The notes beneath the pieces are model-generated. The model ran no database searches. It was not told the DNA's origin and was given only the letters and a program-made list of their open reading frames with translations. The translations under genes and the position numbers were made by a program. This document shows, piece after piece, positions 1-64,000 of a DNA stretch of 64,000 nt (within the stretch, counting starts at the first letter, position 1; each line of letters begins with the position of its first letter). The stretch spans positions 2,089,501 through 2,153,500 of the forward strand of contig NZ_CP054140.1 in NCBI RefSeq assembly GCF_016446285.1, given 5' to 3'. The stretch comes from Desulfobulbus oligotrophicus. GTDB lineage: Bacteria; Desulfobacterota; Desulfobulbia; Desulfobulbales; Desulfobulbaceae.

Positions 1-790
1 GGAGCTCGTTGAGGCGGGCATATCCCTGCGCGGAAAACTGCATGTTGGTGATGGGGTCGGTATAGTGGTTGTCCTGACCGGCGGAGTTGATAATCAGGTC
101 GGGATTGAAGTCGGCAAGAATGGGGAGCACCACCTCTTCAATGGCATAGAGATATCCCTCGTCAGAGGTCCGCGGCGGCAGGGGGATATTCACGGTCTTT
201 CCCAGTGCCCTGGGACCTCCGTTCTCATACGGAAAACCTGATCCGGGATACAGGGTACGTCCATCCTGGTGAAGAGAGATAAACAGAACGTCCGGGTCGT
301 GCCAGTACACATCCTGGGTCCCGTCGCCATGGTGGCAATCAGTATCAACAATGGCAATTCGTTTGCGGCCGTAGTGCTCTCGAATCCATTCGACCATTAC
401 AGCTTCAATGTTGATGTTGCAGAACCCGCGATTACCGTGCACGACTTTCATGGCGTGATGGCCGGGCGGACGGACAAGAGCAAATGCCCGACGTGTTTCC
501 TGTTCAAAGACCAATCGGGCCGCCTGAATGGCACCACCGGCGGAGATACGGTGTGATTCGGTACATATCGCCGATACCGACGGGAAACAGAAGTGAGCCC
601 GCATAATATCGAGATCAGAGGCATACAGGGGGCGGTGCTCACTGATTCCCTCGATATCGAACAGGCCCTCTTCCCGAAACTGATCCTGGGTGTACAGGAG
701 TCGCTCTTCCCGTTCGGGATGGGTAGGGGAGATAGCCCAGTCAAAGGCAGGAAAAAAAATAACGCCAAGAGAGGAGGCAGCTTTTAGCAT
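1..790 (-). CDS. Histone deacetylase / acetoin-utilisation (AcuC-like) family protein, C-terminus cut off by window start
   Basis: Translating the minus strand from the ATG at 788-790 gives an open frame to the window edge (263 residues seen). It carries the zinc-dependent deacetylase signatures RPPGHHA near residue 110, DTDCHHGDGTQ near 150 and a later SAGQDNH segment, which supply the catalytic histidines and metal-binding Asp/His residues. The family removes acyl groups from lysines, polyamines or related amides; the substrate here cannot be told. The gene lies 43 bases after the hydantoinase gene in the same orientation, so the two are probably co-transcribed. The SAGQDNH segment has Gln where SAGFDAH is more usual. 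The real C-terminus lies outside the window. Confidence 0.9.
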   Translation of the reverse strand, partial: MLKAASSLGVIFFPAFDWAISPTHPEREERLLYTQDQFREEGLFDIEGISEHRPLYASDLDIMRAHFCFPSVSAICTESHRISAGGAIQAARLVFEQETRRAFALVRPPGHHAMKVVHGNRGFCNINIEAVMVEWIREHYGRKRIAIVDTDCHHGDGTQDVYWHDPDVLFISLHQDGRTLYPGSGFPYENGGPRALGKTVNIPLPPRTSDEGYLYAIEEVVLPILADFNPDLIINSAGQDNHYTDPITNMQFSAQGYARLNEL

Positions 791-833
791 GATCGCACCT
801 GTGTGAATAAGAGAGTGTGGATGTGGTTGGAGA

Positions 834-2525
834 TCAGCATACCTGGAGGAGCGTTGCCGGGGCATCGGCAAGGTGGGTCACAACCGCCGGCCGCACCTGG
901 GCAACAACCCTGATATTTTTGCCGCTGGTGTAACCGCCGTCAACCATGTTGAAGGAGTCGGCCTGGGTTATTTGCACTTCCTGATCGTTGATCCTGATAC
1001 CAGATGCTGCCAGATCGCCGACAAGCAGCTTTCTGGCCTCTGCCACGGCCTCATCAAGACTGAACCCCCGGGGAACAGACTGGAAAATACCAAGCATGGG
1101 GACGGACAACTTACGTCGTGCGGTATTAGCCGTCAGGCTGAGATGGCTGGTGGTCCTGGTGAGGGCTGCGCCAATGGCATTGACAACACTGTGGAGAGAA
1201 GGAACGGTCACTTCCAGTCCCAACCGTTCGGCAAGTGGCGCCTGAAAAACGGCGGCAGGGCCGCCGATGACAATCAGCCTGGTCGGCTTGATTTCCCGGC
1301 TGGTGAGTATTTCGTGAATGGTATAGACAGGTTTACTGTTGACCTTGAAGATCAGTTGTTCAATGGCTGTTGCCAGGGTTTCCACCGCAGTGCTGATCAC
1401 TGTTTCGGCCAGCTGTTCTGTTGAACAGCTCAATGCATTGCTCATGGCCGTCATACCGGTTTGGGAACGGTCGGTTGCGCCGAAGGCGGCAAGCCCCAGG
1501 ACATTGAAGGCATCCATAATGGTCGGCCGGTCACCGCCGGCGGCCATACAGGGGCCGAGTCGTTGCGGACCGACGGCAACCTCGCCGTTGTCACTGTGAA
1601 TAAGGGAGTCGCCACCGATCCCGATGGATTCGACATGGATGGCACGAACCAGGGTGGGGCGTTCTTCAATGGATATGCCCTCGCGTTCCAGGAGCGGTGT
1701 TCCGCCGGCAAAAAGGGCGATATCCGTGGTTGTGCCGCCGATATCCAGCATCAGGACATCCTCGTTAACAGGTGTGGTGGCAAGGATCCCCATGACTGAT
1801 GCCGCCGGACCGGAGAAGATGGACTGCACCGGTGTTTCCAAAGCACGGACCAGCGGCATGGTGCCACCGTCGGCTTTGAGAATGTTAATTTCAACGTCCT
1901 CAAGGGAAAATCCTTTGAGACTGGTGGTTAATGCCCCGGCAAAGCGCTGAAAAATACGCCAGACAGCTGAATTGTAGTAGGCTGTGTGGATGCGGCGACC
2001 GAAGTTGAGTTGGCCGGAGATCGCATGACCCAGGGTGACAAAATCCGCCTGGTCGCCCAGCTTTTCACGAATATGATTTTCATAGTCAGGGTTGCGTGGT
2101 GAAAATTTGCAGGCAGCAGCAAAGCATTTGACCCCCTGATCAAGACAGGAAGAGATGGCCTCATCGAGATCATCCTCATTGAGTGCCGAGGTCTCTGTCC
2201 CGAGGTGGTCAAGGCTACCGTAAATTTGGTGGTAATGGTCGCCTATACGATAATATTCAGCCGAGATCCCAGGGCCTCCGACCACCAGCATGCCCACAGG
2301 TTCGGTCTTTCCGGTAACAATGGCGTTGGTGGTCAACGTGGTGCTCAGATTAAGAGTGCGTACCCGCCTGGGGTCCTTGCCGGCCAGAATGGTGTGTAGT
2401 ACCTGGCTGATCGATTCGAGCAGGTTGTCGTGGTTGGTTGGGGTTTTGGCTGCGGCGAGCAGTTGATCGCCGTCAATAAGCACGCCGTCGGTTTGAGTGC
2501 CGCCGACATCGATTCCTATGCGCAT
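834..2525 (-). CDS. Hydantoinase/oxoprolinase family protein (HyuA-like)
   Basis: A 563-residue protein with an actin-like ATPase fold. The N-terminus contains the phosphate-binding loop GIDVGGTQTDGVLIDG, and a second loop LDIGGTTTDIALF lies in the middle, as in the N-methylhydantoinase A / 5-oxoprolinase family, which opens cyclic amides using ATP. It is shorter than the roughly 700-residue HyuA proteins and matches the shorter subfamily in anaerobes. No HyuB partner is next to it; the following gene is a deacetylase-like protein. Substrate unknown. The start ATG at 2525 is followed directly by the conserved glycine-rich strand, so the N-terminus is well placed. Confidence 0.85.
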   Translation of the reverse strand: MRIGIDVGGTQTDGVLIDGDQLLAAAKTPTNHDNLLESISQVLHTILAGKDPRRVRTLNLSTTLTTNAIVTGKTEPVGMLVVGGPGISAEYYRIGDHYHQIYGSLDHLGTETSALNEDDLDEAISSCLDQGVKCFAAACKFSPRNPDYENHIREKLGDQADFVTLGHAISGQLNFGRRIHTAYYNSAVWRIFQRFAGALTTSLKGFSLEDVEINILKADGGTMPLVRALETPVQSIFSGPAASVMGILATTPVNEDVLMLDIGGTTTDIALFAGGTPLLEREGISIEERPTLVRAIHVESIGIGGDSLIHSDNGEVAVGPQRLGPCMAAGGDRPTIMDAFNVLGLAAFGATDRSQTGMTAMSNALSCSTEQLAETVISTAVETLATAIEQLIFKVNSKPVYTIHEILTSREIKPTRLIVIGGPAAVFQAPLAERLGLEVTVPSLHSVVNAIGAALTRTTSHLSLTANTARRKLSVPMLGIFQSVPRGFSLDEAVAEARKLLVGDLAASGIRINDQEVQITQADSFNMVDGGYTSGKNIRVVAQVRPAVVTHLADAPATLLQVC

Positions 2526-2860
2526 GGCATCTCCTTGCAGACGAGAAGGGAAACGGGATTTTGGAGAGGGGCTTGTTTGTATGTGTTTGATCGTCTTTAT
2601 CTGTTGCGGTGATCTTAACGTATTTTAAGAACAAATGATATTTCAAAAGAATAGCGACTGGTTTCAGGAGTTATGGGTCGCAGTGCCTTTATTGAATATA
2701 TCGTGACCAGCTGGTTGGACCGTTCAGCTCCATTGGTGGATATCTCAGCCGGACATCCTGGTTTTATTGCAAACACCATCTGCCCGACAGGGTCCGCCAT
2801 GCAGAAGGGCAGGCGGTCTGGTCCATTGCCAGGTACGGTTACAGACCATATACCATGGTA
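2526..2860. other. Gene-less stretch upstream of the hydantoinase gene
   Basis: No convincing coding frame. The short frames on both strands have no recognisable composition or motif. It presumably holds the promoter of the leftward hydantoinase-deacetylase pair and the end of the macro-domain transcript; I see no clear terminator hairpin. Confidence 0.5.
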
Positions 2861-3370
2861 TTACTCTTCCAGGCCGCGGATAGCCTGGGCAAAGGCAAAT
2901 TTTGCCTGCGGTTGAAAACAGGCGATAAAAACCTCTGCAGGTTTTCCGTTACGGTTGAGAAAAGACTGGATAGTGTCAACAGCAATGTCAGCGGCTTCAT
3001 CCAGGGGAAATCCGTACGCACCGCAGCTGATTGCAGGAAAGGCGATGGAGTTGATATTGTGTTGGACTGCCAGCTCCAGACAGCTGCGGTAACAGCCGGC
3101 CAGCAGAGCCGGTTCGTTATTATTGCCACCTCTCCATATAGGGCCGACAGTATGAATGACATACTGTGCGGGAAGGTTGTAGCCTTTTGTGATGACGGCT
3201 TTGCCGGTTTTACAGCCGCCGATGGTTCGGCACTCTTCCAGGAGTTGCGGACCGGCGGCGCGATGGATGGCACCGTCAACCCCTCCGCCGCCCAAAAGAG
3301 TTTCATTGGCAGCGTTAACAATGGCATCGACCTTCATGGTCGTGATGTCGGTTTCAACCAGCGTAATCAT
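2861..3370 (-). CDS. Macro-domain protein, probable O-acetyl-ADP-ribose deacetylase (YmdB-like)
   Basis: A single macro domain fills the 169-residue protein. Diagnostic segments are the N-terminal [21 protein letters not shown] strand-loop (cut here for length), [13 protein letters not shown], and the phosphate-loop [10 protein letters not shown] followed by a helical C-terminus. These match bacterial ADP-ribose / O-acetyl-ADP-ribose hydrolases (YmdB/MacroD type), cytoplasmic enzymes removing ADP-ribose adducts. The adenine-binding Asp (D8) and catalytic-loop Asn residues (Asn in VNAAN) are present. The gene stands alone and follows a typical start with upstream AGGAGGC on the coding strand. 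The in vivo substrate is not deducible. Confidence 0.92.
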
Positions 3371-3865
3371 TGTAGCCTCCTTTTCACAGGCATCGACCAG
3401 CAGTACTGGTGAATCATGGAGTTCCCGAGAGCGGACAGGCCCAATTCAGGAGCTTTCGGTTCAGTACGTCTCTGTCGAGCAATCTTCTTTTATGATGATT
3501 TCTGAACAAAAATCCAGATGGTGAACGAAAAAACACACTGTTAGTGTACGCGACCGCCAGTAAATGGTCAACTTTTTCACAAAGACCTCTCAGTAAGGGA
3601 TCACCTTGCATTTCTTGCACTGTTTTTGCTTAAATGTTTTTCGTGACTGCTTATGACCAGCGACCTCTCTTTTTTCGGCTGCTGCAGGCGATGCTATTTG
3701 AGGGAACTTACAGGTGCACCTGTCCGATGTCTTTCCTGATAACGATACCTGTATCCAGGCTGTCAGTGAGGTAAGGACGGACGTCTGCTTCTGCGCAAGC
3801 GGTCCGCTGTCCGGGTGCTTTCTGTTTTTCAGGTGGTTTGCTGCAGTCGCCATGGAGATTACGTA
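3371..3865. other. Gene-less stretch between macro-domain gene and sensor kinase
   Basis: About 500 bases between divergent genes. A 93-codon minus-strand frame at 3590-3871 ends in a Cys-Lys-rich tail but has no ribosome-binding site or family likeness, so I leave it unannotated. The region probably contains the promoters of both flanking genes. Confidence 0.45.
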
Positions 3866-5332
3866 GTGCAATATGAATTCTCTACTATTGGTATGATCAT
3901 GAAAAGAATTTTTAGTCTCAGCATCATCAGTAAAGTGGCTCTTGTTCTTTTCTTTTATATATCATGTGTGACGATCATGAGTTTTTTATCCTATGTTGAT
4001 CTTGTCACTACTGAACGAAAAATGGAGATTTTAGAATATATATACAATGTTCATAATAATATCCTGGAAGCAAGACGATATGAAAAAAATTACTTTTTAT
4101 ATGGTAACCAGGATTCCCTTTATGAAAATATTGCATCAACACAGAAGGTAACAGAAATAATAGACACAATATTACATGTTGACGAAAAGCTGGCTGTGAA
4201 CAATCAGCTGATTGAACTGGATGCTCAGATAAAAGTATACACAAATAGTATTCGTGATTTACTCGCGACAATTCAGGAAACTGATACTGGGAAGGATGGA
4301 AATATTGAAGATAAAATACGTCACTATGGTAAAATAATTTCTGATATCAGTGAAGATATTGTAAATTTTGAAAAAACGCAAATTCACTCCATGGTATCTT
4401 TGCTCAGAGAACAACTGATAGTGTGGGCGTCTGTTGCCATCGTCACGGGTATTATTCTTTCATTCTTCAGTATTTCTTTTGTTTTTAAACCGATTGCTGC
4501 GATCAAAAAGGCAACTGTTGCCATTGCCCAGGGCCGGTTCAACAAGATTGATGTCATCAATACAAAAGATGAGATTCAACAGGTCATGGAAGCATTCAAT
4601 ATCATGGTGTCCGAACTGGAACGAAGACAGGATCAGCTGATTCAGGCTGAAAAACTCTCCTCTCTTGGTACTTTGACCGCAGGTGTTGCCCATCAGCTCA
4701 ATAATCCGCTCAACAATATCTCCACGTCCTGTCAAATTGCAATTGATGAGTTTACAGATGGTGACCCGGCGTTCGTCAGACGGATGCTGCAAAATATCGA
4801 TCAGGAAACTTTACGGGCTCGTGATGTTGTGAAAAGTCTGTTGGAGTTCTCTCGAACTCAGGAGTTTGCACTTCGGACAGCATCGCTTGTTGACGTTGTT
4901 CAAAAGGCGGTACTGCTGGCAAAAAGTCAGGTCTCTCCGGACATCAGTATGACGGTTGATGTGCCTCAACATCTTGTTTTACCGCTGGATATCCAACGTA
5001 TGCAGGAGGTATTCATCAACCTGATCATCAACGCGGCACAGGCGATACTCCGTCAGGGCAGCATCACTATCACCGCCACTGAAGATATTGGAGCTCAGGA
5101 AGTAATCGTTGAGATCAGCGACACCGGTCAGGGGATAGCAGAAAAGAATCTTGCCCGAATTTTTGACCCGTTTTTTACAACAAAAGAAGAGGGCCATGGG
5201 ACCGGCCTCGGCCTTTCTGTTGTCTATGGAATTGTCCAGCAGCACCAGGGGACAATTACCGTGCAAAGTCAGATCGGTCAGGGTACATCTTTTTTCATTC
5301 ATCTGCCCTGCCCGGTTAAAATTGTAACCTGA
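3866..5332 (+). CDS. Membrane sensor histidine kinase, NtrB-type, with extracytoplasmic helical sensor
   Basis: First gene of a two-component pair. There is a membrane helix near the N-terminus ([15 protein letters not shown]), a periplasmic helical region of about 150 residues containing [13 protein letters not shown] (typical of helical-bimodular or four-helix sensors), a second helix ([20 protein letters not shown]), HAMP, then the phosphoacceptor box [14 protein letters not shown] and an HATPase with [16 protein letters not shown] and [18 protein letters not shown]. The start is uncertain: GTG at 3866 has GGAG eight bases upstream, while ATG at 3893 or 3899 lacks an obvious site and the longest frame opens at 3815. 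The response regulator follows after 12 bases, so the two are one transcript. Confidence 0.9.
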
Positions 5333-5344
5333 TCGAATTCTGAT

Positions 5345-6706
5345 ATGACTAAACGGAAAGTCCTTGTGGTTGACGACGAGTCAATTTCCCGTGAAAACCT
5401 GACCCATATTCTTACGAAGGACGGGTACCTGATCAGGGAGGCTGAAGATGGTCAGACAGCGATCAGCATCCTGAAAGAAGAAGAGATCGATCTGGTCTTA
5501 ACCGATCTGCGCATGCCCGGTACTGATGGCATGGCTGTTCTTGAGGAGGCAAAAAAACTGTGGCCGGCTATTGAGGTCGTAGTCATAACCGGCCATGCCA
5601 GTGTTGACACCGCTGTGGAAGCCATGCGAAAGGGCGCTTATCATTACGTGGAGAAACCATTTAAGATTAATGAGTTGCGTGCCATTGTCGAAAAGGCTCT
5701 TGAGAAGAGTCTGTTGCGAAGAGAGATTCGTTTTCTGCGGAATCAGGTTGCTGCACACAAGGGGGTTGAACGAATTGTCGGCGGCAGCCAGAAAATGCAA
5801 GCACTGCGCGAAACCATTGCCCAGGTATCGCAACTTGATTGTAATGTCCTGATTCAAGGTGAGACAGGAACAGGCAAGGAACTCGTTGCGCAAACACTCC
5901 ATGAGTTGAGTCCCCGTTCAAAGAAACGCTTTGTTGCGTTCAACTGCGGTGTTTTTACTGAAGAACTGATTGCCAGTGAGTTGTTCGGCTATGAGCGGGG
6001 GGCCTTCACCGGAGCCAATAAAAGCAAGAAAGGGCTGCTTGAAACCGCAGAAGGCGGCACGGTTTTTTTTGATGAGGTGGGCGAGTTATCCCTTTCTCTG
6101 CAGGTCAAACTGCTTCGCGTTCTTCAGGAGCGCACGCTGCTTCGTGTTGGTGGCTCAACTGAAATTGCCGTTGATTTTCGAGTGCTGGCAGCAACCAACA
6201 AAGATCTCAAGAGAGAGGTGGAAGCCGGGACCTTTCGTGCGGACCTCTATTATCGGCTTGATGTGCTTGCGATCAATGTGCCATCACTGGCTGAACGGAG
6301 AGAAGACATCCCGGCCCTGACGGACTATTTTCTTGCCAAACATGTTCCGTTAGGACGCACTGCGCCACGACTGTCACGCTCTGCCCAGCAACACCTTATG
6401 GCGTATGATTACCCCGGAAATATCAGAGAACTGGAAAATATTGCCCAGCGTTTGCTTCTTTTTAACGGTGAAGAGCTTATAGAAGCGCATCACGTTGATA
6501 CTGTTTTTGGAGACAGTACCGGCATGGCTGTTCGTGAGCATCGGGCTGAATGGCTGACTTTAGAGGAACATGAGAAGCGCTATATCCTTGAAGTGTTAGA
6601 CGAGGTTGAGGGGAACCGGTCTGCTGCGGCAAAGATGCTCGGTATAGATCGTGTCTCCCTCTGGCGGAAAATCAAACGCTACGGTCTTGAAGATCCGGAT
6701 GCCTGA
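5345..6706 (+). CDS. Sigma-54-dependent NtrC-family response regulator
   Basis: A 453-residue protein with the classical three domains. The receiver (1-120) has phosphoacceptor Asp54 in LVLTDLRMPG and Lys in VEKPF. The AAA+ domain has Walker A GETGTGKE, the sigma-54-contacting loop GAFTGA and Walker B GGTVFFDEVGE. The C-terminal Fis-type helix-turn-helix contains GNRSAAAKMLGIDRVSLWRK. It would activate sigma-54 promoters when phosphorylated by the adjacent kinase. A probable target is the stress-protein/TauE operon at 9.3 kb, which has a sigma-54-like promoter and palindromes. Its receiver is unusually similar to the one inside the next gene (see findings). Confidence 0.96.
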   Translation: MTKRKVLVVDDESISRENLTHILTKDGYLIREAEDGQTAISILKEEEIDLVLTDLRMPGTDGMAVLEEAKKLWPAIEVVVITGHASVDTAVEAMRKGAYHYVEKPFKINELRAIVEKALEKSLLRREIRFLRNQVAAHKGVERIVGGSQKMQALRETIAQVSQLDCNVLIQGETGTGKELVAQTLHELSPRSKKRFVAFNCGVFTEELIASELFGYERGAFTGANKSKKGLLETAEGGTVFFDEVGELSLSLQVKLLRVLQERTLLRVGGSTEIAVDFRVLAATNKDLKREVEAGTFRADLYYRLDVLAINVPSLAERREDIPALTDYFLAKHVPLGRTAPRLSRSAQQHLMAYDYPGNIRELENIAQRLLLFNGEELIEAHHVDTVFGDSTGMAVREHRAEWLTLEEHEKRYILEVLDEVEGNRSAAAKMLGIDRVSLWRKIKRYGLEDPDA

Positions 6707-6738
6707 CCACTTTTTTAAATACTGCAACACTCGCCCGG

Positions 6739-8787
6739 TCAGGATGCCAGAATAAACGTCTGACGGCCAAAGACCGGTTCCACGATTTCATCGGCATTTG
6801 TTACAAGCTGTATCCGAATCCCTTCCAGAACATCGGTGTCCAGCGATTCAACTTCTTCCTGGTTGGCAGACGGTAAAAGGACTAACTGTACACCGGCACG
6901 CTTTGCAGCCAGAATTTTTTCGCGAATTCCCTTGACCGGCAGAATTCGACCTGTCAGGGTCATTTCGCCGGTCAGGGCAACATCGCGCCGTGCCGGTTTT
7001 TGCGTGAGGAGGGAGAGGAGTGCTGCAAAGATGGTGATTCCGGCGGACGGACCATCTTTCGTTATGGCTCCGGCTGGGAAATGGATATGTATATCGGTGT
7101 CTTTAAAAAATACCGGTGATACGTCAAAGACACCTGCCTGGCTGCGAAGAAAGCTCAGGGCTGTTTGAGCAGATTCCCGCAATACCTCACCGAGTGACCC
7201 GGTTAAGATCAATGTCCCGGAGCCCGGCATCAGAGCGGCTTCCACACTGATAATCTCTCCTCCGGTCGTTGCCCAGACCATACCTGTGGCAACACCGATC
7301 TGCGGTTCAACTTCAGCTGCTTCGCGTTGAAATTCACGTGGGCCGAGCAGTTGCGACACCATCGGCACATCGACCAGTATCGGCAGGTTCTTGCCATTCG
7401 TCTTGAGATGGAGGAGGGCGATCTTGCGACAGATGTCAGCTATTTTCCGTTCAAGATGACGTAAGCCGGATTCACGGGTGTAATCGTTGATGACCCGCAC
7501 CAACCCTTCCTGGGAAAACTGGACCATGTCCTTTGTCAGTCCGGTGAGCTTGAGCTGGCGCGGCAGAATAAACTGCTGAGCAATGTGTACTTTTTCACGT
7601 TCAGTATACCCCGTGAACTCAAGACACTCCATCCGGTCCAGTAAAGGACCGGGCAGTTTGGACAGATCATTGGCCGTTGCAATGAACATGATCCGTGAAA
7701 GGTCAAAGGGTACCTCAAGGTAGTGATCGTTAAAATGAACATTTTGTTCAGGGTCAAGCACTTCAAGGAGCACCGAGGCTGCGTCGCCGCAGAAATCCTG
7801 TCCGATTTTATCAATTTCATCGAGCATGAACACAGGGTTGTTCATGCCGACTCGTTTTAACTCTGTGATAATCCGTCCTGGTAATGCACCCACATATGTT
7901 CGCCGGTGTCCCCGCAGTTCAGCCTCATCACGTAATCCGGCAAGAGAAATCCGGATAAACCGGCGTTGCAGCGCTTCAGCAATGGCTCTGCCCACCGAGG
8001 TCTTGCCTGTCCCGGGAGGGCCTGTAAAGCAGAGGATGGGCCCTTTGCCCATCCGGACAAAGAGTTTCTTTTCCAACACCTCTTTGACGGTTCTGCGGAG
8101 TTCGTCGAAGTTTACCGGTTTTCCCAGATAGTGAGCAGCTCCTTTTTTAAGCGCGTCCACTGCCGAACCAACAGTGGCAAATCCGGTGACCATGATGACC
8201 GGAATGTCAGGCCTGATCTGGTTGACCCGTTCCAGAAGCTCAAGTCCGTCCATCTGCTCCATCTTCAGGTCCGTGACAACGAGGTCGACCTCCTCTTCAG
8301 ACAGGATAGTCATTGCTTCTGCACCGTTGCCTGCTCCATGACAGATATATCCGTCTTTGGTGAGGATATGAATCATGTTGGTGCGAGCGATCTCTTCATC
8401 ATCAACAATAAGAACGGTTTGTCTGGCTTTACTGCAGAGCGTTTTTGCAGCGAGGAATTCCAGGATCCGCTGTTTCACCTGTGTGAGGCCGAAATGGCGT
8501 GTGTCAAGGATTGACTGTGCCCTTATCAGATCCAGCCGATCTCGACTTGATTCCAGCCATGGGAGGGAGAGGAGCAACTCTATATAGTTGAACCCAAGTC
8601 CATATTCTGCGACCGAGGTATCGGTTTTTTCCAGTTTGGCGAATTCGTTTTTTATAACGTCAAGCACCTCTTGAGGGAGCTGAGCAATCTCAATTTTAGC
8701 TCGCAGACTGTCGAGTGGAGAAAGACCGGACGAGGTCTGTTGTGGTTGCTGTTCGGTTACGGATTCTGTTTTCTTTCTAAAAAACAT
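6739..8787 (-). CDS. Lon-like ATP-dependent protease with an internal response-regulator receiver domain
   Basis: 682 residues from the ATG at 8787; the open frame continues to 9045, but that extension shows no family likeness. Residues 22-120 match the helical region before the Lon ATPase (YIELLLSLPW, RILEFLA). Residues 123-240 are a complete receiver with Asp129/130, phosphoacceptor Asp173 (VVTDLKM), Thr201 and Lys223. Residues 247 on return to Lon: Walker A GPPGTGKT (256-263), VFMLDEIDKIG, RGHRRTYVGALPGR, and a protease domain with Ser581 in KDGPSAG and Lys624 in IREKI. The Lon N-terminal substrate-binding domain is absent. Phosphorylation of the inserted receiver may gate proteolysis. The gene is convergent with the two-component pair. 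Confidence 0.93.
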   Translation of the reverse strand: MFFRKKTESVTEQQPQQTSSGLSPLDSLRAKIEIAQLPQEVLDVIKNEFAKLEKTDTSVAEYGLGFNYIELLLSLPWLESSRDRLDLIRAQSILDTRHFGLTQVKQRILEFLAAKTLCSKARQTVLIVDDEEIARTNMIHILTKDGYICHGAGNGAEAMTILSEEEVDLVVTDLKMEQMDGLELLERVNQIRPDIPVIMVTGFATVGSAVDALKKGAAHYLGKPVNFDELRRTVKEVLEKKLFVRMGKGPILCFTGPPGTGKTSVGRAIAEALQRRFIRISLAGLRDEAELRGHRRTYVGALPGRIITELKRVGMNNPVFMLDEIDKIGQDFCGDAASVLLEVLDPEQNVHFNDHYLEVPFDLSRIMFIATANDLSKLPGPLLDRMECLEFTGYTEREKVHIAQQFILPRQLKLTGLTKDMVQFSQEGLVRVINDYTRESGLRHLERKIADICRKIALLHLKTNGKNLPILVDVPMVSQLLGPREFQREAAEVEPQIGVATGMVWATTGGEIISVEAALMPGSGTLILTGSLGEVLRESAQTALSFLRSQAGVFDVSPVFFKDTDIHIHFPAGAITKDGPSAGITIFAALLSLLTQKPARRDVALTGEMTLTGRILPVKGIREKILAAKRAGVQLVLLPSANQEEVESLDTDVLEGIRIQLVTNADEIVEPVFGRQTFILAS

Positions 8788-9055
8788 ACGCTTTTCCCTT
8801 ATGGTGCAGTCGGATGCTTGGTTTATTCTTCTCAGGACACCCAATAATGGAGCTGCGGCCGGCAGCGGAATCTCTGTGACACGCCATGCTTGCGGGTTGC
8901 TACAGTGGAAGCAATAAAAATGCCGTAAGCCCTTTCTTTTTCTGGTGTGTTTTCCTGCAGTATGACTCTGCCGGTCCATACGGTGTCTTGTGGCACAGCT
9001 CCATACGAGATTTTTTTCCTGCTGTTGTTCCGGCTTTTCTTCCATGCTGTTACAG

Positions 9056-9076
9056 TTGCAACATGCGATGTTGCAA
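9056..9076. promoter_or_regulatory. Perfect palindrome, probable activator binding site
   Basis: The 9-base arms TTGCAACAT and ATGTTGCAA are separated by GCG and followed at once by another TTTGCAA. It lies about 150 bases upstream of the sigma-54-like promoter, a usual place for an enhancer-type site of an NtrC-family activator. Confidence 0.55.
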
Positions 9077-9120
9077 TTTGCAATAGTTCCCCTTCCGAAT
9101 TTCCTGGTTTTTTTGCGAAC

Positions 9121-9135
9121 GTTGCGATTTGCAAC
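9121..9135. promoter_or_regulatory. Second inverted repeat, probable activator binding site
   Basis: GTTGC and GCAAC arms flank GATTT. It shares the TGCGAT/TTGCAA core with the palindrome 45 bases further left, so the two look like a pair of sites for one dimeric regulator. Confidence 0.5.
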
Positions 9136-9213
9136 AATTTGAATAATCGTGGCTGCAGCTCGTTTCTTGAAATAAAGTTAATCATTTCAAGACATTATTC
9201 TTTATCACCTGCA

Positions 9214-9229
9214 TGGCATGTTTCTTGAT
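9214..9229 (+). promoter_or_regulatory. Sigma-54-like promoter of the USP-TauE-USP operon
   Basis: TGGCATG-4 bases-TTGAT matches the -24/-12 consensus TGGCAYG-N4-TTGCW with one deviation (A for C at -12). The predicted start is near 9241, about 35 bases before the first gene. This is the expected target class of the NtrC-type regulator encoded 3 kb away. Confidence 0.5.
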
Positions 9230-9275
9230 TTTATCTGCTCGTTAAGAATCAGAAATAATTTTTCTGCCGAATGCC

Positions 9276-10121
9276 ATGCAAGACACCTGTTTATCTCTAC
9301 ATCCCAGCTTTCACCCCAACGGTTACCTGACCGGTGATGTTTCGCAAACATCGGTCAAGAGATCTTTTATCATGGCTGTCACACGGAATGGGCATATGTC
9401 TGAACCGGTCATGATGTACGCCATGCATACAGCCCAGCGTTTGGGCTGTGCCGTACTGACCGTGCATGTGGATACTCTGCCGGCCTACAATCTGCGGCGA
9501 CGCAGCCGGCATTTTGCCGAAGCAGTGGAGGAAAGTATCGCGCAGTTCCGGGAGAACGTCAAAGACAGTGGTCTTATCGTTGAACATCTTTGTGAGTCCG
9601 GCCGGGTCGGTGATGTTGTCAGCCGGCTGTGCAGGGCGCACCGCCGGATTGAATTTGTCGTTCTTGACAAAGGCATTCGCCTGGAAGAGGTGGCCCGCCA
9701 GTCACCGGTACCGGTGTTTCCCGTTTTATGTAACCAACAAGGCTCTTTTCATACAGCCTTATCTTTACCCGCAATGAAAAATGGAGGTTTTACCATGTCT
9801 GTCAACAGAAAACGTCACATGAAAAACTGTATGCTCTTCGGTACGCTGACTGCTGCCTTATACGCCACCATTTTTACATATCAGGACCTGGTCGTCACCT
9901 ATTTCAGCAAAGGAGGAGTATTTGCGTTGTTACCGGTGGCCACGGTTCTTGCGGTCTCGTATTTTCATGGCAATTTTACGAGTTCCTTCTGGTCTGCCAT
10001 GGGAATCGAAGCATCGAAAAAAGAGACGGCCAAAAAGGTTGCTCCGGCACATGCAGTGGTTGACAGCGTTACCCGGGTTTCCAGACCGGACACACGTCCG
10101 CGTGTACAGATGAATGCCTAG
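9276..10121 (+). CDS. Universal-stress-protein-like domain fused to a membrane segment
   Basis: 281 residues. Residues about 28-150 resemble a degenerate USP fold (strand KRSFIMAV, helix EPVMMYAMHTAQRLG, strand AVLTVHV, later RIEFVVLDKG). From about 174 there is a basic start-like stretch MSVNRKRHMKN, one or two hydrophobic helices (MLFGTLTAALYATIFTY and VFALLPVATVLAVSYF) and a charged tail. ATG at 9795 has GGAGG upstream, so the membrane part could also be made separately. The upstream start is kept because a start at 9372 would remove the first strand. It heads the operon with the TauE permease (44-base gap). Function unknown; probably an accessory of the permease. Confidence 0.65.
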   Translation: MQDTCLSLHPSFHPNGYLTGDVSQTSVKRSFIMAVTRNGHMSEPVMMYAMHTAQRLGCAVLTVHVDTLPAYNLRRRSRHFAEAVEESIAQFRENVKDSGLIVEHLCESGRVGDVVSRLCRAHRRIEFVVLDKGIRLEEVARQSPVPVFPVLCNQQGSFHTALSLPAMKNGGFTMSVNRKRHMKNCMLFGTLTAALYATIFTYQDLVVTYFSKGGVFALLPVATVLAVSYFHGNFTSSFWSAMGIEASKKETAKKVAPAHAVVDSVTRVSRPDTRPRVQMNA

Positions 10122-10165
10122 ATCGGCTTTCCCAATGTTATTGTAAAGTATAAGGAGTCCACTCC

Positions 10166-11227
10166 ATGCACGGATCAATCGGTGATGTCATCCAGTTTAT
10201 CGACCTCAACGTCTATACAGTTCTCTTTCTTTTTTTAGTTGGTTTTATCGGAGGCCTGGTCAGTGGATTTATTGGCTCCGGAGGCGCTTTTGTGCTCACG
10301 CCCGGTATGATGAGTCTGGGCGTTCCCGGTACGGTCGCTGTGGCCAGTAACATGTGCCATAAGTTTCCCAAAGCCCTGGTTGGTGCTGTTAAACGGTACA
10401 AGTATGGCCAGGTGGATATCAAACTCGGACTCATCATGGGTGTCTTTGCCGAGATCGGCGTCCAGGTCGGCATCATGATTCAAAAGACTGTTTTGGATAA
10501 ATGGGGTCAGGCTGGTTCAAACCTGTATGTGTCCATAATTTTTGTCCTGGTACTGGTCATTGTCGGTTCTTTCGTCCTCAGGGATGCCTTGGGCATGAAA
10601 AATGCCGATGGTGCAACAGAGGTGAAATCTCCAACCGTTGCCAAACGGCTTCAGCAGATCGAGCTGTGGCCGATGATTACATTTAAAACGGCGAATATAC
10701 GTATCAGTCTGTGGTTTTTAATACCTGTTGCCCTTGCCACCGGCATGCTGGCAGCCACCATTGCTGTGGGAGGATTTATCGGTGTGCCCGGCCTGATGTA
10801 TATCATCGGCGTGACAAGTATTGTTGCTTCGGCTTCGGAACTGGTTGTGGCCTTTGTTATGGGACTTGGCGGTACTCTTATCTGGGCCTATTACGGCATG
10901 GTTGATATCCGACTAGTTATGATTATTCTGGCCGGGTCACTTTTCGGGGTCCAGCTCGGTGCAATCGGTACGACCTATGTGAAAGACTACATGATCAAGT
11001 TTGTTATGGCGACAATCATGCTGATTGTTGCGGTCAGCCGTCTTCTGGCTCTTCCTAAATATCTGTCAGAACTTCAGCTTATCTCCATCAATACCGTCAT
11101 GCTCTCGATCATGACGCATTTAAGCTTTGGCGTCATGTGCTTGGCGCTGCTTATCGGCGCATCAATCATTCTTGCCAATCTGTTCAAGGCCCGCCGTTTG
11201 GAAAAACTTGCTGCCAGAAACATATAA
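10166..11227 (+). CDS. TauE/SafE-family sulfite/organosulfonate exporter-like permease
   Basis: 353 residues with about eight hydrophobic helices and the twin glycine-rich half-repeats of the family: GFIGGLVSGFIGSGGAFVLTP near the N-terminus and AATIAVGGFIGVPGLMYIIGV in the second half. AAGGAG lies ahead of the ATG. Members move sulfite, sulfoacetate or other C1/sulfur anions across the inner membrane. The substrate is not shown by sequence, but the likely sulfate-reducing host fits sulfite or a related anion. It sits between two USP genes in one operon, which suggests stress- or energy-state control of export. Confidence 0.9.
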   Translation: MHGSIGDVIQFIDLNVYTVLFLFLVGFIGGLVSGFIGSGGAFVLTPGMMSLGVPGTVAVASNMCHKFPKALVGAVKRYKYGQVDIKLGLIMGVFAEIGVQVGIMIQKTVLDKWGQAGSNLYVSIIFVLVLVIVGSFVLRDALGMKNADGATEVKSPTVAKRLQQIELWPMITFKTANIRISLWFLIPVALATGMLAATIAVGGFIGVPGLMYIIGVTSIVASASELVVAFVMGLGGTLIWAYYGMVDIRLVMIILAGSLFGVQLGAIGTTYVKDYMIKFVMATIMLIVAVSRLLALPKYLSELQLISINTVMLSIMTHLSFGVMCLALLIGASIILANLFKARRLEKLAARNI

Positions 11228-11245
11228 CCGACTCCGGGAGACTCC

Positions 11246-12103
11246 ATGCCAACTCGTATCACCAGCATACTTGCCGCTGTTGTACCTGGAAAGACAGGGT
11301 TGTTCGCCTTCCAACAGGCTGTCCGCATGGCTCTTTTTTTTAAGGCGCGATTGATCGCCATCTCCATCACTCCCCGGTATGAGGGAAATATGAACAGATG
11401 GAAGATTGATAATGCTGAAGAACAGTTCAATAAGCCTTTTCTTCATTGCCTTGACGAGGCGCAACAGATTGCCGGCTCCCATAATCTGGAAGTGCACACC
11501 ATGCATAAGGTCGGCGATCCGGTCGAGGAGATTCTCTACGCAGCTGAAGAACAACAGGCGGATATTGTGATTCTGGGATATCCGAAGCGTTCCCGGATTG
11601 AAAGGGTCATCCTTGGTAATACAGCGGCCAAGGTCATCGGCTACAGTCCCTGTGATGTGATAATGATCCCCTATGAGGCCGAGATTGATTTTTCCCGGAT
11701 TTTGGTGGGGATTGACGGATCTTCGTATAGTATGGCAGCCGGACAGAGGGCCCTGGAACTGGGGCTTGCGTTTGGGGGTGATGTCTATGCGCTGACTGTT
11801 ATTGATATTCCCGTTGAACGGGGTTTTTTGTACGGCGTGCTGGATGAGGCCAGGCGGAAAAGTTACCCACCCCTGCAGACACTGGTCGGCCAGGGGGAGC
11901 GGCTTGGTGTGCGCGTCATTACCGATATTCTGGAAGGACCACCTTATGCAACCATTGTCCGGCACAGTGAAACCAACAGTATCGGTCTCATCGTTCTCGG
12001 AAGTCATGGGCGGACAGAATTTGGTGATCTTCTCATGGGAAGTGTGGTTGAGCGGGTGACCTCCATGGCCGCACTTCCCACGCTGGTCGTAAAAAGGCGA
12101 TAA
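11246..12103 (+). CDS. Tandem universal stress protein
   Basis: 285 residues containing two USP domains. The first (1-145) runs from TRITSILAAVVPGKTG to a degenerate ATP loop near GYPKRSRIERVILGNTAAKVIGYSPCDVIMI (interrupted here for length). The second (150-285) has ILVGIDGSSYS and the canonical G-2x-G-9x-G(S/T) loop GSHGRTEFGDLLMGSVVERV. The second domain should bind ATP and the first probably does not. GGGAG precedes the ATG. It is 18 bases after the TauE permease, so co-expressed with it. Probably a soluble sensor of nucleotide state acting with the permease (inference). Confidence 0.92.
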   Translation: MPTRITSILAAVVPGKTGLFAFQQAVRMALFFKARLIAISITPRYEGNMNRWKIDNAEEQFNKPFLHCLDEAQQIAGSHNLEVHTMHKVGDPVEEILYAAEEQQADIVILGYPKRSRIERVILGNTAAKVIGYSPCDVIMIPYEAEIDFSRILVGIDGSSYSMAAGQRALELGLAFGGDVYALTVIDIPVERGFLYGVLDEARRKSYPPLQTLVGQGERLGVRVITDILEGPPYATIVRHSETNSIGLIVLGSHGRTEFGDLLMGSVVERVTSMAALPTLVVKRR

Positions 12104-12183
12104 AGGGCTGATATTGAATACCGGTTCAGCCCTGTACTTTCTCTTTAACAGCAAGGGACTCTGAAGAAACAAAGGAGAAAATT

Positions 12184-12480
12184 ATGGAACTACAGCAGCT
12201 GTTTCTTTGTCTTCTTGGATCAACCTGTGTTGTCCATTTACTGACAATGGCTGCACAGACTCTGCAGAGGTCATCCGGGCGTCGGTTGTCTTATCAGGCA
12301 CGTAGTCAAACGGCAGTTCAGACGACGAGAGACGACTGGTATGTTTTTTTTCACTGCGCTGACCTGCTTGGAACGCAGAGTGTGTCTCAGTCTGCACAAC
12401 AAAAAGGAGCCTGGATCGCTCAGGCAGTGGAAAAGCGCCGGCAACAGGCACCCAGGCCACGGGCACGGATCAGGATGTGA
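12184..12480 (+). CDS. Small hypothetical protein with N-terminal hydrophobic helix
   Basis: 98 codons beginning at an ATG preceded by AAAGGAGA, a strong ribosome-binding site at good spacing. Residues 4-24 (QQLFLCLLGSTCVVHLLTMA) are hydrophobic and would anchor it in the membrane; the rest is polar and basic with several Gln and Arg residues. It follows the tandem USP by 80 bases in the same direction, so it may be the last gene of that operon. No family recognised. The coding call rests mainly on the ribosome-binding site and position. Confidence 0.5.
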   Translation: MELQQLFLCLLGSTCVVHLLTMAAQTLQRSSGRRLSYQARSQTAVQTTRDDWYVFFHCADLLGTQSVSQSAQQKGAWIAQAVEKRRQQAPRPRARIRM

Positions 12481-12552
12481 TCTCGGTGTGACTATGCAAT
12501 CGAAGAGCAGGGGCCGCATCGTGAACAAGGTTGGTAGACAGCCTGGCTGCAG

Positions 12553-13164
12553 CTAAATGAGACGATGTACCGTCTGTCGTGATTCAATGGCCTTGGCCAG
12601 GGTATGTTCATCCGCATATTTGATGTCCATCCCCATGGGGATTCCACAGGCGAGGCGGCTGAGATGAACGTCGGTTCCCTTAAGAATATCGGCAAGATAA
12701 GAGGCGGTGGCTTCTCCGGGGACAGTTGAACTGGTGGCGATCAGTATTTCATCGACAGTGCCACTTGTTGCCCGCTGGTATAGTTCGCGTACCTTTAACT
12801 CTTCCGGCCCGATACCGTCTATCGGGGCGATCACACCATGTAAGATATGGTAAACGCCACGAAATGCACCGGTCTTTTCAATGGCAATCTGATCTCCGGG
12901 TTCTTCAACCACACAGACGAGACGAGGGTCCCGACTCGGATTGCCGCAGATCATGCACGGATTGGTTTCTGAAAAGGTATAACACTGCTGACACAGATGG
13001 ATGGCATCATGCAGTGCGTGAAGATCGGCAGCAAGATTTTTAGCTTCGGTCGCAGGACGACGCAGTATATACAGAGCCAATCGAGTTGCTGATTTGTGAC
13101 CGATGCCGGGGAGTTTGGTCAGATCAGCAATCAGCCTTTCCAGTGCCGGTGGAATGACCTGCAT
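12553..13164 (-). CDS. recR: Recombination mediator protein RecR
   Basis: 203 residues, the family's usual length. An N-terminal helix-hairpin-helix (LPGIGHKSATRLALYIL), a four-Cys zinc finger (CQQCYTF...CMIC) and a Toprim domain starting VCVVEEPGDQIAIE are all present. RecR works with RecO/RecF to load RecA on gapped DNA. Its ATG overlaps the ybaB stop as TGATG, the standard dnaX-ybaB-recR arrangement with translational coupling. Confidence 0.97.
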   Translation of the reverse strand: MQVIPPALERLIADLTKLPGIGHKSATRLALYILRRPATEAKNLAADLHALHDAIHLCQQCYTFSETNPCMICGNPSRDPRLVCVVEEPGDQIAIEKTGAFRGVYHILHGVIAPIDGIGPEELKVRELYQRATSGTVDEILIATSSTVPGEATASYLADILKGTDVHLSRLACGIPMGMDIKYADEHTLAKAIESRQTVHRLI

Positions 13165-13472
13165 CAGACAAGACCGGGAATGTTCAGTCCGCCGGTTAAC
13201 CGGGTCATTTCTGATTTTCCAAGTTCTTTGGCCTTGTTCAGTCCATCGTTAACAGCAGCTGCGATGAGGTCTTGCAACATCTCAACATTTTCCGGCTGCA
13301 CAACGGTTTTTTCAATGATAACCGCAAGCAGTTCACCCCGACCGTTGAAGGTGGTCGTCACCATACCGGCACCGGCAGTACCGGTAACCTGCTGCTTGCC
13401 CAGGTCATTTTGTATTGAGGCCAGGTTTTCCTGAAACTGCTGGGCCTGTTTCATCAGGTCATTGATATTCAT
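13164..13472 (-). CDS. ybaB: YbaB/EbfC family nucleoid-associated protein
   Basis: 102 residues: an N-terminal helix rich in Gln/Met (DLMKQAQQFQENLASIQ), a central beta region with GTAGAGMVTTTFNGRGE and a C-terminal helix VNDGLNKAKELGKSEM, as in YbaB/EbfC DNA-binding dimers. It lies between dnaX and recR, the most conserved neighbourhood of this family. Start ATG at 13472. Confidence 0.95.
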   Translation of the reverse strand: MNINDLMKQAQQFQENLASIQNDLGKQQVTGTAGAGMVTTTFNGRGELLAVIIEKTVVQPENVEMLQDLIAAAVNDGLNKAKELGKSEMTRLTGGLNIPGLV

Positions 13473-13535
13473 GCGTCTCTCAGATGTCTGTATGTTTGCT
13501 TGTTGTGTTGTGTGCGTGTTGAACTTCAGGAGGCA

Positions 13536-15488
13536 CTAGTCATCATTGTCAGGTTCATGTTCCGTATCGGTTTGGTCAACAGGTGTGGTTGTCTTCAGAT
13601 AGCGTTTGCCGACTCGGATTTCTTCAACTTGACCGGTGAACACATCCAGGGCGGTCAGCACCAGCGGGTCATTGGCCAACGCGCGCCGCTCTTGCAGGGG
13701 AGCCAGATGACTGTTCGGATCAAGTGCACAGGCGGTTGAACCTGGAACTTCAAACTGGATCCGGAGATTTTCCTGGAAAAAATCAAGGACGGATGCGGTG
13801 AGTGCTTCAATGATTTTGGGTTGTTTTAAGAGGGTGCAGTCGATGCTGTCGGTAAAGTGAATGGTGAGAACTTCGCCCTGCTGATCGACTGCATCCGCCA
13901 CCTGCAAGGCTGCTGCTATCCATGGCTGCCGGCTGTGTACATATTTGACAAAAGCACCCCAATGTTGGCGAATCCGTTTCCTTTCTGCTGAAGGAGTTGG
14001 CGGGTTTGTTGCCTCTGTAGCAGGTGTTGCAGGGAGTGACTGTGTGGAGATGTCTGTATCTGCTGGAGCCTCATCTGTGTGAAACGTGGAAGTTAGAGGC
14101 AGGGAAGCTTGCCGGTCGACAGGTGGTGCCTGTGTCTCTTCTGTTGAACCTGCATCCTGTACGGTGTGATCAATTGCAGCAGAAGAGGCCGGAGCAACGA
14201 TTTTGCGGGTTTCTATATTTTCGGGCACCTTTGGTGAAACTGAAGCATCCTCGGCAACCGGTACCTGTTGCGCTGTACCGGTTGCGGGTGTTGTTTTATG
14301 CACCTGTGGATCGGCAGAGAGAAGGGGAGCCGGTTGACCTGGTAACATGTCAGCTGCTATCCGGTCAAACTGAGCCATGAGTTCACTGACCGGTACAACA
14401 TCGTGAAACTGTACCGCACGAATAAAAGCCAGCTCCAGTGCCAGTCGAGGTTGTTGGGACCGGGTGATGTTTTCGAGATTTTCCAGGAGCAGGTCGAACA
14501 GGGCGGTGAGTGTCGGTAAAGAGTAACTGTCTGCTGTTTTCGTGAGTTCGATCAGCTCGTTATCCGTTGCCTCAAGGAGTTGGCCAGGGTTTGGGCTGAC
14601 TTTGCACACAATTACAGAGCGGAGCCAGGTGAGCAGATCGTTGACAAATCGCCGCAGGTCGGATCCATGCTGATAGAGTGTGTCAAGTTGTCTGTACACA
14701 GCGGCCAGATCACCCTGGAGCAGGGCAGTACCAAGCTTTGAGACGAGTTGGTGGCTGACCAGCCCCAGCATTTCAACGACATCCTGTGCCTGTATCTGTC
14801 GTCCACTGTAGGAGAAGATCTGATCCAGCAGGCTGAGGCCGTCCCGAACACTGCCGCCGGACTCCCGGACGATCATATCAACAGCTTCAGGCTCTATTTC
14901 AAAACCCTCTGATGCTGCTAACCGGCTGAAATGAGTGGTCAGTTCGTGGTGGTCGAGTCGTTTGAGTTCGTACCGCTGGCAGCGGGAAAGAATAGTTACC
15001 GGAACCTTGTGCAACTCAGTGGTGGCAAACATGAAGTACACATGGTTCGGAGGCTCTTCCAGGGTTTTGAGCAGAGCGTTGAAGGCTTCAGCTGTCAGCA
15101 TGTGCACTTCATCGATCAGGATAATTTTAAAGCGTGAGTGTGTCGGCAGGAAGCGTATTTTTTCCTTCAATTCGCGTATTTCTTGAATACCACGATTGGA
15201 GGCGCCATCTACTTCCTGAAGATCGATGCTGGCTCCGCCGGTGATTTCACGACAGGATCTGCAGGTGTTACAGGGTTCAGTTGCCGGTCCCTGCTCACAG
15301 TTGAGGGCCTTTGCCATTATCCTGGCAAGTGTGGTCTTGCCGGTACCCCGAATGCCGCTGAAAATCAGGGCATGAGGGACCCGGTTTTGCGAGAGAGCGT
15401 TCTGTAGGGTACGGACAATAGGTTTTTGGCCAACAATTTCGGCAAAAGTCTGTGGACGGGATTTTCTGGCAAGGACGAGATAAGACAC
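13536..15488 (-). CDS. dnaX: DNA polymerase III subunit gamma/tau
   Basis: 650 residues from a GTG start. The open frame runs to 15590, but SYLVLARKSRPQTFAEIVGQ is the family's true N-terminus. GTG at 15486-15488 has AGGA upstream, and the ffs RNA occupies the sequence above. The AAA+ domain has Walker A GIRGTGKTTLA, zinc Cys residues (CEQG..CNTCRSC), DEVHMLT and the arginine-finger sensor region. A long Pro/Ala/Thr-rich linker (about 370-520) precedes a tau-type C-terminal domain. It is the clamp-loader ATPase that ties the replisome together. Whether a shorter gamma form is made by frameshifting is not evident. Confidence 0.95.
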   Translation of the reverse strand: MSYLVLARKSRPQTFAEIVGQKPIVRTLQNALSQNRVPHALIFSGIRGTGKTTLARIMAKALNCEQGPATEPCNTCRSCREITGGASIDLQEVDGASNRGIQEIRELKEKIRFLPTHSRFKIILIDEVHMLTAEAFNALLKTLEEPPNHVYFMFATTELHKVPVTILSRCQRYELKRLDHHELTTHFSRLAASEGFEIEPEAVDMIVRESGGSVRDGLSLLDQIFSYSGRQIQAQDVVEMLGLVSHQLVSKLGTALLQGDLAAVYRQLDTLYQHGSDLRRFVNDLLTWLRSVIVCKVSPNPGQLLEATDNELIELTKTADSYSLPTLTALFDLLLENLENITRSQQPRLALELAFIRAVQFHDVVPVSELMAQFDRIAADMLPGQPAPLLSADPQVHKTTPATGTAQQVPVAEDASVSPKVPENIETRKIVAPASSAAIDHTVQDAGSTEETQAPPVDRQASLPLTSTFHTDEAPADTDISTQSLPATPATEATNPPTPSAERKRIRQHWGAFVKYVHSRQPWIAAALQVADAVDQQGEVLTIHFTDSIDCTLLKQPKIIEALTASVLDFFQENLRIQFEVPGSTACALDPNSHLAPLQERRALANDPLVLTALDVFTGQVEEIRVGKRYLKTTTPVDQTDTEHEPDNDD

Positions 15489-15567
15489 AGCTGTTCCTGC
15501 GGACAATATGCAGCTCGAACGACAAGACAGATCCGGGATACAATGGGGAAGAGCTGTCTCGAAAAAG

Positions 15568-15668
15568 GATAGCCAGGCACCCCTGCACACATAAGAAGTG
15601 TCACTACCGCTGCTTCCTTCCGGACCTGACGGGGTTTGTGATTTCTTATTGCACAGGACCCGGCTATC
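15568..15668 (-). ncRNA. ffs: Small (4.5S-type) signal recognition particle RNA
   Basis: On the minus strand GATAGCC at the 5' end pairs with GGCTATC at the 3' end about 101 bases away. The apical region holds the conserved SRP domain IV GTCAGGTCCGGAAGGAAGCAG, given here only as its position, about 15606-15627. A run of T residues follows at 15567-15561 as a terminator. The length matches the short bacterial SRP RNA. ffs just upstream of dnaX is a common arrangement. It binds Ffh to target membrane proteins. Confidence 0.95.
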
Positions 15669-15931
15669 ACACTAATGATCAATCGGTTGCGCTCAATGAT
15701 GAGTGTTGCAGACAGGTTCAGATCTGTGAGTTGCTCGATGGCAAAGAGAAGTGGAGATCCCTGTATCAACAACTTGGCTTGTATACTCTTCGGTGAAGAG
15801 AGCGTCAAGTAAATTCATCATACGACAACTCTGCCCATGGGAGATTATCTCTTTTTACCATAGGCGGTTCTTGTTAAATATGTATGTATCGGGTGGCCGG
15901 AGTTGTTTTAGTTGTACCCCAGCCGACAAGG

Positions 15932-16921
15932 TTACAAGAGAAGATCCTTGCCCAATATGGCCACCAGATCATCAGCAGCTCGGGTCGGAGCCATACTGCC
16001 TTCTTCAACGCGGCGTTTGATGTCAGGTAACAGTTTCTGAATTTCAGAATGCTGGTAAAACCAGAGTTCCAGGCCCTCATTAACAAGAAACCACATCCAT
16101 GACATGGCCTGCTCCTGTCTTTTTTTATCCAGTTCACCGGAGGCGGTCATGATTTTTTTATGGCTGATGATGGTATTCCAGACTTCTGTGAGCCCGGTTT
16201 CCTCAAGAGCACTGCATGTCATAACTGGTGGAGACCAGTTCGGTGATGATGGCTTAACAAGGTGTAACGCAGTTTCATATTGCCGTTTGGCCAGCTTAGC
16301 GCGCATGATATTGTCGCCGTCAGCCTTATTGACCACAATGGCATCTGCCACTTCCAGAACGCCTTTTTTTATTCCCTGCAACTCATCACCGGCTCCGGCG
16401 ATTTGTAAAACAAGAAAAAAATCGACCATTGAGGCAACCGTGGTTTCAGATTGGCCAACGCCAACGGTTTCGACGATTATGACGTCAAAACCCGCAGCCT
16501 CGCAGATGAGCATGGACTCTCTGGTTTTCCTGGCAACACCGCCGAGGCTGCCTCCGGAAGGAGACGGACGAATAAACGCCATGTCATTGACTGCAAGTTT
16601 TTCCATTCGCGTCTTGTCACCGAGAATGGAACCACCGCTACGCGTGCTGCTTGGATCAATGGCCAGAACCGCAACTCGGTGTCCCAGAGTGGTCAACAGG
16701 GTGCCAAAACTTTCAATAAAAGTACTTTTACCAGCCCCGGGGACACCGGTGATGCCAAGACGAACTGCTTTGCCTGTATAGGGCAGCAGTTCATTGATGA
16801 CATTTTTGGCAATGTCCTGATGCAGGGGCAAAATACTTTCAATGAGGGTAATGGTTCGAGCCAGCATGAGGCGGTTGTTGTCGAGGACACCTTGGATGTA
16901 GTAACTGGGATCTTTATGCAT
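15932..16921 (-). CDS. meaB: Methylmalonyl-CoA mutase-associated GTPase MeaB
   Basis: A G3E P-loop GTPase of about 329 residues with Walker A GVPGAGKST, switch region IDPSSTRSGGSILGDKTRM, ETVGVGQSE and base-specificity NKADGDN. MeaB protects and reloads cobalamin in methylmalonyl-CoA mutase, which is encoded just upstream. The frame is open to 16999, but I prefer ATG at 16921 because the extension would encode through a 10-bp hairpin (16959-16986) and has no family likeness. No strong ribosome-binding site is visible at 16921. Last gene of the mce-mutase-meaB group. Confidence 0.93.
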   Translation of the reverse strand: MHKDPSYYIQGVLDNNRLMLARTITLIESILPLHQDIAKNVINELLPYTGKAVRLGITGVPGAGKSTFIESFGTLLTTLGHRVAVLAIDPSSTRSGGSILGDKTRMEKLAVNDMAFIRPSPSGGSLGGVARKTRESMLICEAAGFDVIIVETVGVGQSETTVASMVDFFLVLQIAGAGDELQGIKKGVLEVADAIVVNKADGDNIMRAKLAKRQYETALHLVKPSSPNWSPPVMTCSALEETGLTEVWNTIISHKKIMTASGELDKKRQEQAMSWMWFLVNEGLELWFYQHSEIQKLLPDIKRRVEEGSMAPTRAADDLVAILGKDLLL

Positions 16922-16958
16922 ATCTAACCATTGGTAGAGGTTTTTTGGGGGAACATAC

Positions 16959-16986
16959 AAACGGACGGATTTTCGCCCGTCCGTTT
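16959..16986. terminator. Hairpin between mutase and meaB (attenuator or processing site)
   Basis: The 10-base arms AAACGGACGG and CCGTCCGTTT enclose an 8-base loop. There is no long T run on the minus strand after it, so it is more likely a partial terminator or mRNA-stabilising stem that sets a lower level of meaB than of the mutase. Confidence 0.5.
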
Positions 16987-17014
16987 GCAGTTGTACCAAT
17001 ATGCGGAGCTGTTA

Positions 17015-19162
17015 CTACTTACAGTATTTTTCCTCAAGCATATCCATGACTTTACCAGCGGATTCGGTAATTGGAGTGCCTGGGCCGTAGATGCCCTTGC
17101 AGCCGGCATCATAGAGGAACTGGTAATCGCTTGGCGGGATGACACCACCGGCAACCACCATGATCTCTTCAGCGCCATTCTTTTTAAGCTCTCCAATGAG
17201 TTCAGGAACCAAAGTCTTGTGACCGGCGGCCAGTGAAGAGGCTCCGACAATATGGACATCGTTTTCAATGGCCATTTTAGCAGCCTCTTCCGGAGTCTGG
17301 AACATCGGGCTGATATCAACGTCAAAACCGAGATCAGCGTACGACGAAGCAACAACTTTGATACCGCGGTCATGTCCGTCCTGTCCCATTTTAGTAACGA
17401 GAATACGTGGGCGGCGACCGGTTTTTGCCATGAAATCGTCAGTGCGCTTGCGCATTGTATCGATTACTTGGGCAGAATCACTGCCGGCCTCGCTATACTC
17501 AGAAGAGTAAGCGCCGGATACACACTGAGTTGTGGCGACGAAACGACCGAATACTTTTTCCATAGCGTCAGAAATTTCTCCAACAGTTGCTCTGGCTTTA
17601 GCAGCAGCGATGGCTGCTTCGAGAAGGTTGTCTTTACCGGCGGCAGCTTTGGTGACAGCTTCAAGACAGGCTTGTGTCTTGGCATTGTCACGGGTCTTTT
17701 TGATATGATTGATGCGATCGATCTGCTCAAGTCGAACAGAATCCGGTACCTCGAGAATTTCGAAATCGAGCTTCTCATCTTTGAGGCGATACTTGTTGAC
17801 ACCAACGATTACGTCTTTACCCTGGTCGATACGAGCCTGGCGCCGGGCAGCGGATTCCTCAATGCGCATTTTCGGCATTCCGGTGGCAATAGCCTTTGCC
17901 ATACCGCCCATCTCTTCGATCTCGTTGATGATTTTTTCAGCGCCTTCAACGATCTGGTTGGTCAGCCATTCAACATAGTAGGAACCGCCCAGCGGATCGG
18001 CTACACGGCAGATCTGTGACTCTTCCTGGATAATGATCTGCGTGTTACGGGCAATACGCGCCGAAAATTCGGTGGGCAGACAAACAGCTTCATCAAAGGA
18101 GTTGGTGTGCAGGGATTGAGTGCCGCCAAGGGCAGCAGACATGGCCTCGATGGTGGTGCGAATGATGTTGTTGTACGGATCCTGCTCGGTAAGAGACCAG
18201 CCGGAGGTCTGTACGTGAGTCCGCAGCATGGAGGATTGTGGTTTTTTCGGGTTGAACTGCTGCATCAGCTTGTACCAGAGGAATCGGGCTGCACGCAGCA
18301 TGGCAATTTCCATGAAGAAGTTCATGCCAACGCCGAAGAAGAAGGACAGGCGCGGGGCAAAGGTATCGACATCCATGCCGGACGCCAAGGCGGCACGTAC
18401 ATACTCAACACCGTCGGCTAAAGTAAAGGCGCACTGCAGAACAGAGTCTGCACCGGCTTCCATTATGTGATAACCACTGATGGAAATGGTGTTGTATCTC
18501 GGCATATTCTTGGAACTGTATGCCATGATGTCGGAAACGATCCGCATGGAGGGCTCCGGCGGATAGATGTAGGTGTTCCGGGTGAGATACTCTTTGAGGA
18601 TGTCGTTTTGAATGGTACCGTTGAGCTCTTCCTGTTTCACGCCCTGTTCTTCTGCCGCCCCAATCCACATGGCCAGAATCGGAATAACAGCACCGTTCAT
18701 GGTCATGGAAACGGACATCTGATCCAGCGGGATTCCATCAAAAAGGATCTTCATATCCTCAATGGAATCGATGGCAACACCTGCTTTACCGATGTCACCG
18801 GAAACACGGGGGTTGTCGGAGTCATAACCGCGATGGGTGGAGAGGCTGAAGGCAACGGAGAGGCCTTTTTGTCCGGCAGCCAGGTTTTTACGGTAGAATT
18901 CATTTGAAGCTTTGGCTGTGGAAAAACCTGCATACTGACGAATGGTCCATGGACGACCGGCATACATGGTGGCCATCGGTCCCCGGGTATAAGGAGCCAT
19001 GCCCGGGAACATGCTGAAGGATTCAAGATCCTTTGTGTCCTCTGCATGGTACATGGGCTTGATAGTGATTCCTTCCGGGGATTTCCAGTTCAAGGATTCC
19101 GGGCCTTTGCCCTTCATCTGCTTGGTGGCCAGTTCAATCCATTGATCATATGATGTTGCCAT
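17015..19162 (-). CDS. mcm: Methylmalonyl-CoA mutase, single-chain (catalytic plus cobalamin-binding domains)
   Basis: 715 residues, the length of a full alpha-type mutase. The TIM-barrel N-terminal part has [19 protein letters not shown] (active-site Tyr/Arg region) and [11 protein letters not shown]. The C-terminal Rossmann domain has the base-off cobalamin motif GQDGHDRG (Asp-x-His-x-x-Gly) with SSLAAGH. It interconverts succinyl-CoA and (R)-methylmalonyl-CoA, the central step of propionate formation or oxidation. AAGGAG precedes the ATG. It sits between mce upstream and meaB downstream, and an adenosyltransferase for its cofactor is encoded 1.5 kb away. Confidence 0.97.
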
Positions 19163-19327
19163 GTTGTCTACTCCTTGTTGTAAAATTTAGGGACATCCCA
19201 AGTTGATAAAAAAATAAACCGCACCGCCTACAGACACTTGCACGTATCAAATGTTGTGTAAGCGATTAAAGAGTACAGCGTCATTCAGACTTCCGTTGCC
19301 GCGAAAATCCGAGTGACGCTCAAACGG

Positions 19328-19738
19328 TTACATGCGCTGTGACAGTTCTACAAGGACCCCACCGGTCGCCTTGGGGTGGATAAAGGCGATTTTACAGTTG
19401 CCTGCACCAATACGCGGGGTCTCGTCAATGAGGGCAACGCCTTTTTCTTTTAATTCAGCAAGAGCTTCTTCGATATTCTCCACTTGAAAAGCAACATGCT
19501 GAAATCCGCCCCTGCCTCCGTTTTTCTCAATGAATTTAGCGACAGGACCATCGGGGGAGGTGGAAACCAGCAGCTCCACCTCACTCTCACCAACAGGGAA
19601 AAAGGCAGTGGTCACTTTTTGCTCCTCAACGGTTTCCGTCCCATGCAGTTTCAAGCCAAGAACGTCAGACCAGAATTTACTGCCTTCTTCCAAACTTTTG
19701 ACTGCGATGCCGAGATGGTCAATTTTTAGAATCTTCAT
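19328..19738 (-). CDS. mce: Methylmalonyl-CoA epimerase
   Basis: 136 residues, a vicinal-oxygen-chelate fold with two beta-alpha-beta-beta-beta units. The metal ligands are in IDHLGIAV (His), FQHVAFQV (His) and a C-terminal GVLVELSQ (Glu). It begins at an ATG with AAGGAG upstream and starts the leftward group mce-mutase-meaB. It converts (S)- to (R)-methylmalonyl-CoA, linking carboxylation or transcarboxylation of propionyl-CoA to the mutase. Confidence 0.95.
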   Translation of the reverse strand: MKILKIDHLGIAVKSLEEGSKFWSDVLGLKLHGTETVEEQKVTTAFFPVGESEVELLVSTSPDGPVAKFIEKNGGRGGFQHVAFQVENIEEALAELKEKGVALIDETPRIGAGNCKIAFIHPKATGGVLVELSQRM

Positions 19739-20668
19739 ACTGTCAACTCCTTGTGTTTAATGTTTGAACAGATGGTTGATAAAGATCAGCACCACGATTG
19801 AACGTATAGTTTTGTTTCAATCCTTGTCATTATAACATGCTCCGGACAAGTACTCTTTGAATGATCAGTCTGCTGCAGTGTTTAGGATCTGTTTGGTAAA
19901 AAAAATCATAAAAAAAGACCGGAAAAAACAGAGTGGATATCCGTTTTTTTACCGGCCGATTTTTGTCTTGGTGGCGACAAATTTTTGATCGTTGTTTGAA
20001 TCGAAGTTCTTGTCATGGGTGAAACCGATATCCTTAGGAGATTTTCCCGCAAGATTGTCGGGAAATTCAGTTTGTATCGCCGTAAAACAACACTTCTCTC
20101 TGTTGCCTGTCCAGGGAACCCTCTATCTTTTATGCGACCTCGTTCTTTTGCTGTCCAGTGTACCGATGTTTCGAGTTAAGTTATGCGGCTGGGCAGTTTG
20201 TCAGTAAGGAGACTTTTGTGAAGGTATGACAAACTTAACCCAACAGATACAAATAGACTTTTACTATTTAAGTATCATACTTTTGTCAATAGTAAAAGTA
20301 TGTTGTGAACACATGCAGACAGGATGTTTCCTGGAAAAAGTACGACAGGTAAAGAATATGCAACAAATTGACAGGCAGCAGCGATCATTTATTTTGTTTG
20401 ACCGGATTTGAGTGTTATTTTTCAAAAACGTAACTTTTTTGTTTGTGATTTCCCGGAGGTACTACCAGGAGGTGTCCATCATTATCTTGTGGATTTACAG
20501 TTTTTTGTGTACAACACAAAGCCGGATTTGAACAGGGATTTATGCAAAAAGCGCATTCATCGTGGAGTCGTTCCATGGTGCCGGGCAAGCGCCAATTTCA
20601 GCCTTTTCCATAGCATTTTGCGAGTAATAACCGGTCAGACATACAGTGTGCAAAACAGGAGTTACCAT
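19739..20668. other. Long gene-less divergent region between mce and adenosyltransferase
   Basis: About 930 bases without a supported gene; the listed frames are short and of non-coding composition. It holds a hairpin CCGG-A/T-rich-CCGG near 19920-19962 with T runs on either strand, a stem TTTCCCG/CGGGAAA near 20045-20066, and overlapping inverted repeats at 20257-20302. I looked for a cobalamin-riboswitch B12 box and did not see one. Confidence 0.5.
20257..20302. repeat. Overlapping inverted repeats able to form alternative hairpins
   Basis: ACTTTTACTATT (20257-20268) is the exact reverse complement of AATAGTAAAAGT (20288-20299). Nested within it, CATACTTTT (20276-20284) pairs with AAAAGTATG (20294-20302). 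The two pairings share the right arm, so they exclude each other in RNA. As DNA they could be an operator. Lies 370 bases upstream of the adenosyltransferase. Confidence 0.5.
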
Positions 20669-21232
20669 ATGAAGGTATACACAGGCGGTGGCGACAAGGG
20701 CAAAACGAGTCTTTTTTCCGGTGAACGGGTACCCAAACACCATCTTCGTATTGAAGCGTACGGCGATCTTGATGAACTCAACTCACTCTTGGGAGTTGTA
20801 GCCTCTTCACTTCCGGAAGGGGAGCAGACACTGCATCAGGATTTTGATACCATTCAGGCTAAACTGTTCGTAGCCGGAGCCTGGCTGGCAACAGCCCATG
20901 ACTCTCCATCTGTTTCTTATTTGACGCCGTTGCCGGAAACTGTTGTCAAAGAGCTGGAAGCTCGCATTGATGCGCTGTCTGAAACCCTTCCAGTCTTAAG
21001 AGAGTTCATCCTGCCGGGCGGCCAACCGGTTGCAGCTCTCTCGCATATGGCACGGACAGTATGTCGCCGCTGTGAACGCCGACTGACGGAACTCATCGAA
21101 AACATCAATGGAGATACTGCTGAGCTGTTGCATATCCTCGTCTATGTGAATCGACTTTCTGATTATCTCTTTGTGTTGGCCCGTTATCTCAACAAGCAGG
21201 CCGGTACAGCGGAAAAGGTTTGGAAAAAGTAG
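20669..21232 (+). CDS. Cob(I)alamin adenosyltransferase, PduO type
   Basis: 187 residues from the ATG preceded by CAGGAG. The ATP-binding N-terminus YTGGGDKGKTSLFSGERV and the segment RIEAYGDLDELNSLLG are family hallmarks, with RMARTVCRRCERR-like helix (here MARTVCRRCERRL) near the C-terminus. It transfers adenosyl from ATP to cob(I)alamin, giving the cofactor used by the mutase encoded divergently. The open frame begins at 20408, but the upstream part has no likeness to the family. Confidence 0.95.
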   Translation: MKVYTGGGDKGKTSLFSGERVPKHHLRIEAYGDLDELNSLLGVVASSLPEGEQTLHQDFDTIQAKLFVAGAWLATAHDSPSVSYLTPLPETVVKELEARIDALSETLPVLREFILPGGQPVAALSHMARTVCRRCERRLTELIENINGDTAELLHILVYVNRLSDYLFVLARYLNKQAGTAEKVWKK

Positions 21233-21390
21233 GTGGACCGACCCGTTTGATTGACTGAAAAAATATCGGCCCGGATCGGGCTCGGTGCCCTGGTTGTTGG
21301 TGTATCAATGTCAGGGTTTACTGTGACTGATATGCGGTTTTTCCTTATGATCGATTACCCGCAACCGTGCAGGAGCATTTGATCAGGTTG

Positions 21391-21609
21391 TCAGGTGTTT
21401 TTGTCATTTTGAGAAAACAGCTTTTCGCTCTCCTTGAGTCGGTAGTGTTCATAGCAGGTTTCGCAGATGATATTGTCATCCCGGTCGTATCGTTCCACCA
21501 TAATATGGGGGTGAAGTAACGGCAGAGAGGCCTTGCAGCGATGGCACTTCAACTCTAATCCCGGCCGGCTGAGAAAAATGTGGCCGGTTTTGTCATGCTC
21601 GTCCTTCAT
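21391..21609 (-). CDS. Small CxxC-pair (zinc-ribbon-like) protein
   Basis: 72 residues from an ATG that has AGGAG ten bases upstream. Two Cys pairs (CHRC at about 22 and CETC at about 50) are spaced as in a zinc ribbon, with a charged C-terminal helix HYRLKESEKLF. The open frame extends to 21699, but the shorter start has the ribosome-binding site. Family not recognised. It may be a small nucleic-acid or metal-binding protein. The IS element inserted about 340 bases upstream of its start. Confidence 0.6.
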   Translation of the reverse strand: MKDEHDKTGHIFLSRPGLELKCHRCKASLPLLHPHIMVERYDRDDNIICETCYEHYRLKESEKLFSQNDKNT

Positions 21610-21947
21610 GTCATCAAATCTCCTGATGTTTACTTTCGGAGGGAAGGTGCACTGGGGTGAGGGTATGGTCAGTGAAGCCGTAGGCTGACCATTTTGCACT
21701 GGATGATCTGTAAATTACCTGTTCAGTACAGGATTGAAAACTTCTTTTTTGGCCGTACCGGGCGGTTTTGGTCTGCCGCCAACAGTGCCCAGGTATTGGC
21801 TTTTCGGTGTTTACAGGTGGAAAGTCTTTAAAAATCAGCAGTATGAGTGGAGATAATTGTTCAATGTTTTGGTAACTTTAACAGCCGTTGTTGCTTATCA
21901 AAATAACTTGACAATGAATAAAGTTTTCAGTAATCATCAAAGACTAA

Positions 21948-23278
21948 CAGGCTGTTGAAAAACAGGAAAACATGAGACAAGAGTTGTTTGTTTGCCCTTC
22001 GATAGCTCTTTGACAGTGAGCACTTGACCGTTTTTCGTCATGGTGTGTTGCCATTTTTTGTTTTCTGAGGCGCTTCAAGCCGCTCTGATGAGGATTTCCC
22101 CTCCTACCCGGAGGCAACTACCCCCAGATTACGCATTCGGACCATGTTGTAGGCTGCCGCTGAGAGCGTGAAGAGCCAGTCAATCTTTTCCTCACCCTTG
22201 TACCTGGCTTTGCGCAACCAGGCGACGGTCTTCATCCAGCCAAATATCTCTTCCACCCGTTTGCGTTTCTTCCGACTCACGGCATAACCTGCATGACGGG
22301 TGGTCCGGCCATCGATGGCGGAGCCTTTGACTTTCTGTGCTACATGTGGAGTAACGGTCAGGCTGCGCAGGTCATCGACGAACTCCTTGCAGTCATACCC
22401 TTTGTCCGCGCCGATGGTGACTCGATGTGTGCCCGGAATATCCGAAGCCATGGAAAGGGCGGCCTCGCGCTCCGCCGTCCCGGTTGCCTGGGTCAGGCGG
22501 GTATCGACGACCAAACCGTTCCGATTTTCCATCAGCACATGCCCCATGAAGCAGAGCCTGGCCTCCTTGCCTTTTCCTTTTCTGAACAGCCGGGATTCTG
22601 GATCGGTGACCGATGCGTGCGTGTCATTGCGACGCTTTTTCCCGTGGAAATCCACTGCCGGATTGCGGTTGCCGCCGGTAGAGACCGGAGGCTCCTCATC
22701 TTTGGGCCGAAAGCTCTTCAGCGATGCCCACGTTTCGATCAGTGTGCCGTCAACGGTGAAATGGTCGTCAGACAAGAGTCCGGCTGCCTCGGCTTGGGAA
22801 CAGATGGATCGCAAGAACATCACCGCAAGATCACTGTGCAGAATGCGCTCCCTGTTTTTGGAATAGACGGAGTGATCCCAAATTGCTTCATCCATGGACA
22901 GGCCGACAAACCAGCGAAAAAGAAGATTGTAATCAAGCTGTTCCACCAACATCCGCTCGCTCCGGATCGAATAAAGGATTTGCAGCAGCAGGGAGCGAAG
23001 CAGTTGCTCGGGCGGAATCGATGGTCGTCCTGTTCGTGAGTAGAGTTCCCGAAACACGGGAGAGAGTTCCTTCAGCGCTTTATCAGCCATGATTCGGATA
23101 GGGCGCAGGGGATGCGTTTGGGGAACCCGGGATTCGGGGGAGAGATAGCTGAACAATTTTTGTTGCTGAATGTCAGGACCGCGCATATTTCCACCTGTTT
23201 GTCAGTTATTCCAATTGGTTGGATAATACACGGTATTGTTTTACATGTCCCGTTGTTTATGAGTTTTTCAACAGCCTG
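21948..23278. mobile_element. Complete IS5-family insertion sequence
   Basis: A 1331-base element bounded by 16-base terminal inverted repeats CAGGCTGTTGAAAAAC (21948-21963) and its complement (23263-23278). The flanks are a 4-base target duplication CTAA at 21944-21947 and 23279-23282, matching the YTAR preference of the IS5 subgroup. It carries one intact transposase gene. The exact duplication and intact gene indicate a fairly recent insertion, between a small zinc-ribbon gene and the CoA-transferase operon. Confidence 0.93.
22104..23186 (-). CDS. IS5-family transposase
   Basis: 360 residues. The N-terminal part (DUF772-like) contains RTGRPSIPPEQLLRSLLL. The DDE catalytic domain shows Asp in FTVDGTLIETW, Asp in IGADKGYDCKEF and Glu in RKRVEEIFGWMK. 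A basic linker near AVSRKKRKR precedes the last motif. It is encoded wholly within the element's inverted repeats, on the strand opposite to the downstream CoA-transferase genes. No frameshift is seen, so it is probably active. Confidence 0.96.
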   Translation of the reverse strand: MRGPDIQQQKLFSYLSPESRVPQTHPLRPIRIMADKALKELSPVFRELYSRTGRPSIPPEQLLRSLLLQILYSIRSERMLVEQLDYNLLFRWFVGLSMDEAIWDHSVYSKNRERILHSDLAVMFLRSICSQAEAAGLLSDDHFTVDGTLIETWASLKSFRPKDEEPPVSTGGNRNPAVDFHGKKRRNDTHASVTDPESRLFRKGKGKEARLCFMGHVLMENRNGLVVDTRLTQATGTAEREAALSMASDIPGTHRVTIGADKGYDCKEFVDDLRSLTVTPHVAQKVKGSAIDGRTTRHAGYAVSRKKRKRVEEIFGWMKTVAWLRKARYKGEEKIDWLFTLSAAAYNMVRMRNLGVVASG

Positions 23279-23408
23279 CTAACGTCCATACGAGTTGGAA
23301 TTTTCCGGATGCCATCAGTGCACGGAAGATCGAAAACTTCGCTGGTCAGCGAAGTTGTCACAGGTCAGGGTGGACCATTGTGTACTAACAACGTAGAGGA
23401 GGTAACTG

Positions 23409-24497
23409 ATGGAGACAGGCATCAATTCAAGAATTGTCGAGACTACTCAGGTTTCGAAAGACGTGCTGGACAAACAGGCAGCGCGGAAAAAGAATTTCGA
23501 ATACTGGGGTTCGACACCGAAACAGGCGCGTGCTGCTGCTGTGGCCAAGAAAAAAGGCCTCATCGATAAGCGCACAACCATCAAGGAGGCTGTAGACAAA
23601 TACGTTAAAGATGGAATCAACTTAGGTGTTGGTGGATTCGTCAACACCCGCGTTCCAACTGCCATTACCTGGAATATTGTTAAAAAAGGCGTCAAGGATC
23701 TCACCCTGTCCTTCCAATCCAACTCAATATGCATTGAATGGATTGCCGGCGCTATGATTGCCTTCCCGGACATGGTCTCTCTTAAACGAGTTGAACTCTC
23801 CTGGTGGGGATACGAGATTATCGGTATTGCTCCAATTTTACGTTATCTGGCCTCCAACGGCATGATCGAGCTGGATGACTACACAAACTATGGAATGTCC
23901 GTTCGTTTTAAAGCGGGCTCCATGGGGATCCCCTTTATTCCTACCCGTGATCACGGCGGTTCCGACATGGAGCTTGTTAACCGTGGTGCCATGATGAAGT
24001 GCCCCTTCAGTGGCGACAACACCTATCTCGTTCCTGCCTGTAACCCGGATGTGGGGATCGTTCATGCCACAGCCAGTGATATGTATGGCAATGGGCGGAT
24101 CTTTGGTGCGCTGTGTACTTGTCCGGAAATTGCCCAGGCAGCCAGCCACACCATCATGAGTACAGAAGTTGTCATTCCCAACGAGTCCATTCGTCAGTAT
24201 CCGAACCTCACGGAAATTCCGTACCCGGTCGTCGATGCAGTCTGTGAGCAGCAATTCGGCAGCTGGCCGGGCGCTGTTTATGGTATGTACTGGTTTGATA
24301 TGGAGCACTTCCATTATTTCCGTGGCCTGGGTGACGAATTCCGGAAAACCGGTAATGCCGACAAACTGAAAAAATACTATGAAGACTACTTCTTCGCCTG
24401 CGATACCTGGGATGATTTTCTCGCCAAGATAGTACCGCATAAGAAGCTGGTCCAGCTGCGGAAGATGGATGGTCAGCAGCCGATAATCCTTACCTGA
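23409..24497 (+). CDS. CoA-transferase family I, subunit alpha (glutaconate-CoA-transferase-like)
   Basis: 362 residues. After a 55-residue extension, DGINLGVGGFVNTRVPTAI is the start of the family I alpha subunit, followed by GSDMELVNRGAMM and the long C-terminal part with PNESIRQYPNLTEIPY. GAGGAGG lies ahead of the ATG. It forms a heterodimer with the next gene. In this neighbourhood a propionate or succinate CoA-exchange role within the methylmalonyl-CoA pathway is likely, but the substrate cannot be read from the sequence. The IS5 element ends 130 bases upstream and may affect its promoter. Confidence 0.9.
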   Translation: METGINSRIVETTQVSKDVLDKQAARKKNFEYWGSTPKQARAAAVAKKKGLIDKRTTIKEAVDKYVKDGINLGVGGFVNTRVPTAITWNIVKKGVKDLTLSFQSNSICIEWIAGAMIAFPDMVSLKRVELSWWGYEIIGIAPILRYLASNGMIELDDYTNYGMSVRFKAGSMGIPFIPTRDHGGSDMELVNRGAMMKCPFSGDNTYLVPACNPDVGIVHATASDMYGNGRIFGALCTCPEIAQAASHTIMSTEVVIPNESIRQYPNLTEIPYPVVDAVCEQQFGSWPGAVYGMYWFDMEHFHYFRGLGDEFRKTGNADKLKKYYEDYFFACDTWDDFLAKIVPHKKLVQLRKMDGQQPIILT

Positions 24498-24589
24498 TAC
24501 AGAAAACCGAATGTATTTCGTAAGATCTTCGGTACATTAAGCCAGAACCACACAGGCTCGAGACAAGCAAACAGGAGGTTTACAATAAT

Positions 24590-25387
24590 ATGACGGCTCC
24601 AGTAGAAGTATCCCCTTTTGAAATGATCGCCTACACAGGTTCACGGGTATTGGAAGACAACACTGTGGTGTTTGTAGGCACCGGTCTGCCCATCATAGCA
24701 GCAATGCACGCGCAGTTAACCCATGCGCCGAATCTTAACATGATCTTTGAAGCAGGTGCTTTTGCTTCTATCCTTGAGCAAGGGATGCCCATGTCGGTCG
24801 GTGATACCCGCGCTTTCCGTAAGGCTTGCTTTGCCAAGGGGCTTTGTGCCGCCTTTGAGTTAACCCAGAGAGGATATTCCGACTACGCTTTTATTGGTGG
24901 TGCCCAAATCGATCAGTTCGGTAACGTCTGTTCCACCTATGAAGGTGGCGATTACCTGAAACCAAGAGTTCGTTTTCCCGGCTCTGGTGGCGCAGGTGCT
25001 ATGGCTGCCAACTGTGAGAAGACTATTGCTATTATGGCACTGGAAAAACGACGTTTTGTCAAAAAAGTCGATTTCATCACCAGTATCGGTTTTGGCGACG
25101 GCTCTCCGGACTATCGGGAAAAGGCAGGTGTTTTAGGTTCGGGCCCCTATCGCGTCATCACCAACCAGGCTCTGTTCGGCTTTGATAAGGCAACCAGAAA
25201 GATGATGTTGCTTGAGTATTTACCGGGCAAGAGTCCTGAAGCTATTCAGGAACTGGTTGACTTTGAATTGATAATTGCTCCTGATGTCAAGGAGATGGCT
25301 CTGCCGACAAAGGAAGACCTGGAGTTGTTGCATAACCAGTGCGATACAGAAGGGTTATTCCTGAAAAGAAAGGTTGTTGAAAAGTAA
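24590..25387 (+). CDS. CoA-transferase family I, subunit beta
   Basis: 265 residues. The likely catalytic glutamate lies in NMIFEAGAF (about residue 52-60), at the position of the CoA-thioester-forming Glu in glutaconate CoA-transferase B. DTRAFRKACFAKGLCAAFELTQRGYSDYAFIGGAQID (abbreviated here) matches the family's central region. AGGAGG precedes the ATG. It follows the alpha subunit by 92 bases and ends before a strong terminator, so the pair forms one transcript. Confidence 0.9.
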   Translation: MTAPVEVSPFEMIAYTGSRVLEDNTVVFVGTGLPIIAAMHAQLTHAPNLNMIFEAGAFASILEQGMPMSVGDTRAFRKACFAKGLCAAFELTQRGYSDYAFIGGAQIDQFGNVCSTYEGGDYLKPRVRFPGSGGAGAMAANCEKTIAIMALEKRRFVKKVDFITSIGFGDGSPDYREKAGVLGSGPYRVITNQALFGFDKATRKMMLLEYLPGKSPEAIQELVDFELIIAPDVKEMALPTKEDLELLHNQCDTEGLFLKRKVVEK

Positions 25388-25413
25388 AGTTGCAACAGCG
25401 TTAACCACTACAA

Positions 25414-25448
25414 ACACCGGACAGAGATTTTGTCCGGTGTTTTTTTTT
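25414..25448 (+). terminator. Rho-independent terminator after the CoA-transferase genes
   Basis: The 10-base arms ACACCGGACA and TGTCCGGTGT enclose a 7-base loop and are followed by eight T residues. Confidence 0.92.
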
Positions 25449-25528
25449 GCCTTACAGACGAACCTCTATGGCCCTGTGGTCAAAGTGTAAACAACCAAAA
25501 AATCGAATCCAGGTGGATAGGTGGGAAA

Positions 25529-26179
25529 ATGGAATATTCGGTGCGGGTGCTGGAGCGAACGTGGTTGAATTCGGAAACCTTTGAGCTTACCTGCACCCGA
25601 CCGGAGGGTTTCGCCTTTGCGGCCGGACAACATGTTCGTCTTTCGTGTGATGATCTTGAACGAGAGTATACAATTGTGTCAGCAACGCACGAGCCGTTTC
25701 TCCGCTTTCTCATCAAACGTGTGCCTGGCGCCGGCTTAAGTGCACGGCTTGCTGAGATCATGATGCACGGTTTGCTGCGCCTAGGTAAACCAACCGGCTA
25801 TCTAACCTTCCAGCCCACTGATAAAACCAGTGTTTTCATTGCCACCGGTGTGGGTGTGGCCCCGTTTGTCGCCATGGCGGCAAGCGGGGTGCATGGCTTT
25901 ATTTTGCTTCAGGGAGCAAGGGATCATTCAGGCCTGTTCTATCGTCCTCTGTTAGAGGGGGCGGCACTGACCTGGGTGGGATGTTTGAGTGGCGAGGATA
26001 CTGCAAGGCGGGCAGGCAGTATATTTCATGGACGGGTATCGACGTATGTCAGTGACCACCTGCCTCATGGAAACTATACTTTCTATCTCTGTGGATCGCA
26101 TCCGATGATCCACGATATGACCCATCTTCTCGACGAAAGATATCCTGCCGCCCGAGTCTATAGTGAAGCGTACAGTTAG
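25529..26179 (+). CDS. Ferredoxin-NADP-reductase-like FAD/NAD-binding oxidoreductase
   Basis: 216 residues from an ATG preceded by AGGTGG. The FAD domain has EYTIVSATHEPFL (the R-x-Y-[ST] loop is here E-Y-T-I-V-S), and the NAD(P) domain has IATGVGVAPFVAM and FYLCGSHPMIHDM. There is no iron-sulfur cluster motif at the C-terminus, so it is not a complete NfnA/PyrK-type subunit. It is probably a soluble flavin electron-transfer protein. It stands alone between the CoA-transferase terminator and the convergent GltD-like gene; its electron partner is unknown. Confidence 0.85.
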   Translation: MEYSVRVLERTWLNSETFELTCTRPEGFAFAAGQHVRLSCDDLEREYTIVSATHEPFLRFLIKRVPGAGLSARLAEIMMHGLLRLGKPTGYLTFQPTDKTSVFIATGVGVAPFVAMAASGVHGFILLQGARDHSGLFYRPLLEGAALTWVGCLSGEDTARRAGSIFHGRVSTYVSDHLPHGNYTFYLCGSHPMIHDMTHLLDERYPAARVYSEAYS

Positions 26180-26477
26180 TCCTCCTGCCGGGGGGAATGT
26201 TATCGAAGATCTGCTGTTGCCGCGGTTTTCGTTCAAAGAGATTTTTGACACCTACAGTAAGTGAGCTGTACATGCAGTTGAGGGTACGTCACTTAGCATG
26301 CTCATTTTAATATATCGCTGACATCAAGTTACACCGCAGCCGGTTGTACACCTGTTGTGTGCTGCACAGTATCTAAAAGGTAATTGACGGCATTTCCGGC
26401 TGCCTGTGATTGTTCCTGCAAAAAACTGTTTTAGAAAAATTCACGAGCTTCTTCTTGCTGCATGTGTTGAGAGATGC

Positions 26478-27854
26478 TTAGAATCTTCCCTGCATGTACC
26501 TGTGCATGGATTCTGCAGCATCCAGTCCTTGACACACCGCTTTGGCAACTGTCTGCGGGCCAAGTACGGTGTCACCACCGGCAAAGATCCATTCAACATT
26601 GGTCTGCAGGGTCACCGGGTCGACCACATACGTTCCTCGAAGATTCGTTTTCACAGGCACTGTCCCATCGTGCACGGGGATAACTTTTTGGCCGACTGCA
26701 GCAATTAAAACCTCTGCATCCAGGATAAATTCCGTCCCTGGAGCCGGCACCGGTTGATGCCTGCCTGTCTGGTCAGGATCGCCCGGTTGCATGCGGATGA
26801 ACTCAACAGCTGTCAGTTGATTGTTCCTGCTGATGATGCGTGTTGGCGCTGCGTGGAAAAGCAGGGTAACGCCTTCTTCCTCAACATGTTTGATTTCAAC
26901 AAGTGAAGCCGGCATCTCCTCACGGCTGCGACGGTAGACAATGGTCACCTCCTTCCAGCCTGATCGCAAAGCAACCCGTGCCACATCAATGGCAACATTA
27001 CCGCCCCCGATCACCACAACCTTGTCACCCAGGGCAATTTCCCGGCCGGTGAGTATCTGGCCGAGATAGTCAATCCCGGACATGACCCCCTGCGTATCGA
27101 GTTCGCCTTCCAGCCCGAGGCGACGACTTTCATAAGCTCCAATGCCCAGAAAGATTGATGCATACCCCTGCTCGCGCAGTTCAGAGAGGGTGATATCACG
27201 GCCAACCGTGATGCCGGTCTTAACGTTCACACCACACTGCTGGAGGGCATAGAGTTCTGCGCCAATAATATTGCGTGGCAAACGATAGTTAGGAATGCCC
27301 ACGCTGAGCATGCCGCCAAAGACCGGCAGAGATTCGTAAACAGTGCAACTGTAGCCTTTTTGCGAGAGTGAATAGGCAACGGTGATGCCGGCTGGACCAG
27401 AGCCGATGACTGCCACTTTGATGCCATTGCCTGGAGCGCAGCGCGGTGTAAGATTCTTGCCATTGATGATCATCCAGTCGGCCAGGAAGCGTTCGAGCAG
27501 ACCGATGGCAACCGGCTCGTCTTTTTTGGCGCGGATGCAGGCTCCTTCACATTGAAATTCGTGGGGGCAGACCCGTCCACAGATTGACGGCATGGAGCTG
27601 GTTTCCCGGATGGTCCAATAGGCTTCTTCAAATTTTCGTTGACGGAGCAGATCGATGAATCGCGGAATATCGTTTCCTATCGGACAGCCAAGCACGCAGA
27701 GTGGTTTACGGCACTGCAAACATCGTTGCGCCTCCAGAATGGCGGTTGCCTCGTCAAATCCTTTTGATACCTCGTCAAAGTTATTTAAACGTTCTTCCGG
27801 ATCGAGTTCCCGTGGTTTTTGCCGGGGGATGGCCAGCTGTTCTCTGATATTCAT
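26478..27854 (-). CDS. gltD: GltD-like NADPH-dependent FeS/FAD oxidoreductase
   Basis: 458 residues. The N-terminal two [4Fe-4S] domain has CLQCRKPLCVLGCPIGNDIP and CGRVCPHEFQCEGACIR. Then come the FAD Rossmann motif VAVIGSGPAGITVAYSL, the NADPH motif VVVIGGGNVAIDVARVAL and the C-terminal FAD closing motif IFAGGDTV. This is the GOGAT small-subunit family, which also includes NfnB and sulfide dehydrogenase SudA. No GltB or NfnA-type partner is adjacent (the FNR-like gene at 25.5 kb is convergent and lacks a cluster). A role in glutamate synthesis is therefore only one option. Divergent from the hydrogenase operon. Confidence 0.9.
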   Translation of the reverse strand: MNIREQLAIPRQKPRELDPEERLNNFDEVSKGFDEATAILEAQRCLQCRKPLCVLGCPIGNDIPRFIDLLRQRKFEEAYWTIRETSSMPSICGRVCPHEFQCEGACIRAKKDEPVAIGLLERFLADWMIINGKNLTPRCAPGNGIKVAVIGSGPAGITVAYSLSQKGYSCTVYESLPVFGGMLSVGIPNYRLPRNIIGAELYALQQCGVNVKTGITVGRDITLSELREQGYASIFLGIGAYESRRLGLEGELDTQGVMSGIDYLGQILTGREIALGDKVVVIGGGNVAIDVARVALRSGWKEVTIVYRRSREEMPASLVEIKHVEEEGVTLLFHAAPTRIISRNNQLTAVEFIRMQPGDPDQTGRHQPVPAPGTEFILDAEVLIAAVGQKVIPVHDGTVPVKTNLRGTYVVDPVTLQTNVEWIFAGGDTVLGPQTVAKAVCQGLDAAESMHRYMQGRF

Positions 27855-28090
27855 AGCATGCGCCCTGTTGCTGTGCGTGGCTGACGATGGGTTCGAGAGC
27901 CGAAGCGATTGATACCTGTATCGTTTGTGGACGATGAGAATAAGTATGGCTTACATCTACCAAATTTTATTGTTTTGTTCTTGTGTTTTATAAAAGGAGA
28001 TTAATCCGTTTCTTGTTCGCACATGTTCGGATGCTGCCTTGTACTTTAAGCTTGCAACGCATGCGAAAACAGTGGCATATAAGTACTATT

Positions 28091-28624
28091 ATGCACATCT
28101 CGCACAAAACAAACACGCTTTCTTTCACACCTGCTGTGGTTATTTTTGGTTGCGGCAACGTCTTACTCGGAGATGACGGCTTTGGTCCGGCTGTTATCAC
28201 TCGTTTACTCGATTTTAACCTGCCTGCATCGGTGTCGACGGTGGATGTGGGTACCGGCATTCGGGAATATCTGCTTGATTACCTTATGCTGCCGGAGCTT
28301 AGACCGGCTTTTCTGATCGTGATTGATGTTGATGTGGAAGGGGATGGGCCGCCTGGTGAAGTACGGGTCTGTTCTCCGGTTGATCTGCCCGCCCGCAAGA
28401 TTCACGATTTTTCGCTGCATCAGTTCCCCACCGTCAACCTGTTGCGGGAGCTGCAGGAAGTAACCGGTGTACCTGTTGCTGTGCTGTTGGCCCGACCACC
28501 GGTTCCCATGGATGGTTTCGGGCTTGAGCTGTCGCCGGTGATAGCGGCTGCTGTGGAACCGGCCTGTCAGCAGATCTGCAGACTTATAGCTCCCTTTGTT
28601 GCCCCGGAGGCGGTTCTGTCATGA
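28091..28624 (+). CDS. Hydrogenase maturation protease
   Basis: About 177 residues from ATG 28091 (frames open from 27983; start uncertain, no clear ribosome-binding site). VIFGCGNVLLGDDGFGPAVI is the hallmark N-terminus of HycI/HyaD/FrcD peptidases, with the metal-binding Asp in GDDGFG and a His in DFSLHQFP. It should clip the C-terminal tail of the nickel subunit encoded in the same operon. There that tail is the 25-residue stretch after ISCATH. The end overlaps the next gene by 4 bases (ATGA). Confidence 0.88.
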   Translation: MHISHKTNTLSFTPAVVIFGCGNVLLGDDGFGPAVITRLLDFNLPASVSTVDVGTGIREYLLDYLMLPELRPAFLIVIDVDVEGDGPPGEVRVCSPVDLPARKIHDFSLHQFPTVNLLRELQEVTGVPVAVLLARPPVPMDGFGLELSPVIAAAVEPACQQICRLIAPFVAPEAVLS

Positions 28625-30102
28625 TCTACGAAGCCAAAGTTAATGACTTGGCCGAAGAGTTTGGCGTTCATCGCAACACTATCCGCAACTGGATCAATAC
28701 CGGGGTGCTGCCTGCACAGCCAGGGCCGGGACGCCGCTACCTCATCCAATGGGTTGACTATAAACGGTTGTGTGACAAGTACGGCAGGCAACCACGGATT
28801 GTGCCGGATGCTGATCCGACCATACAGACCGATCCGTATCCTGCGATCCCCCGATCCAGTACCTCAACCCACCCTCCGGTACGACTTGAAGGAAAAGCCG
28901 GCAACTCCTTGTATTCCTCGCCCGCCCTTGCCGACCTGTGTGTCACCTGTGGCTCCTGTGCCGGAGCCTGTCCGATTTCCGGGATCGATGACCTGGATCC
29001 CCGTAAGATTGTGCGTATGGCTTTTCTCGGCCTGGAAGCCGAACTGATTGAAAGCGACTGGCCGTGGAAATGCTCGCTATGCGGTAAGTGTGAAGTCGTC
29101 TGTCCCATGAATATTGAGATCGTGCAGCTGATGCGTCGTATCCGGGCCCAACGGGACCGGGACAAGGTGCCGGCCGCAGTGCAGAAGGGGGTGATCACCT
29201 GTCTGGAAAAGGGGAACAATCTCGGAATTCCCAAAGAGGACTTTCTGATCTTGTTAAAAGGCCTTGGCAAAGAGCTGGCACAAACCTCCTGTCCTGGTTT
29301 TGTGACGCCGATCGACGTGCGTGGAGCGCGTCTTCTGGTCACCATCAACTCCAGAATCCCCTTTGTTGAACCTGACACACTGAGCTGGTGGTGGAAGATC
29401 CTGCATGCAGCCGGTGAGTCGTGGACGATCTCCTCGGAGTACTGGGAGGGTGCTAACTGGGGAATCCATGCAAGTGACTACAAGGCCATGCGAACCATTG
29501 TCAAGCGCATCATCGACAATGTAGAGCGACTCAACTGTAAGGCCCTGCTGTTACCCGAATGCGGCCATGCCTACTATGCCACCCGCTATGCCCTTGAACG
29601 ATGGTTTCCTGAAGCACTGCAGCAGTTCAAGATGTATACGCTGTTTGATTTACTCCTTGAATACCTCAACGAACAGCGTATCCAGCTTAATCCGAAGTTA
29701 CACACGAAACAGACAACATTTCACGATTCATGTAATTATGGCCGCCATTCCAAAAAGACGTTCGGGCAGGATTATTTTGCAGAAGCCCGTATTCTGACCC
29801 AGGCCTGCTGCAAACGCTATGTTGAGATGACTCCAAACCGGGAAGACAACTACTGCTGCGGGGCCGGTGGCGGCGCCTGGGCCGATCCGTTCAGGGCGGA
29901 ACGTGTGTATCACGGTCGACTGAAGGCGCGCCAGATCAGTGAATCCGGTGCAAAACTGGTGGTGACCGCCTGCCTGAATTGCCGGGACCAGATTCAAAGT
30001 GCTCTTAACCGTGAATTCAATCTGAGGGTCGAAGTGCAGTACCTGTGGGAGTTGATTGCCAACTCTTTGGTTTTGCCTTCACCCGATTCTGAGAATGGAT
30101 GA
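28621..30102 (+). CDS. Fusion of a helix-turn-helix domain with HdrC- and HdrB-like FeS domains
   Basis: 493 residues. 1-50: a MerR/excisionase-type DNA-binding module (VNDLAEEFGVHRNTIRNWIN, GPGRRYLIQWVDY). About 100-175: two [4Fe-4S] motifs CVTCGSCAGACP and CSLCGKCEVVCP, HdrC-like. About 240-490: an HdrB/HdrD/DsrK-type cysteine-rich region; the second CCG motif is complete (HDSCNYGR, NYCCGAGGG, CLNCRDQI), and the first is degenerate with NC...PECGH only. It should carry the thiol/disulfide-reducing site of an Hdr-like complex with the HdrA next to it. The DNA-binding head is unexpected. Its ATG overlaps the protease stop, and its end overlaps hdrA. Confidence 0.9.
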   Translation: MIYEAKVNDLAEEFGVHRNTIRNWINTGVLPAQPGPGRRYLIQWVDYKRLCDKYGRQPRIVPDADPTIQTDPYPAIPRSSTSTHPPVRLEGKAGNSLYSSPALADLCVTCGSCAGACPISGIDDLDPRKIVRMAFLGLEAELIESDWPWKCSLCGKCEVVCPMNIEIVQLMRRIRAQRDRDKVPAAVQKGVITCLEKGNNLGIPKEDFLILLKGLGKELAQTSCPGFVTPIDVRGARLLVTINSRIPFVEPDTLSWWWKILHAAGESWTISSEYWEGANWGIHASDYKAMRTIVKRIIDNVERLNCKALLLPECGHAYYATRYALERWFPEALQQFKMYTLFDLLLEYLNEQRIQLNPKLHTKQTTFHDSCNYGRHSKKTFGQDYFAEARILTQACCKRYVEMTPNREDNYCCGAGGGAWADPFRAERVYHGRLKARQISESGAKLVVTACLNCRDQIQSALNREFNLRVEVQYLWELIANSLVLPSPDSENG

Positions 30103-33100
30103 AATGTCTGCACAGGTCATGACCGGATCAGTGGTGGTGGTGGGGGGCGGGATCTCTGGAATGCAGGCAGCGCTTGATCTGGCTGACTCCGGTTTCTTTG
30201 TGTATCTGGTCGAGAAAACCGGGGCCATAGGCGGTGCCATGCCTCAGTACAACAAGGTGTTTCCCACCAATGACTGTTCCATGTGTATTATTGCCCCGAA
30301 ACTGGTTGAATGTGGTCGTCATCCTAATATTCAGATAATGACCCTTTCAACGGTTACTGATGTTCGCGGCAAGGCAGGTGATTTTACGGTACGCATTTGT
30401 GAACATCCCCGTTATGTCGATCTGAAAAAATGTATCGCCTGTGGACAGTGCAGTGCCCACTGTCCACAAAGTGTTGACGATTCGTTCAATTTCTTCATTG
30501 CCAAACGCAAAGCAATCTATATCAAGTATCTGCAGGCAGTTCCTCTTAAATACCAGATCGACCCGGACGCCTGCATTCGTCTGCAGGGGAAGGGGAGATG
30601 CGGGATATGTGCCGAAATATGTCCACCCGGCGCCATTCATTTCAACGATCGGCAACGAGAACACCAACTGCAAGTCGGTGCCGTGGTCATGGCTCTTGGT
30701 TTTCAGACCTATGATCCCACTGGTGCCAAGGTGTGGGGATATGGGGTCTATCCCAATGTTATCACCTCTTTGCAGTTCGAACGGTACCTCTCGCCCAGCG
30801 GTCCCACCGACGGTGTGCTCACCCGTCCATCCGACCACATGCCGGTCAGGCGGATCGCCTTTCTGCAGTGTATCGGCAGTCGTGATAAAAATCGTTGCAC
30901 CAACGAGTACTGTTCCACGGTCTGTTGTATGTATGCCATCAAGGGGGCAATGACCGTTAAAGAGGGAAATCCGGAACTGGAAGTGGCCATCTTCTATACA
31001 GACATGCGCACACCGGGCAAAGAGTTTGATCGATATTATGAACGGGCCCGCAGTGAGTATGGCGTTCGTTTTATCCGTTCACGCATTCATGGGGTGGAGC
31101 CGCAGGGGGATAAAGGCGATCTGCGGCTGCACTATATCAACCCCATGGGCAAGCAGGTTGAAGAACTGTTCGACCTGGTGGTGCTGTCAGTTGGTCTGGA
31201 AACTCCTGATACCATGGTCCGGCTCGCTGAAAAGATCGGCATCCATATGACGCCGGATCGGTTTGCCTCTATTTCCGCCTTTATGCCGGTGCACACGTCA
31301 CAAAAAGGTATTTTTACCTGTGGTGCTTTCAACGGCCCGCGTGATATCCCGCAGTCGGTTATCGGTGGATCAGCGGCGGCGGCAAGTGTTGCGGCGCTGT
31401 TAACGTCAGTTCGTCATAGTCAAACCAGCAGTTTACCACCGTTACAGGAACAGGATGTCAGTGGTGAAGAACCACGGATCGGGGTCTTTGTCTGTCATTG
31501 CGGCACAAATATCGCCGGTGTGGTTGCTGTCGAAAAAGTGGCCGATTTCGCGGCAACCCTGCCCAATGTGGTTCATGTTGCCCGGAATCTTTTTACCTGT
31601 TCCCAGGACACCCAGGATCTGATTATTCAGCAGATTAAAGAGAAAAGACTGAACCGGATTGTGGTTGCGGCCTGCACACCACGGACTCATGAGTCTTTGT
31701 TTCGCAAAACCATCAAGTCGGCGGGTATCAATGAGTATCTGATTGAAATGGCCAACATCCGCAATCAGAATGCATGGGTGCACAGCCAGGAACCGGAAGC
31801 CGCCACAAACAAGGCAAAGGGCCTGATCCGCATGGCAGTGGCCAAGGTGAGCGGCCATGTGGCCCGCAAGCCGCTGCGGCTGCCTGTGGCTCCTGCAGTG
31901 CTGATCATTGGCGGCGGGGTGGCCGGGATGACGGCGGCGCTCAATCTGGCGGAGCAGGGATTTCATGTTCATATTGTTGAAAAGACGACTCAACTGGGTG
32001 GTAATGCTCTGCACCTTTTCCAAACCTGGAACGGTGAAAATGTGCCGCAGTATCTTAAAAAGTTAAAGGAGGCTGTGCAGCAACACCCACTGATAGAGGT
32101 GGCCTATACCAGCACTGTCAGCTCGGTGAGTGGTTATGTGGGCAGCTTTGCCACCACTGTACGTACCGGCACCAAGCGAAAACGTGTCATCAGGCACGGT
32201 GCCATCATCATCACCACCGGTGCCAAACGATATATCCCTGAAGAGTTTGAATACGGGAAAATACCCAAGGTGGTTGCCTCGATAGAGTTTGACAAGTTGC
32301 ACATGCATAATGAGACCAGGGTGGCCAACGGGAAGACCTTTGTCTTTATTCAGTGCGTGGGTTCGCGCAATACTGAGCGGCCCTATTGTTCCAAATCCTG
32401 CTGTACCCATTCAATCCAGAGTGCCATCAAGCTGAAAAAAGAAGTGCCGTCACGCCGGATCTATATTCTGTACCGTGATATCCGCACGTATGGACAGCGA
32501 GAACGAATTTACATCCAGGCCAGGGAACTTGGTATTGTCTTCATCAACTACGAACTGCACGGACCGCCCAGAGTCAGTAAGACAGACAGCGGCGTGCTGG
32601 TCGAAGTGTGGGATCATGTCCTGCATCGGCCACTGGAGATTTTGGCCGACGTTGTTATCCTGGCTGCGGCCATCCTTGCTGATCCGGATGCCGATAATGT
32701 GGCCAAACTGTTTAAGCTGCCACTGAACTACGACGGGTTTTATCAGGAGGCGCATGCCAAGTTACGGCCTGTTGAATTTAATGTTGATGGTGTTTTTGTC
32801 GCAGGTCTTGCCCACTATCCCAAACCGCTGGAAGAGTCCATATCCCAGGCTCTGGCTGCTGCAGCCAAGGCAGGGCGCTTACTGGCACGTCAAGAGATCT
32901 CCCTGGAACCCACCGTTGCCCTGATAGATCCGGAACGATGCGACGACTGCGGCATCTGTGTGGATGTCTGTCCTTTCGGAGCCATAAAGTTCATCGATTT
33001 AAAAAAGAGTGATGGTACAATACGTCCAGTAGTGACTGTTGACCAGGTCCATTGTAAAGGCTGCGGTATCTGTCAGGGGACCTGTCCTAAACGGGGTATT

Positions 33101-33190
33101 GGTATTGCCGGTTTCACCCATGCGCAAATTGAGGCGCAGATTGATGCTGCCCTGGCAGAGGAGCATGAGGTGGCAGAGGTGAAGACATGA
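30095..33190 (+). CDS. hdrA: HdrA-like flavoprotein, tandem (two HdrA modules in one chain)
   Basis: 1031 residues. Module 1 (about 8-440): FAD loop VVVVGGGISGMQAALDL, Cys pair NDCSMC, ferredoxin motif CIACGQCSAHCP, and CGICAEICPPG, ending IFTCGAFNGPRDIPQS. Linker with VCHCGTNI. Module 2 (about 600-950): VLIIGGGVAGMTAALNL, FIQCVGSRN and GVFVAGLAHYPKPLEES. C-terminal double [4Fe-4S]: CDDCGICVDVCPFGA and CKGCGICQGTCP. The family is the electron-bifurcating flavin centre of Hdr-Mvh complexes. ATG 30095 or 30104; either overlaps or abuts the upstream stop. Translationally coupled to mvhD (4-base overlap). Confidence 0.94.
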   Translation: MDEMSAQVMTGSVVVVGGGISGMQAALDLADSGFFVYLVEKTGAIGGAMPQYNKVFPTNDCSMCIIAPKLVECGRHPNIQIMTLSTVTDVRGKAGDFTVRICEHPRYVDLKKCIACGQCSAHCPQSVDDSFNFFIAKRKAIYIKYLQAVPLKYQIDPDACIRLQGKGRCGICAEICPPGAIHFNDRQREHQLQVGAVVMALGFQTYDPTGAKVWGYGVYPNVITSLQFERYLSPSGPTDGVLTRPSDHMPVRRIAFLQCIGSRDKNRCTNEYCSTVCCMYAIKGAMTVKEGNPELEVAIFYTDMRTPGKEFDRYYERARSEYGVRFIRSRIHGVEPQGDKGDLRLHYINPMGKQVEELFDLVVLSVGLETPDTMVRLAEKIGIHMTPDRFASISAFMPVHTSQKGIFTCGAFNGPRDIPQSVIGGSAAAASVAALLTSVRHSQTSSLPPLQEQDVSGEEPRIGVFVCHCGTNIAGVVAVEKVADFAATLPNVVHVARNLFTCSQDTQDLIIQQIKEKRLNRIVVAACTPRTHESLFRKTIKSAGINEYLIEMANIRNQNAWVHSQEPEAATNKAKGLIRMAVAKVSGHVARKPLRLPVAPAVLIIGGGVAGMTAALNLAEQGFHVHIVEKTTQLGGNALHLFQTWNGENVPQYLKKLKEAVQQHPLIEVAYTSTVSSVSGYVGSFATTVRTGTKRKRVIRHGAIIITTGAKRYIPEEFEYGKIPKVVASIEFDKLHMHNETRVANGKTFVFIQCVGSRNTERPYCSKSCCTHSIQSAIKLKKEVPSRRIYILYRDIRTYGQRERIYIQARELGIVFINYELHGPPRVSKTDSGVLVEVWDHVLHRPLEILADVVILAAAILADPDADNVAKLFKLPLNYDGFYQEAHAKLRPVEFNVDGVFVAGLAHYPKPLEESISQALAAAAKAGRLLARQEISLEPTVALIDPERCDDCGICVDVCPFGAIKFIDLKKSDGTIRPVVTVDQVHCKGCGICQGTCPKRGIGIAGFTHAQIEAQIDAALAEEHEVAEVKT

Positions 33191-33609
33191 AGAAAGATCC
33201 GCTCATCATTGCCTTTTGCTGTAACTGGTGCTCTTATGCTGCCGCTGATCTGGCAGGTGTTTCCCGGCTCCAGTACCCGGGATCGATCCGTATTATCCGG
33301 GTGATGTGTTCCGGCATGGTTCATCCGGATATGGTGTTGCACGCTTTGCAGAAAGGCGCTGACGGGGTAATAATTGCCGGCTGTCACCTCGGTGAATGCC
33401 ACTACATCAGAGGCAATGAGATAGCCCTGGCCCGGGCGGAAATCCTTGTTGAGACCCTGGAGGATCTGGGGTGGGAAAGTGACCGGTTGCAGATTGTTCA
33501 TGTTTCCTCATCCGAGTCGGAGCGATTGGTGCAGGCTTTTTGCGATATGCATAAACGGCTTGAGGCGTTGGATCAGACTGATTTTGCTGCAGTTGAGGCA
33601 GACGAGTGA
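33187..33609 (+). CDS. mvhD: MvhD-like hydrogenase iron-sulfur (delta) subunit
   Basis: 140 residues matching the MvhD/HdrA-linker family. Cysteines CCNWC near residue 11, RVMCSGMV near 40 and GCHLGECHY near 60 bind a [2Fe-2S] cluster that passes electrons from the hydrogenase to HdrA. Overlaps hdrA and mvhG by four bases each, so it is part of the same translationally coupled complex. Confidence 0.94.
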   Translation: MKKDPLIIAFCCNWCSYAAADLAGVSRLQYPGSIRIIRVMCSGMVHPDMVLHALQKGADGVIIAGCHLGECHYIRGNEIALARAEILVETLEDLGWESDRLQIVHVSSSESERLVQAFCDMHKRLEALDQTDFAAVEADE

Positions 33610-34562
33610 AAGGCAGGAGACGACCACGGCTCAGTTTTGTTTGGTTACAGGCCTGCTCAGGGTGTGAGATCTCCCTTCTTAACAGCGGTGAGCGGTTGCC
33701 TGATCTTTTAAACAAGGTGGAGATCGTCTATTTTCCTCTCCTGATGGATCGTAAGTGTGGAGGAGAAGGGGAGTTTGATCTTCCTGAAGCTGATGTCGGT
33801 TTTGTGTCCGGAAGTGTTTCCAGTGACGAACACCTCACCCTTCTTTATGCCCTGCGTCGCCGATGCAGGACGCTGGTCAGTTTTGGCACCTGCGCCACTC
33901 ACGGGGGCATTCCGGCTTTACGTAACCGTTGGTCAGCGGAGGCTACCCTGGAAACGGTTTTTCCCGGTACACCGGGTCAACCAACACTGCCGGCAGAGGT
34001 ACCCGCTCTTCTGGATCGGGTGTACAGTGTTGATGAAAAGGTACGGGTCGACTTTTGTTTACCCGGTTGTCCGCCTCATCCTGAGACGATCGCTGCAGTG
34101 ATTGAAACGCTGGTGACCGGCGAGCAGCCGCGACTGCCCGGTAAATCCGTTTGTGAAACCTGTCCGACCATTCGTACCGGCGAGATGCACCGGACTGTAC
34201 GCCGGTTTTTAAACAATGCGGAGTACAATTCTGAAGAGCCGGTTGAGCGGATGCGATGTCTGCTTGAACAGGGCCTCCTGTGCATGGGGCCGGTGACTGT
34301 CGGAGGATGCGGCGGCCCGGCCACGCCTCTCTGTGTGCAGGCCCGGGTCCCCTGTCGGGGGTGTTATGGTCCGGTTCGATCTGAAGGCAACCAGCTGCTT
34401 GATATGCTCAATGTCCTTGCCAGTCATGGTGTTGATCATCGTTCGATTGTTGATCGTCAGTCATTGCTGCGCTTCAGCGGTGCCCATGGTCTGCTTCGAT
34501 CGGTCAGGAAAACAGAGGGAGTTGTTCTTATGTCTGAAAAAGGAAATAAAAAATCGTCATGA
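33606..34562 (+). CDS. mvhG: [NiFe] hydrogenase small subunit, Mvh/F420-non-reducing type (MvhG-like)
   Basis: 318 residues. The proximal-cluster ligands are in WLQACSGCEISLL, FGTCATHGG and LPGCPPHPET. A Cys-rich C-terminal part (GGCGGPATPLCVQARVPCRGCYGP) supplies further clusters. There is no Tat signal, so it is a cytoplasmic group 3-type small subunit. Its stop overlaps the start of the large subunit. Confidence 0.94.
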   Translation: MKGRRRPRLSFVWLQACSGCEISLLNSGERLPDLLNKVEIVYFPLLMDRKCGGEGEFDLPEADVGFVSGSVSSDEHLTLLYALRRRCRTLVSFGTCATHGGIPALRNRWSAEATLETVFPGTPGQPTLPAEVPALLDRVYSVDEKVRVDFCLPGCPPHPETIAAVIETLVTGEQPRLPGKSVCETCPTIRTGEMHRTVRRFLNNAEYNSEEPVERMRCLLEQGLLCMGPVTVGGCGGPATPLCVQARVPCRGCYGPVRSEGNQLLDMLNVLASHGVDHRSIVDRQSLLRFSGAHGLLRSVRKTEGVVLMSEKGNKKSS

Positions 34563-36004
34563 CACAGGTAATCACTATCCATCCTGTGACGCGCATTGAA
34601 GGCAATGCCCGTATTGACATTCAGCTCGATGCTGCAGGCGAGGTATGTGATGCCCGGGTCGGGATCAGTTCCCTGCGCGGGTTTGAGCAGTTTGTTGTGG
34701 GGCTGCCTGCTGAGGAGATTCCGCGGATTGTTACCCGGATCTGCGGTATCTGCCCGTGGATGCATCATCTGGCAGCGGCCAAGGCTGTTGATGCCTGTTT
34801 TGGAGCGTCGCTGCCGCCGGCCGGTCATCTTTTACGTGAGCTGTGTCAGGTACTTGCCCATATCCACGATAAAATCCTCCATTTTTTCTTTTTAGGCGCA
34901 CCGGATTTCCTGATCGAACGGGATGCTGATTATTCGGTGCGAAACATCATGGGGCTGGTACAGCAGCAGCCCGAGTTGGCAGCCCGGGTTGTCCGTATGC
35001 GGCAGCTGGGGCAGGTGATGCTGGAACGGCTGGCCGGTAAGGCCATCCATCCGGTTGCCGCGGTCGCCGGCGGCTTTGCCAGGCCTCTGGGGAAGAGCGA
35101 GCGGGAATCGTTGTACCTTGACGGGCAACAGCTGCTTGATTTTGCTTGTTTTGCCTTGGAATTTGCGAAAAAAGAGGTGTTTCCTCAATTTCTCGAGGTC
35201 TTTGCCCCGGTAGGAGCCATTACCACCGGGTTTCTTGGAACCGTTGATCAGTATGGTCATCTTCGTTTATACGATGGAACACTACGGTTGATGCATCCGG
35301 ATGGACGCGTGGAGGAGTTTGCAGCTCCGGCGTATGAACAGGTGCTTGCTGAGGAGGTTGTTACCTGGTCCACTGCCAAGGTGGTGTATGCCGGGTCGTG
35401 GGGTGAGGGACTTTCCTTAGACCCCGCCTCTCCCAAAGGCGTGTACCGGGTCAATACCCTGGCCAGGATCAATGTCTGTGATCAGATCGCCACACCACGG
35501 GCACAGGTCGAACTTGAGGAGTTCCGCAGTCGTTTCGGTCGTCCGGCGCAGCACAGTTTACTGTATCACTGGGCCCGGTTAATCGAACTTGTTTACGCCT
35601 GCGAGCGTGTTCTTGAGCTGCTGGGGGATGAGCGTATTGTTGATCCGGTGGTGCGCGCCCCCGTTACTCCCCAAGCCGGCCGGGGAGTCGGCCATGTCGA
35701 GGCACCCCGCGGCACCTTGATTCATGACTATACCACAGACGAAAACGGCTGTATAACCAGGGCCAATCTCATTGTCGGCACCACCCACAACATTGCCCCG
35801 ATGAATGTCAGCGTCCGTCGGACAGCAGCCAGTTGCATTCAGGCCGGCAGGGTTGATGATGAGATTCTCAACCGGATTGAGATGGCGGTGCGGGCCTATG
35901 ACCCGTGAATTTCCTGCGCAACGCACCGCCTGGATGGCGGGCTTTCTCTGCAGGTGCGCCTGGTTGATCACCGGGGAAAAACAGTGTGTACACTCCAGCG
36001 CTGA
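34559..36004 (+). CDS. mvhA: [NiFeSe] hydrogenase large subunit, Mvh type, with in-frame TGA read as selenocysteine
   Basis: The conventional frame ends at TGA 35906-35908 after 449 residues, in the middle of the C-terminal nickel motif: AYDP-TGA-ISCATHRLDGG. The first Cys of the family motif D-P-C-x-x-C is exactly where TGA stands, and the frame stays open and family-like for 31 more codons to TGA 36002-36004. Read through, the protein has 481 residues. The N-terminal motif RICGICPWMHH is intact. A hairpin follows the TGA (SECIS candidate). The tail after ISCATH is the peptide normally removed by the maturation protease at 28.1 kb. Cytoplasmic H2-activating subunit of the Hdr-linked complex. 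Confidence 0.92.
35909..35960 (+). promoter_or_regulatory. Candidate SECIS element just after the UGA
   Basis: Within the coding sequence after the TGA, CGCACC (35922-35927) pairs with GGTGCG (35953-35958), and directly inside it GCC (35928-35930) can pair with GGC (35936-35938) around TGGAT. Bacterial SECIS stems lie immediately downstream of the UGA at this range. The fold is drawn by eye. Confidence 0.5.
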
Positions 36005-36038
36005 TGGACAATAATCTTTAAACGGGCAGGAAAACAGG

Positions 36039-36290
36039 ATGAGTGATCAAAAGGAGCGCACTCCCTATCAGGTACGGGTCGAGGCACCCAGTTGTGCCTG
36101 CGGGTTTGTTGGACACATGACAGCCGACGAACTGAAGCAGCGGGCTGTCCACGATGAGGTGGATCTGTCCTGCCCGGTATGTGGTCTGATTCATCTCAGT
36201 CGTGAGGAGATAGATGATCTGGAAAAACAGAAGATCATTTACACGAAACGGTACCGGGAGCTGCAGCGGCAGGCTGAAGCTGAGCCATGA
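36039..36290 (+). CDS. Small CxC/CxxC protein between hydrogenase and hyp genes
   Basis: 83 residues starting at ATG after GGCAGGAAAACAGG. Two Cys pairs (SCACGF near 19, CPVCG near 46) are spaced like a zinc ribbon and are followed by a long charged helix (EEIDDLEKQKIIYTKRY). It is in the same direction as its neighbours, 35 bases after the read-through end of mvhA. No family recognised. Could be a hydrogenase-assembly or regulatory zinc protein. Confidence 0.65.
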   Translation: MSDQKERTPYQVRVEAPSCACGFVGHMTADELKQRAVHDEVDLSCPVCGLIHLSREEIDDLEKQKIIYTKRYRELQRQAEAEP

Positions 36291-36449
36291 CAAACAGACG
36301 AGATACAGTGTCGGCAGGTTACCTGTGGGTGATGATCGGCAGTGGAAAAAAGAATGGTGAAAACCGATCCTCCCTGCTAAACTGGCCGCCGGTTGTCACT
36401 GCTTTGTTGAGCTGCAGATTTTTTCTTTCTCTTTTCAGGGATCGTTGGC

Positions 36450-38774
36450 ATGGCTACCGTTCTTGCTCAGTCTGTTCACGTTGAAACGCTGCATGTTTTC
36501 GTTCACGGGATTGTGCAGGGCGTAGGGTTTCGGCCGTTTGTTTATCGATTGGCACAGCGTTATGGGGTAACCGGTAACGTGAGAAACAACGAAGAGGGGG
36601 TCGCCATTGTGGCAAGTGGTCTGCCGGAAGCATTGCACGCCTTTGTTGCAGCTCTTGAATCTGATGCGCCTCCGGCGGCCCGTATCAACCGTATCGATAT
36701 CCATCCTGTTGAAGAAGCGGCGAACGATCAGATAGAGCAATCCTTTCATATTCTCCCCAGTTGCACCGGGCAGCGGCCAAGCACGCAGATTGCACCGGAC
36801 ATGGCTGTCTGTGCCGACTGTTTACGTGAGATCCTTGATCCTGCGGATCGAAGATATCAGTACCCCTTCACTAACTGCACCAATTGCGGTCCCCGGTTTT
36901 CCATTGTCAGCCAGGTTCCCTATGACCGCCCCAACACCTCCATGCACCGTTTTGCCATGTGCGCTGACTGTTCCCGCGAGTACCATGATCCTTTGAACCG
37001 CCGCTTTCATGCCCAACCCAATGCCTGCCCGGTATGCGGTCCTCAGTTGAGCTGGCACGACTGTACGGGTCGGGCTGTGGCAGGCGACTGTCTTAAGTCA
37101 GCGGCCCTGGCCCTGGCAAACGGCCAGGTGGTGGCTATTAAGGGGTTGGGCGGTTTTCATTTAGCAGCGGATGCCTGCAGTGCACAGGCGGTTACTCTGT
37201 TGCGACAGCGGAAGAACCGGCCCTCTAAACCGCTGGCCATCATGGTCAGGGATCTGGAAACAGCAGCCTCTTTTGCCTCTATCAATGCGGCAGAGGCAGC
37301 GCTTTTGTGCTCTTCCGAACACCCGATCGTTCTTCTTGCCTGTCGCAAGAAAACCGCACTGGCTGCTGAAGTGGCACCGGGCATAGGCACGATCGGAATA
37401 ATGCTGCCGTACACCCCCCTGCACGCACTGTTGCTGGCACAGCCGACAACACCAAAAGCCTTGGTCATGACCAGTGGCAACCGAAGTGATGAGCCGATCT
37501 GCATCAGAAATGAAGAGGCATTGCAGCGGCTGCAGGATCTGGCGGACTGGTTTCTTCTCCACAATTGTGACATTGTCACCAGGGTGGATGATTCGGTGGC
37601 ACGGATCATGGCTGGTCAGGTTCGTCTGCTGCGCCGGGCCCGTGGTTTTTCTCCAATACCTGTTGCCTTACCTGCTGCCACTGCAGACATCCTTGCCTGC
37701 GGTGCAGAGATGAAAAACAGTTTCTGTATTGTTCGCAACAGTGAGGCCTATCTGAGTCAGCATATCGGTGAGTTGACCAGTACGGAAAGTTACGACTTTT
37801 ATCAGGAAAGTATTGAGCATCTTCAGCAGGTGCTCGGGTTTGTTCCTGAACAGACGGTCTGTGATCAACATCCGGACTACTTAAGCTCGGGCTATGCACA
37901 TGCCCGTCATGCACACTGTCAAAAGGTTCAGCATCACCATGCCCACATCGGGGCGGTGATGGCTGAACAGAATGTGTCCGGCCCGGTGCTGGGTATTGTC
38001 CTTGACGGTGCAGGCTACAGCGGCGACGGGACCGTGTACGGCGGTGAGGTCTATCTGGCTGATCGCAACGGCTATACCCGTTTGGCCAGACTGTCCCATC
38101 TGTTGCTGCCAGGTGGTGATCAGGCCGCGGCACAACCCTGGCGCATGGCTCTTTCTCTTTTGTATCAGCACCTGGGAGAACAGGCTTTGTCAGCAGAGTT
38201 CCAGCCGCCTGCTTTACTGGCCATTGAGCAGACTCATAAACAGTTCATCGGCCAGATGATGCTGAAGGGGCTGCACTGTCCGCAGACATCCAGTTGCGGC
38301 AGGTTGTTTGATGCTGTTTCTGCCCTGCTGGGGCTCTGTCTGTATAATGACTATGAAGGCCAGGCAGCCATGCTTCTTGAAGAGCAGGCCATGTCGGCCG
38401 GTGATGAGGTGCCGTCTGCGTATCCAGTGACTCTGACAACAGAAGCTGGTGTGTTGATTATTGAAAGTTCACCCCTGGCTGCGTTGATCTGCGCAGACCT
38501 TACAGCTGCCGTGCCCGCTGCAGTGATCGCGCGTCGGTTTCATCAGTGGCTGGTCGATGCACTGGAAACGGTCTGTGTTGAACTACGGGAGCAGACCGGC
38601 ATCGACAGGGTGGTTTTATCCGGTGGCTGCATGCAGAATAGGTTGTTATTGGAAACGCTGATCAGGCAGATGCACACGAGAGGTTTTTCGGTCCATGCTG
38701 GGGCATTGGTGCCGATGAACGACGGGGGAATTGCCCTGGGCCAGGCGTTTATTGGAGGTTATGTATGTGTTTAG
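36450..38774 (+). CDS. hypF: Carbamoyltransferase HypF
   Basis: 774 residues with the full HypF order: acylphosphatase domain (VHGIVQGVGFRPFVYRL), two zinc-finger pairs (CADCLREI, CTNCGP, CADCSREY, CPVCGP), YrdC-like domain (VVAIKGLGGFHLAADA), and Kae1-like domain with HHHAHIGAVMAE and VVLSGGCMQNRLLLE. It makes the thiocarboxamide on HypE from carbamoyl phosphate, the source of the cyanide ligands of the active-site iron. First gene of the hypFCDEAB run; its end overlaps hypC by 10 bases. Confidence 0.97.
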   Translation: MATVLAQSVHVETLHVFVHGIVQGVGFRPFVYRLAQRYGVTGNVRNNEEGVAIVASGLPEALHAFVAALESDAPPAARINRIDIHPVEEAANDQIEQSFHILPSCTGQRPSTQIAPDMAVCADCLREILDPADRRYQYPFTNCTNCGPRFSIVSQVPYDRPNTSMHRFAMCADCSREYHDPLNRRFHAQPNACPVCGPQLSWHDCTGRAVAGDCLKSAALALANGQVVAIKGLGGFHLAADACSAQAVTLLRQRKNRPSKPLAIMVRDLETAASFASINAAEAALLCSSEHPIVLLACRKKTALAAEVAPGIGTIGIMLPYTPLHALLLAQPTTPKALVMTSGNRSDEPICIRNEEALQRLQDLADWFLLHNCDIVTRVDDSVARIMAGQVRLLRRARGFSPIPVALPAATADILACGAEMKNSFCIVRNSEAYLSQHIGELTSTESYDFYQESIEHLQQVLGFVPEQTVCDQHPDYLSSGYAHARHAHCQKVQHHHAHIGAVMAEQNVSGPVLGIVLDGAGYSGDGTVYGGEVYLADRNGYTRLARLSHLLLPGGDQAAAQPWRMALSLLYQHLGEQALSAEFQPPALLAIEQTHKQFIGQMMLKGLHCPQTSSCGRLFDAVSALLGLCLYNDYEGQAAMLLEEQAMSAGDEVPSAYPVTLTTEAGVLIIESSPLAALICADLTAAVPAAVIARRFHQWLVDALETVCVELREQTGIDRVVLSGGCMQNRLLLETLIRQMHTRGFSVHAGALVPMNDGGIALGQAFIGGYVCV

Positions 38775-39043
38775 CCGTACCTATGCAGGTTATTGCTCTT
38801 CAAGGCGGTAGTGACGAGTTTTTTGATCCTCCGGCAGCAGTGGTGGAAAGCGATGGCGTGCGCAAGAAGATTAGACTGGAGATGACCGATCGGTTGCCGG
38901 AGATTGGTGAATATGTGATTATTCACGCCGGTTTTGCCATCCATACCCTCACCAGGGAAGAGGCGGAGTATAATCTGAGTCTGATGCGCCGGATGGCAGA
39001 GGTTCTGGAAAAAGAGGGTGAACTCCCCGGAGAGCCGCAGTGA
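38765..39043 (+). CDS. hypC: Hydrogenase assembly chaperone HypC
   Basis: 92 residues beginning MCLAVPMQVIAL, whose second-position Cys is the iron ligand of this chaperone. It binds HypD and delivers the Fe(CN)2CO unit to the large subunit. Overlaps hypF and hypD, so it is translationally coupled. Confidence 0.96.
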   Translation: MCLAVPMQVIALQGGSDEFFDPPAAVVESDGVRKKIRLEMTDRLPEIGEYVIIHAGFAIHTLTREEAEYNLSLMRRMAEVLEKEGELPGEPQ

Positions 39044-40161
39044 ACTGGATTGAAGGCTTTCGCAGTCAGGAGGTGACCGCTCCTCTGGTTGAGGAAATCA
39101 ACCGCAGTGTCAGACAACCGGTCCGATTGATGGAGGTCTGCGGCACGCACACCATGTCGATTTTTCGACATGGTATCCGTTCATTACTTCCTGATGAGGT
39201 GCAGTTGCTCTCCGGGCCCGGGTGTCCGGTGTGTGTGACGCCGGCCGGCCAGATTGATGCCTTTGTTCAGGCCGCAGACATGGAGAAGGTGATTGTCGCG
39301 ACCTTTGGTGACCTGATTCGCGTCCCGGGATCCAGCCGGTCCCTTGCCCAGGCACGTGCTCAGGGAGCCCGTGTTGAGGTGGTTTACTCACCTATGGATG
39401 CTCTGGCTCTTGCTCAGCAGCACCAAGAACAGACCGTGCTCTTTCCTGCCATCGGTTTTGAGACAACAGTGCCCGCCATCGCTGCCACCTTACTGCAGGC
39501 CAAACGGATGGCTGTGAAGAATTTTGTGATTGTTTCGGCCGGCAAAACCATGCCTCAGGCCCTGGAAACCCTGATGGCTGATCCTCAGTTGCAGGTGGAT
39601 GGTCTGTTATGCCCGGGCCATGTCAGCGCTATTATCGGCAGTGCCGCCTACCAGCCTCTGGCGGAAAAGTACGGTCTGGCCTGCGCTGTTGCCGGTTTTG
39701 AACCTGCTGATATTCTGGCAGGTATCCTGACCCTTGTCCGCTGTATACAGCAAAAACAGGCCACTGTTGAAAACTGTTACACTCGGGCGGTCAGTACCCG
39801 GGGCAATGCGCGGGCGCTTCACCTGATCAATGAGGTGTTTGAGCCGGTGGACAGCGAGTGGCGCGGCCTGGGAATGATTGCAGCCAGTGGTCTGCAGCTG
39901 CGGCCGTCGTATCAGTGTTTTGATGCTGTTCAGCGCCTTGGACTTGACGTGCAATCAGTACCAGATCCAAAAGGATGCTGTTGCGGCGAGATCCTCAAAG
40001 GAAGGGTGCTGCCGCCGGATTGCCCGCTGTATGGGCGCGGTTGTACTCCTCTTCAACCGATTGGACCGTGTATGGTATCCAATGAAGGCACCTGTGCGGC
40101 ATTTTACCGCTTTAGTGAGGTAAAACGTCCCATGCAGGCATCGGATACAGTCTCATCATAA
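39040..40161 (+). CDS. hypD: Hydrogenase maturation protein HypD
   Basis: 373 residues with MEVCGTHTMSI, GPGCPVCVTP, AIGFETTVPA and a C-terminal [4Fe-4S]-type cluster of Cys (KGCCCGEILKG, CPLYGRGC). It is the scaffold on which the Fe(CN)2CO cofactor is built with HypC and HypE. ATG overlaps hypC by four bases. Confidence 0.97.
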   Translation: MNWIEGFRSQEVTAPLVEEINRSVRQPVRLMEVCGTHTMSIFRHGIRSLLPDEVQLLSGPGCPVCVTPAGQIDAFVQAADMEKVIVATFGDLIRVPGSSRSLAQARAQGARVEVVYSPMDALALAQQHQEQTVLFPAIGFETTVPAIAATLLQAKRMAVKNFVIVSAGKTMPQALETLMADPQLQVDGLLCPGHVSAIIGSAAYQPLAEKYGLACAVAGFEPADILAGILTLVRCIQQKQATVENCYTRAVSTRGNARALHLINEVFEPVDSEWRGLGMIAASGLQLRPSYQCFDAVQRLGLDVQSVPDPKGCCCGEILKGRVLPPDCPLYGRGCTPLQPIGPCMVSNEGTCAAFYRFSEVKRPMQASDTVSS

Positions 40162-40181
40162 TCGCAATCCCAACAGGTTTT

Positions 40182-41198
40182 ATGAAAAGCAATGCAACTG
40201 TCAGTCTCGATCATGGTAGCGGCGGCCTTGCCAGTCAGCATCTGATTGGTGAACTTTTTCTCAAATATCTGACCAGCCCCCTGCTGCACGATCTAGAGGA
40301 CTGCGCTGTCCTGGGAGAATATGCCGGCCGCATCGCCTTTTCCACGGACAGCTATGTTGTTGACCCTCTTTTTTTTCCAGGGGGTGATATCGGTTCTCTG
40401 GCTGTGCACGGGACCATCAATGATCTGGCTATGCGCGGTGCCAGACCTCTGGCGCTCAGCCTGGCACTGATCATTGAAGAAGGGTTTCCCATGGAGCGGT
40501 TAGAGCGGGTTATTGCCTCTGTGGCCCGTTCTTCGCAAGATGTGGGCGCAGCGGTGGTTACAGGTGATACAAAGGTTGTGCCCCGGGGGAAGGCCGACGG
40601 ACTTTTCATCAACACCACCGGTGTCGGCCTTGTCTCTCATCGGCATGATATTTCCGGAAAAAAGGCGCAACCCGGTGACGCCGTGCTTCTTTCCGGCACC
40701 CTGGCCGACCATGGTATCACCATCATGGGCAGTCAGGCCGGTATAGATATCGGCGGTGACATAGCCAGTGATACCCAGCCGCTGCACCGGTTGGTAGGGG
40801 CAATCCTGGAAAGCGAGACCGGTGCGGTCCGGGTGCTTCGTGATCCTACCAGGGGAGGGCTGGCAACAACACTTTGTGAGATCGCTGCGGCCTCGCATGT
40901 GGAGATCGTTATTGAGGAGAACCGCATACCGATTCGACCCGCGGTCAGAACCGCCTGTGAAATGATCGGGCTTGACCCGCTGTATCTGGCCAATGAGGGG
41001 AAGTGCATCATTATCTGCGATCAGGATCATGCAGAAGAGCTGTTGCAGTTGATCCGGCGCCTGCCCGAGGGCCGGGATGCAGCGTTAATCGGCTGGGTCC
41101 GTGATGATCGACCCGACAGAGTCAGCCTGGTAACGAGAATCGGCGGTTCCCGGTTGCTTGAACCGTTGACCGGTCAACCCTTACCGCGAATCTGCTGA
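40182..41198 (+). CDS. hypE: Hydrogenase maturation protein HypE
   Basis: 338 residues of the PurM/SelD-type ATPase fold. N-terminal LDHGSGGLASQHLI and DSYVVDPLFFPGGDIGSLAVHG (abbreviated) bind ATP. The protein ends in PLPRIC, the terminal Cys that receives the carbamoyl group and is dehydrated to thiocyanate. It lies 20 bases after hypD. Although SelD is related, the terminal Cys and the hyp context identify HypE. Confidence 0.97.
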   Translation: MKSNATVSLDHGSGGLASQHLIGELFLKYLTSPLLHDLEDCAVLGEYAGRIAFSTDSYVVDPLFFPGGDIGSLAVHGTINDLAMRGARPLALSLALIIEEGFPMERLERVIASVARSSQDVGAAVVTGDTKVVPRGKADGLFINTTGVGLVSHRHDISGKKAQPGDAVLLSGTLADHGITIMGSQAGIDIGGDIASDTQPLHRLVGAILESETGAVRVLRDPTRGGLATTLCEIAAASHVEIVIEENRIPIRPAVRTACEMIGLDPLYLANEGKCIIICDQDHAEELLQLIRRLPEGRDAALIGWVRDDRPDRVSLVTRIGGSRLLEPLTGQPLPRIC

Positions 41199-41223
41199 TG
41201 CTGGTAAACCATGGAGATTATTC

Positions 41224-41610
41224 ATGCATGAGATGTCTCTGGCGCAGAGCCTGATTGAGCATATGCTTACCCTTGCCAGAGAGCACGGGGCCAGTCAGAT
41301 TAACCGCGTGGTGGTTATCCTGGGACCGTTTTCCGGGGTGGTACGAGATTCCTTTGAGTTTGGCTTCAATATCCTCAAGTTGGAACAGGAACCCCTTCGG
41401 GAGACACTGTTGGTCGTGGAGTCTCCTGATCCGGAGTATGTCTGCCTTGATTGCGGCAAGCAGACGGTTTTTCCCTTTACTCTGCAGGAGGAGGGGATGG
41501 GGGCGGCGTATTACAACTTCGCTGCAAAAACATGTTCATGGTGCAGTTCCAAACAGCTTTCCCCAACGGGTGGAACTGAATTGATTCTTCATCAACTCGA
41601 AATGGAGTAG
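41224..41610 (+). CDS. hypA: Hydrogenase nickel-incorporation protein HypA
   Basis: 128 residues. The N-terminal MHEMSLAQSLIEHM has the nickel-binding His2, and a zinc site is formed by CLDCG and CSWCSS. It acts with HypB to insert nickel in the large subunit after iron insertion. Four bases separate it from hypB. Confidence 0.96.
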   Translation: MHEMSLAQSLIEHMLTLAREHGASQINRVVVILGPFSGVVRDSFEFGFNILKLEQEPLRETLLVVESPDPEYVCLDCGKQTVFPFTLQEEGMGAAYYNFAAKTCSWCSSKQLSPTGGTELILHQLEME

Positions 41611-41614
41611 CATT

Positions 41615-42322
41615 ATGTGTGATACCTGTGGCTGCCAACTGCACGAACATCATCAGCATGATCATAAAGTCGTTGAGGTCAACCAGAGCCTGCTGGAGGC
41701 CAATCAAAGGCAGGCGGCATCCAATCGCCGGCATATTGAACAGATGGGAGCCGTGGCCATTAACCTCATCTCAAGCCCGGGTTCCGGAAAAACAACCCTG
41801 CTGGAGCGCACCATTGACGCACTGAAAGACACTGTCCGCATCGGTGTTATTGAAGGTGACATCGAAACCGAGCGCGATGCCGAACGTATCCGGGCCAAAG
41901 GCGTGCCGGCCGTGCAACTGACCACCGGCGGTGCCTGCCACCTGGATGCCCCCATGGTGCACGGGGGGCTGCATGTTCTTGAGCACTTTGCCAAGGGTAA
42001 GCTTGATCTCATCTTCATTGAAAATGTCGGCAACCTCGTCTGCCCGGCAACCTTTGATCTTGGTGAACATCAGCGGGTTGTTTTACTGTCGACTCCCGAG
42101 GGTTCCGATAAACCGGCCAAGTATCCGGCCACGTTCAGGAGCGCGGATCTGGTGCTCATTACAAAGATCGATCTTTTACCGTATTTTGACTTTTCCACTG
42201 ATGAGGTCACGCAACAGACTTTGTTGCTCAAACCGGAACGGCAGATAATCAGCCTTTCCGCCACCACTGGCGATGGGTTTGATCAGTGGCTTGACTATCT
42301 GCGCAATCTGCCGGCCCGGTAA
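41615..42322 (+). CDS. hypB: Hydrogenase nickel-incorporation GTPase HypB
   Basis: 235 residues. N-terminal MCDTCGC with a short His-rich patch (HEHHQHDH) can bind nickel. The GTPase core has LISSPGSGKTTLLE, GDIETERDAERI, ENVGNLVCP and ITKIDLLPYF. Last gene of the hyp run; no clear terminator hairpin was found directly after it. Confidence 0.97.
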   Translation: MCDTCGCQLHEHHQHDHKVVEVNQSLLEANQRQAASNRRHIEQMGAVAINLISSPGSGKTTLLERTIDALKDTVRIGVIEGDIETERDAERIRAKGVPAVQLTTGGACHLDAPMVHGGLHVLEHFAKGKLDLIFIENVGNLVCPATFDLGEHQRVVLLSTPEGSDKPAKYPATFRSADLVLITKIDLLPYFDFSTDEVTQQTLLLKPERQIISLSATTGDGFDQWLDYLRNLPAR

Positions 42323-43016
42323 ACCGTATCCGCCCATTTTTTGTCGCTCCAGCATCCGGCAATGCTACAGATTGTCGCATCAGAGCAGACCTGTGGTCAC
42401 AGTCTGTGTACGCGGTTTACCGGGTACTGTCTGTTCTTTGATCCTGTCAGTATGGTCAGGATGCAGGTTGAGGAGGACCGGTCTCTCAAAAGTCTGCAAA
42501 GAGATACTCTGCTGACACAACCCCCGAATCTGCTTGCAGGCACTGTGTTTTCCGGCAGCAACCTGTGACAGGGGTGTCGCCTGACACGCGTGCGAAAAAA
42601 ATATCCATCCACCTGACCTCTCCTGCATTGATCATCACTAAAATGTCGGTAGTACGAACTTTCGGCAAGTGATTGTCAACAGCACGTCTTTTTTTATCCT
42701 TCACTGTTTCGTTGTTTTTCCCCCTGGTTGCACCGGCAGGGTGCGTGTGGTTTCCCGGCTTTTTCCCATGTGAAATCAAGATGAGACAGCGCCTGCTGGT
42801 TGGCGGTTGGCTTGTTTCGGTAATTATTTCTTGCAGATAGGTTGCCAAGATTGTAAAGAACCCTCACTGTGGCTGTTGTATTCCTACAAAGTAGGAATGT
42901 TAAACATTGAAATACACTTTTAAAAGGAGGCGGATGGATCGAGAACTACAAAAGATCACATGCTTATTTTGGGAACAATTCTAGCGATGATTGATTGAAT
43001 ATCAGGAGTATGAATA
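42323..43016. other. Gene-less stretch between hypB and the YeiH operon
   Basis: About 690 bases. The 75-80 codon frames here have no family likeness and no ribosome-binding sites. The right end carries a palindrome (42880-42898) and an AGGAG site for the next gene; the rest shows nothing I can name. Confidence 0.5.
42880..42898. promoter_or_regulatory. Perfect palindrome upstream of the YeiH operon, probable operator
   Basis: The arms ATTCCTAC and GTAGGAAT are separated by AAA, about 120 bases before the first gene of the operon. It resembles a dimeric regulator site; the regulator is unknown. Confidence 0.45.
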
Positions 43017-44126
43017 ATGAAAAACAAGAGTTTGTTCGGCAAAATACTGGCCATTATTCCAGGATTAGCCGTTATGGTTGGTACCTTGTATGTACTGCGG
43101 ATGTATGTTGAACCATGGATGAAAAGTGCCGTGGTGTTTGGTTCCAAGGGATGGCTGGTTCAGGTGTTGAGTTTAAATTATATTTTACTCTCCATCATCA
43201 CCGGTATGCTGTACCGTAACATTCTTTTTGGCGGCAAAATTCCCGCATGGGCTGAGGATGGTTTTCGTACGACCCGGCTTTTCATTAAATCGGGTGTTAT
43301 CATGCTCGGTTCACTGTACACCTTTGACAAGTTGCTCAAGGTCGGCGGGATCGCGATAGCTTTGATCGTTGGTTTTGTTTTCGGCACCGCCTTTTTTATC
43401 ATGTGGCTTGGTAAAAAATTCAATGCCGACCGTTCAGTCACAGCAACCATGGCGGCAGCCTGCGGTGTGTGCGGTGTTTCCGCCTGCGTGGCAACAGCGC
43501 CCGGTGTCCGTGCCAAACCGGTTGATGTTGCTCTGTCGATCGCTACGATTTTAGGCTTTGGTATCATGACCATGTTTATCAGCCCCTTTATCGGTAAAGC
43601 GCTTTCCATGTCCGACTATCAGTTCGGAGCATGGGTTGGTACCGGAATTCTCAATTCCGGGCAGGTACTGGCCACCTGCCTTGCCTTTAACCCTGTCTTT
43701 GCACCGGGTACAGCAGTCGCCTATGGTGAGATCTGGAACGTGGTCCGCGTTGTCAGCATCCCCTTTGTTGTTTTCTTTATTACGGCCTGGTACTGGAAAG
43801 GGGAAGCTGATGCCGAACACATCAGTTTAGGTTCCTTACTTGCCTCGAAATTCCCTATTTTTGTTCTTGGATTTATCGGGATGACAGCCCTGTCTTCTGC
43901 CCATGTTCTCGGAGCTGAAGGATCGGAGACCCTTCTTTTACTGCGTACCGTGATGGCCTGGGTGTTTGGTGTCGGTCTTGTCGGTCTGGGAGCATATATC
44001 GACGTGCGCGAGATTAAAGCCGCCGGTGGAGTTCCTCTGCGGATAGGTTTTGTTGCCGGGTTGGTGAAGTATATTCTGGCATTGATCATTATCCTTGCTT
44101 TCATCCCGAAAGAAGGTGCATTTTAA
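43017..44126 (+). CDS. YeiH/UPF0324-family putative anion exporter
   Basis: 369 residues, about ten hydrophobic helices. Family-like glycine-rich segments are TATMAAACGVCGVSACVATAP and SDYQFGAWVGTGILNSGQVLAT (shortened), followed by helices through the C-terminus. Proteins of this family are annotated as putative sulfate exporters without firm biochemistry. AGGAG lies eight bases before the ATG. First of three genes with a membrane-anchored biotinyl/lipoyl-like protein and a USP. Confidence 0.85.
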   Translation: MKNKSLFGKILAIIPGLAVMVGTLYVLRMYVEPWMKSAVVFGSKGWLVQVLSLNYILLSIITGMLYRNILFGGKIPAWAEDGFRTTRLFIKSGVIMLGSLYTFDKLLKVGGIAIALIVGFVFGTAFFIMWLGKKFNADRSVTATMAAACGVCGVSACVATAPGVRAKPVDVALSIATILGFGIMTMFISPFIGKALSMSDYQFGAWVGTGILNSGQVLATCLAFNPVFAPGTAVAYGEIWNVVRVVSIPFVVFFITAWYWKGEADAEHISLGSLLASKFPIFVLGFIGMTALSSAHVLGAEGSETLLLLRTVMAWVFGVGLVGLGAYIDVREIKAAGGVPLRIGFVAGLVKYILALIIILAFIPKEGAF

Positions 44127-44152
44127 TACGTTTGAATCAAGGAGACGCTGTT

Positions 44153-44548
44153 ATGTCGGAAAAGAATAACTCTCTTACTGTTTTTAAAAGTGACCGTCAC
44201 GAAGATGTGGCTGCCATTATTTTTTCCGGTTTTCTTGTTGCTGTGGTTCTGACGTATATGGCCTTTATTGTGCCGTCAGTTAATATCAAAGCAAGTCAGG
44301 ACGGAAAATTGGTGGAGTTGTTTGTGAGTGAAGGTGCGGCGGTAAAAAAAGGCGATAAGCTCTATTCTCTGGAGCTGGTCAAGAAAAAATGGGTCAACAA
44401 CCTGATGGAGGAGAAAATCGAGGTTGAGATCTTTACAGCCAAGACAAACGGTACAGTACTCAAGGTAGCCGGAAAAGCAGGTGACAAGATAAAAAAAGGG
44501 AAAGAGACCATTCTTACCCTGGATCATGAAAAAGGAACGTTACCCTGA
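44153..44548 (+). CDS. Membrane-anchored biotinyl/lipoyl-like domain protein
   Basis: 131 residues from the ATG preceded by AAGGAGACG. One transmembrane helix (AAIIFSGFLVAVVLTYMAFIV) is followed by a barrel-sandwich hybrid domain of about 80 residues (KASQDGKLVELFVSEGAAV, KTNGTVLKVAGKAGDKI). The lipoyl/biotin-accepting Lys motif is not seen (LELVKKK lies at the turn), so it more likely acts as an HlyD-like structural adaptor. It sits between the permease and the USP (one-base overlap with the latter). Probably an accessory subunit of the permease. Confidence 0.75.
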   Translation: MSEKNNSLTVFKSDRHEDVAAIIFSGFLVAVVLTYMAFIVPSVNIKASQDGKLVELFVSEGAAVKKGDKLYSLELVKKKWVNNLMEEKIEVEIFTAKTNGTVLKVAGKAGDKIKKGKETILTLDHEKGTLP

Positions 44549-44979
44549 TGAAGTTGCTTCTTGCCATAGACGACAATCCAGCCGCCCTTGCCCGGGCATT
44601 GACCCTGGCCGGGCAATGGGATGCGACCCTTAACGGACTTTTTGTGATCGACGCAACCTGGGATGTGTTTACCGGTCATGACTGGTTATCCGGATGCAAT
44701 GCCCGGATCGGATTTCTGGAATACATGGAAGCTCTGGAAACGGAGGCCGCAGTGACTGCTGCCCGCATGTTCAAGGAACAGACAGTCGGCATACCGGGTG
44801 AACTGCTGATCGCAACCGGTGATGTGGCTGACGAGATTCGTAAGGAATCTCAAAACGGCTATGATCTGCTGATCCTGTCGAACCCATTTCGCCGGGGGTT
44901 GGAGGTTATGCGGGATACCATTGCCAAGGTGGTGAAAAATCCTGCGTGTGATGTCCTGTTGGTGAGAAAAGGCGATTAA
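44548..44979 (+). CDS. Universal stress protein
   Basis: 143 residues with a single USP fold: KLLLAIDDNPAALARALTLA, the strand GLFVIDATWDVF, and LLILSNPFRRGLEVMRDTIAKVV in place of the usual ATP loop, ending CDVLLVRKG. The G-2x-G-9x-G loop is degenerate, so ATP binding is doubtful. Its ATG overlaps the stop of the preceding gene, so it is translationally coupled to the permease accessory gene. Confidence 0.88.
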   Translation: MKLLLAIDDNPAALARALTLAGQWDATLNGLFVIDATWDVFTGHDWLSGCNARIGFLEYMEALETEAAVTAARMFKEQTVGIPGELLIATGDVADEIRKESQNGYDLLILSNPFRRGLEVMRDTIAKVVKNPACDVLLVRKGD

Positions 44980-45040
44980 GACCAGCCTGTAGCTCCCGCG
45001 GTTGTGGTCAATGGCACTACCCTGCAGTATTTGTCTGATA

Positions 45041-45068
45041 AAGGCGGCTTCGTAGAAGTCGCCTTTTT
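45041..45068 (+). terminator. Rho-independent terminator of the YeiH operon
   Basis: AAGGCGGCTTC pairs with GAAGTCGCCTT around GTA, followed by seven T residues. Confidence 0.88.
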
Positions 45069-45100
45069 TTATGGTGTTTTTTCGATACTGTCTGCTCTTC

Positions 45101-45706
45101 TTAGGTGAACAAAACCAGACCGGCCATTAACCCCATGGCTGTGTGTTCATCTGGTGGTGAGGCAGACTGAATTTTGCTGAATGCCCATCCTGCCTGGTTT
45201 GCCAAGGCCTTGAAGTCTATGCCCACAGCTGACAGCGATGGCCGGGCCAGATCAGGGTAGGGGCAGGGCTCGGCATCGTGGAGCACTCGGCAGAACGGAT
45301 CTTCACTGCAAAACAGTTCTTTGCAGGAACCGGCGGCAAAACCTTTGACCGGGTGCAGCCCACAGGTCTTGCAGGTTTGTTCAAGTTTGGCTGTTATCCG
45401 ATGCACTGTCCGAGCTATTGTCAACCTGGATGGACTCAGCAGATCAGCAATCAGGGCGTCGATTTTAAAGACCAGTACGTATTGATAGCTGGCCAGTTGC
45501 TTTTGAAAAACCGTTGATGAGGGCGCATGGGGAGGACATCCGGGTGCAAGCCCATAGCTGGGGCAACGATGGGGGCTGCCGCACAGGGCGGCAAGTTTCC
45601 CGTCCACCTGCAAAACGCCGACCGGCAGGACTGTTGCGGCAGAAGCACCGAGTGCAAGGGCTGAAGAGACAAGGTGGTCGTGCAGTTGAGGGTGTTGGCT
45701 GGGCAT
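45101..45706 (-). CDS. DUF2284 cysteine-rich metal-binding protein
   Basis: 201 residues from the ATG with AAGGA seven bases upstream; the frame is open to 45763. Cysteines occur as CGSPHRCPSYG, GCPPHAPSS, TCKTCGLHP, CKELFCSEDPFC and CPYPD, the pattern of the DUF2284 family, presumed to bind an iron-sulfur cluster or zinc. Biochemical role unknown. It stands alone and converges on the YeiH operon terminator. Confidence 0.85.
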   Translation of the reverse strand: MPSQHPQLHDHLVSSALALGASAATVLPVGVLQVDGKLAALCGSPHRCPSYGLAPGCPPHAPSSTVFQKQLASYQYVLVFKIDALIADLLSPSRLTIARTVHRITAKLEQTCKTCGLHPVKGFAAGSCKELFCSEDPFCRVLHDAEPCPYPDLARPSLSAVGIDFKALANQAGWAFSKIQSASPPDEHTAMGLMAGLVLFT

Positions 45707-46184
45707 TGCAGTATCCTTGAGCGGCAAGGAGGTGAAGACCTCGATTTTGCCTGGATTGGTCATGAAGAATGACCTGTTGGTGGTGTCTGGTTGCGATTAC
45801 CTTGTTTTTTAAAGCTATTGCTGAAGATAGATGTTTTCTGCATTGAAGACGATGAGAAAATGCGTGATCAGTAAAAAACTCTTTGCAGATGCCTGTTGTC
45901 TGTCGGCTGGAGAGAGACCTGTGAGTGAAAAGGAAAAGATTCCGCCATTGCAACCGGCCTGGCCCCGGTTACCCGGTATCAGGATATCCTGGGCCTGCAA
46001 CATGCCGGTGTGCCATACAGAAACACCATCTTACTGAAGACATGTTGGTCGATATCTGCTGGAATTGCGAACTACCAGGTAAAGGAAACTGCCTGTTTGC
46101 CGGATGATCTGGTATGATGCATGAAGAACAAGAGACATATCCACTTATGGTGTGAGTTAATCAATGCAGATCGAAAGAGTGACC
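45707..46184. other. Gene-less stretch
   Basis: About 480 bases with only short, overlapping, Cys-containing frames that lack ribosome-binding sites. Nothing recognised. Confidence 0.4.
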
Positions 46185-46367
46185 ATGGGTACCAATAAGG
46201 GGAAGTTACGCAGAGAACGAAAGAAGACAGCCAGGGAGCGTATGCAGCAGCAAGAGAAGCAGCCCGATGAAGGCCGACCGATCAAACCCTGGGTATTGCG
46301 GTTGATCATGATGGTGCCGCCGGTGCTTTATGCCTGCTACCTGGTTTGGGATATGAGCCGACAATAG
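46185..46367 (+). CDS. Small tail-anchored basic protein (tentative)
   Basis: 60 residues from ATG 46185 (or 67 from 46164). A strongly basic, Lys/Arg-rich N-terminal half (KGKLRRERKKTARERM) is followed by one C-terminal transmembrane helix VLRLIMMVPPVLYACYLVW. The amphipathic-basic plus helix pattern looks non-random. No ribosome-binding site is clear and no family was recognised. Confidence 0.4.
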   Translation: MGTNKGKLRRERKKTARERMQQQEKQPDEGRPIKPWVLRLIMMVPPVLYACYLVWDMSRQ

Positions 46368-46505
46368 ACAGGCCCATCTTGCCGGTCAAGTTACAGATAG
46401 ATCTTTGTACTATTTTTTATTGATTCGTTCTGAAACAGATTGAACAACTCAATGCTGTCTCATACATGATCAGTAGAAGGGGGCTCATCCACCAAAGAGG
46501 AGAAA

Positions 46506-47219
46506 ATGCCAGATCAAGGCAATCCAGGCAGTATTGGCAGGAACATCGAGGCGATCACCTTTGATGCCGTGGGGACACTGATCGTCCCTTATCCTTCTGT
46601 CGGTGCAATCTACAGTGAGGAGTTGAGCAGGTTCGGTTACGACATCAGGCCAGATGTACTGGAGAACAACTTCATCAAATCGTTCAGACAGTTTAAAAAA
46701 GACCACCCCCAGGCGCTTCTCAACAAAGACAGCTGGCGCAGGATTGTCGCCAACGCTCTTTCCGGCTTCATTTCTGACCATGATTTTGACAAGGTTTTTT
46801 CAATGCTTTGGCAGAGATTTGCCAGGCCCGAGCACTGGTCCATCCTGCCCGGTGTTGAAGAGACACTGCGCAAACTGCGGTCAGCCGGGTTGCGTCTCTT
46901 TGTACTGTCCAATAATGACGAACGGCTCCATACCATTTTCCAGGGACTGGTTATCGGCCCGTACTTTGAGACGATCTTTGTCTCCTCCGAGTTGGGTGCG
47001 GAAAAACCATCAAGGCGAATATTCGACCTTGTGCAGATACGTATCCAGGTGGCGGCAGAGAACATCCTTCACGTGGGTGACAGCCCAGAGGAAGATGTTC
47101 AGGGCGCACTGGATGCCGGTTGGCAGGCCGCCTTGGTCGGCCCCCGGGCAGCAACCTTTGGTTCAACCTCTGCTTTTAAAAGAGCTGCCAGTGTCCATGC
47201 GTTGTTCTGCAATACCTGA
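46506..47219 (+). CDS. HAD-superfamily hydrolase
   Basis: 237 residues after AGAGGAG. Motif I is ITFDAVGTL (first Asp present; the second Asp of DxD is Val, so DAV instead of DxD, a deviation shared by some HAD members), motif II VLSNND, motif III Lys in GAEKPSRRIF and motif IV HVGDSPEEDVQGALDAGW. It is the REG-2/haloacid-dehalogenase-like branch. A phosphatase role is plausible but may be weakened by the missing acid/base Asp. Isolated gene; mobile debris begins directly after it. Confidence 0.88.
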   Translation: MPDQGNPGSIGRNIEAITFDAVGTLIVPYPSVGAIYSEELSRFGYDIRPDVLENNFIKSFRQFKKDHPQALLNKDSWRRIVANALSGFISDHDFDKVFSMLWQRFARPEHWSILPGVEETLRKLRSAGLRLFVLSNNDERLHTIFQGLVIGPYFETIFVSSELGAEKPSRRIFDLVQIRIQVAAENILHVGDSPEEDVQGALDAGWQAALVGPRAATFGSTSAFKRAASVHALFCNT

Positions 47220-47229
47220 GTGCTGTTTG

Positions 47230-47391
47230 TTAAAAGACATGTCCCTTTGCCAGGCGATCGGATTTTAGACTGCCGAAGAACCTCTTGGTGGGCGCATTGT
47301 CCAAGCAGTCTCCCTTACGGCTCATACTCGGGACCATCCCGCGTTGCTTTAACTGCCACTGATAGCTTTCACAGGCATACCGGCTGCCCCG
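47230..47391 (-). pseudogene. IS3-family transposase OrfB C-terminal fragment
   Basis: The minus strand reads GSRYACESYQWQLKQRGM, then PSMSRKGDCLDNAPTKRFFG and SLKSDRLAKG to a TAA at 47230, the end of the DDE integrase core of IS3/IS150-type OrfB. The stretch before it is degenerate (the HSDRGS box is scrambled), and the rest of the element is missing, so it is a remnant. Confidence 0.85.
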
Positions 47392-47601
47392 TCGCCCTTG
47401 CCGGTTTCCGATCAGGCATGGAGGATCTGTCGTGACAGAGTCGAGTCTCCATGTCAGCGCTCCCGTTCTTTCGTGTGGTTTGTAAAAAAAGCATCACTGT
47501 CACGAGGTTTCGTTGAAGAATGAAATGAGCAACTGAGGATCTGTATCAGATTCAGTGGCAACCACACAGGCTAACACGAACTGGAAAGACAGGGAGGACA
47601 G

Positions 47602-48361
47602 ATGAAAAGTATGTAAGCATAAATTTCGTTCTATTTTTGGTGACCGGATGGCTGTTATCTGCACACGCCTATGAGGCGACGACAGGACCTACGGGAGTCC
47701 AACACGTCTGGTATCTCCCCAAAACCGATCAGATACTTCTTAACTCACGCAACTTTGCCGAGTTCTACTTCATCAACCACAAAACCGGCGAAATAGAATA
47801 CCGCTGGGGCAATCCTTCGGCGTACGGTGCCGGAAAGGCTCCTGCATGGTATGATAACGGAGACCAGAAAGTCTTTGGGACCCATTCTCCTACGTTACTT
47901 GAAAACGGCAATGCCTGCTGTTTGATAACGGTTCAGAGCGTCCGGAGGGCAACCGTTCCGCTGCTGTTGAAGTGAATCCGAAAACAGGCGAGATTGTTTG
48001 GAAATACACAACCCTGCACTCTGCCAGTTTCTACTCCTACCGCCAGGGTGCTGTTCAGCGTTTGCCCAATGGTAACACTCTGATCACGTCTACCCACGGT
48101 GGCCACCTTTTTGAGGTTACCCCGGACAAGCAGGTGGTGTGGGATTTTGTCAGCCCATTTTTTGCCGGGCAGGGTAAATGTGTCGCTTCAGAGGACGACT
48201 CAATCGGCAGAGAAAGGCATATCAACGCGATGAAGAACATGGTGCACCGTTCCTATCGTTACAGCCCTGACTACCCCGGCCTGAAAGGCAAAGATCTGAG
48301 TAAGAAGGTCCCGCTGGTGGAGGGTTGCCCCTATTTTTTCAAAGACTACTCCAGCAAGTAA
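47602..48361 (+). pseudogene. Arylsulfate sulfotransferase-like (AssT) protein, broken by frameshifts
   Basis: GGGAGGACAG precedes ATG 47602, but the frame stops after MKSM. One extra A in the run of four would restore a signal peptide (KYVSINFVLFLVTGWLLSAHA). The frame then runs through HVWYLPKTDQILLNSRNFAE to about 47913, where a second shift is needed: the neighbouring frame continues LFDNGSERPEGNRSAAVEVN and KTGEIVWKYT and ends at 48361. The product is far shorter than the roughly 550-600 residue AssT, so an internal deletion is likely. Probably a dead periplasmic enzyme gene. Confidence 0.8.
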
Positions 48362-48415
48362 AAGGTGCTGAAATAAAACCGTAAGAGCAACACAAAAACA
48401 GTTGCCTAAACTAAA

Positions 48416-48477
48416 AAAAGCCTCGGTCTTGGACGGAATTTTCTGCAAAGAAAAATCACAGCCAAGACGAGGCTTTT
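48416..48477. terminator. Large-loop inverted repeat, possible bidirectional terminator
   Basis: AAAAGCCTCGGTCTTGG pairs with CCAAGACGAGGCTTTT with one extra G, around a 29-base loop; A and T runs on the two sides would work in both directions. Confidence 0.5.
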
Positions 48478-48560
48478 ATGCATTACACGAAGATCAAAGG
48501 CATTGTGCAGCAACAAAATCCTTGCCGCAACCACCCGGCCTTCGTTCTTGGCGAACCCAT

Positions 48561-48656
48561 GAATGAAACCCGGTCTCCGACGAGCAAGAGAGTGGCCTAT
48601 TCTCGACCGGGTTCCATTCACTCGTTGCTCTTGCCGGTATCACCTTTACCGGCAAG
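48561..48656. repeat. Two adjacent hairpins
   Basis: GAATGAAACCCGGTC (48561-48575) pairs with GACCGGGTTCCATTC (48605-48619) with one mismatch. Directly after, CTTGCCGGTA (48630-48639) pairs exactly with TACCGGCAAG (48647-48656) around a 7-base loop. They may be part of a decayed cassette recombination site or a repeat element. Confidence 0.5.
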
Positions 48657-48819
48657 GTGGTTGATCCTCGATACGAGTTTGGCGCAGAGTCACTCTGTCG
48701 TCGAATGCGAAACCCAAGTCAGGGCACATTTCATTGGGCAATTGGTCGGACTCAACCGGCCGCAGAGTGATGAGTTCATCGCTCCCGGATACTTTTATCT
48801 GTTGAAAACCAGGGGCCTT

Positions 48820-49326
48820 CTAAGTGTTAGGCTTTTGTAATATGTGGGTTTTCCGTTTGAAGGCGTAGCTAAATCCACAGCCGTATATGAACGCCATGAA
48901 TGCGAAGGATACTGAAAGCACAGCGAAGCCTTTAGCACTTACTTCATCTGTTGGATGTAAATGAGCGAATAACGATATGGCGAGCATAGCCCCTGTAGCT
49001 GCTGAGCCAAAAACGTATATGGTTTTAGGCATTTCACAGAGAATTTCATTCACATAATGATCGACATATTTATTGTCAAAAATCCTGCCGAGTGCAGAAA
49101 ACAAACCAATTACAACAAGAATAGCCAGAAATGTGAGCCCCAATTCAGCAAGCGATCCGTCATCCATTTTTCGCATTGAAAATGCCACTAGTTTTTCTTC
49201 GCTATTTAAAAAATTCGATGTAAAAACAGCGACCATAAAGAACACTGTAATCTGGGATACAAAGACCACGAATTCGCTAAAAACAAATTTCACGACGCTT
49301 TGCTTATATTGTTCTACTTTTTCCAA
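48820..49326 (-). CDS. Hypothetical integral membrane protein, possible integron cassette gene
   Basis: 168 residues beginning at TTG with GGAG upstream. About four transmembrane helices are visible (VVFVSQITVFFMVAVF, LTFLAILVVIGLFSAL, FGSAATGAMLAISLFAHL, FAVLSVSFAFMAFIYGC). No family recognised. Base composition is A/T-richer than the chromosomal genes around it. It begins 26 bases after the GTTAGGC end of an attC-like site and its last codons contain GCCTAAC, as in integron cassette genes whose recombination site overlaps the stop. Orientation is opposite to the integrase remnant, as expected for a cassette. Confidence 0.65.
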   Translation of the reverse strand: MEKVEQYKQSVVKFVFSEFVVFVSQITVFFMVAVFTSNFLNSEEKLVAFSMRKMDDGSLAELGLTFLAILVVIGLFSALGRIFDNKYVDHYVNEILCEMPKTIYVFGSAATGAMLAISLFAHLHPTDEVSAKGFAVLSVSFAFMAFIYGCGFSYAFKRKTHILQKPNT

Positions 49327-49351
49327 ACTCTTTACTCCATTATCTTTTGAA

Positions 49352-49476
49352 GCCTAACAAAGAAATCACCGGCCCGCGGAACGAGGGTCCGGTGGATTAA
49401 CTGGTTGGCAGCCGTAATCATCGTGTTGTATGGATAAAATAGCCCCACACGATTTCATCGTCGCTTTCGTTAGGGC
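49352..49476 (-). repeat. attC-like integron recombination site
   Basis: On the minus strand it begins GCCCTAAC-GAAAG...GAAATC and ends GATTTCTTT-GTTAGGC, so the outer arms pair (TAAC/GTTA, AAAG/CTTT, GAAATC/GATTTC) with extra bases on one side, as in attC. It is 125 bases long, close to the length of large attC/VCR sites. An inner stem CACCGG/CCGGTG lies near the right arm. GTTAGGC matches the core GTTRRRY. It sits between two minus-strand small genes. Confidence 0.55.
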
Positions 49477-49503
49477 CGTTGCAACAATACAATTCAACAG
49501 TCC

Positions 49504-49704
49504 TTACGCCATTCTCATATTGGGGGTATAGCTCTCGCTCATCGGGTCGTCGCCATATCTTTCAAGCCATTCCCGGTCGAAGGCATGATTCGTATCCTCG
49601 AACTCCCACTTTACCTTGCCTGCTTTCCAGTCATCGACAAGAAGACGACATGCTTCTTTCTCGGAATCTGTATCGTACTTGAGTATTCTAACCTCCGCGG
49701 CCAT
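49504..49704 (-). CDS. Small hypothetical protein, possible integron cassette gene
   Basis: About 66 residues from ATG 49704 (GTG at 49728 would add 8). Acidic and soluble: ILKYDTDSEKEACRLLVDDW, then WEFEDTNHAFDREWLERYGD. Protein-like composition, no family recognised. It is followed by the attC-like site and lies nearest the integrase remnant, in the orientation expected for the first cassette. Confidence 0.5.
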   Translation of the reverse strand: MAAEVRILKYDTDSEKEACRLLVDDWKAGKVKWEFEDTNHAFDREWLERYGDDPMSESYTPNMRMA

Positions 49705-49763
49705 GCTAACCAGCATAACTGTGATCACTTATATCTCCTGCCAACAGCGTAATAAATGCCGAA

Positions 49764-49858
49764 TTTCCGTTTATTAGGATATTGAAGCGGTATCGGCTGA
49801 ATATTCTGCAACCTTCAATCCGTTTATTACCTTTCAAATGAATATTTCCGTTTATTAC
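49764..49858. repeat. Three copies of TCCGTTTATTA in the region between cassettes and integrase
   Basis: Copies at about 49766-49776, 49819-49829 and 49847-49857, all in the same direction. A diverged inverted copy lies at about 49750. They lie where an attI site and the cassette promoter would be. They also fall within a 67-codon minus frame (49706-49909) of doubtful reality. Confidence 0.5.
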
Positions 49859-50072
49859 AGCAATAAAAGGGGAAGCATGGAAATTGCCTCCTCCTATAGT
49901 ATGCCGCACGCAACACTTTCCCCTGATTTGGCCTGCATAGTTCGATTCGTCAGCAAATTAATACTACCAGATACAAGCACCTTTTCAAATTCAAGTCAAC
50001 GGCCGTTGTCCTACGTCTGATCCGATGTGAGAATTGCCCATAGGGGCGTCATTGCAACAGGCGGATGAAGCA

Positions 50073-50448
50073 ATGGAACAAAAGCCGGAGTTCAAACCAA
50101 ATCAAAACTCAAGTTGATGGATCAGGTTCGGGAAGTATTGCGTTATTACCACTACGCCTATCGAACCGAGACCACCTCTTGTCATTGGATATTGCGTTCC
50201 ATTCACTTTTATGGCGGAAAAACCCATCCGAATCAACTGGATTCCACTCATATCGAACGGTTTTTGCCCCATTTGGCGACTGAAGGACAGGTGGCTACGC
50301 CACCTAACGCCAGGCCTTGAACGCCATCGTATTTTTATACCGGATGTACTGGACATGTCTTTAGCCGGCACGATCGCACCGGTGCGTTCCAAAAAACGCA
50401 ACGGGGCCGACAGAATCGACTCGCGAAGAGGTACACGGCCTGCTGCAA
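50073..50448 (+). pseudogene. Integron-type tyrosine recombinase (IntI-like), N-terminal remnant
   Basis: ATG 50073 reads MEQKPEFKPNQN, then a frameshift near 50106 leads into KLMDQVREVLRYYHYAYRTE, IHFYGGKTHPNQLDSTHIER and FLPHLATEGQVA, the N-terminal core-binding domain of integron/XerCD integrases. After another shift near 50310 the adjacent frame continues with VLDMSLAGTIAPVRSKKR and then TREEVHGLLQ. The catalytic Arg-His-Arg-Tyr domain is missing; an IS3 OrfA fragment is joined at about 50449. Non-functional. Confidence 0.82.
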
Positions 50449-50676
50449 CTTAAGGTTGATGCTGTTAAACTGGTTACCGAGCAAGGATATACGGTTTCAG
50501 GAGCGGCCCGCAACCTGGGGATCTGTCCGAGCGTTTTGCGACGATGGCGCGACCAGATGGAAACCGATGGCGAACAAGCTTTTCCCGGCAAAGGGTTCAT
50601 GACTTCTGAAAAAGAGGAGCTGCACCGGCTGCGTAAAGAGGTGAAGCCGCTTAACGGAGTGTACGTTTTTACTTGA
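50449..50676 (+). pseudogene. IS3-family transposase OrfA fragment
   Basis: LKVDAVKLVTEQGYTVSGAA, then RNLGICPSVLRRWRDQMETD and KEELHRLRKEVKPL form the helix-turn-helix and leucine-zipper region of OrfA (IS2/IS3-type), lacking the first residues and ending in TGA at 50676. It is fused in frame to the end of the integrase remnant, which marks the insertion or deletion junction. No OrfB follows. Confidence 0.85.
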
Positions 50677-50968
50677 CCACATCAGTCCGGGGTTGCGACT
50701 GTTCTGTACGTCAAGTGCGCTTAAGGAGGTGTTAAGCAAATATGATAAAGAACTGCTTTTACTCTTCAATCTCCAGCGCTATGAGAAAGAGATCTATCGA
50801 AGCAGCGGGCGGTTTTCTTACTCAATCGCCATGGTACGCATTGATAAGGATCTTAAGGTGGAATACTTCAAAGGTCATGTGAACTGCTCAAATTAATTGT
50901 AGTGTTAGCAGGTTGAATCAGGAATAGGTATACCTGTCACAGAACAAGGGCAGGTCTCTTCAAAACAA
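50677..50968. other. Unassigned remnant DNA
   Basis: A 67-codon plus frame at 50693-50896 (KEVLSKYDKELLLLFNLQRY) has protein-like composition and an AAGGAGG inside it, but matches nothing known to me; perhaps a fragment of another mobile gene. Confidence 0.35.
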
Positions 50969-51006
50969 AACAGCCACGCAGCAAAAAATGCTGGTGGCTG
51001 TTTTTA
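50969..51006 (-). terminator. Terminator following the tRNA-Arg gene (bidirectional)
   Basis: AACAGCCAC pairs with GTGGCTGTT, with a second internal CAGC/GCTG stem and A/T-rich loop. T runs occur on both outer sides. It starts just beyond the tRNA CCA end. Confidence 0.8.
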
Positions 51007-51007
51007 T

Positions 51008-51084
51008 TGGTAGACGAGGCGGGATTCGAACCCGCGGCCTTTGGCTTCGGAGGCCAACACTCTATCCAGCTGAGCTACCCGTCC
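51008..51084 (-). tRNA. tRNA-Arg (anticodon CCG)
   Basis: A 77-base cloverleaf on the minus strand: acceptor GGACGGG with CTCGTCT, D-arm AGCTCAGCTGGATAGAGT, anticodon stem TTGGC/GCCAA around loop CTCCGAA (anticodon CCG), T-arm GCGGGTTCGAATCCCGC, discriminator A and encoded CCA. Its 3' end faces the decayed integron/IS region, a typical site for tRNA-targeted island integration. Confidence 0.96.
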
Positions 51085-51713
51085 GTGAAAAAGTGACGCA
51101 GATAGAACGGCGCAAGTATACACGGATCTTCGGCAAACGCAAGATTTTACAAAGTTGTCAATTGATTATTTGTTGGCATGCCGTATCTTAAACAGCGGGT
51201 TTATCGGCAAATATATTGTCATCTGAAAGCAGATTGTTTTAAATGCAGTCCTTCCATTTTTTTAAAGGCGTGTTCATTGCCTGTTACGTTACCTTCTACC
51301 GGTCGGGCCGATATTTCAGGTTGTGCCGGGTAAACGTTCTCTTTTTGAAAAATAATTTTGGAGAGTTACGTTGCTATTGATCAATATAACTTATACTATG
51401 TTGAGACAAAATAGATTTTCTTTTTAGCTGTAAATTATGTAGATAATACAATTACTTTTAAGTTTTATTGTGCATTTATGCATGTATGTATCAATTAAAT
51501 TGATATTTGGTGTGTTGACTGGTGTCGGAGTGACCGGAATCAGTCAGTCTGTCGGGCTTTAGCCTGTTGTACATCGTTGCTTGAAGCGATGAGGTGATTT
51601 TTTACGTATAATCAAACAATTGTTGCCAGAAAACAGCAACCCTGCCCTCAAGGTGGCGGGGTTGCTGTCGTTGTGTACAGTCATTGAACGAAGTCTCCAT
51701 ACGAGGAACAAGT
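51085..51713. other. Gene-less divergent region between tRNA-Arg and the Mo/complex I operon
   Basis: A/T-rich with no supported gene; frames overlapping from the right on the minus strand are shadows. It should hold the promoter of the long plus-strand operon. A 13-bp hairpin lies at 51634-51667 and AACAATTGTT is palindromic at 51616-51625. Confidence 0.5.
51634..51667 (+). promoter_or_regulatory. Strong hairpin in the leader of the Mo-oxidoreductase/nuo operon
   Basis: The 13-base arms CAGCAACCCTGCC and GGCGGGGTTGCTG (one G-U pair) enclose an 8-base loop, 46 bases before the start codon. No T run follows, so it is a leader structure (attenuation, protection or protein site) rather than a simple terminator. 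Confidence 0.5.
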
Positions 51714-53798
51714 ATGAAAGAAACGCAATACAGTATTTGTGGGATGTGTGCTGTCCGTTGTCCGGTCACAGTACATGTTGAAGATGGGAAACCTGTCTGG
51801 ATTGAAGGCAACAACAACGATGCCGCGATGGGACGCAGTCTTTGTGCCAAGGGGGGAGCGTCCTTTGCACAGCGACTCGACAAACAGCGTCCGGCTGCAC
51901 CGCTGGTGCGCATGGGGCAACGTGGTGAAGGGCAGTGGCGTGAGGTCTCCTGGGATGAGGCGTATGATTACATAACAACCAGGCTCAAGGCCGTCATCGC
52001 TGAACACGGGGAACGTTCCATCATGTTTTCCGATCGGGGCGGACCGTTTGCCGATCTGCGCAAGGCCTTTGTCAAGGCGTTGGGATCGCCCAACTACCAT
52101 AACCACGACTGTACCTGCGGACGCAGTGTGCATCATGCCTCGCAGTCGGTCTACGGCCTTGGCCGGAAGGGCTTTAACTACGACTATGAGAACGCCCGCC
52201 ACATTGTCCTTTTCGGACGGAATATCACCGAATCATTACGGGTCAAAGAGGTAAAGAGTTTTCTTAAAGGCATTAAAAATGGTGCCAAGGTAACCTACAT
52301 AGACCCGCGTGCATCGGTGACAGCCAGCAAGGCGACCCGTTTCTGGCAGAACAGACCGGGGACGGATTACGCGTTGCTGCTGGGTATTGCCCACTGTGTT
52401 GTGTACAACAACTACTATGATGAGGAGTTTGTTGAGCAGTATGTAACCGGGTTACCTGAGCTTAAAACCTTTCTTGCCCCGTATACTCCGGAGTGGGCTG
52501 CCCAGGAAAGCGGGATCAGTGCCGCAGAGATCGAGGCCTTTTGTCAGGAGCTCAAGAAAGATCGACCAAAGGTTATTATTCATCCGGGCTGGAACCTGGC
52601 ACGGTATGGCGATTCTTTTTACGCTTCACGGATGATCCATATTTTAAATGCTCTGATGGGCTCCATTGAGCAGCCTGGTGGTCTGTTCTATGTAAAAGGG
52701 CCGAAAGATGCTGGTAAGACGGGATTGAAAAGTTTGGGGGCCCTTTCTCCGGCAGTGACTGAAGATCGTGCTGATGGCTGTGGCACCCGTTTTCCGTTAT
52801 GGGATAAAGGTGCCGGCATGTTACACCTTACCTATGAGGCGATCGACACCGATGTTCCGTATCCTGTGAAAGCGTATTTTGTCCACCGTCACAATCCTTT
52901 TATCGCTTTGCCGGATACCAGGGAGCAGAAGAGAATACTGGATAAACTTGATCTGATTGTGGCTGTAGATATCAACTTCAGTGAAACCGCCTGGTTTGCC
53001 GACGTTATCCTCCCTGAGAGCACCTATCTTGAACGTGCCAGTATTCTGCGCACTGAAAAAGGCCTGAAACCTGGTTTCGGCAGACGGCAACAGTGTGTTC
53101 AGCCACTGAACAACACAAAGGCAGGCTGGGAAATCTACTCTGATTTGGCAAAGCGAATGGGGAAGGGCGATAGTTTTCCTTTTGAATCGATTGAAGATAT
53201 CTGGCAGTATCAGCTGCAGGATACCGGTTTGACTGCCGCTGATTTTGATGAAAAAGGCTTTGTCAAGCTGACCGACAAGGCAATCTGGTATGACCGGGCA
53301 AACCTCAAGTTTGGAACGGATTCCGGTAAGATTGAAATTATTAATTCCAAATGGGAAGCAGCAGGTATAGTCTCATTGGCACCTTACGTTTCACCTGAGA
53401 CACCTCCTGCAGGCAGTTTTCGTCTGCTCGCCGGCCGGAGCGGGTATCAGGCCCATGGACATCATCACAACAATCCGATCCTGCACGAGTTTTTAGATCA
53501 GAACAAGTTATGGATCAACACGCAGTCTGCGGCTGAACTGGGTATTAAAGACGGCGATCAGGTGCGGGTGGCCGCCGGTGATATTGAAGGGGTCATTGTT
53601 GCCTATGTCACCGACCTCATCCATCCGGAGGCGGTTTTTATGCTGCATGGTTTTGGTACTGATGTGCCTGCTAAAAAGCGTTCGTTTGGCAAGGGGTTGG
53701 CTGATCAGATTTTTATGATCGGTAAACTGAAGGCATGGGATAAGGCCGGCGGCGGTGTCAACCTGGCAGAAGCTTTTGTAAAAGTAACCCCGGTTTAA
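51714..53798 (+). CDS. Molybdopterin (bis-MGD) oxidoreductase, PhsA/PsrA-like, cytoplasmic
   Basis: 694 residues from the ATG with AGGA upstream (a TTG at 51684 would add 10). N-terminal [4Fe-4S] ligands are in SICGMCAVRCPVTVHV and RSLCAKGG. The Mo region has NYHNHDCTCGRSVHH (a Cys candidate for the metal), GRNITES and NPGWNLARYGD-like HPGWNLARYG. The C-terminal molydopterin-binding domain starts FRLLAGRSGYQAHGHHHNNP. There is no Tat signal, so it acts in the cytoplasm. It resembles polysulfide/thiosulfate reductases and other small-molecule Mo enzymes; the substrate is unknown. Followed after 16 bases by its FeS partner and then nuoA. Confidence 0.9.
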   Translation: MKETQYSICGMCAVRCPVTVHVEDGKPVWIEGNNNDAAMGRSLCAKGGASFAQRLDKQRPAAPLVRMGQRGEGQWREVSWDEAYDYITTRLKAVIAEHGERSIMFSDRGGPFADLRKAFVKALGSPNYHNHDCTCGRSVHHASQSVYGLGRKGFNYDYENARHIVLFGRNITESLRVKEVKSFLKGIKNGAKVTYIDPRASVTASKATRFWQNRPGTDYALLLGIAHCVVYNNYYDEEFVEQYVTGLPELKTFLAPYTPEWAAQESGISAAEIEAFCQELKKDRPKVIIHPGWNLARYGDSFYASRMIHILNALMGSIEQPGGLFYVKGPKDAGKTGLKSLGALSPAVTEDRADGCGTRFPLWDKGAGMLHLTYEAIDTDVPYPVKAYFVHRHNPFIALPDTREQKRILDKLDLIVAVDINFSETAWFADVILPESTYLERASILRTEKGLKPGFGRRQQCVQPLNNTKAGWEIYSDLAKRMGKGDSFPFESIEDIWQYQLQDTGLTAADFDEKGFVKLTDKAIWYDRANLKFGTDSGKIEIINSKWEAAGIVSLAPYVSPETPPAGSFRLLAGRSGYQAHGHHHNNPILHEFLDQNKLWINTQSAAELGIKDGDQVRVAAGDIEGVIVAYVTDLIHPEAVFMLHGFGTDVPAKKRSFGKGLADQIFMIGKLKAWDKAGGGVNLAEAFVKVTPV

Positions 53799-53814
53799 TT
53801 GCAGGAGAAAATCG

Positions 53815-54318
53815 ATGAGCAAATATTTTGTCACTCAAAACGTGGCCGATTGTATTGGTTGCCGGGCTTGCGAGGTCCATTGCAAAGATAAGAACAACGT
53901 CCTTCCCGGGGTCTTTTACTGTCGCATTCTCGAGGTCAAACCCGAAGCCGGCGGAAAACCCGGTTCGGATTTTGTCTACCTGTCATGTTTCCATTGCGAA
54001 AAACCCTGGTGTGTGGATGTCTGTCCCACCGGTGCCATGCGGCGACGGCCGGAAGACGGTATTGTGTATGTTGAGCAGAGTGCCTGTGTGGGGTGCAAGG
54101 TGTGCATTACCGCCTGTCCCTGGACCGTGCCGCAGTGGAATCCGGAGACCGGCAAGGTGGAAAAATGTGATCTGTGCAAAGATCGTATCGATCAGGGCCT
54201 GGAGCCTGCCTGCATCACTAAATGCACCACCGGCTGCCTGAGCTTTACCTTTCCGAACAAGGCTTCACAGGAAGCCAGACAGAGTTTTGCCGAACAGCTG
54301 CTTAAACGTCGACGATGA
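53815..54318 (+). CDS. Four-cluster ferredoxin-like electron-transfer subunit (PhsB/PsrB/DmsB type)
   Basis: 167 residues with four Cys groups: CIGCRACEVHCKDKN, CFHCEKPWCVDVCP, CVGCKVCITACPW and KCDLCKDRI...ACITKC. It carries four [4Fe-4S] clusters and would take electrons to or from the Mo subunit. No NrfD-type membrane anchor follows. Instead its stop lies 15 bases before nuoA, which makes complex I the likely membrane partner (inference). Confidence 0.94.
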   Translation: MSKYFVTQNVADCIGCRACEVHCKDKNNVLPGVFYCRILEVKPEAGGKPGSDFVYLSCFHCEKPWCVDVCPTGAMRRRPEDGIVYVEQSACVGCKVCITACPWTVPQWNPETGKVEKCDLCKDRIDQGLEPACITKCTTGCLSFTFPNKASQEARQSFAEQLLKRRR

Positions 54319-54332
54319 TGGAGGTGTACACC

Positions 54333-54701
54333 ATGAATGCGCTACCTGCTGAGTATCTCGGTATACTGCTGCTGTTGATCTTTGGCGCGCTTTTCGGGGT
54401 GTTGACGTTGTTCGTCGGCCGGTTTTTTCGTTTGAGTCGTCCGTATCCGGAAAAGCTGATTGCCTATGAATCAGGTAACGAACCTACAGAGGCACCGAGG
54501 ATGCGGATTTCGGTGAAGTTTTACCTGGTTGCGATTCTCTTTGTGATTTTCGATGTTGAAGCCATCTACCTGTATCCCTGGGCGATAAGCTACGACCGTT
54601 TGGGGCTGTTTGCCCTGATCGAGATGCTGCTTTTTGTTGTGCTCATCTTTGCCGGTTATGTTTACGCATGGAAGAAGGGGGTTCTGCAATGGGAAAAATA
54701 A
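54333..54701 (+). CDS. nuoA: NADH-quinone oxidoreductase subunit A
   Basis: 122 residues with three transmembrane helices and the conserved loop [16 protein letters not shown] (in place of the usual ...YECG) and [23 protein letters not shown]. Start chosen at ATG 54333, which has GGAGG eight bases upstream. The usual Cys of the YECG loop is Ser here. Overlaps nuoB. Confidence 0.95.
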
Positions 54702-55210
54702 CCGAACCGGACATGGTCAAACTGGAAGAGGGGGTCCGTTACATCCCGGGCGCGAATGCGCTTCTTGGTCCGCTCAACAAGCTGGTCAACTGGGGACGTG
54801 CCGGTTCCATCTGGCCGGTGACATTCGGTCTGGCCTGCTGTGCAATAGAGATGATGGATGCGGGTGCTTCGACCAATGATCTTGATCGATTCGGTATCTT
54901 GTTTCGCGCCAGTCCGCGTCAGGCTGACTGCATGGTGGTCGCCGGTACCTTAAGTAAAAAAATGGCACCGGCGCTGCGTCGCGTATACGATCAGATGCCT
55001 GAGCCCCGTTATGTCCTGGCCATGGGCAGCTGTGCCTGCAGCGGCGGGGTCTTTGATACCTATGCAGTGACCCAGGGGGTTGATCAGATTATACCTGTGG
55101 ATGTCTATGTACCGGGGTGTCCCCCGCGCCCTGAAGCCCTGATGGAAGGCTTTTTAAAACTGCAGGAAAAGATCCTTAAGGAGCAGTATCGATGGAGCCT
55201 ATGGCGATAG
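54689..55210 (+). CDS. nuoB: NADH-quinone oxidoreductase subunit B
   Basis: 173 residues. Ligands of the terminal cluster N2 are in [20 protein letters not shown] and [14 protein letters not shown] 54689 has an AAGGGGG-type site and overlaps the end of nuoA. Passes electrons to quinone together with NuoD. Confidence 0.97.
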
Positions 55211-55776
55211 CTGAGCGGTTACGCTCCGAGTTTCCTGAAGAAGTGTTGCAAATCTACACGTATCAAGGCCAGACGGCGGTGGTGGTCCGGCCGGAGCGTA
55301 TTGTGGCCATGCTTCGCTGGCTGCGGGAGACGGATGATCTGCGCATGAACCATCTGCGATCTCTGTGCGGAGTGGACAACGCACGGCGTAAAGATCCCGG
55401 CCTCTCCCGGTTTGAGGTGGTCTACAATCTCTACTCCATACCACTTCGCCACGAAATCCGTCTTCGGGCCGAGGTGGGTGACGAGGATCCGGCCATTGAC
55501 TCGGTTGTGGAGCTCTGGTCCGGCGCAAACTGGCTGGAACGGGAAACATACGATCTTCTGGGGATAGAGTTTGTCAACCATCCTGACTTGCGACGTGTCC
55601 TGCTGCCGGAGGACTGGGAGGGGTACCCGCTGCGAAAGGAGTACCCGCTCAAGGGTGAGGCGGAGTGGGCCGGTATGACAGAGTTACTGGACAAGATAAA
55701 AGAACTCGATCAGTACGGTTTTAAGCCGGACGGGCACGACCGGAATCGCTCTGATCTGAGCAAGGAGGCTAAATGA
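55192..55776 (+). CDS. nuoC: NADH-quinone oxidoreductase subunit C
   Basis: 194 residues of the 30 kDa subunit family. [21 protein letters not shown] and [20 protein letters not shown] (shortened) are the signature. Not fused to NuoD. Overlaps nuoB (18 bases) and nuoD (4 bases). Confidence 0.97.
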
Positions 55777-56999
55777 CCCGACCGATCAGACAGCATCTTG
55801 AGGTACCGGTAGCAGACGGTGACGGCGAACGATATTCCTTGCGTATGGGGCCGCAGCACCCGGCAACCCACGGCGTGCTTCGGGTCGACCTGGAGTTGGA
55901 CGGTGAAACCATTGTTGAATGTACGCCCCAGGTCGGCTACCTGCATCGCGGTTTTGAAAAGTTGGCAGAGAGTAAAACCTACGCGCAGGGCCTGATACTC
56001 ACCGATCGACTGGACTATATCGCAGCCATGGCCAACAATGTCGGCTACTGTGTTGCTGTGGAACGGTTACTCGGCATACCGGTGCCCATGCGAGCCAAGT
56101 ATATCCGCACCATTGTCGGTGAGATGTCGCGTCTGTGTTCGCACCTGCTGTGGCTTGCAACCCATGCCCTGGACATTGGGGCAATGACGGTCTTTTTGTA
56201 CTGTTTCCGTGAGCGTGAAATCCTTCTTGATCTCTTTGAAGAACTGTGCGGAGCCCGTCTGACCTTTTCCTACCCGAGAATCGGTGGCGTTCGTCAGGAT
56301 GTGACCGGTTGGTTCATCGATGAACTCCAGCGGTTTGTTGATATCTTCCCCTCCAGGATCGAAGAGTACGAAACCCTCATCGATACCAATCGCATCTGGC
56401 TGAAAAGAACTGTCGGTATCGGCAAAATCACCGGGGAAGAGGCTCTTGATCTTGGCCTGACCGGTGCCTGTCTTCGCGGCTCCGGCATTAATTATGATAT
56501 CCGCAAACATCAGCCGTACGATGCCTACGATCAGGTTGAGTTTGCCGTGCCCCTGGGCAGCGAGGGTGATGTCTATGCCCGGTATCGATGCCGAATGGAG
56601 GAGATGCATCAGTCCATTCGTATTATCCAGCAGTGCATCGATCAACTGCCTCCCGGGCCGATTGTGTCTCCGGAAGCACCGGAACTGGTTATGCCCAACA
56701 AGGCAAAGGCAACGATTCAGGCGGGACGCAGCGAGTACGGTACCAGTCTGATCCGTTTGATTCGAGAACGGGACATCTTCCTGAACGGTGATGTGTATGT
56801 TGCCACCGAAGTCCCCAAGGGTGAACTCGGTTTCTATTTTATCTCTGATGGCAACAACCGCCCATATCGCATGCATATCCGTTCTCCATCGTTTATCCAT
56901 ATCGGGGCACTGTCGCAGATAGCCCGGGGAGAGTTGATTGCCGACCTCATCGCCAATATCGGCAGCCTCGACGTTGTTCTGGGCGAATCCGACCGGTAG
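55773..56999 (+). CDS. nuoD: NADH-quinone oxidoreductase subunit D
   Basis: 408 residues of the 49 kDa subunit. MGPQHPATHGVLRVDLELDG near the N-terminus, CTPQVGYLHRGFEKLAE and the quinone-site region are intact. The Cys ligands of the hydrogenase ancestor are absent, as normal for complex I. Confidence 0.97.
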   Translation: MTRPIRQHLEVPVADGDGERYSLRMGPQHPATHGVLRVDLELDGETIVECTPQVGYLHRGFEKLAESKTYAQGLILTDRLDYIAAMANNVGYCVAVERLLGIPVPMRAKYIRTIVGEMSRLCSHLLWLATHALDIGAMTVFLYCFREREILLDLFEELCGARLTFSYPRIGGVRQDVTGWFIDELQRFVDIFPSRIEEYETLIDTNRIWLKRTVGIGKITGEEALDLGLTGACLRGSGINYDIRKHQPYDAYDQVEFAVPLGSEGDVYARYRCRMEEMHQSIRIIQQCIDQLPPGPIVSPEAPELVMPNKAKATIQAGRSEYGTSLIRLIRERDIFLNGDVYVATEVPKGELGFYFISDGNNRPYRMHIRSPSFIHIGALSQIARGELIADLIANIGSLDVVLGESDR

Positions 57000-57039
57000 G
57001 GTGCGGCTGTAACCGAATAGAAATCAACCGAGGCGTTGT

Positions 57040-58008
57040 ATGAATATTATCTGGATGCTCGTGTGGATCATCGTTCTCTTTTGCGTCGTCATGCTGCATG
57101 TGGCCTATGCGACCTACTTTGAACGCAAGATCATAGGTCGTATGCAGGTTCGCATGGGGCCGATGCGTGTTGGCTGGTATGGACTGCTTCAACCCATAGC
57201 CGACGGTGTTAAGAGTTTTTTTAAGGAAGACATTGTTCCTGAGCGCGCCGATAAACCGGTGTTTCTTGCTGCTCCGATTATCTGCCTGGTCGCGATGATG
57301 ACCTCCCTGGCCGTCCTGCCCTTTGCCAAGGGCTGGGTGTTGGCTGATATCGATATCGGCCTCCTGTTTGTCTTTGCCATGAGCGCACTTGCCAGTTACG
57401 GCGTGGTTCTGGCCGGGTGGTCTTCCAACTCCAAATACAGTTTTCTCGGCGGTCTTCGCTCGATGGCTCAGGTGATCAGCTATGAGATCGCCATGGGCAT
57501 GAGCCTGGTCGGAGTGATGCTGATGGCAGGATCGCTGAATTTAAGCGAGATTGTGGAAGCACAGGGCGATTCGTTTCTTGGCATGTATCTTATGCCGCAG
57601 TGTATTGGTTTTTTTGTTTTTTTCATCTCCATGCTGGCAGAGACAAACAGGGTGCCGTTTGACCTGCCGGAGGCGGAAACTGAACTGGTATCCGGCTACA
57701 GCACTGAATACAGCGGCATGCGGTATGCTATCTTTTTCATGGCTGAGTACATCGGTATGATGGTGATGGCATCCATCGGCACAATTTGTTTTCTCGGCGG
57801 CTGGAACGGGCCGTTCCCGGTACCGTTTTTCCCGCCGCTGTGGTTCGTGCTCAAGGTGTACCTGTTCATGTTCATCTTTATCTGGATCAGGGCCACCTTG
57901 CCGCGGTATCGCTATGACCAGTTAATGGGATTGGGGTGGAAGCTCCTTATCCCGGTGGCGCTGGCTAACATCGTTCTTACCGCCTGTGTGAAGGCGGTTA
58001 TCGGTTAA
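57040..58008 (+). CDS. nuoH: NADH-quinone oxidoreductase subunit H
   Basis: 322 residues, about eight transmembrane helices. ERKIIGRMQVRMGPMRVG and the quinone-channel loop MLAETNRVPFDLPEAETELV (shortened) are conserved. Follows nuoD directly, because nuoE, nuoF and nuoG are missing between D and H. Confidence 0.97.
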   Translation: MNIIWMLVWIIVLFCVVMLHVAYATYFERKIIGRMQVRMGPMRVGWYGLLQPIADGVKSFFKEDIVPERADKPVFLAAPIICLVAMMTSLAVLPFAKGWVLADIDIGLLFVFAMSALASYGVVLAGWSSNSKYSFLGGLRSMAQVISYEIAMGMSLVGVMLMAGSLNLSEIVEAQGDSFLGMYLMPQCIGFFVFFISMLAETNRVPFDLPEAETELVSGYSTEYSGMRYAIFFMAEYIGMMVMASIGTICFLGGWNGPFPVPFFPPLWFVLKVYLFMFIFIWIRATLPRYRYDQLMGLGWKLLIPVALANIVLTACVKAVIG

Positions 58009-58027
58009 AGCAGGGCAGGTACAGACT

Positions 58028-58684
58028 ATGCAAATTCAATATAAACCGCCGCGGGGCCTGCTGGCGACCTTATTCCAGGCCGAAATTGTGCAGGGTATGG
58101 CCCTCACGTTGAAGCGGCTTTTTTCCAAACCGATCACCCGTCAGTATCCCGATGAAAAACCTGATATCCGCGTTGGATTCAGAGGGCAGCACGCTTTGGT
58201 CCGCGACCCTGAAACCGGTGACACCAAGTGCATCGGGTGCATGCGCTGCGCCATCTCCTGCCCGTCACGTTGCATACGCATCCGCTCCCATAAGGACAAG
58301 GAACCCGGCAGCCGCCGGGTCATCGACTGTTACCGGATCGAAGCACTGCGCTGCGTTTACTGCGGTTTTTGCGAAGAGGTGTGTCCGGTCAATGCCCTTG
58401 TTCTTACTGAAGTCTTTGAATACTCGTCTTATGATCGCCCCTCTCTGTACTTCACCAAGGAACAGCTGCTGGGCAACTGGGACAGATTCGTTGCGCAGTT
58501 GAAAGTACCGGTTGATGAGTACGTCAATCCGTACTGGCGGCCGCGGGGCGTGTCCGAAGCCGGACTGCCTGCAGGGAAACGGAAGAAGGTATCACCTGAA
58601 TGGAGCGGTGAACAACAGGTGGTCGGCAGAAAATGGCGTCAGCAGCAAAGCCGTCGGAACACTTCTGAACAAGAGGGCTCGTGA
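58028..58684 (+). CDS. nuoI: NADH-quinone oxidoreductase subunit I
   Basis: 218 residues with the two [4Fe-4S] motifs CIGCMRCAISCPSRC and CVYCGFCEEVCPVNA (clusters N6a/N6b). The C-terminal tail is about 50 residues of basic, polar sequence, longer than many NuoI. Links the electron input to NuoB. Overlaps nuoJ. Confidence 0.97.
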   Translation: MQIQYKPPRGLLATLFQAEIVQGMALTLKRLFSKPITRQYPDEKPDIRVGFRGQHALVRDPETGDTKCIGCMRCAISCPSRCIRIRSHKDKEPGSRRVIDCYRIEALRCVYCGFCEEVCPVNALVLTEVFEYSSYDRPSLYFTKEQLLGNWDRFVAQLKVPVDEYVNPYWRPRGVSEAGLPAGKRKKVSPEWSGEQQVVGRKWRQQQSRRNTSEQEGS

Positions 58685-59271
58685 TGTTCATCCAGATCTT
58701 TTTCATCTACTGTGCACTGATGATCATAGCCAGCAGTATCCTGGCCGTCAGCTTACGCAACCCGATCCATTGCGTGCTCATGGTCCTTATTCTCTTCTTT
58801 CACATGGCTGGTCTTTACCTGACGTTGAACGCCGAGTTTCTGGCTGCAGTACAGATCATCGTTTATGCCGGAGCGATCCTGGTCCTGTACCTGTTTGTCC
58901 TGTTTTTAGTCAGTCTGCGTGACGAAATCCGTTTAGTTCCCTTTATTGCCAACGCGTGGGTCGGCAGAGCCGTGGCGGTCGGTCTGGCCGGTGTTCTGCT
59001 GTATGCTGTTCTTCCCGCCTTCATCCTGGGTGAAAAAGGAAAGTGGCCTGTTGAAGCTGTCAGGGAAGTCACCCATACCAAAGTCATCGGTCAGGAGCTG
59101 TACACAACCTATCTTCTGCCCTTTGAAATTGCCGGTCTGATTTTACTGGTGGCACTGCTTGGCGGTTTGGTCCTGGCGCGGCGGGAGAGAGGAGAAGGGG
59201 ACAATGAAGTACAGACGGCCGAAGAACCACCTTCGGAAAACGCTTCCATTCATGGGGAGGTGTCCAGATGA
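58681..59271 (+). CDS. nuoJ: NADH-quinone oxidoreductase subunit J
   Basis: 196 residues with about five helices and the conserved stretch LNAEFLAAVQIIVYAGAILV. Start either GTG 58681 or ATG 58684, overlapping the nuoI stop. A hydrophilic C-terminal tail of about 25 residues follows the last helix. Confidence 0.95.
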   Translation: MMFIQIFFIYCALMIIASSILAVSLRNPIHCVLMVLILFFHMAGLYLTLNAEFLAAVQIIVYAGAILVLYLFVLFLVSLRDEIRLVPFIANAWVGRAVAVGLAGVLLYAVLPAFILGEKGKWPVEAVREVTHTKVIGQELYTTYLLPFEIAGLILLVALLGGLVLARRERGEGDNEVQTAEEPPSENASIHGEVSR

Positions 59272-59570
59272 TTCCACTTTCCTGGTATATGGCTCTTGCT
59301 GTGATGTTATTCTGCGTTGGTGTGTGCGGTTTTCTCACGCGCCGCAACGTCATCATCATGTTGCTTTCTCTTGAGCTGATGTTAAACGGAGTCAACCTTA
59401 ACCTGGTTGCCTTAAGCTATTATCTCGACAGTGTGCGCGGTCAGATCTTCACCTTTTTCATTATCACGGTGGCTGCGGCTGAGGCCGCCATCGGGCTGGG
59501 TATCGCTGTTACCCTGTATCGAAGCCGACGCAGCGTTCACGTCGATACCATCAACCAACTCAAAGGGTAA
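59268..59570 (+). CDS. nuoK: NADH-quinone oxidoreductase subunit K
   Basis: 100 residues, three helices with the two buried glutamates in LLSLELMLNGVNL and TVAAAEAAIGLGI. Overlaps nuoJ by four bases. Confidence 0.97.
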   Translation: MIPLSWYMALAVMLFCVGVCGFLTRRNVIIMLLSLELMLNGVNLNLVALSYYLDSVRGQIFTFFIITVAAAEAAIGLGIAVTLYRSRRSVHVDTINQLKG

Positions 59571-59575
59571 TCTAC

Positions 59576-61498
59576 ATGCCGGCCTCTCTGCTTGCCATTC
59601 CGCTGTTGCCGCTCGTCTCCTTTGCCCTCACTCTGTTGCTGGGCAAACGGTGGGGGACCAGAGCGCACTGGTTGCCGATTATTACGGTTTTATTGTCCTT
59701 CTTCTGTGCAGTAGCCGCCTTTTTTCGGGTTCGGTCCGGGATCATCATCAACGAGGATATCTATACCTGGATTCACTCCGGAGATCTGAGGGTTTCAGTC
59801 GGGTTCCTGGTTGATCAGCTGACAGCGGTGATGCTGATCGTTGTGACCAGTATCAGCTCGCTCGTTCACATCTATTCCGTCGGCTATATGAAGGGAGAGG
59901 AGGGGTACTATCGATTTTTCGCTTATCTGAGCCTCTTTACCTTTTCCATGCTGATGCTGGTACTTGGGAACAACTTTCTGCAGCTGTTCTTTGGTTGGGA
60001 AGCAGTGGGGTTGTCTTCCTACCTGTTAATTGGTTTTTACTACAACAAGCAGTCCGCAGCCGATGCCGGAAAAAAGGCGTTTATTGTCAACCGATTTGGT
60101 GATTTCGGCTTTCTCATCGGTCTGTTTCTCATCTTTACCCACTTCGGCAGTCTGCATTACCAGGATGTGTTCAGTCAGGCTGACTCTCTGGCCGGCCAGA
60201 CCCTTTCCTTCTTCGGTAACCCCATCAACCTGGCAACGGTTATCGCTCTTTTGCTGTTTTGCGGAGCCATCGGTAAATCAGCGCAGATTCCGCTGCATGT
60301 CTGGCTCCCCGATGCCATGGAAGGGCCGACACCGGTCAGTGCCCTGATTCACGCGGCCACCATGGTGACCGCCGGTGTCTTCCTGGTGGCACGATGCAAC
60401 CCGATCTTTGCGCTGTCCTCTTTTGCGCTCAACCTGATCACCGTACTCGGCGCTGTAACCGCGCTCTTTGCCGCTACCATCGCCCTTGTGCAAACCGATA
60501 TCAAGAGGGTGGTGGCCTACTCCACGGTCAGCCAGCTGGCGTACATGTTCATCGGCTGCGGGGTGGGCGCGTACTCTGCCGGTATCTTTCACCTCTTCAC
60601 CCATGCCTACTTCAAGGCCCTGCTCTTTCTGGGGTGCGGGTCCATTATTCTCGGCATGCATCATGAGCAGGATCTCCGCTTCATGGGCGGCCTGAAAAAG
60701 AGGATGCCGATCACCTACTGGACCTTTCTCCTGGCTTCACTGTCAATTGCCGGTATGCCCGGATTGGCCGGGTTTTTCAGCAAAGATGAGATCCTGCTCA
60801 TGGCCTTCAATACGGAGCTCTCAGCAGGTAAATTTGCCTGGGCTATAGGGACACTGGTGGCATTCATGACCGCTTTTTATTCCTTCCGCCTGTTTTTCCT
60901 TGTCTTTCATGGCGAGTTTCGGGGCAGCGAGAAACAGTGGCATCATCTGCAGGAGTCACCGGCAGTGGTGACTCTGCCGCTGATCCTCCTGGCCATGGGT
61001 GCAGTTGGAGCCGGCTGGTTTGGAATTCCGGCGATCCTCGGCGGCAGTAATCACTGGGCGCATTTCCTTGAACCAGTGCTGGGGCATCCGGAGATGCATA
61101 TTTCCAGTCTTGCAGAGGCTCTGCTGGTTATCAGTTCGGTTGTTGCCGGAGCATGCGGTATCGGCCTTGCCTACTATATGTACCGCCTGCATCCCCATCT
61201 TCCGGCAACCATCGCACAACGCCTGCAACCGGTGTATCGGGTACTGCTCAACAAGTACTATGTTGATGAGCTCTACAATGCTGTTATCACAAAACAGACG
61301 CTGGCGTTCAGTCGTGGTGTTATCCTGCGGATCGTTGATCTGCTGTGCATTGAAGGCGTGGTGAACGGAGTTCCCCGAGCCATCGGCCTTTTTTCTGAAC
61401 GGCTGCGTCGGTTACAGGATGGTCAGGTTTCCCATTATCTGGCTTGGATGGGCGGCGGCGCTGTCGTGCTGGTCGTTGCTCTGTTGTTTGGTCTCTAA
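59576..61498 (+). CDS. nuoL: NADH-quinone oxidoreductase subunit L
   Basis: 640 residues. The antiporter-like core includes FFGWEAVGLSSYLLIGFYY, LHVWLPDAMEGPTPVSALIHAAT (shortened) and the proton-channel Lys/Glu residues. A C-terminal lateral helix is present (length in line with the family). A proton-pumping subunit at the distal arm. Confidence 0.97.
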   Translation: MPASLLAIPLLPLVSFALTLLLGKRWGTRAHWLPIITVLLSFFCAVAAFFRVRSGIIINEDIYTWIHSGDLRVSVGFLVDQLTAVMLIVVTSISSLVHIYSVGYMKGEEGYYRFFAYLSLFTFSMLMLVLGNNFLQLFFGWEAVGLSSYLLIGFYYNKQSAADAGKKAFIVNRFGDFGFLIGLFLIFTHFGSLHYQDVFSQADSLAGQTLSFFGNPINLATVIALLLFCGAIGKSAQIPLHVWLPDAMEGPTPVSALIHAATMVTAGVFLVARCNPIFALSSFALNLITVLGAVTALFAATIALVQTDIKRVVAYSTVSQLAYMFIGCGVGAYSAGIFHLFTHAYFKALLFLGCGSIILGMHHEQDLRFMGGLKKRMPITYWTFLLASLSIAGMPGLAGFFSKDEILLMAFNTELSAGKFAWAIGTLVAFMTAFYSFRLFFLVFHGEFRGSEKQWHHLQESPAVVTLPLILLAMGAVGAGWFGIPAILGGSNHWAHFLEPVLGHPEMHISSLAEALLVISSVVAGACGIGLAYYMYRLHPHLPATIAQRLQPVYRVLLNKYYVDELYNAVITKQTLAFSRGVILRIVDLLCIEGVVNGVPRAIGLFSERLRRLQDGQVSHYLAWMGGGAVVLVVALLFGL

Positions 61499-61528
61499 TT
61501 CGAACCTTTAGGAGCGGGAACGCCAACA

Positions 61529-63040
61529 ATGTCGATACCACTTCTTAGTACACTGATCTTTTTTCCAATTGTCGGCGGACTATCGTTGCTGGCTGTGCCC
61601 AGACAACAGACAAGTACGATCCGTCTTATGGCGCTGATTATCAGCCTTATCGAACTGGTGCTGACGATCCCGTTGATTGTGCTGTTTGATAAGAACACGC
61701 ATGCCATGCAGTTCAGGGAGCTGCATCCATGGATTTCGGCTCTGAACATCAACTACAGCCTGGGTATTGACGGGATCAGCATCCTCTTCCTCGTGCTGAC
61801 GGCGTTGATCATCGTGCTTTCGATTCTGGTGTCCTGGGAATCGATCAGCGAGAAGGTGCAGGAGTTCTTCATTGCCATGCTGCTCCTTGAAGGGGTCATG
61901 ATGGGAGTGTTCTGTGCCCTGGATTTTTTCCTCTTCTATGTGTTCTGGGAGACCATGCTCATTCCGATGTTTCTGATCATCGGCATCTGGGGCGGACCAA
62001 ACCGGATTTACGCCACGGTCAAGTTCTTCCTCTATACCCTGGTCGGCAGTCTGCTGATGCTGGTCGGCATCATCCTTCTCTACCAGAATGGCGGCCAGAC
62101 TTTTGATGTGCTGAAGTTAGCAGGACAACCGTACTCCCTGAAACTCCAGCTGCTGCTTTTCTGGGCGTTCTTTGCAGCCTTTGCCGTCAAGGTCCCGATG
62201 TGGCCGGTACACACATGGCTTCCGGATGCACATACCGAAGCCCCGACAGCTGGTTCGGTTATCCTCGCCGGTGTCCTTATCAAGATGGGAGCGTATGGTT
62301 TTCTTCGCTTTTCACTGCCCATCCTGCCCATGGCCAGCCAGAAGATGCTGATGCCCATGCTGATCTTATCCGTCATTGCCATCGTGTACGGGGCTGTTAT
62401 CTGCCTTGCGCAGACCGACCTTAAGCGGCTAATCGCCTACAGTTCGGTCAGCCACATGGGATTTGTGACCCTGGGGCTGTTTGCCCTGAATCAACGGGGG
62501 CTGGAGGGATCTATTCTCCAGATGATCAACCACGGTCTGGTGACCGGAGCACTCTTTCTTGCGGTTGGTATGATCTATGAACGAACCCACTCGCGGGAGA
62601 TCTCTGTATACGGCGGGTTGGCTTCGACCATGCCCGTTTTTGCAGGCTTTTTCATGCTCTTCACCCTGGCTGCAGTGGGCCTCCCCGGTACGAACGGATT
62701 TATCGGTGAATTTCTTATTCTTTTAGGCGGGTTTGAATGCCGGCCCTGGCTGGCGGTGGTGGCCTCTTCCGGACTTATTCTCGGTGCCTGGTACATGCTG
62801 TGGCTGTACCAGCGTGTTTTCTTTAATGAGGTCAAGGAATCGATGCAGGGATTGGCGCAACTCAATCTGCGTGAGATTATTATTTTAACACCGATGGTCA
62901 TCTTGATTCTGTGGATCGGGCTGTTTCCCAATGGGCTGCTCAGTTTTATGCATGTTTCGGTTGGTCACCTGCTTGAGCAGGTGCACGGCAGCGGTCTGGT
63001 GCAGTCGGCTGTCATCTCCGGCCTGACAATGCATCCCTGA
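61529..63040 (+). CDS. nuoM: NADH-quinone oxidoreductase subunit M
   Basis: 503 residues, Mrp-antiporter-like. FFLFYVFWETMLIPMFLIIG (shortened), HTWLPDAHTEAPTAGSVILAG and AYSSVSHMGFVTLGLF mark subunit M. 30 bases after nuoL with a GGAGCGGG-type site upstream. Confidence 0.97.
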   Translation: MSIPLLSTLIFFPIVGGLSLLAVPRQQTSTIRLMALIISLIELVLTIPLIVLFDKNTHAMQFRELHPWISALNINYSLGIDGISILFLVLTALIIVLSILVSWESISEKVQEFFIAMLLLEGVMMGVFCALDFFLFYVFWETMLIPMFLIIGIWGGPNRIYATVKFFLYTLVGSLLMLVGIILLYQNGGQTFDVLKLAGQPYSLKLQLLLFWAFFAAFAVKVPMWPVHTWLPDAHTEAPTAGSVILAGVLIKMGAYGFLRFSLPILPMASQKMLMPMLILSVIAIVYGAVICLAQTDLKRLIAYSSVSHMGFVTLGLFALNQRGLEGSILQMINHGLVTGALFLAVGMIYERTHSREISVYGGLASTMPVFAGFFMLFTLAAVGLPGTNGFIGEFLILLGGFECRPWLAVVASSGLILGAWYMLWLYQRVFFNEVKESMQGLAQLNLREIIILTPMVILILWIGLFPNGLLSFMHVSVGHLLEQVHGSGLVQSAVISGLTMHP

Positions 63041-63082
63041 AATATTAATGATGTGTACTGCGCATTCATGTAAGGAGCATTC

Positions 63083-64000
63083 ATGATTGTACCTGCGGCT
63101 ATCGATTGGAGCGTTATTGTTCCCATTCTTCCCGAGCTGTTACTCGTTGGTGTTGCCATCCTTCTCATCGGTCTGGATCTTTTTCTTCCAAATGAGCATC
63201 AGCTTCTGCCCTGGCTGACCATTGTCGGCTCCCTCGCTGCCTTGATCATGGTGCTGGGGGCCAGGCCGACTGCCGGTTTTGGCGGCATGTTTCTTCTTGA
63301 CGGGTATGCAGTGGTCTTTAAAACGATCTGCCTGGCAACAGTGATTGTGATAGCACTGATGAGCGAGCAGTTCCGGAATCTGATCAGGATGCGACAGGGC
63401 GAGTACTACAGTCTGCTGATGCTCTCTCTGGTCGGCATGCTGCTGATGGCATCGGCAGGGGACCTCATGGTGCTTTATCTGGGACTTGAACTGATGGCGC
63501 TGCCTGTTTATGCACTGGTTGGGCTGCATAAACGAGGGCAGTGGACCAGTGAGGCTGCGGTTAAATATTTCCTCACCGGTGGTTTTGCTTCCGCTCTGCT
63601 GCTGTTCGGAATGTCGCTCCTGTACGGTCTGACCGGTACAACCGAGATCAGCCGGATTGCTGAGGTCATATCCAGCGGACAGCTTGCCGGCAGCTCAGCC
63701 ATGCTGGCCGCTCTGGGACTGTGTCTGGTCGGTTGCTGTTTCAAGGTGGCTGTGGCACCGTTTCACTTCTGGACGCCGGATGTGTATGAAGGTGCGCCGA
63801 CCATTATCACGGCATTTATGTCAGTGGCCCCCAAGGCAGCGGGCTTTGCCCTGTTCGGTCGGATCTTCTTCTTTGGTTTACCCCACCTGCATGATCACTG
63901 GGGACCAATCCTGGCCTGCCTGGCGTTGCTGACCATGGCCGTGGGAAACATCACCGCTCTTTGTCAGCACAACCTCAAGCGTATGCTGGCCTACTCCTCC
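63083..64000 (+). CDS. nuoN: NADH-quinone oxidoreductase subunit N, 3' end outside the window
   Basis: 306 codons are visible from ATG 63083 (TAAGGAG upstream). LYLGLELMALPVYALVGLHK, AVKYFLTGGFASALLLFGMS and PFHFWTPDVYEGAPTIITAF identify NuoN. The frame is open to the last base at LKRMLAYSS, so about one third is missing. Confidence 0.96.
   Translation, partial: MIVPAAIDWSVIVPILPELLLVGVAILLIGLDLFLPNEHQLLPWLTIVGSLAALIMVLGARPTAGFGGMFLLDGYAVVFKTICLATVIVIALMSEQFRNLIRMRQGEYYSLLMLSLVGMLLMASAGDLMVLYLGLELMALPVYALVGLHKRGQWTSEAAVKYFLTGGFASALLLFGMSLLYGLTGTTEISRIAEVISSGQLAGSSAMLAALGLCLVGCCFKVAVAPFHFWTPDVYEGAPTIITAFMSVAPKAAGFALFGRIFFFGLPHLHDHWGPILACLALLTMAVGNITALCQHNLKRMLAYSS

Follow-up and report, generated by a model that had tools for sequence, protein, structure and literature searches.

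A Lon protease with a receiver domain inserted before its ATPase core in Desulfobulbus oligotrophicus, a relative of the DVU3303–3305 system of Desulfovibrio vulgaris

The closest described relative of the protein studied here is DVU3303 of Desulfovibrio vulgaris, a response regulator containing a Lon protease, which was reported in 2011 as part of a three-component system with the kinase DVU3304 and the σ54 regulator DVU3305 (Rajeev et al., PMC3333781). DVU3305 controls both operons, its own included, and its site is conserved across species; related loci were named in other species of the Desulfovibrio group and in Thermodesulfovibrio (PMC3333781). In a 2023 fitness study, DVU3303–3305 show cofitness above 0.9, and on chlorate the loss of the kinase, the regulator or the Lon is beneficial, while the loss of the TauE-type target DVU3299 is harmful (PMC10102598). 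The cofitness can also be caused by operon polarity, or by a requirement of DVU3303 expression for the regulator. A literature search for biochemistry of receiver-Lon proteins, covering phosphotransfer, ATPase and protease control, found none. The initial annotation of the locus described below had known of no well-studied case of its architecture, a statement that the report on DVU3303 corrects.

We analysed a 64,000-nt stretch of the D. oligotrophicus genome (the window), in which positions 3815–8787 encode a Lon protease with an inserted receiver (REC-Lon) together with a kinase and a σ54 regulator, as in DVU3303–3305. In both systems, receiver and Lon are joined in one protein, the kinase and the σ54 regulator are adjacent, and a universal stress protein (Usp)/anion-transporter operon lies nearby; in the window, this operon is divergent from the REC-Lon gene, with palindromes in the intergenic region. 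The two differ in that Lon, kinase and regulator of D. vulgaris are treated as one operon, whereas the kinase and regulator of the window form a separate pair convergent with the REC-Lon gene. The Desulfovibrio group and Thermodesulfovibrio loci listed in 2011 also match the lineages of the REC-Lons we collected. REC-Lon of the window therefore belongs to an already described system, its presumed orthology to DVU3303 being judged from architecture, neighbours and lineages; the clade, the receiver kinship, the palindrome and the linker geometry reported below are new.

The REC-Lon gene (6739–8787, minus strand; assigned from the ORF, Pfam and conservation) has no internal stops and encodes 682 residues beginning MFFRKK. 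The kinase (3815–5332, plus strand) is a membrane histidine kinase with HAMP, HisKA and HATPase_c domains by Pfam and homologue alignment; its true start is probably the ATG at 3893 or 3899, and H293, in the numbering of the 505-residue ORF, is invariant in 77 homologues. The presumed partner (5345–6706, plus strand) is, by Pfam and NCBIfam, a σ54-dependent response regulator with receiver, AAA and Fis-type helix-turn-helix domains. The divergent operon encodes a 281-residue protein without a Pfam match (9276–10121), a TauE/SafE-family anion transporter (10166–11227) and a universal stress protein with two Usp stretches (11246–12103), all on the plus strand; neighbourhood comparison shows that the 281-residue protein is kept at the head of the operon in many loci. 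Elsewhere in the window, heterodisulfide-reductase-like FAD/FeS proteins, a Ni-hydrogenase large-subunit-like protein and HypF stand in a row (28621–33190, 34559–35908 and 36450–38774, plus strand), an electron-transfer cluster in which one heterodisulfide-reductase-like protein has an N-terminal HTH_17 match.

The domain order of REC-Lon (helical domain, receiver, AAA+, protease) is as initially annotated and is borne out by Pfam and by an AlphaFold2 model. Pfam assigns Response_reg to residues 125–234 (6e-29), AAA to 252–388, Lon_lid to 415–464 and Lon_C to 472–671 (1.7e-73). With 690 bits, the match to the NCBIfam 'endopeptidase La' equivalog exceeds the cut-off (608) and is split into two stretches, and in a phmmer search of solved structures the Bacillus subtilis Lon covers residues 25–118 and 245–672. 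From the N-terminus, the model and alignments give the Lon three-helix bundle (residues 24–97; 8497–8718; modelled helices, matched to 4ypn); a helix preceding the insertion, which is the first of the AAA+ α/β unit (102–120; 8428–8484; model); the receiver (124–247; 8047–8418; Pfam, alignment and model) with D129, D130, D173, T201 and K223, whose long α5 (227–247) runs to AAA+ strand 1; the AAA+ α/β subdomain (250–393; 7609–8040; Pfam and alignment) with Walker A 256–263, Walker B D323 and E324, pore-loop Y298 and sensor N373; the lid (394–470; 7378–7608; Pfam); and the protease domain (472–673; 6769–7374; Pfam and alignment) with the Ser581/Lys624 dyad, all on the minus strand. The assignments of Asp173, Thr201, Lys223, Walker A, Ser581 and Lys624 in the annotation are all correct on the protein sequence.

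The substrate-recognition N-domain had been called absent, and Pfam finds no LON_substr_bdg (PF02190) match in REC-Lon. PF02190 is likewise found in 0/66 REC-Lon members scanned, compared with 4/4 canonical Lon controls. The domain is found in the other three Lons that the genome encodes and in the nearest canonical sister Lon, so the loss is genuine and not a failure of the search. Those three (L306, L307 and L308) are canonical, bringing the total to four Lons in 3.1 Mb.

The AlphaFold2 model, built on an alignment of 66 orthologues, has a mean pLDDT of 85.5. With the receiver excluded, residues 22–393 superimpose on the three-helix bundle and AAA α/β subdomain of 4ypn over 249 residues (rmsd 1.6, Z 33), Z being about 30–33 across solved LonA structures, and the modelled receiver fits ordinary receivers with an rmsd of 0.8–1.3. 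The break in the phmmer alignment and the modelled boundaries bear out the placement of the receiver between the last helix and Walker A. Specifically, it is inserted exactly between the helix end 'RILEFLAAKTL' and 'KGPILC', with linkers in the model of only three residues from helix 102–120 to the receiver and three from α5 to AAA+ strand 1 (251–255). A doubly tethered insertion within the motor, as predicted here, is what mechanical coupling would lead one to expect.

REC-Lon is neither an assembly artefact nor a unique fusion, two ways in which the annotation had allowed that it might fail: the genome is a single 3.1 Mb contig, and 119 distinct full-length orthologues, drawn from Desulfobacterota, Desulfovibrionia and Nitrospirota, show the identical junction. 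A score cut-off sets REC-Lon apart from ordinary Lon (above 660 bits versus, in one survey, at most about 526). Sampling of 395 genomes from the phylum gave full-length REC-Lons in 48 and a partial match in one more; they were also found in 79/199 genomes of the class of a Desulfocurvus MAG, a sample that overlaps in part with the first, and the phylum of a Nitrospirae MAG yielded 25/198. Desulfobacter vibrioformis and Desulfocurvus are among the named carriers. At an E value of 1e-165, 0/398 genomes around Thiogranum (Pseudomonadota) and 0/199 around an Acidobacteria MAG have REC-Lon, which is a sampling result rather than absence, since related loci of Thioalkalivibrio and Dechloromonas are listed in the 2011 study (PMC3333781). 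Two apparent exceptions proved to be canonical Lons: L142, without a receiver in the first alignment, had been admitted by a loose filter, and L026, 947 residues long and resembling another fusion, has LON_substr_bdg and an N-terminal extension.

The receiver matches PF00072 in 66/66 members scanned. D129, D173 and K223 are each present in 119/119 orthologues, position 201 is T or S throughout, and position 130 is D in 117 and E in 2. The same set shows no variation in Walker A (GPPGxGKT), the Walker B Asp, Ser581 or Lys624, and D323/E324, Y298 and N373 are invariant or nearly so. Because pocket, Walker and Ser/Lys residues are all kept, both activities must be jointly under selection, and a degenerate receiver is ruled out. 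The two receivers with E for D130 (L230 and L231) have an altered TG motif as well; the L230 locus has no palindrome within one mismatch, and the partner clade described below does not include its regulator, so that L230 and L231 are possibly a diverged or rewired branch.

Among 101 Lon cores, the REC-Lons form a single clade (SH-aLRT 97); of the Lons sampled, a canonical one from Geobacter, with its substrate-binding domain still in place, is sister to this clade. The tree fits one origin, in which the LON domain would have been lost and the receiver gained. In the same tree, the Lon paralogues L318 and L324 have long branches (L324 the longest) and N-terminal regions of ordinary length.

The receivers of REC-Lon and of the partner regulators share a common ancestor: they form one clade (98/91), apart from 23 other receivers of the own genome, although the roughly 120 columns of this tree are too few to fix the branching order within it. 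When the receivers of the genome were compared, the partner receiver had the Lon receiver as its best match (127 versus 99.8 bits). The natural reading, which is not proof, is that Lon acquired a copy of the partner regulator's receiver. The excess similarity peaks in helix α1, where identity is 0.55 compared with about 0.25 to other receivers; in particular, I133, A134 and N137 occur in 80–99% of both families and in 0/23 other receivers. Helix α1 is the main histidine-kinase docking surface of receivers. Lon and regulator receivers of the same locus share slightly more specificity residues than those of different loci (permutation p 0.0026, with general similarity allowed for and kinship among loci not fully corrected). 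The shared docking helix and the gene neighbourhood thus lend indirect support to phosphorylation of REC-Lon by the cognate kinase.

The neighbourhood is widely retained. Kinase and regulator lie near REC-Lon in 70/94 loci, TauE in 63/94 (in 58 cases upstream and on the other strand), and all three in 55/94; in about a quarter of the 94 loci, kinase and regulator were not found near REC-Lon. One such gene (L014; 7495–9516 of its own sequence, minus strand) has as neighbours the genes for a multihaem cytochrome and for a TrkA-domain Na+/H+ exchanger; as the receiver of this REC-Lon is intact, its kinase must be encoded elsewhere. Within the genus, regulator and REC-Lon are inherited together: 12 genomes have both, 10 have neither, and 2 have one alone, both at contig edges (one-sided hypergeometric p 6e-5, calculated by hand and not corrected for kinship).

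The intergenic region holds an exact copy of a GTTGC-N5-GCAAC palindrome (9121–9135, GTTGCGATTTGCAAC), found by motif search and predicted to be a regulator site, and a second copy with one mismatch (9070–9084, GTTGCAATTTGCAAT). Across loci, the motif is common to the family: it occurs upstream of REC-Lon exactly in 35 of 92 loci, where 0.2 are expected, and within one mismatch in 66 (about 70%; expected about 2.5). Five further exact matches elsewhere in the genome all have GC-rich spacers. The palindrome is likely to be identical with the DVU3305 site. A possible σ54 −24/−12-like element faces the REC-Lon gene on the minus strand (8910–8925, CGGCATTTTTATTGCT) and has similarly placed counterparts in several loci of the genus, both on weak evidence; over the 92 loci, such elements point towards the Usp/TauE operon in 55 (11.5 expected) and towards REC-Lon in 20 (12.5 expected).

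The best reading of these observations is a two-component system with regulated proteolysis as an output, in which REC-Lon serves as second effector within a conserved stress system. In this scheme, the membrane kinase would phosphorylate two sibling receivers, that of the σ54 transcription factor and that of the protease; the phospho-regulator would bind the intergenic GTTGC-N5-GCAAC sites and drive the Usp/TauE operon, and probably the REC-Lon gene too. Phosphorylation of D173 would shift the receiver, and, because two very short linkers tie it to the AAA+ module, the shift is proposed to alter the hexamer or its ATPase state and so to switch degradation of a small set of substrates, as a substitute for the control that the LON domain, lost here, normally provides. 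The analysis establishes the anatomy, its conservation, the shared descent of the two receivers, their co-inheritance and the common cis motif; we infer phosphotransfer from the window kinase, the gating and its sign, and the substrates. That one kinase phosphorylates both proteins and that the phosphorylated receiver gates Lon is, in our estimate, reasonably probable. We hold evenly balanced the fuller claim of a directly phospho-gated AAA+ protease, whose receiver, copied from the transcription-factor partner of the kinase, stands in for the substrate-binding domain, so that one signal sets both synthesis and destruction.

Phosphorylation might instead govern assembly of the hexamer, with receiver dimers nucleating or blocking the ring, rather than ATP turnover in a formed ring. 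Receivers commonly dimerise upon phosphorylation, and the LON N-region, which normally aids oligomerisation, is missing from REC-Lon. However, solved Lons truncated to the three-helix bundle onward are hexamers (for example 4ypl, titled hexameric LonA), and the REC-Lon ring may therefore form unaided. We consider control of assembly rather unlikely; being a variant of gating, it shares part of the probability given to gating as a whole.

A docking role for the receiver is improbable in our view. Replacing the substrate-binding domain, the receiver would recruit substrates, most simply the sibling regulator by receiver–receiver pairing, leading to feedback destruction. The domain that it would replace is missing from every member scanned and present in canonical Lons, and α4 and β5, which help to form the usual receiver dimer face, are alike in the two receivers beyond background (+0.23 and +0.26). 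Nevertheless, the largest excess similarity is in α1, the kinase face, and such feedback predicts opposite signs for Lon and regulator mutants, while those of D. vulgaris have the same sign, with the caveat of polarity (PMC10102598). Last, a phosphate sink or relic attached to a phosphorylation-independent protease under transcriptional control only, in keeping with own-operon control in D. vulgaris (PMC3333781) and with the motif sites upstream of REC-Lon, is very doubtful, since the pocket of a relic would decay, yet D173 and K223 do not vary, and a sink has no need for a constant-junction fusion inside an active AAA+ core in three lineages.

None of the proposed mechanisms, phospho-gating of Lon included, explains why the system and its TauE-type target have opposite phenotypes on chlorate. 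The opposite signs run contrary to simple activation of TauE, and the transporter may be kept at lower levels by REC-Lon or by the regulator. A cleaner test system than D. vulgaris is available in the genus of the window, since Lon and the kinase/regulator pair are transcribed separately, free of polar effects. If the receiver gates Lon directly, REC-Lon would be an AAA+ protease with a built-in signal input, conserved in sulfate reducers and Nitrospirota, and would lend itself naturally to making protein degradation switchable.

Compared with canonical LonA (E. coli, MtaLonA, B. subtilis), REC-Lon shares the three-helix bundle, AAA+ module, lid and Ser-Lys protease, but is without the LON substrate-binding domain and has a receiver between the pre-Walker helix and AAA+ strand 1. 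To our knowledge, two-component control of proteolysis otherwise works through separate adaptors, such as RssB and CpdR, the receiver-based adaptors of ClpXP systems. Like these, REC-Lon is proposed to place AAA+ proteolysis under two-component phosphorylation; unlike these, it is a Lon and has the receiver as part of the unfoldase. NtrC-family σ54 regulators likewise have a receiver beside an AAA+ ATPase, and it is to the receiver of its NtrC-type partner that the Lon receiver is closest. In NtrC-family proteins, however, the receiver is N-terminal rather than inserted, and the AAA+ module of REC-Lon is that of Lon, joined to a protease and lacking σ54 contact and a DNA-binding domain.
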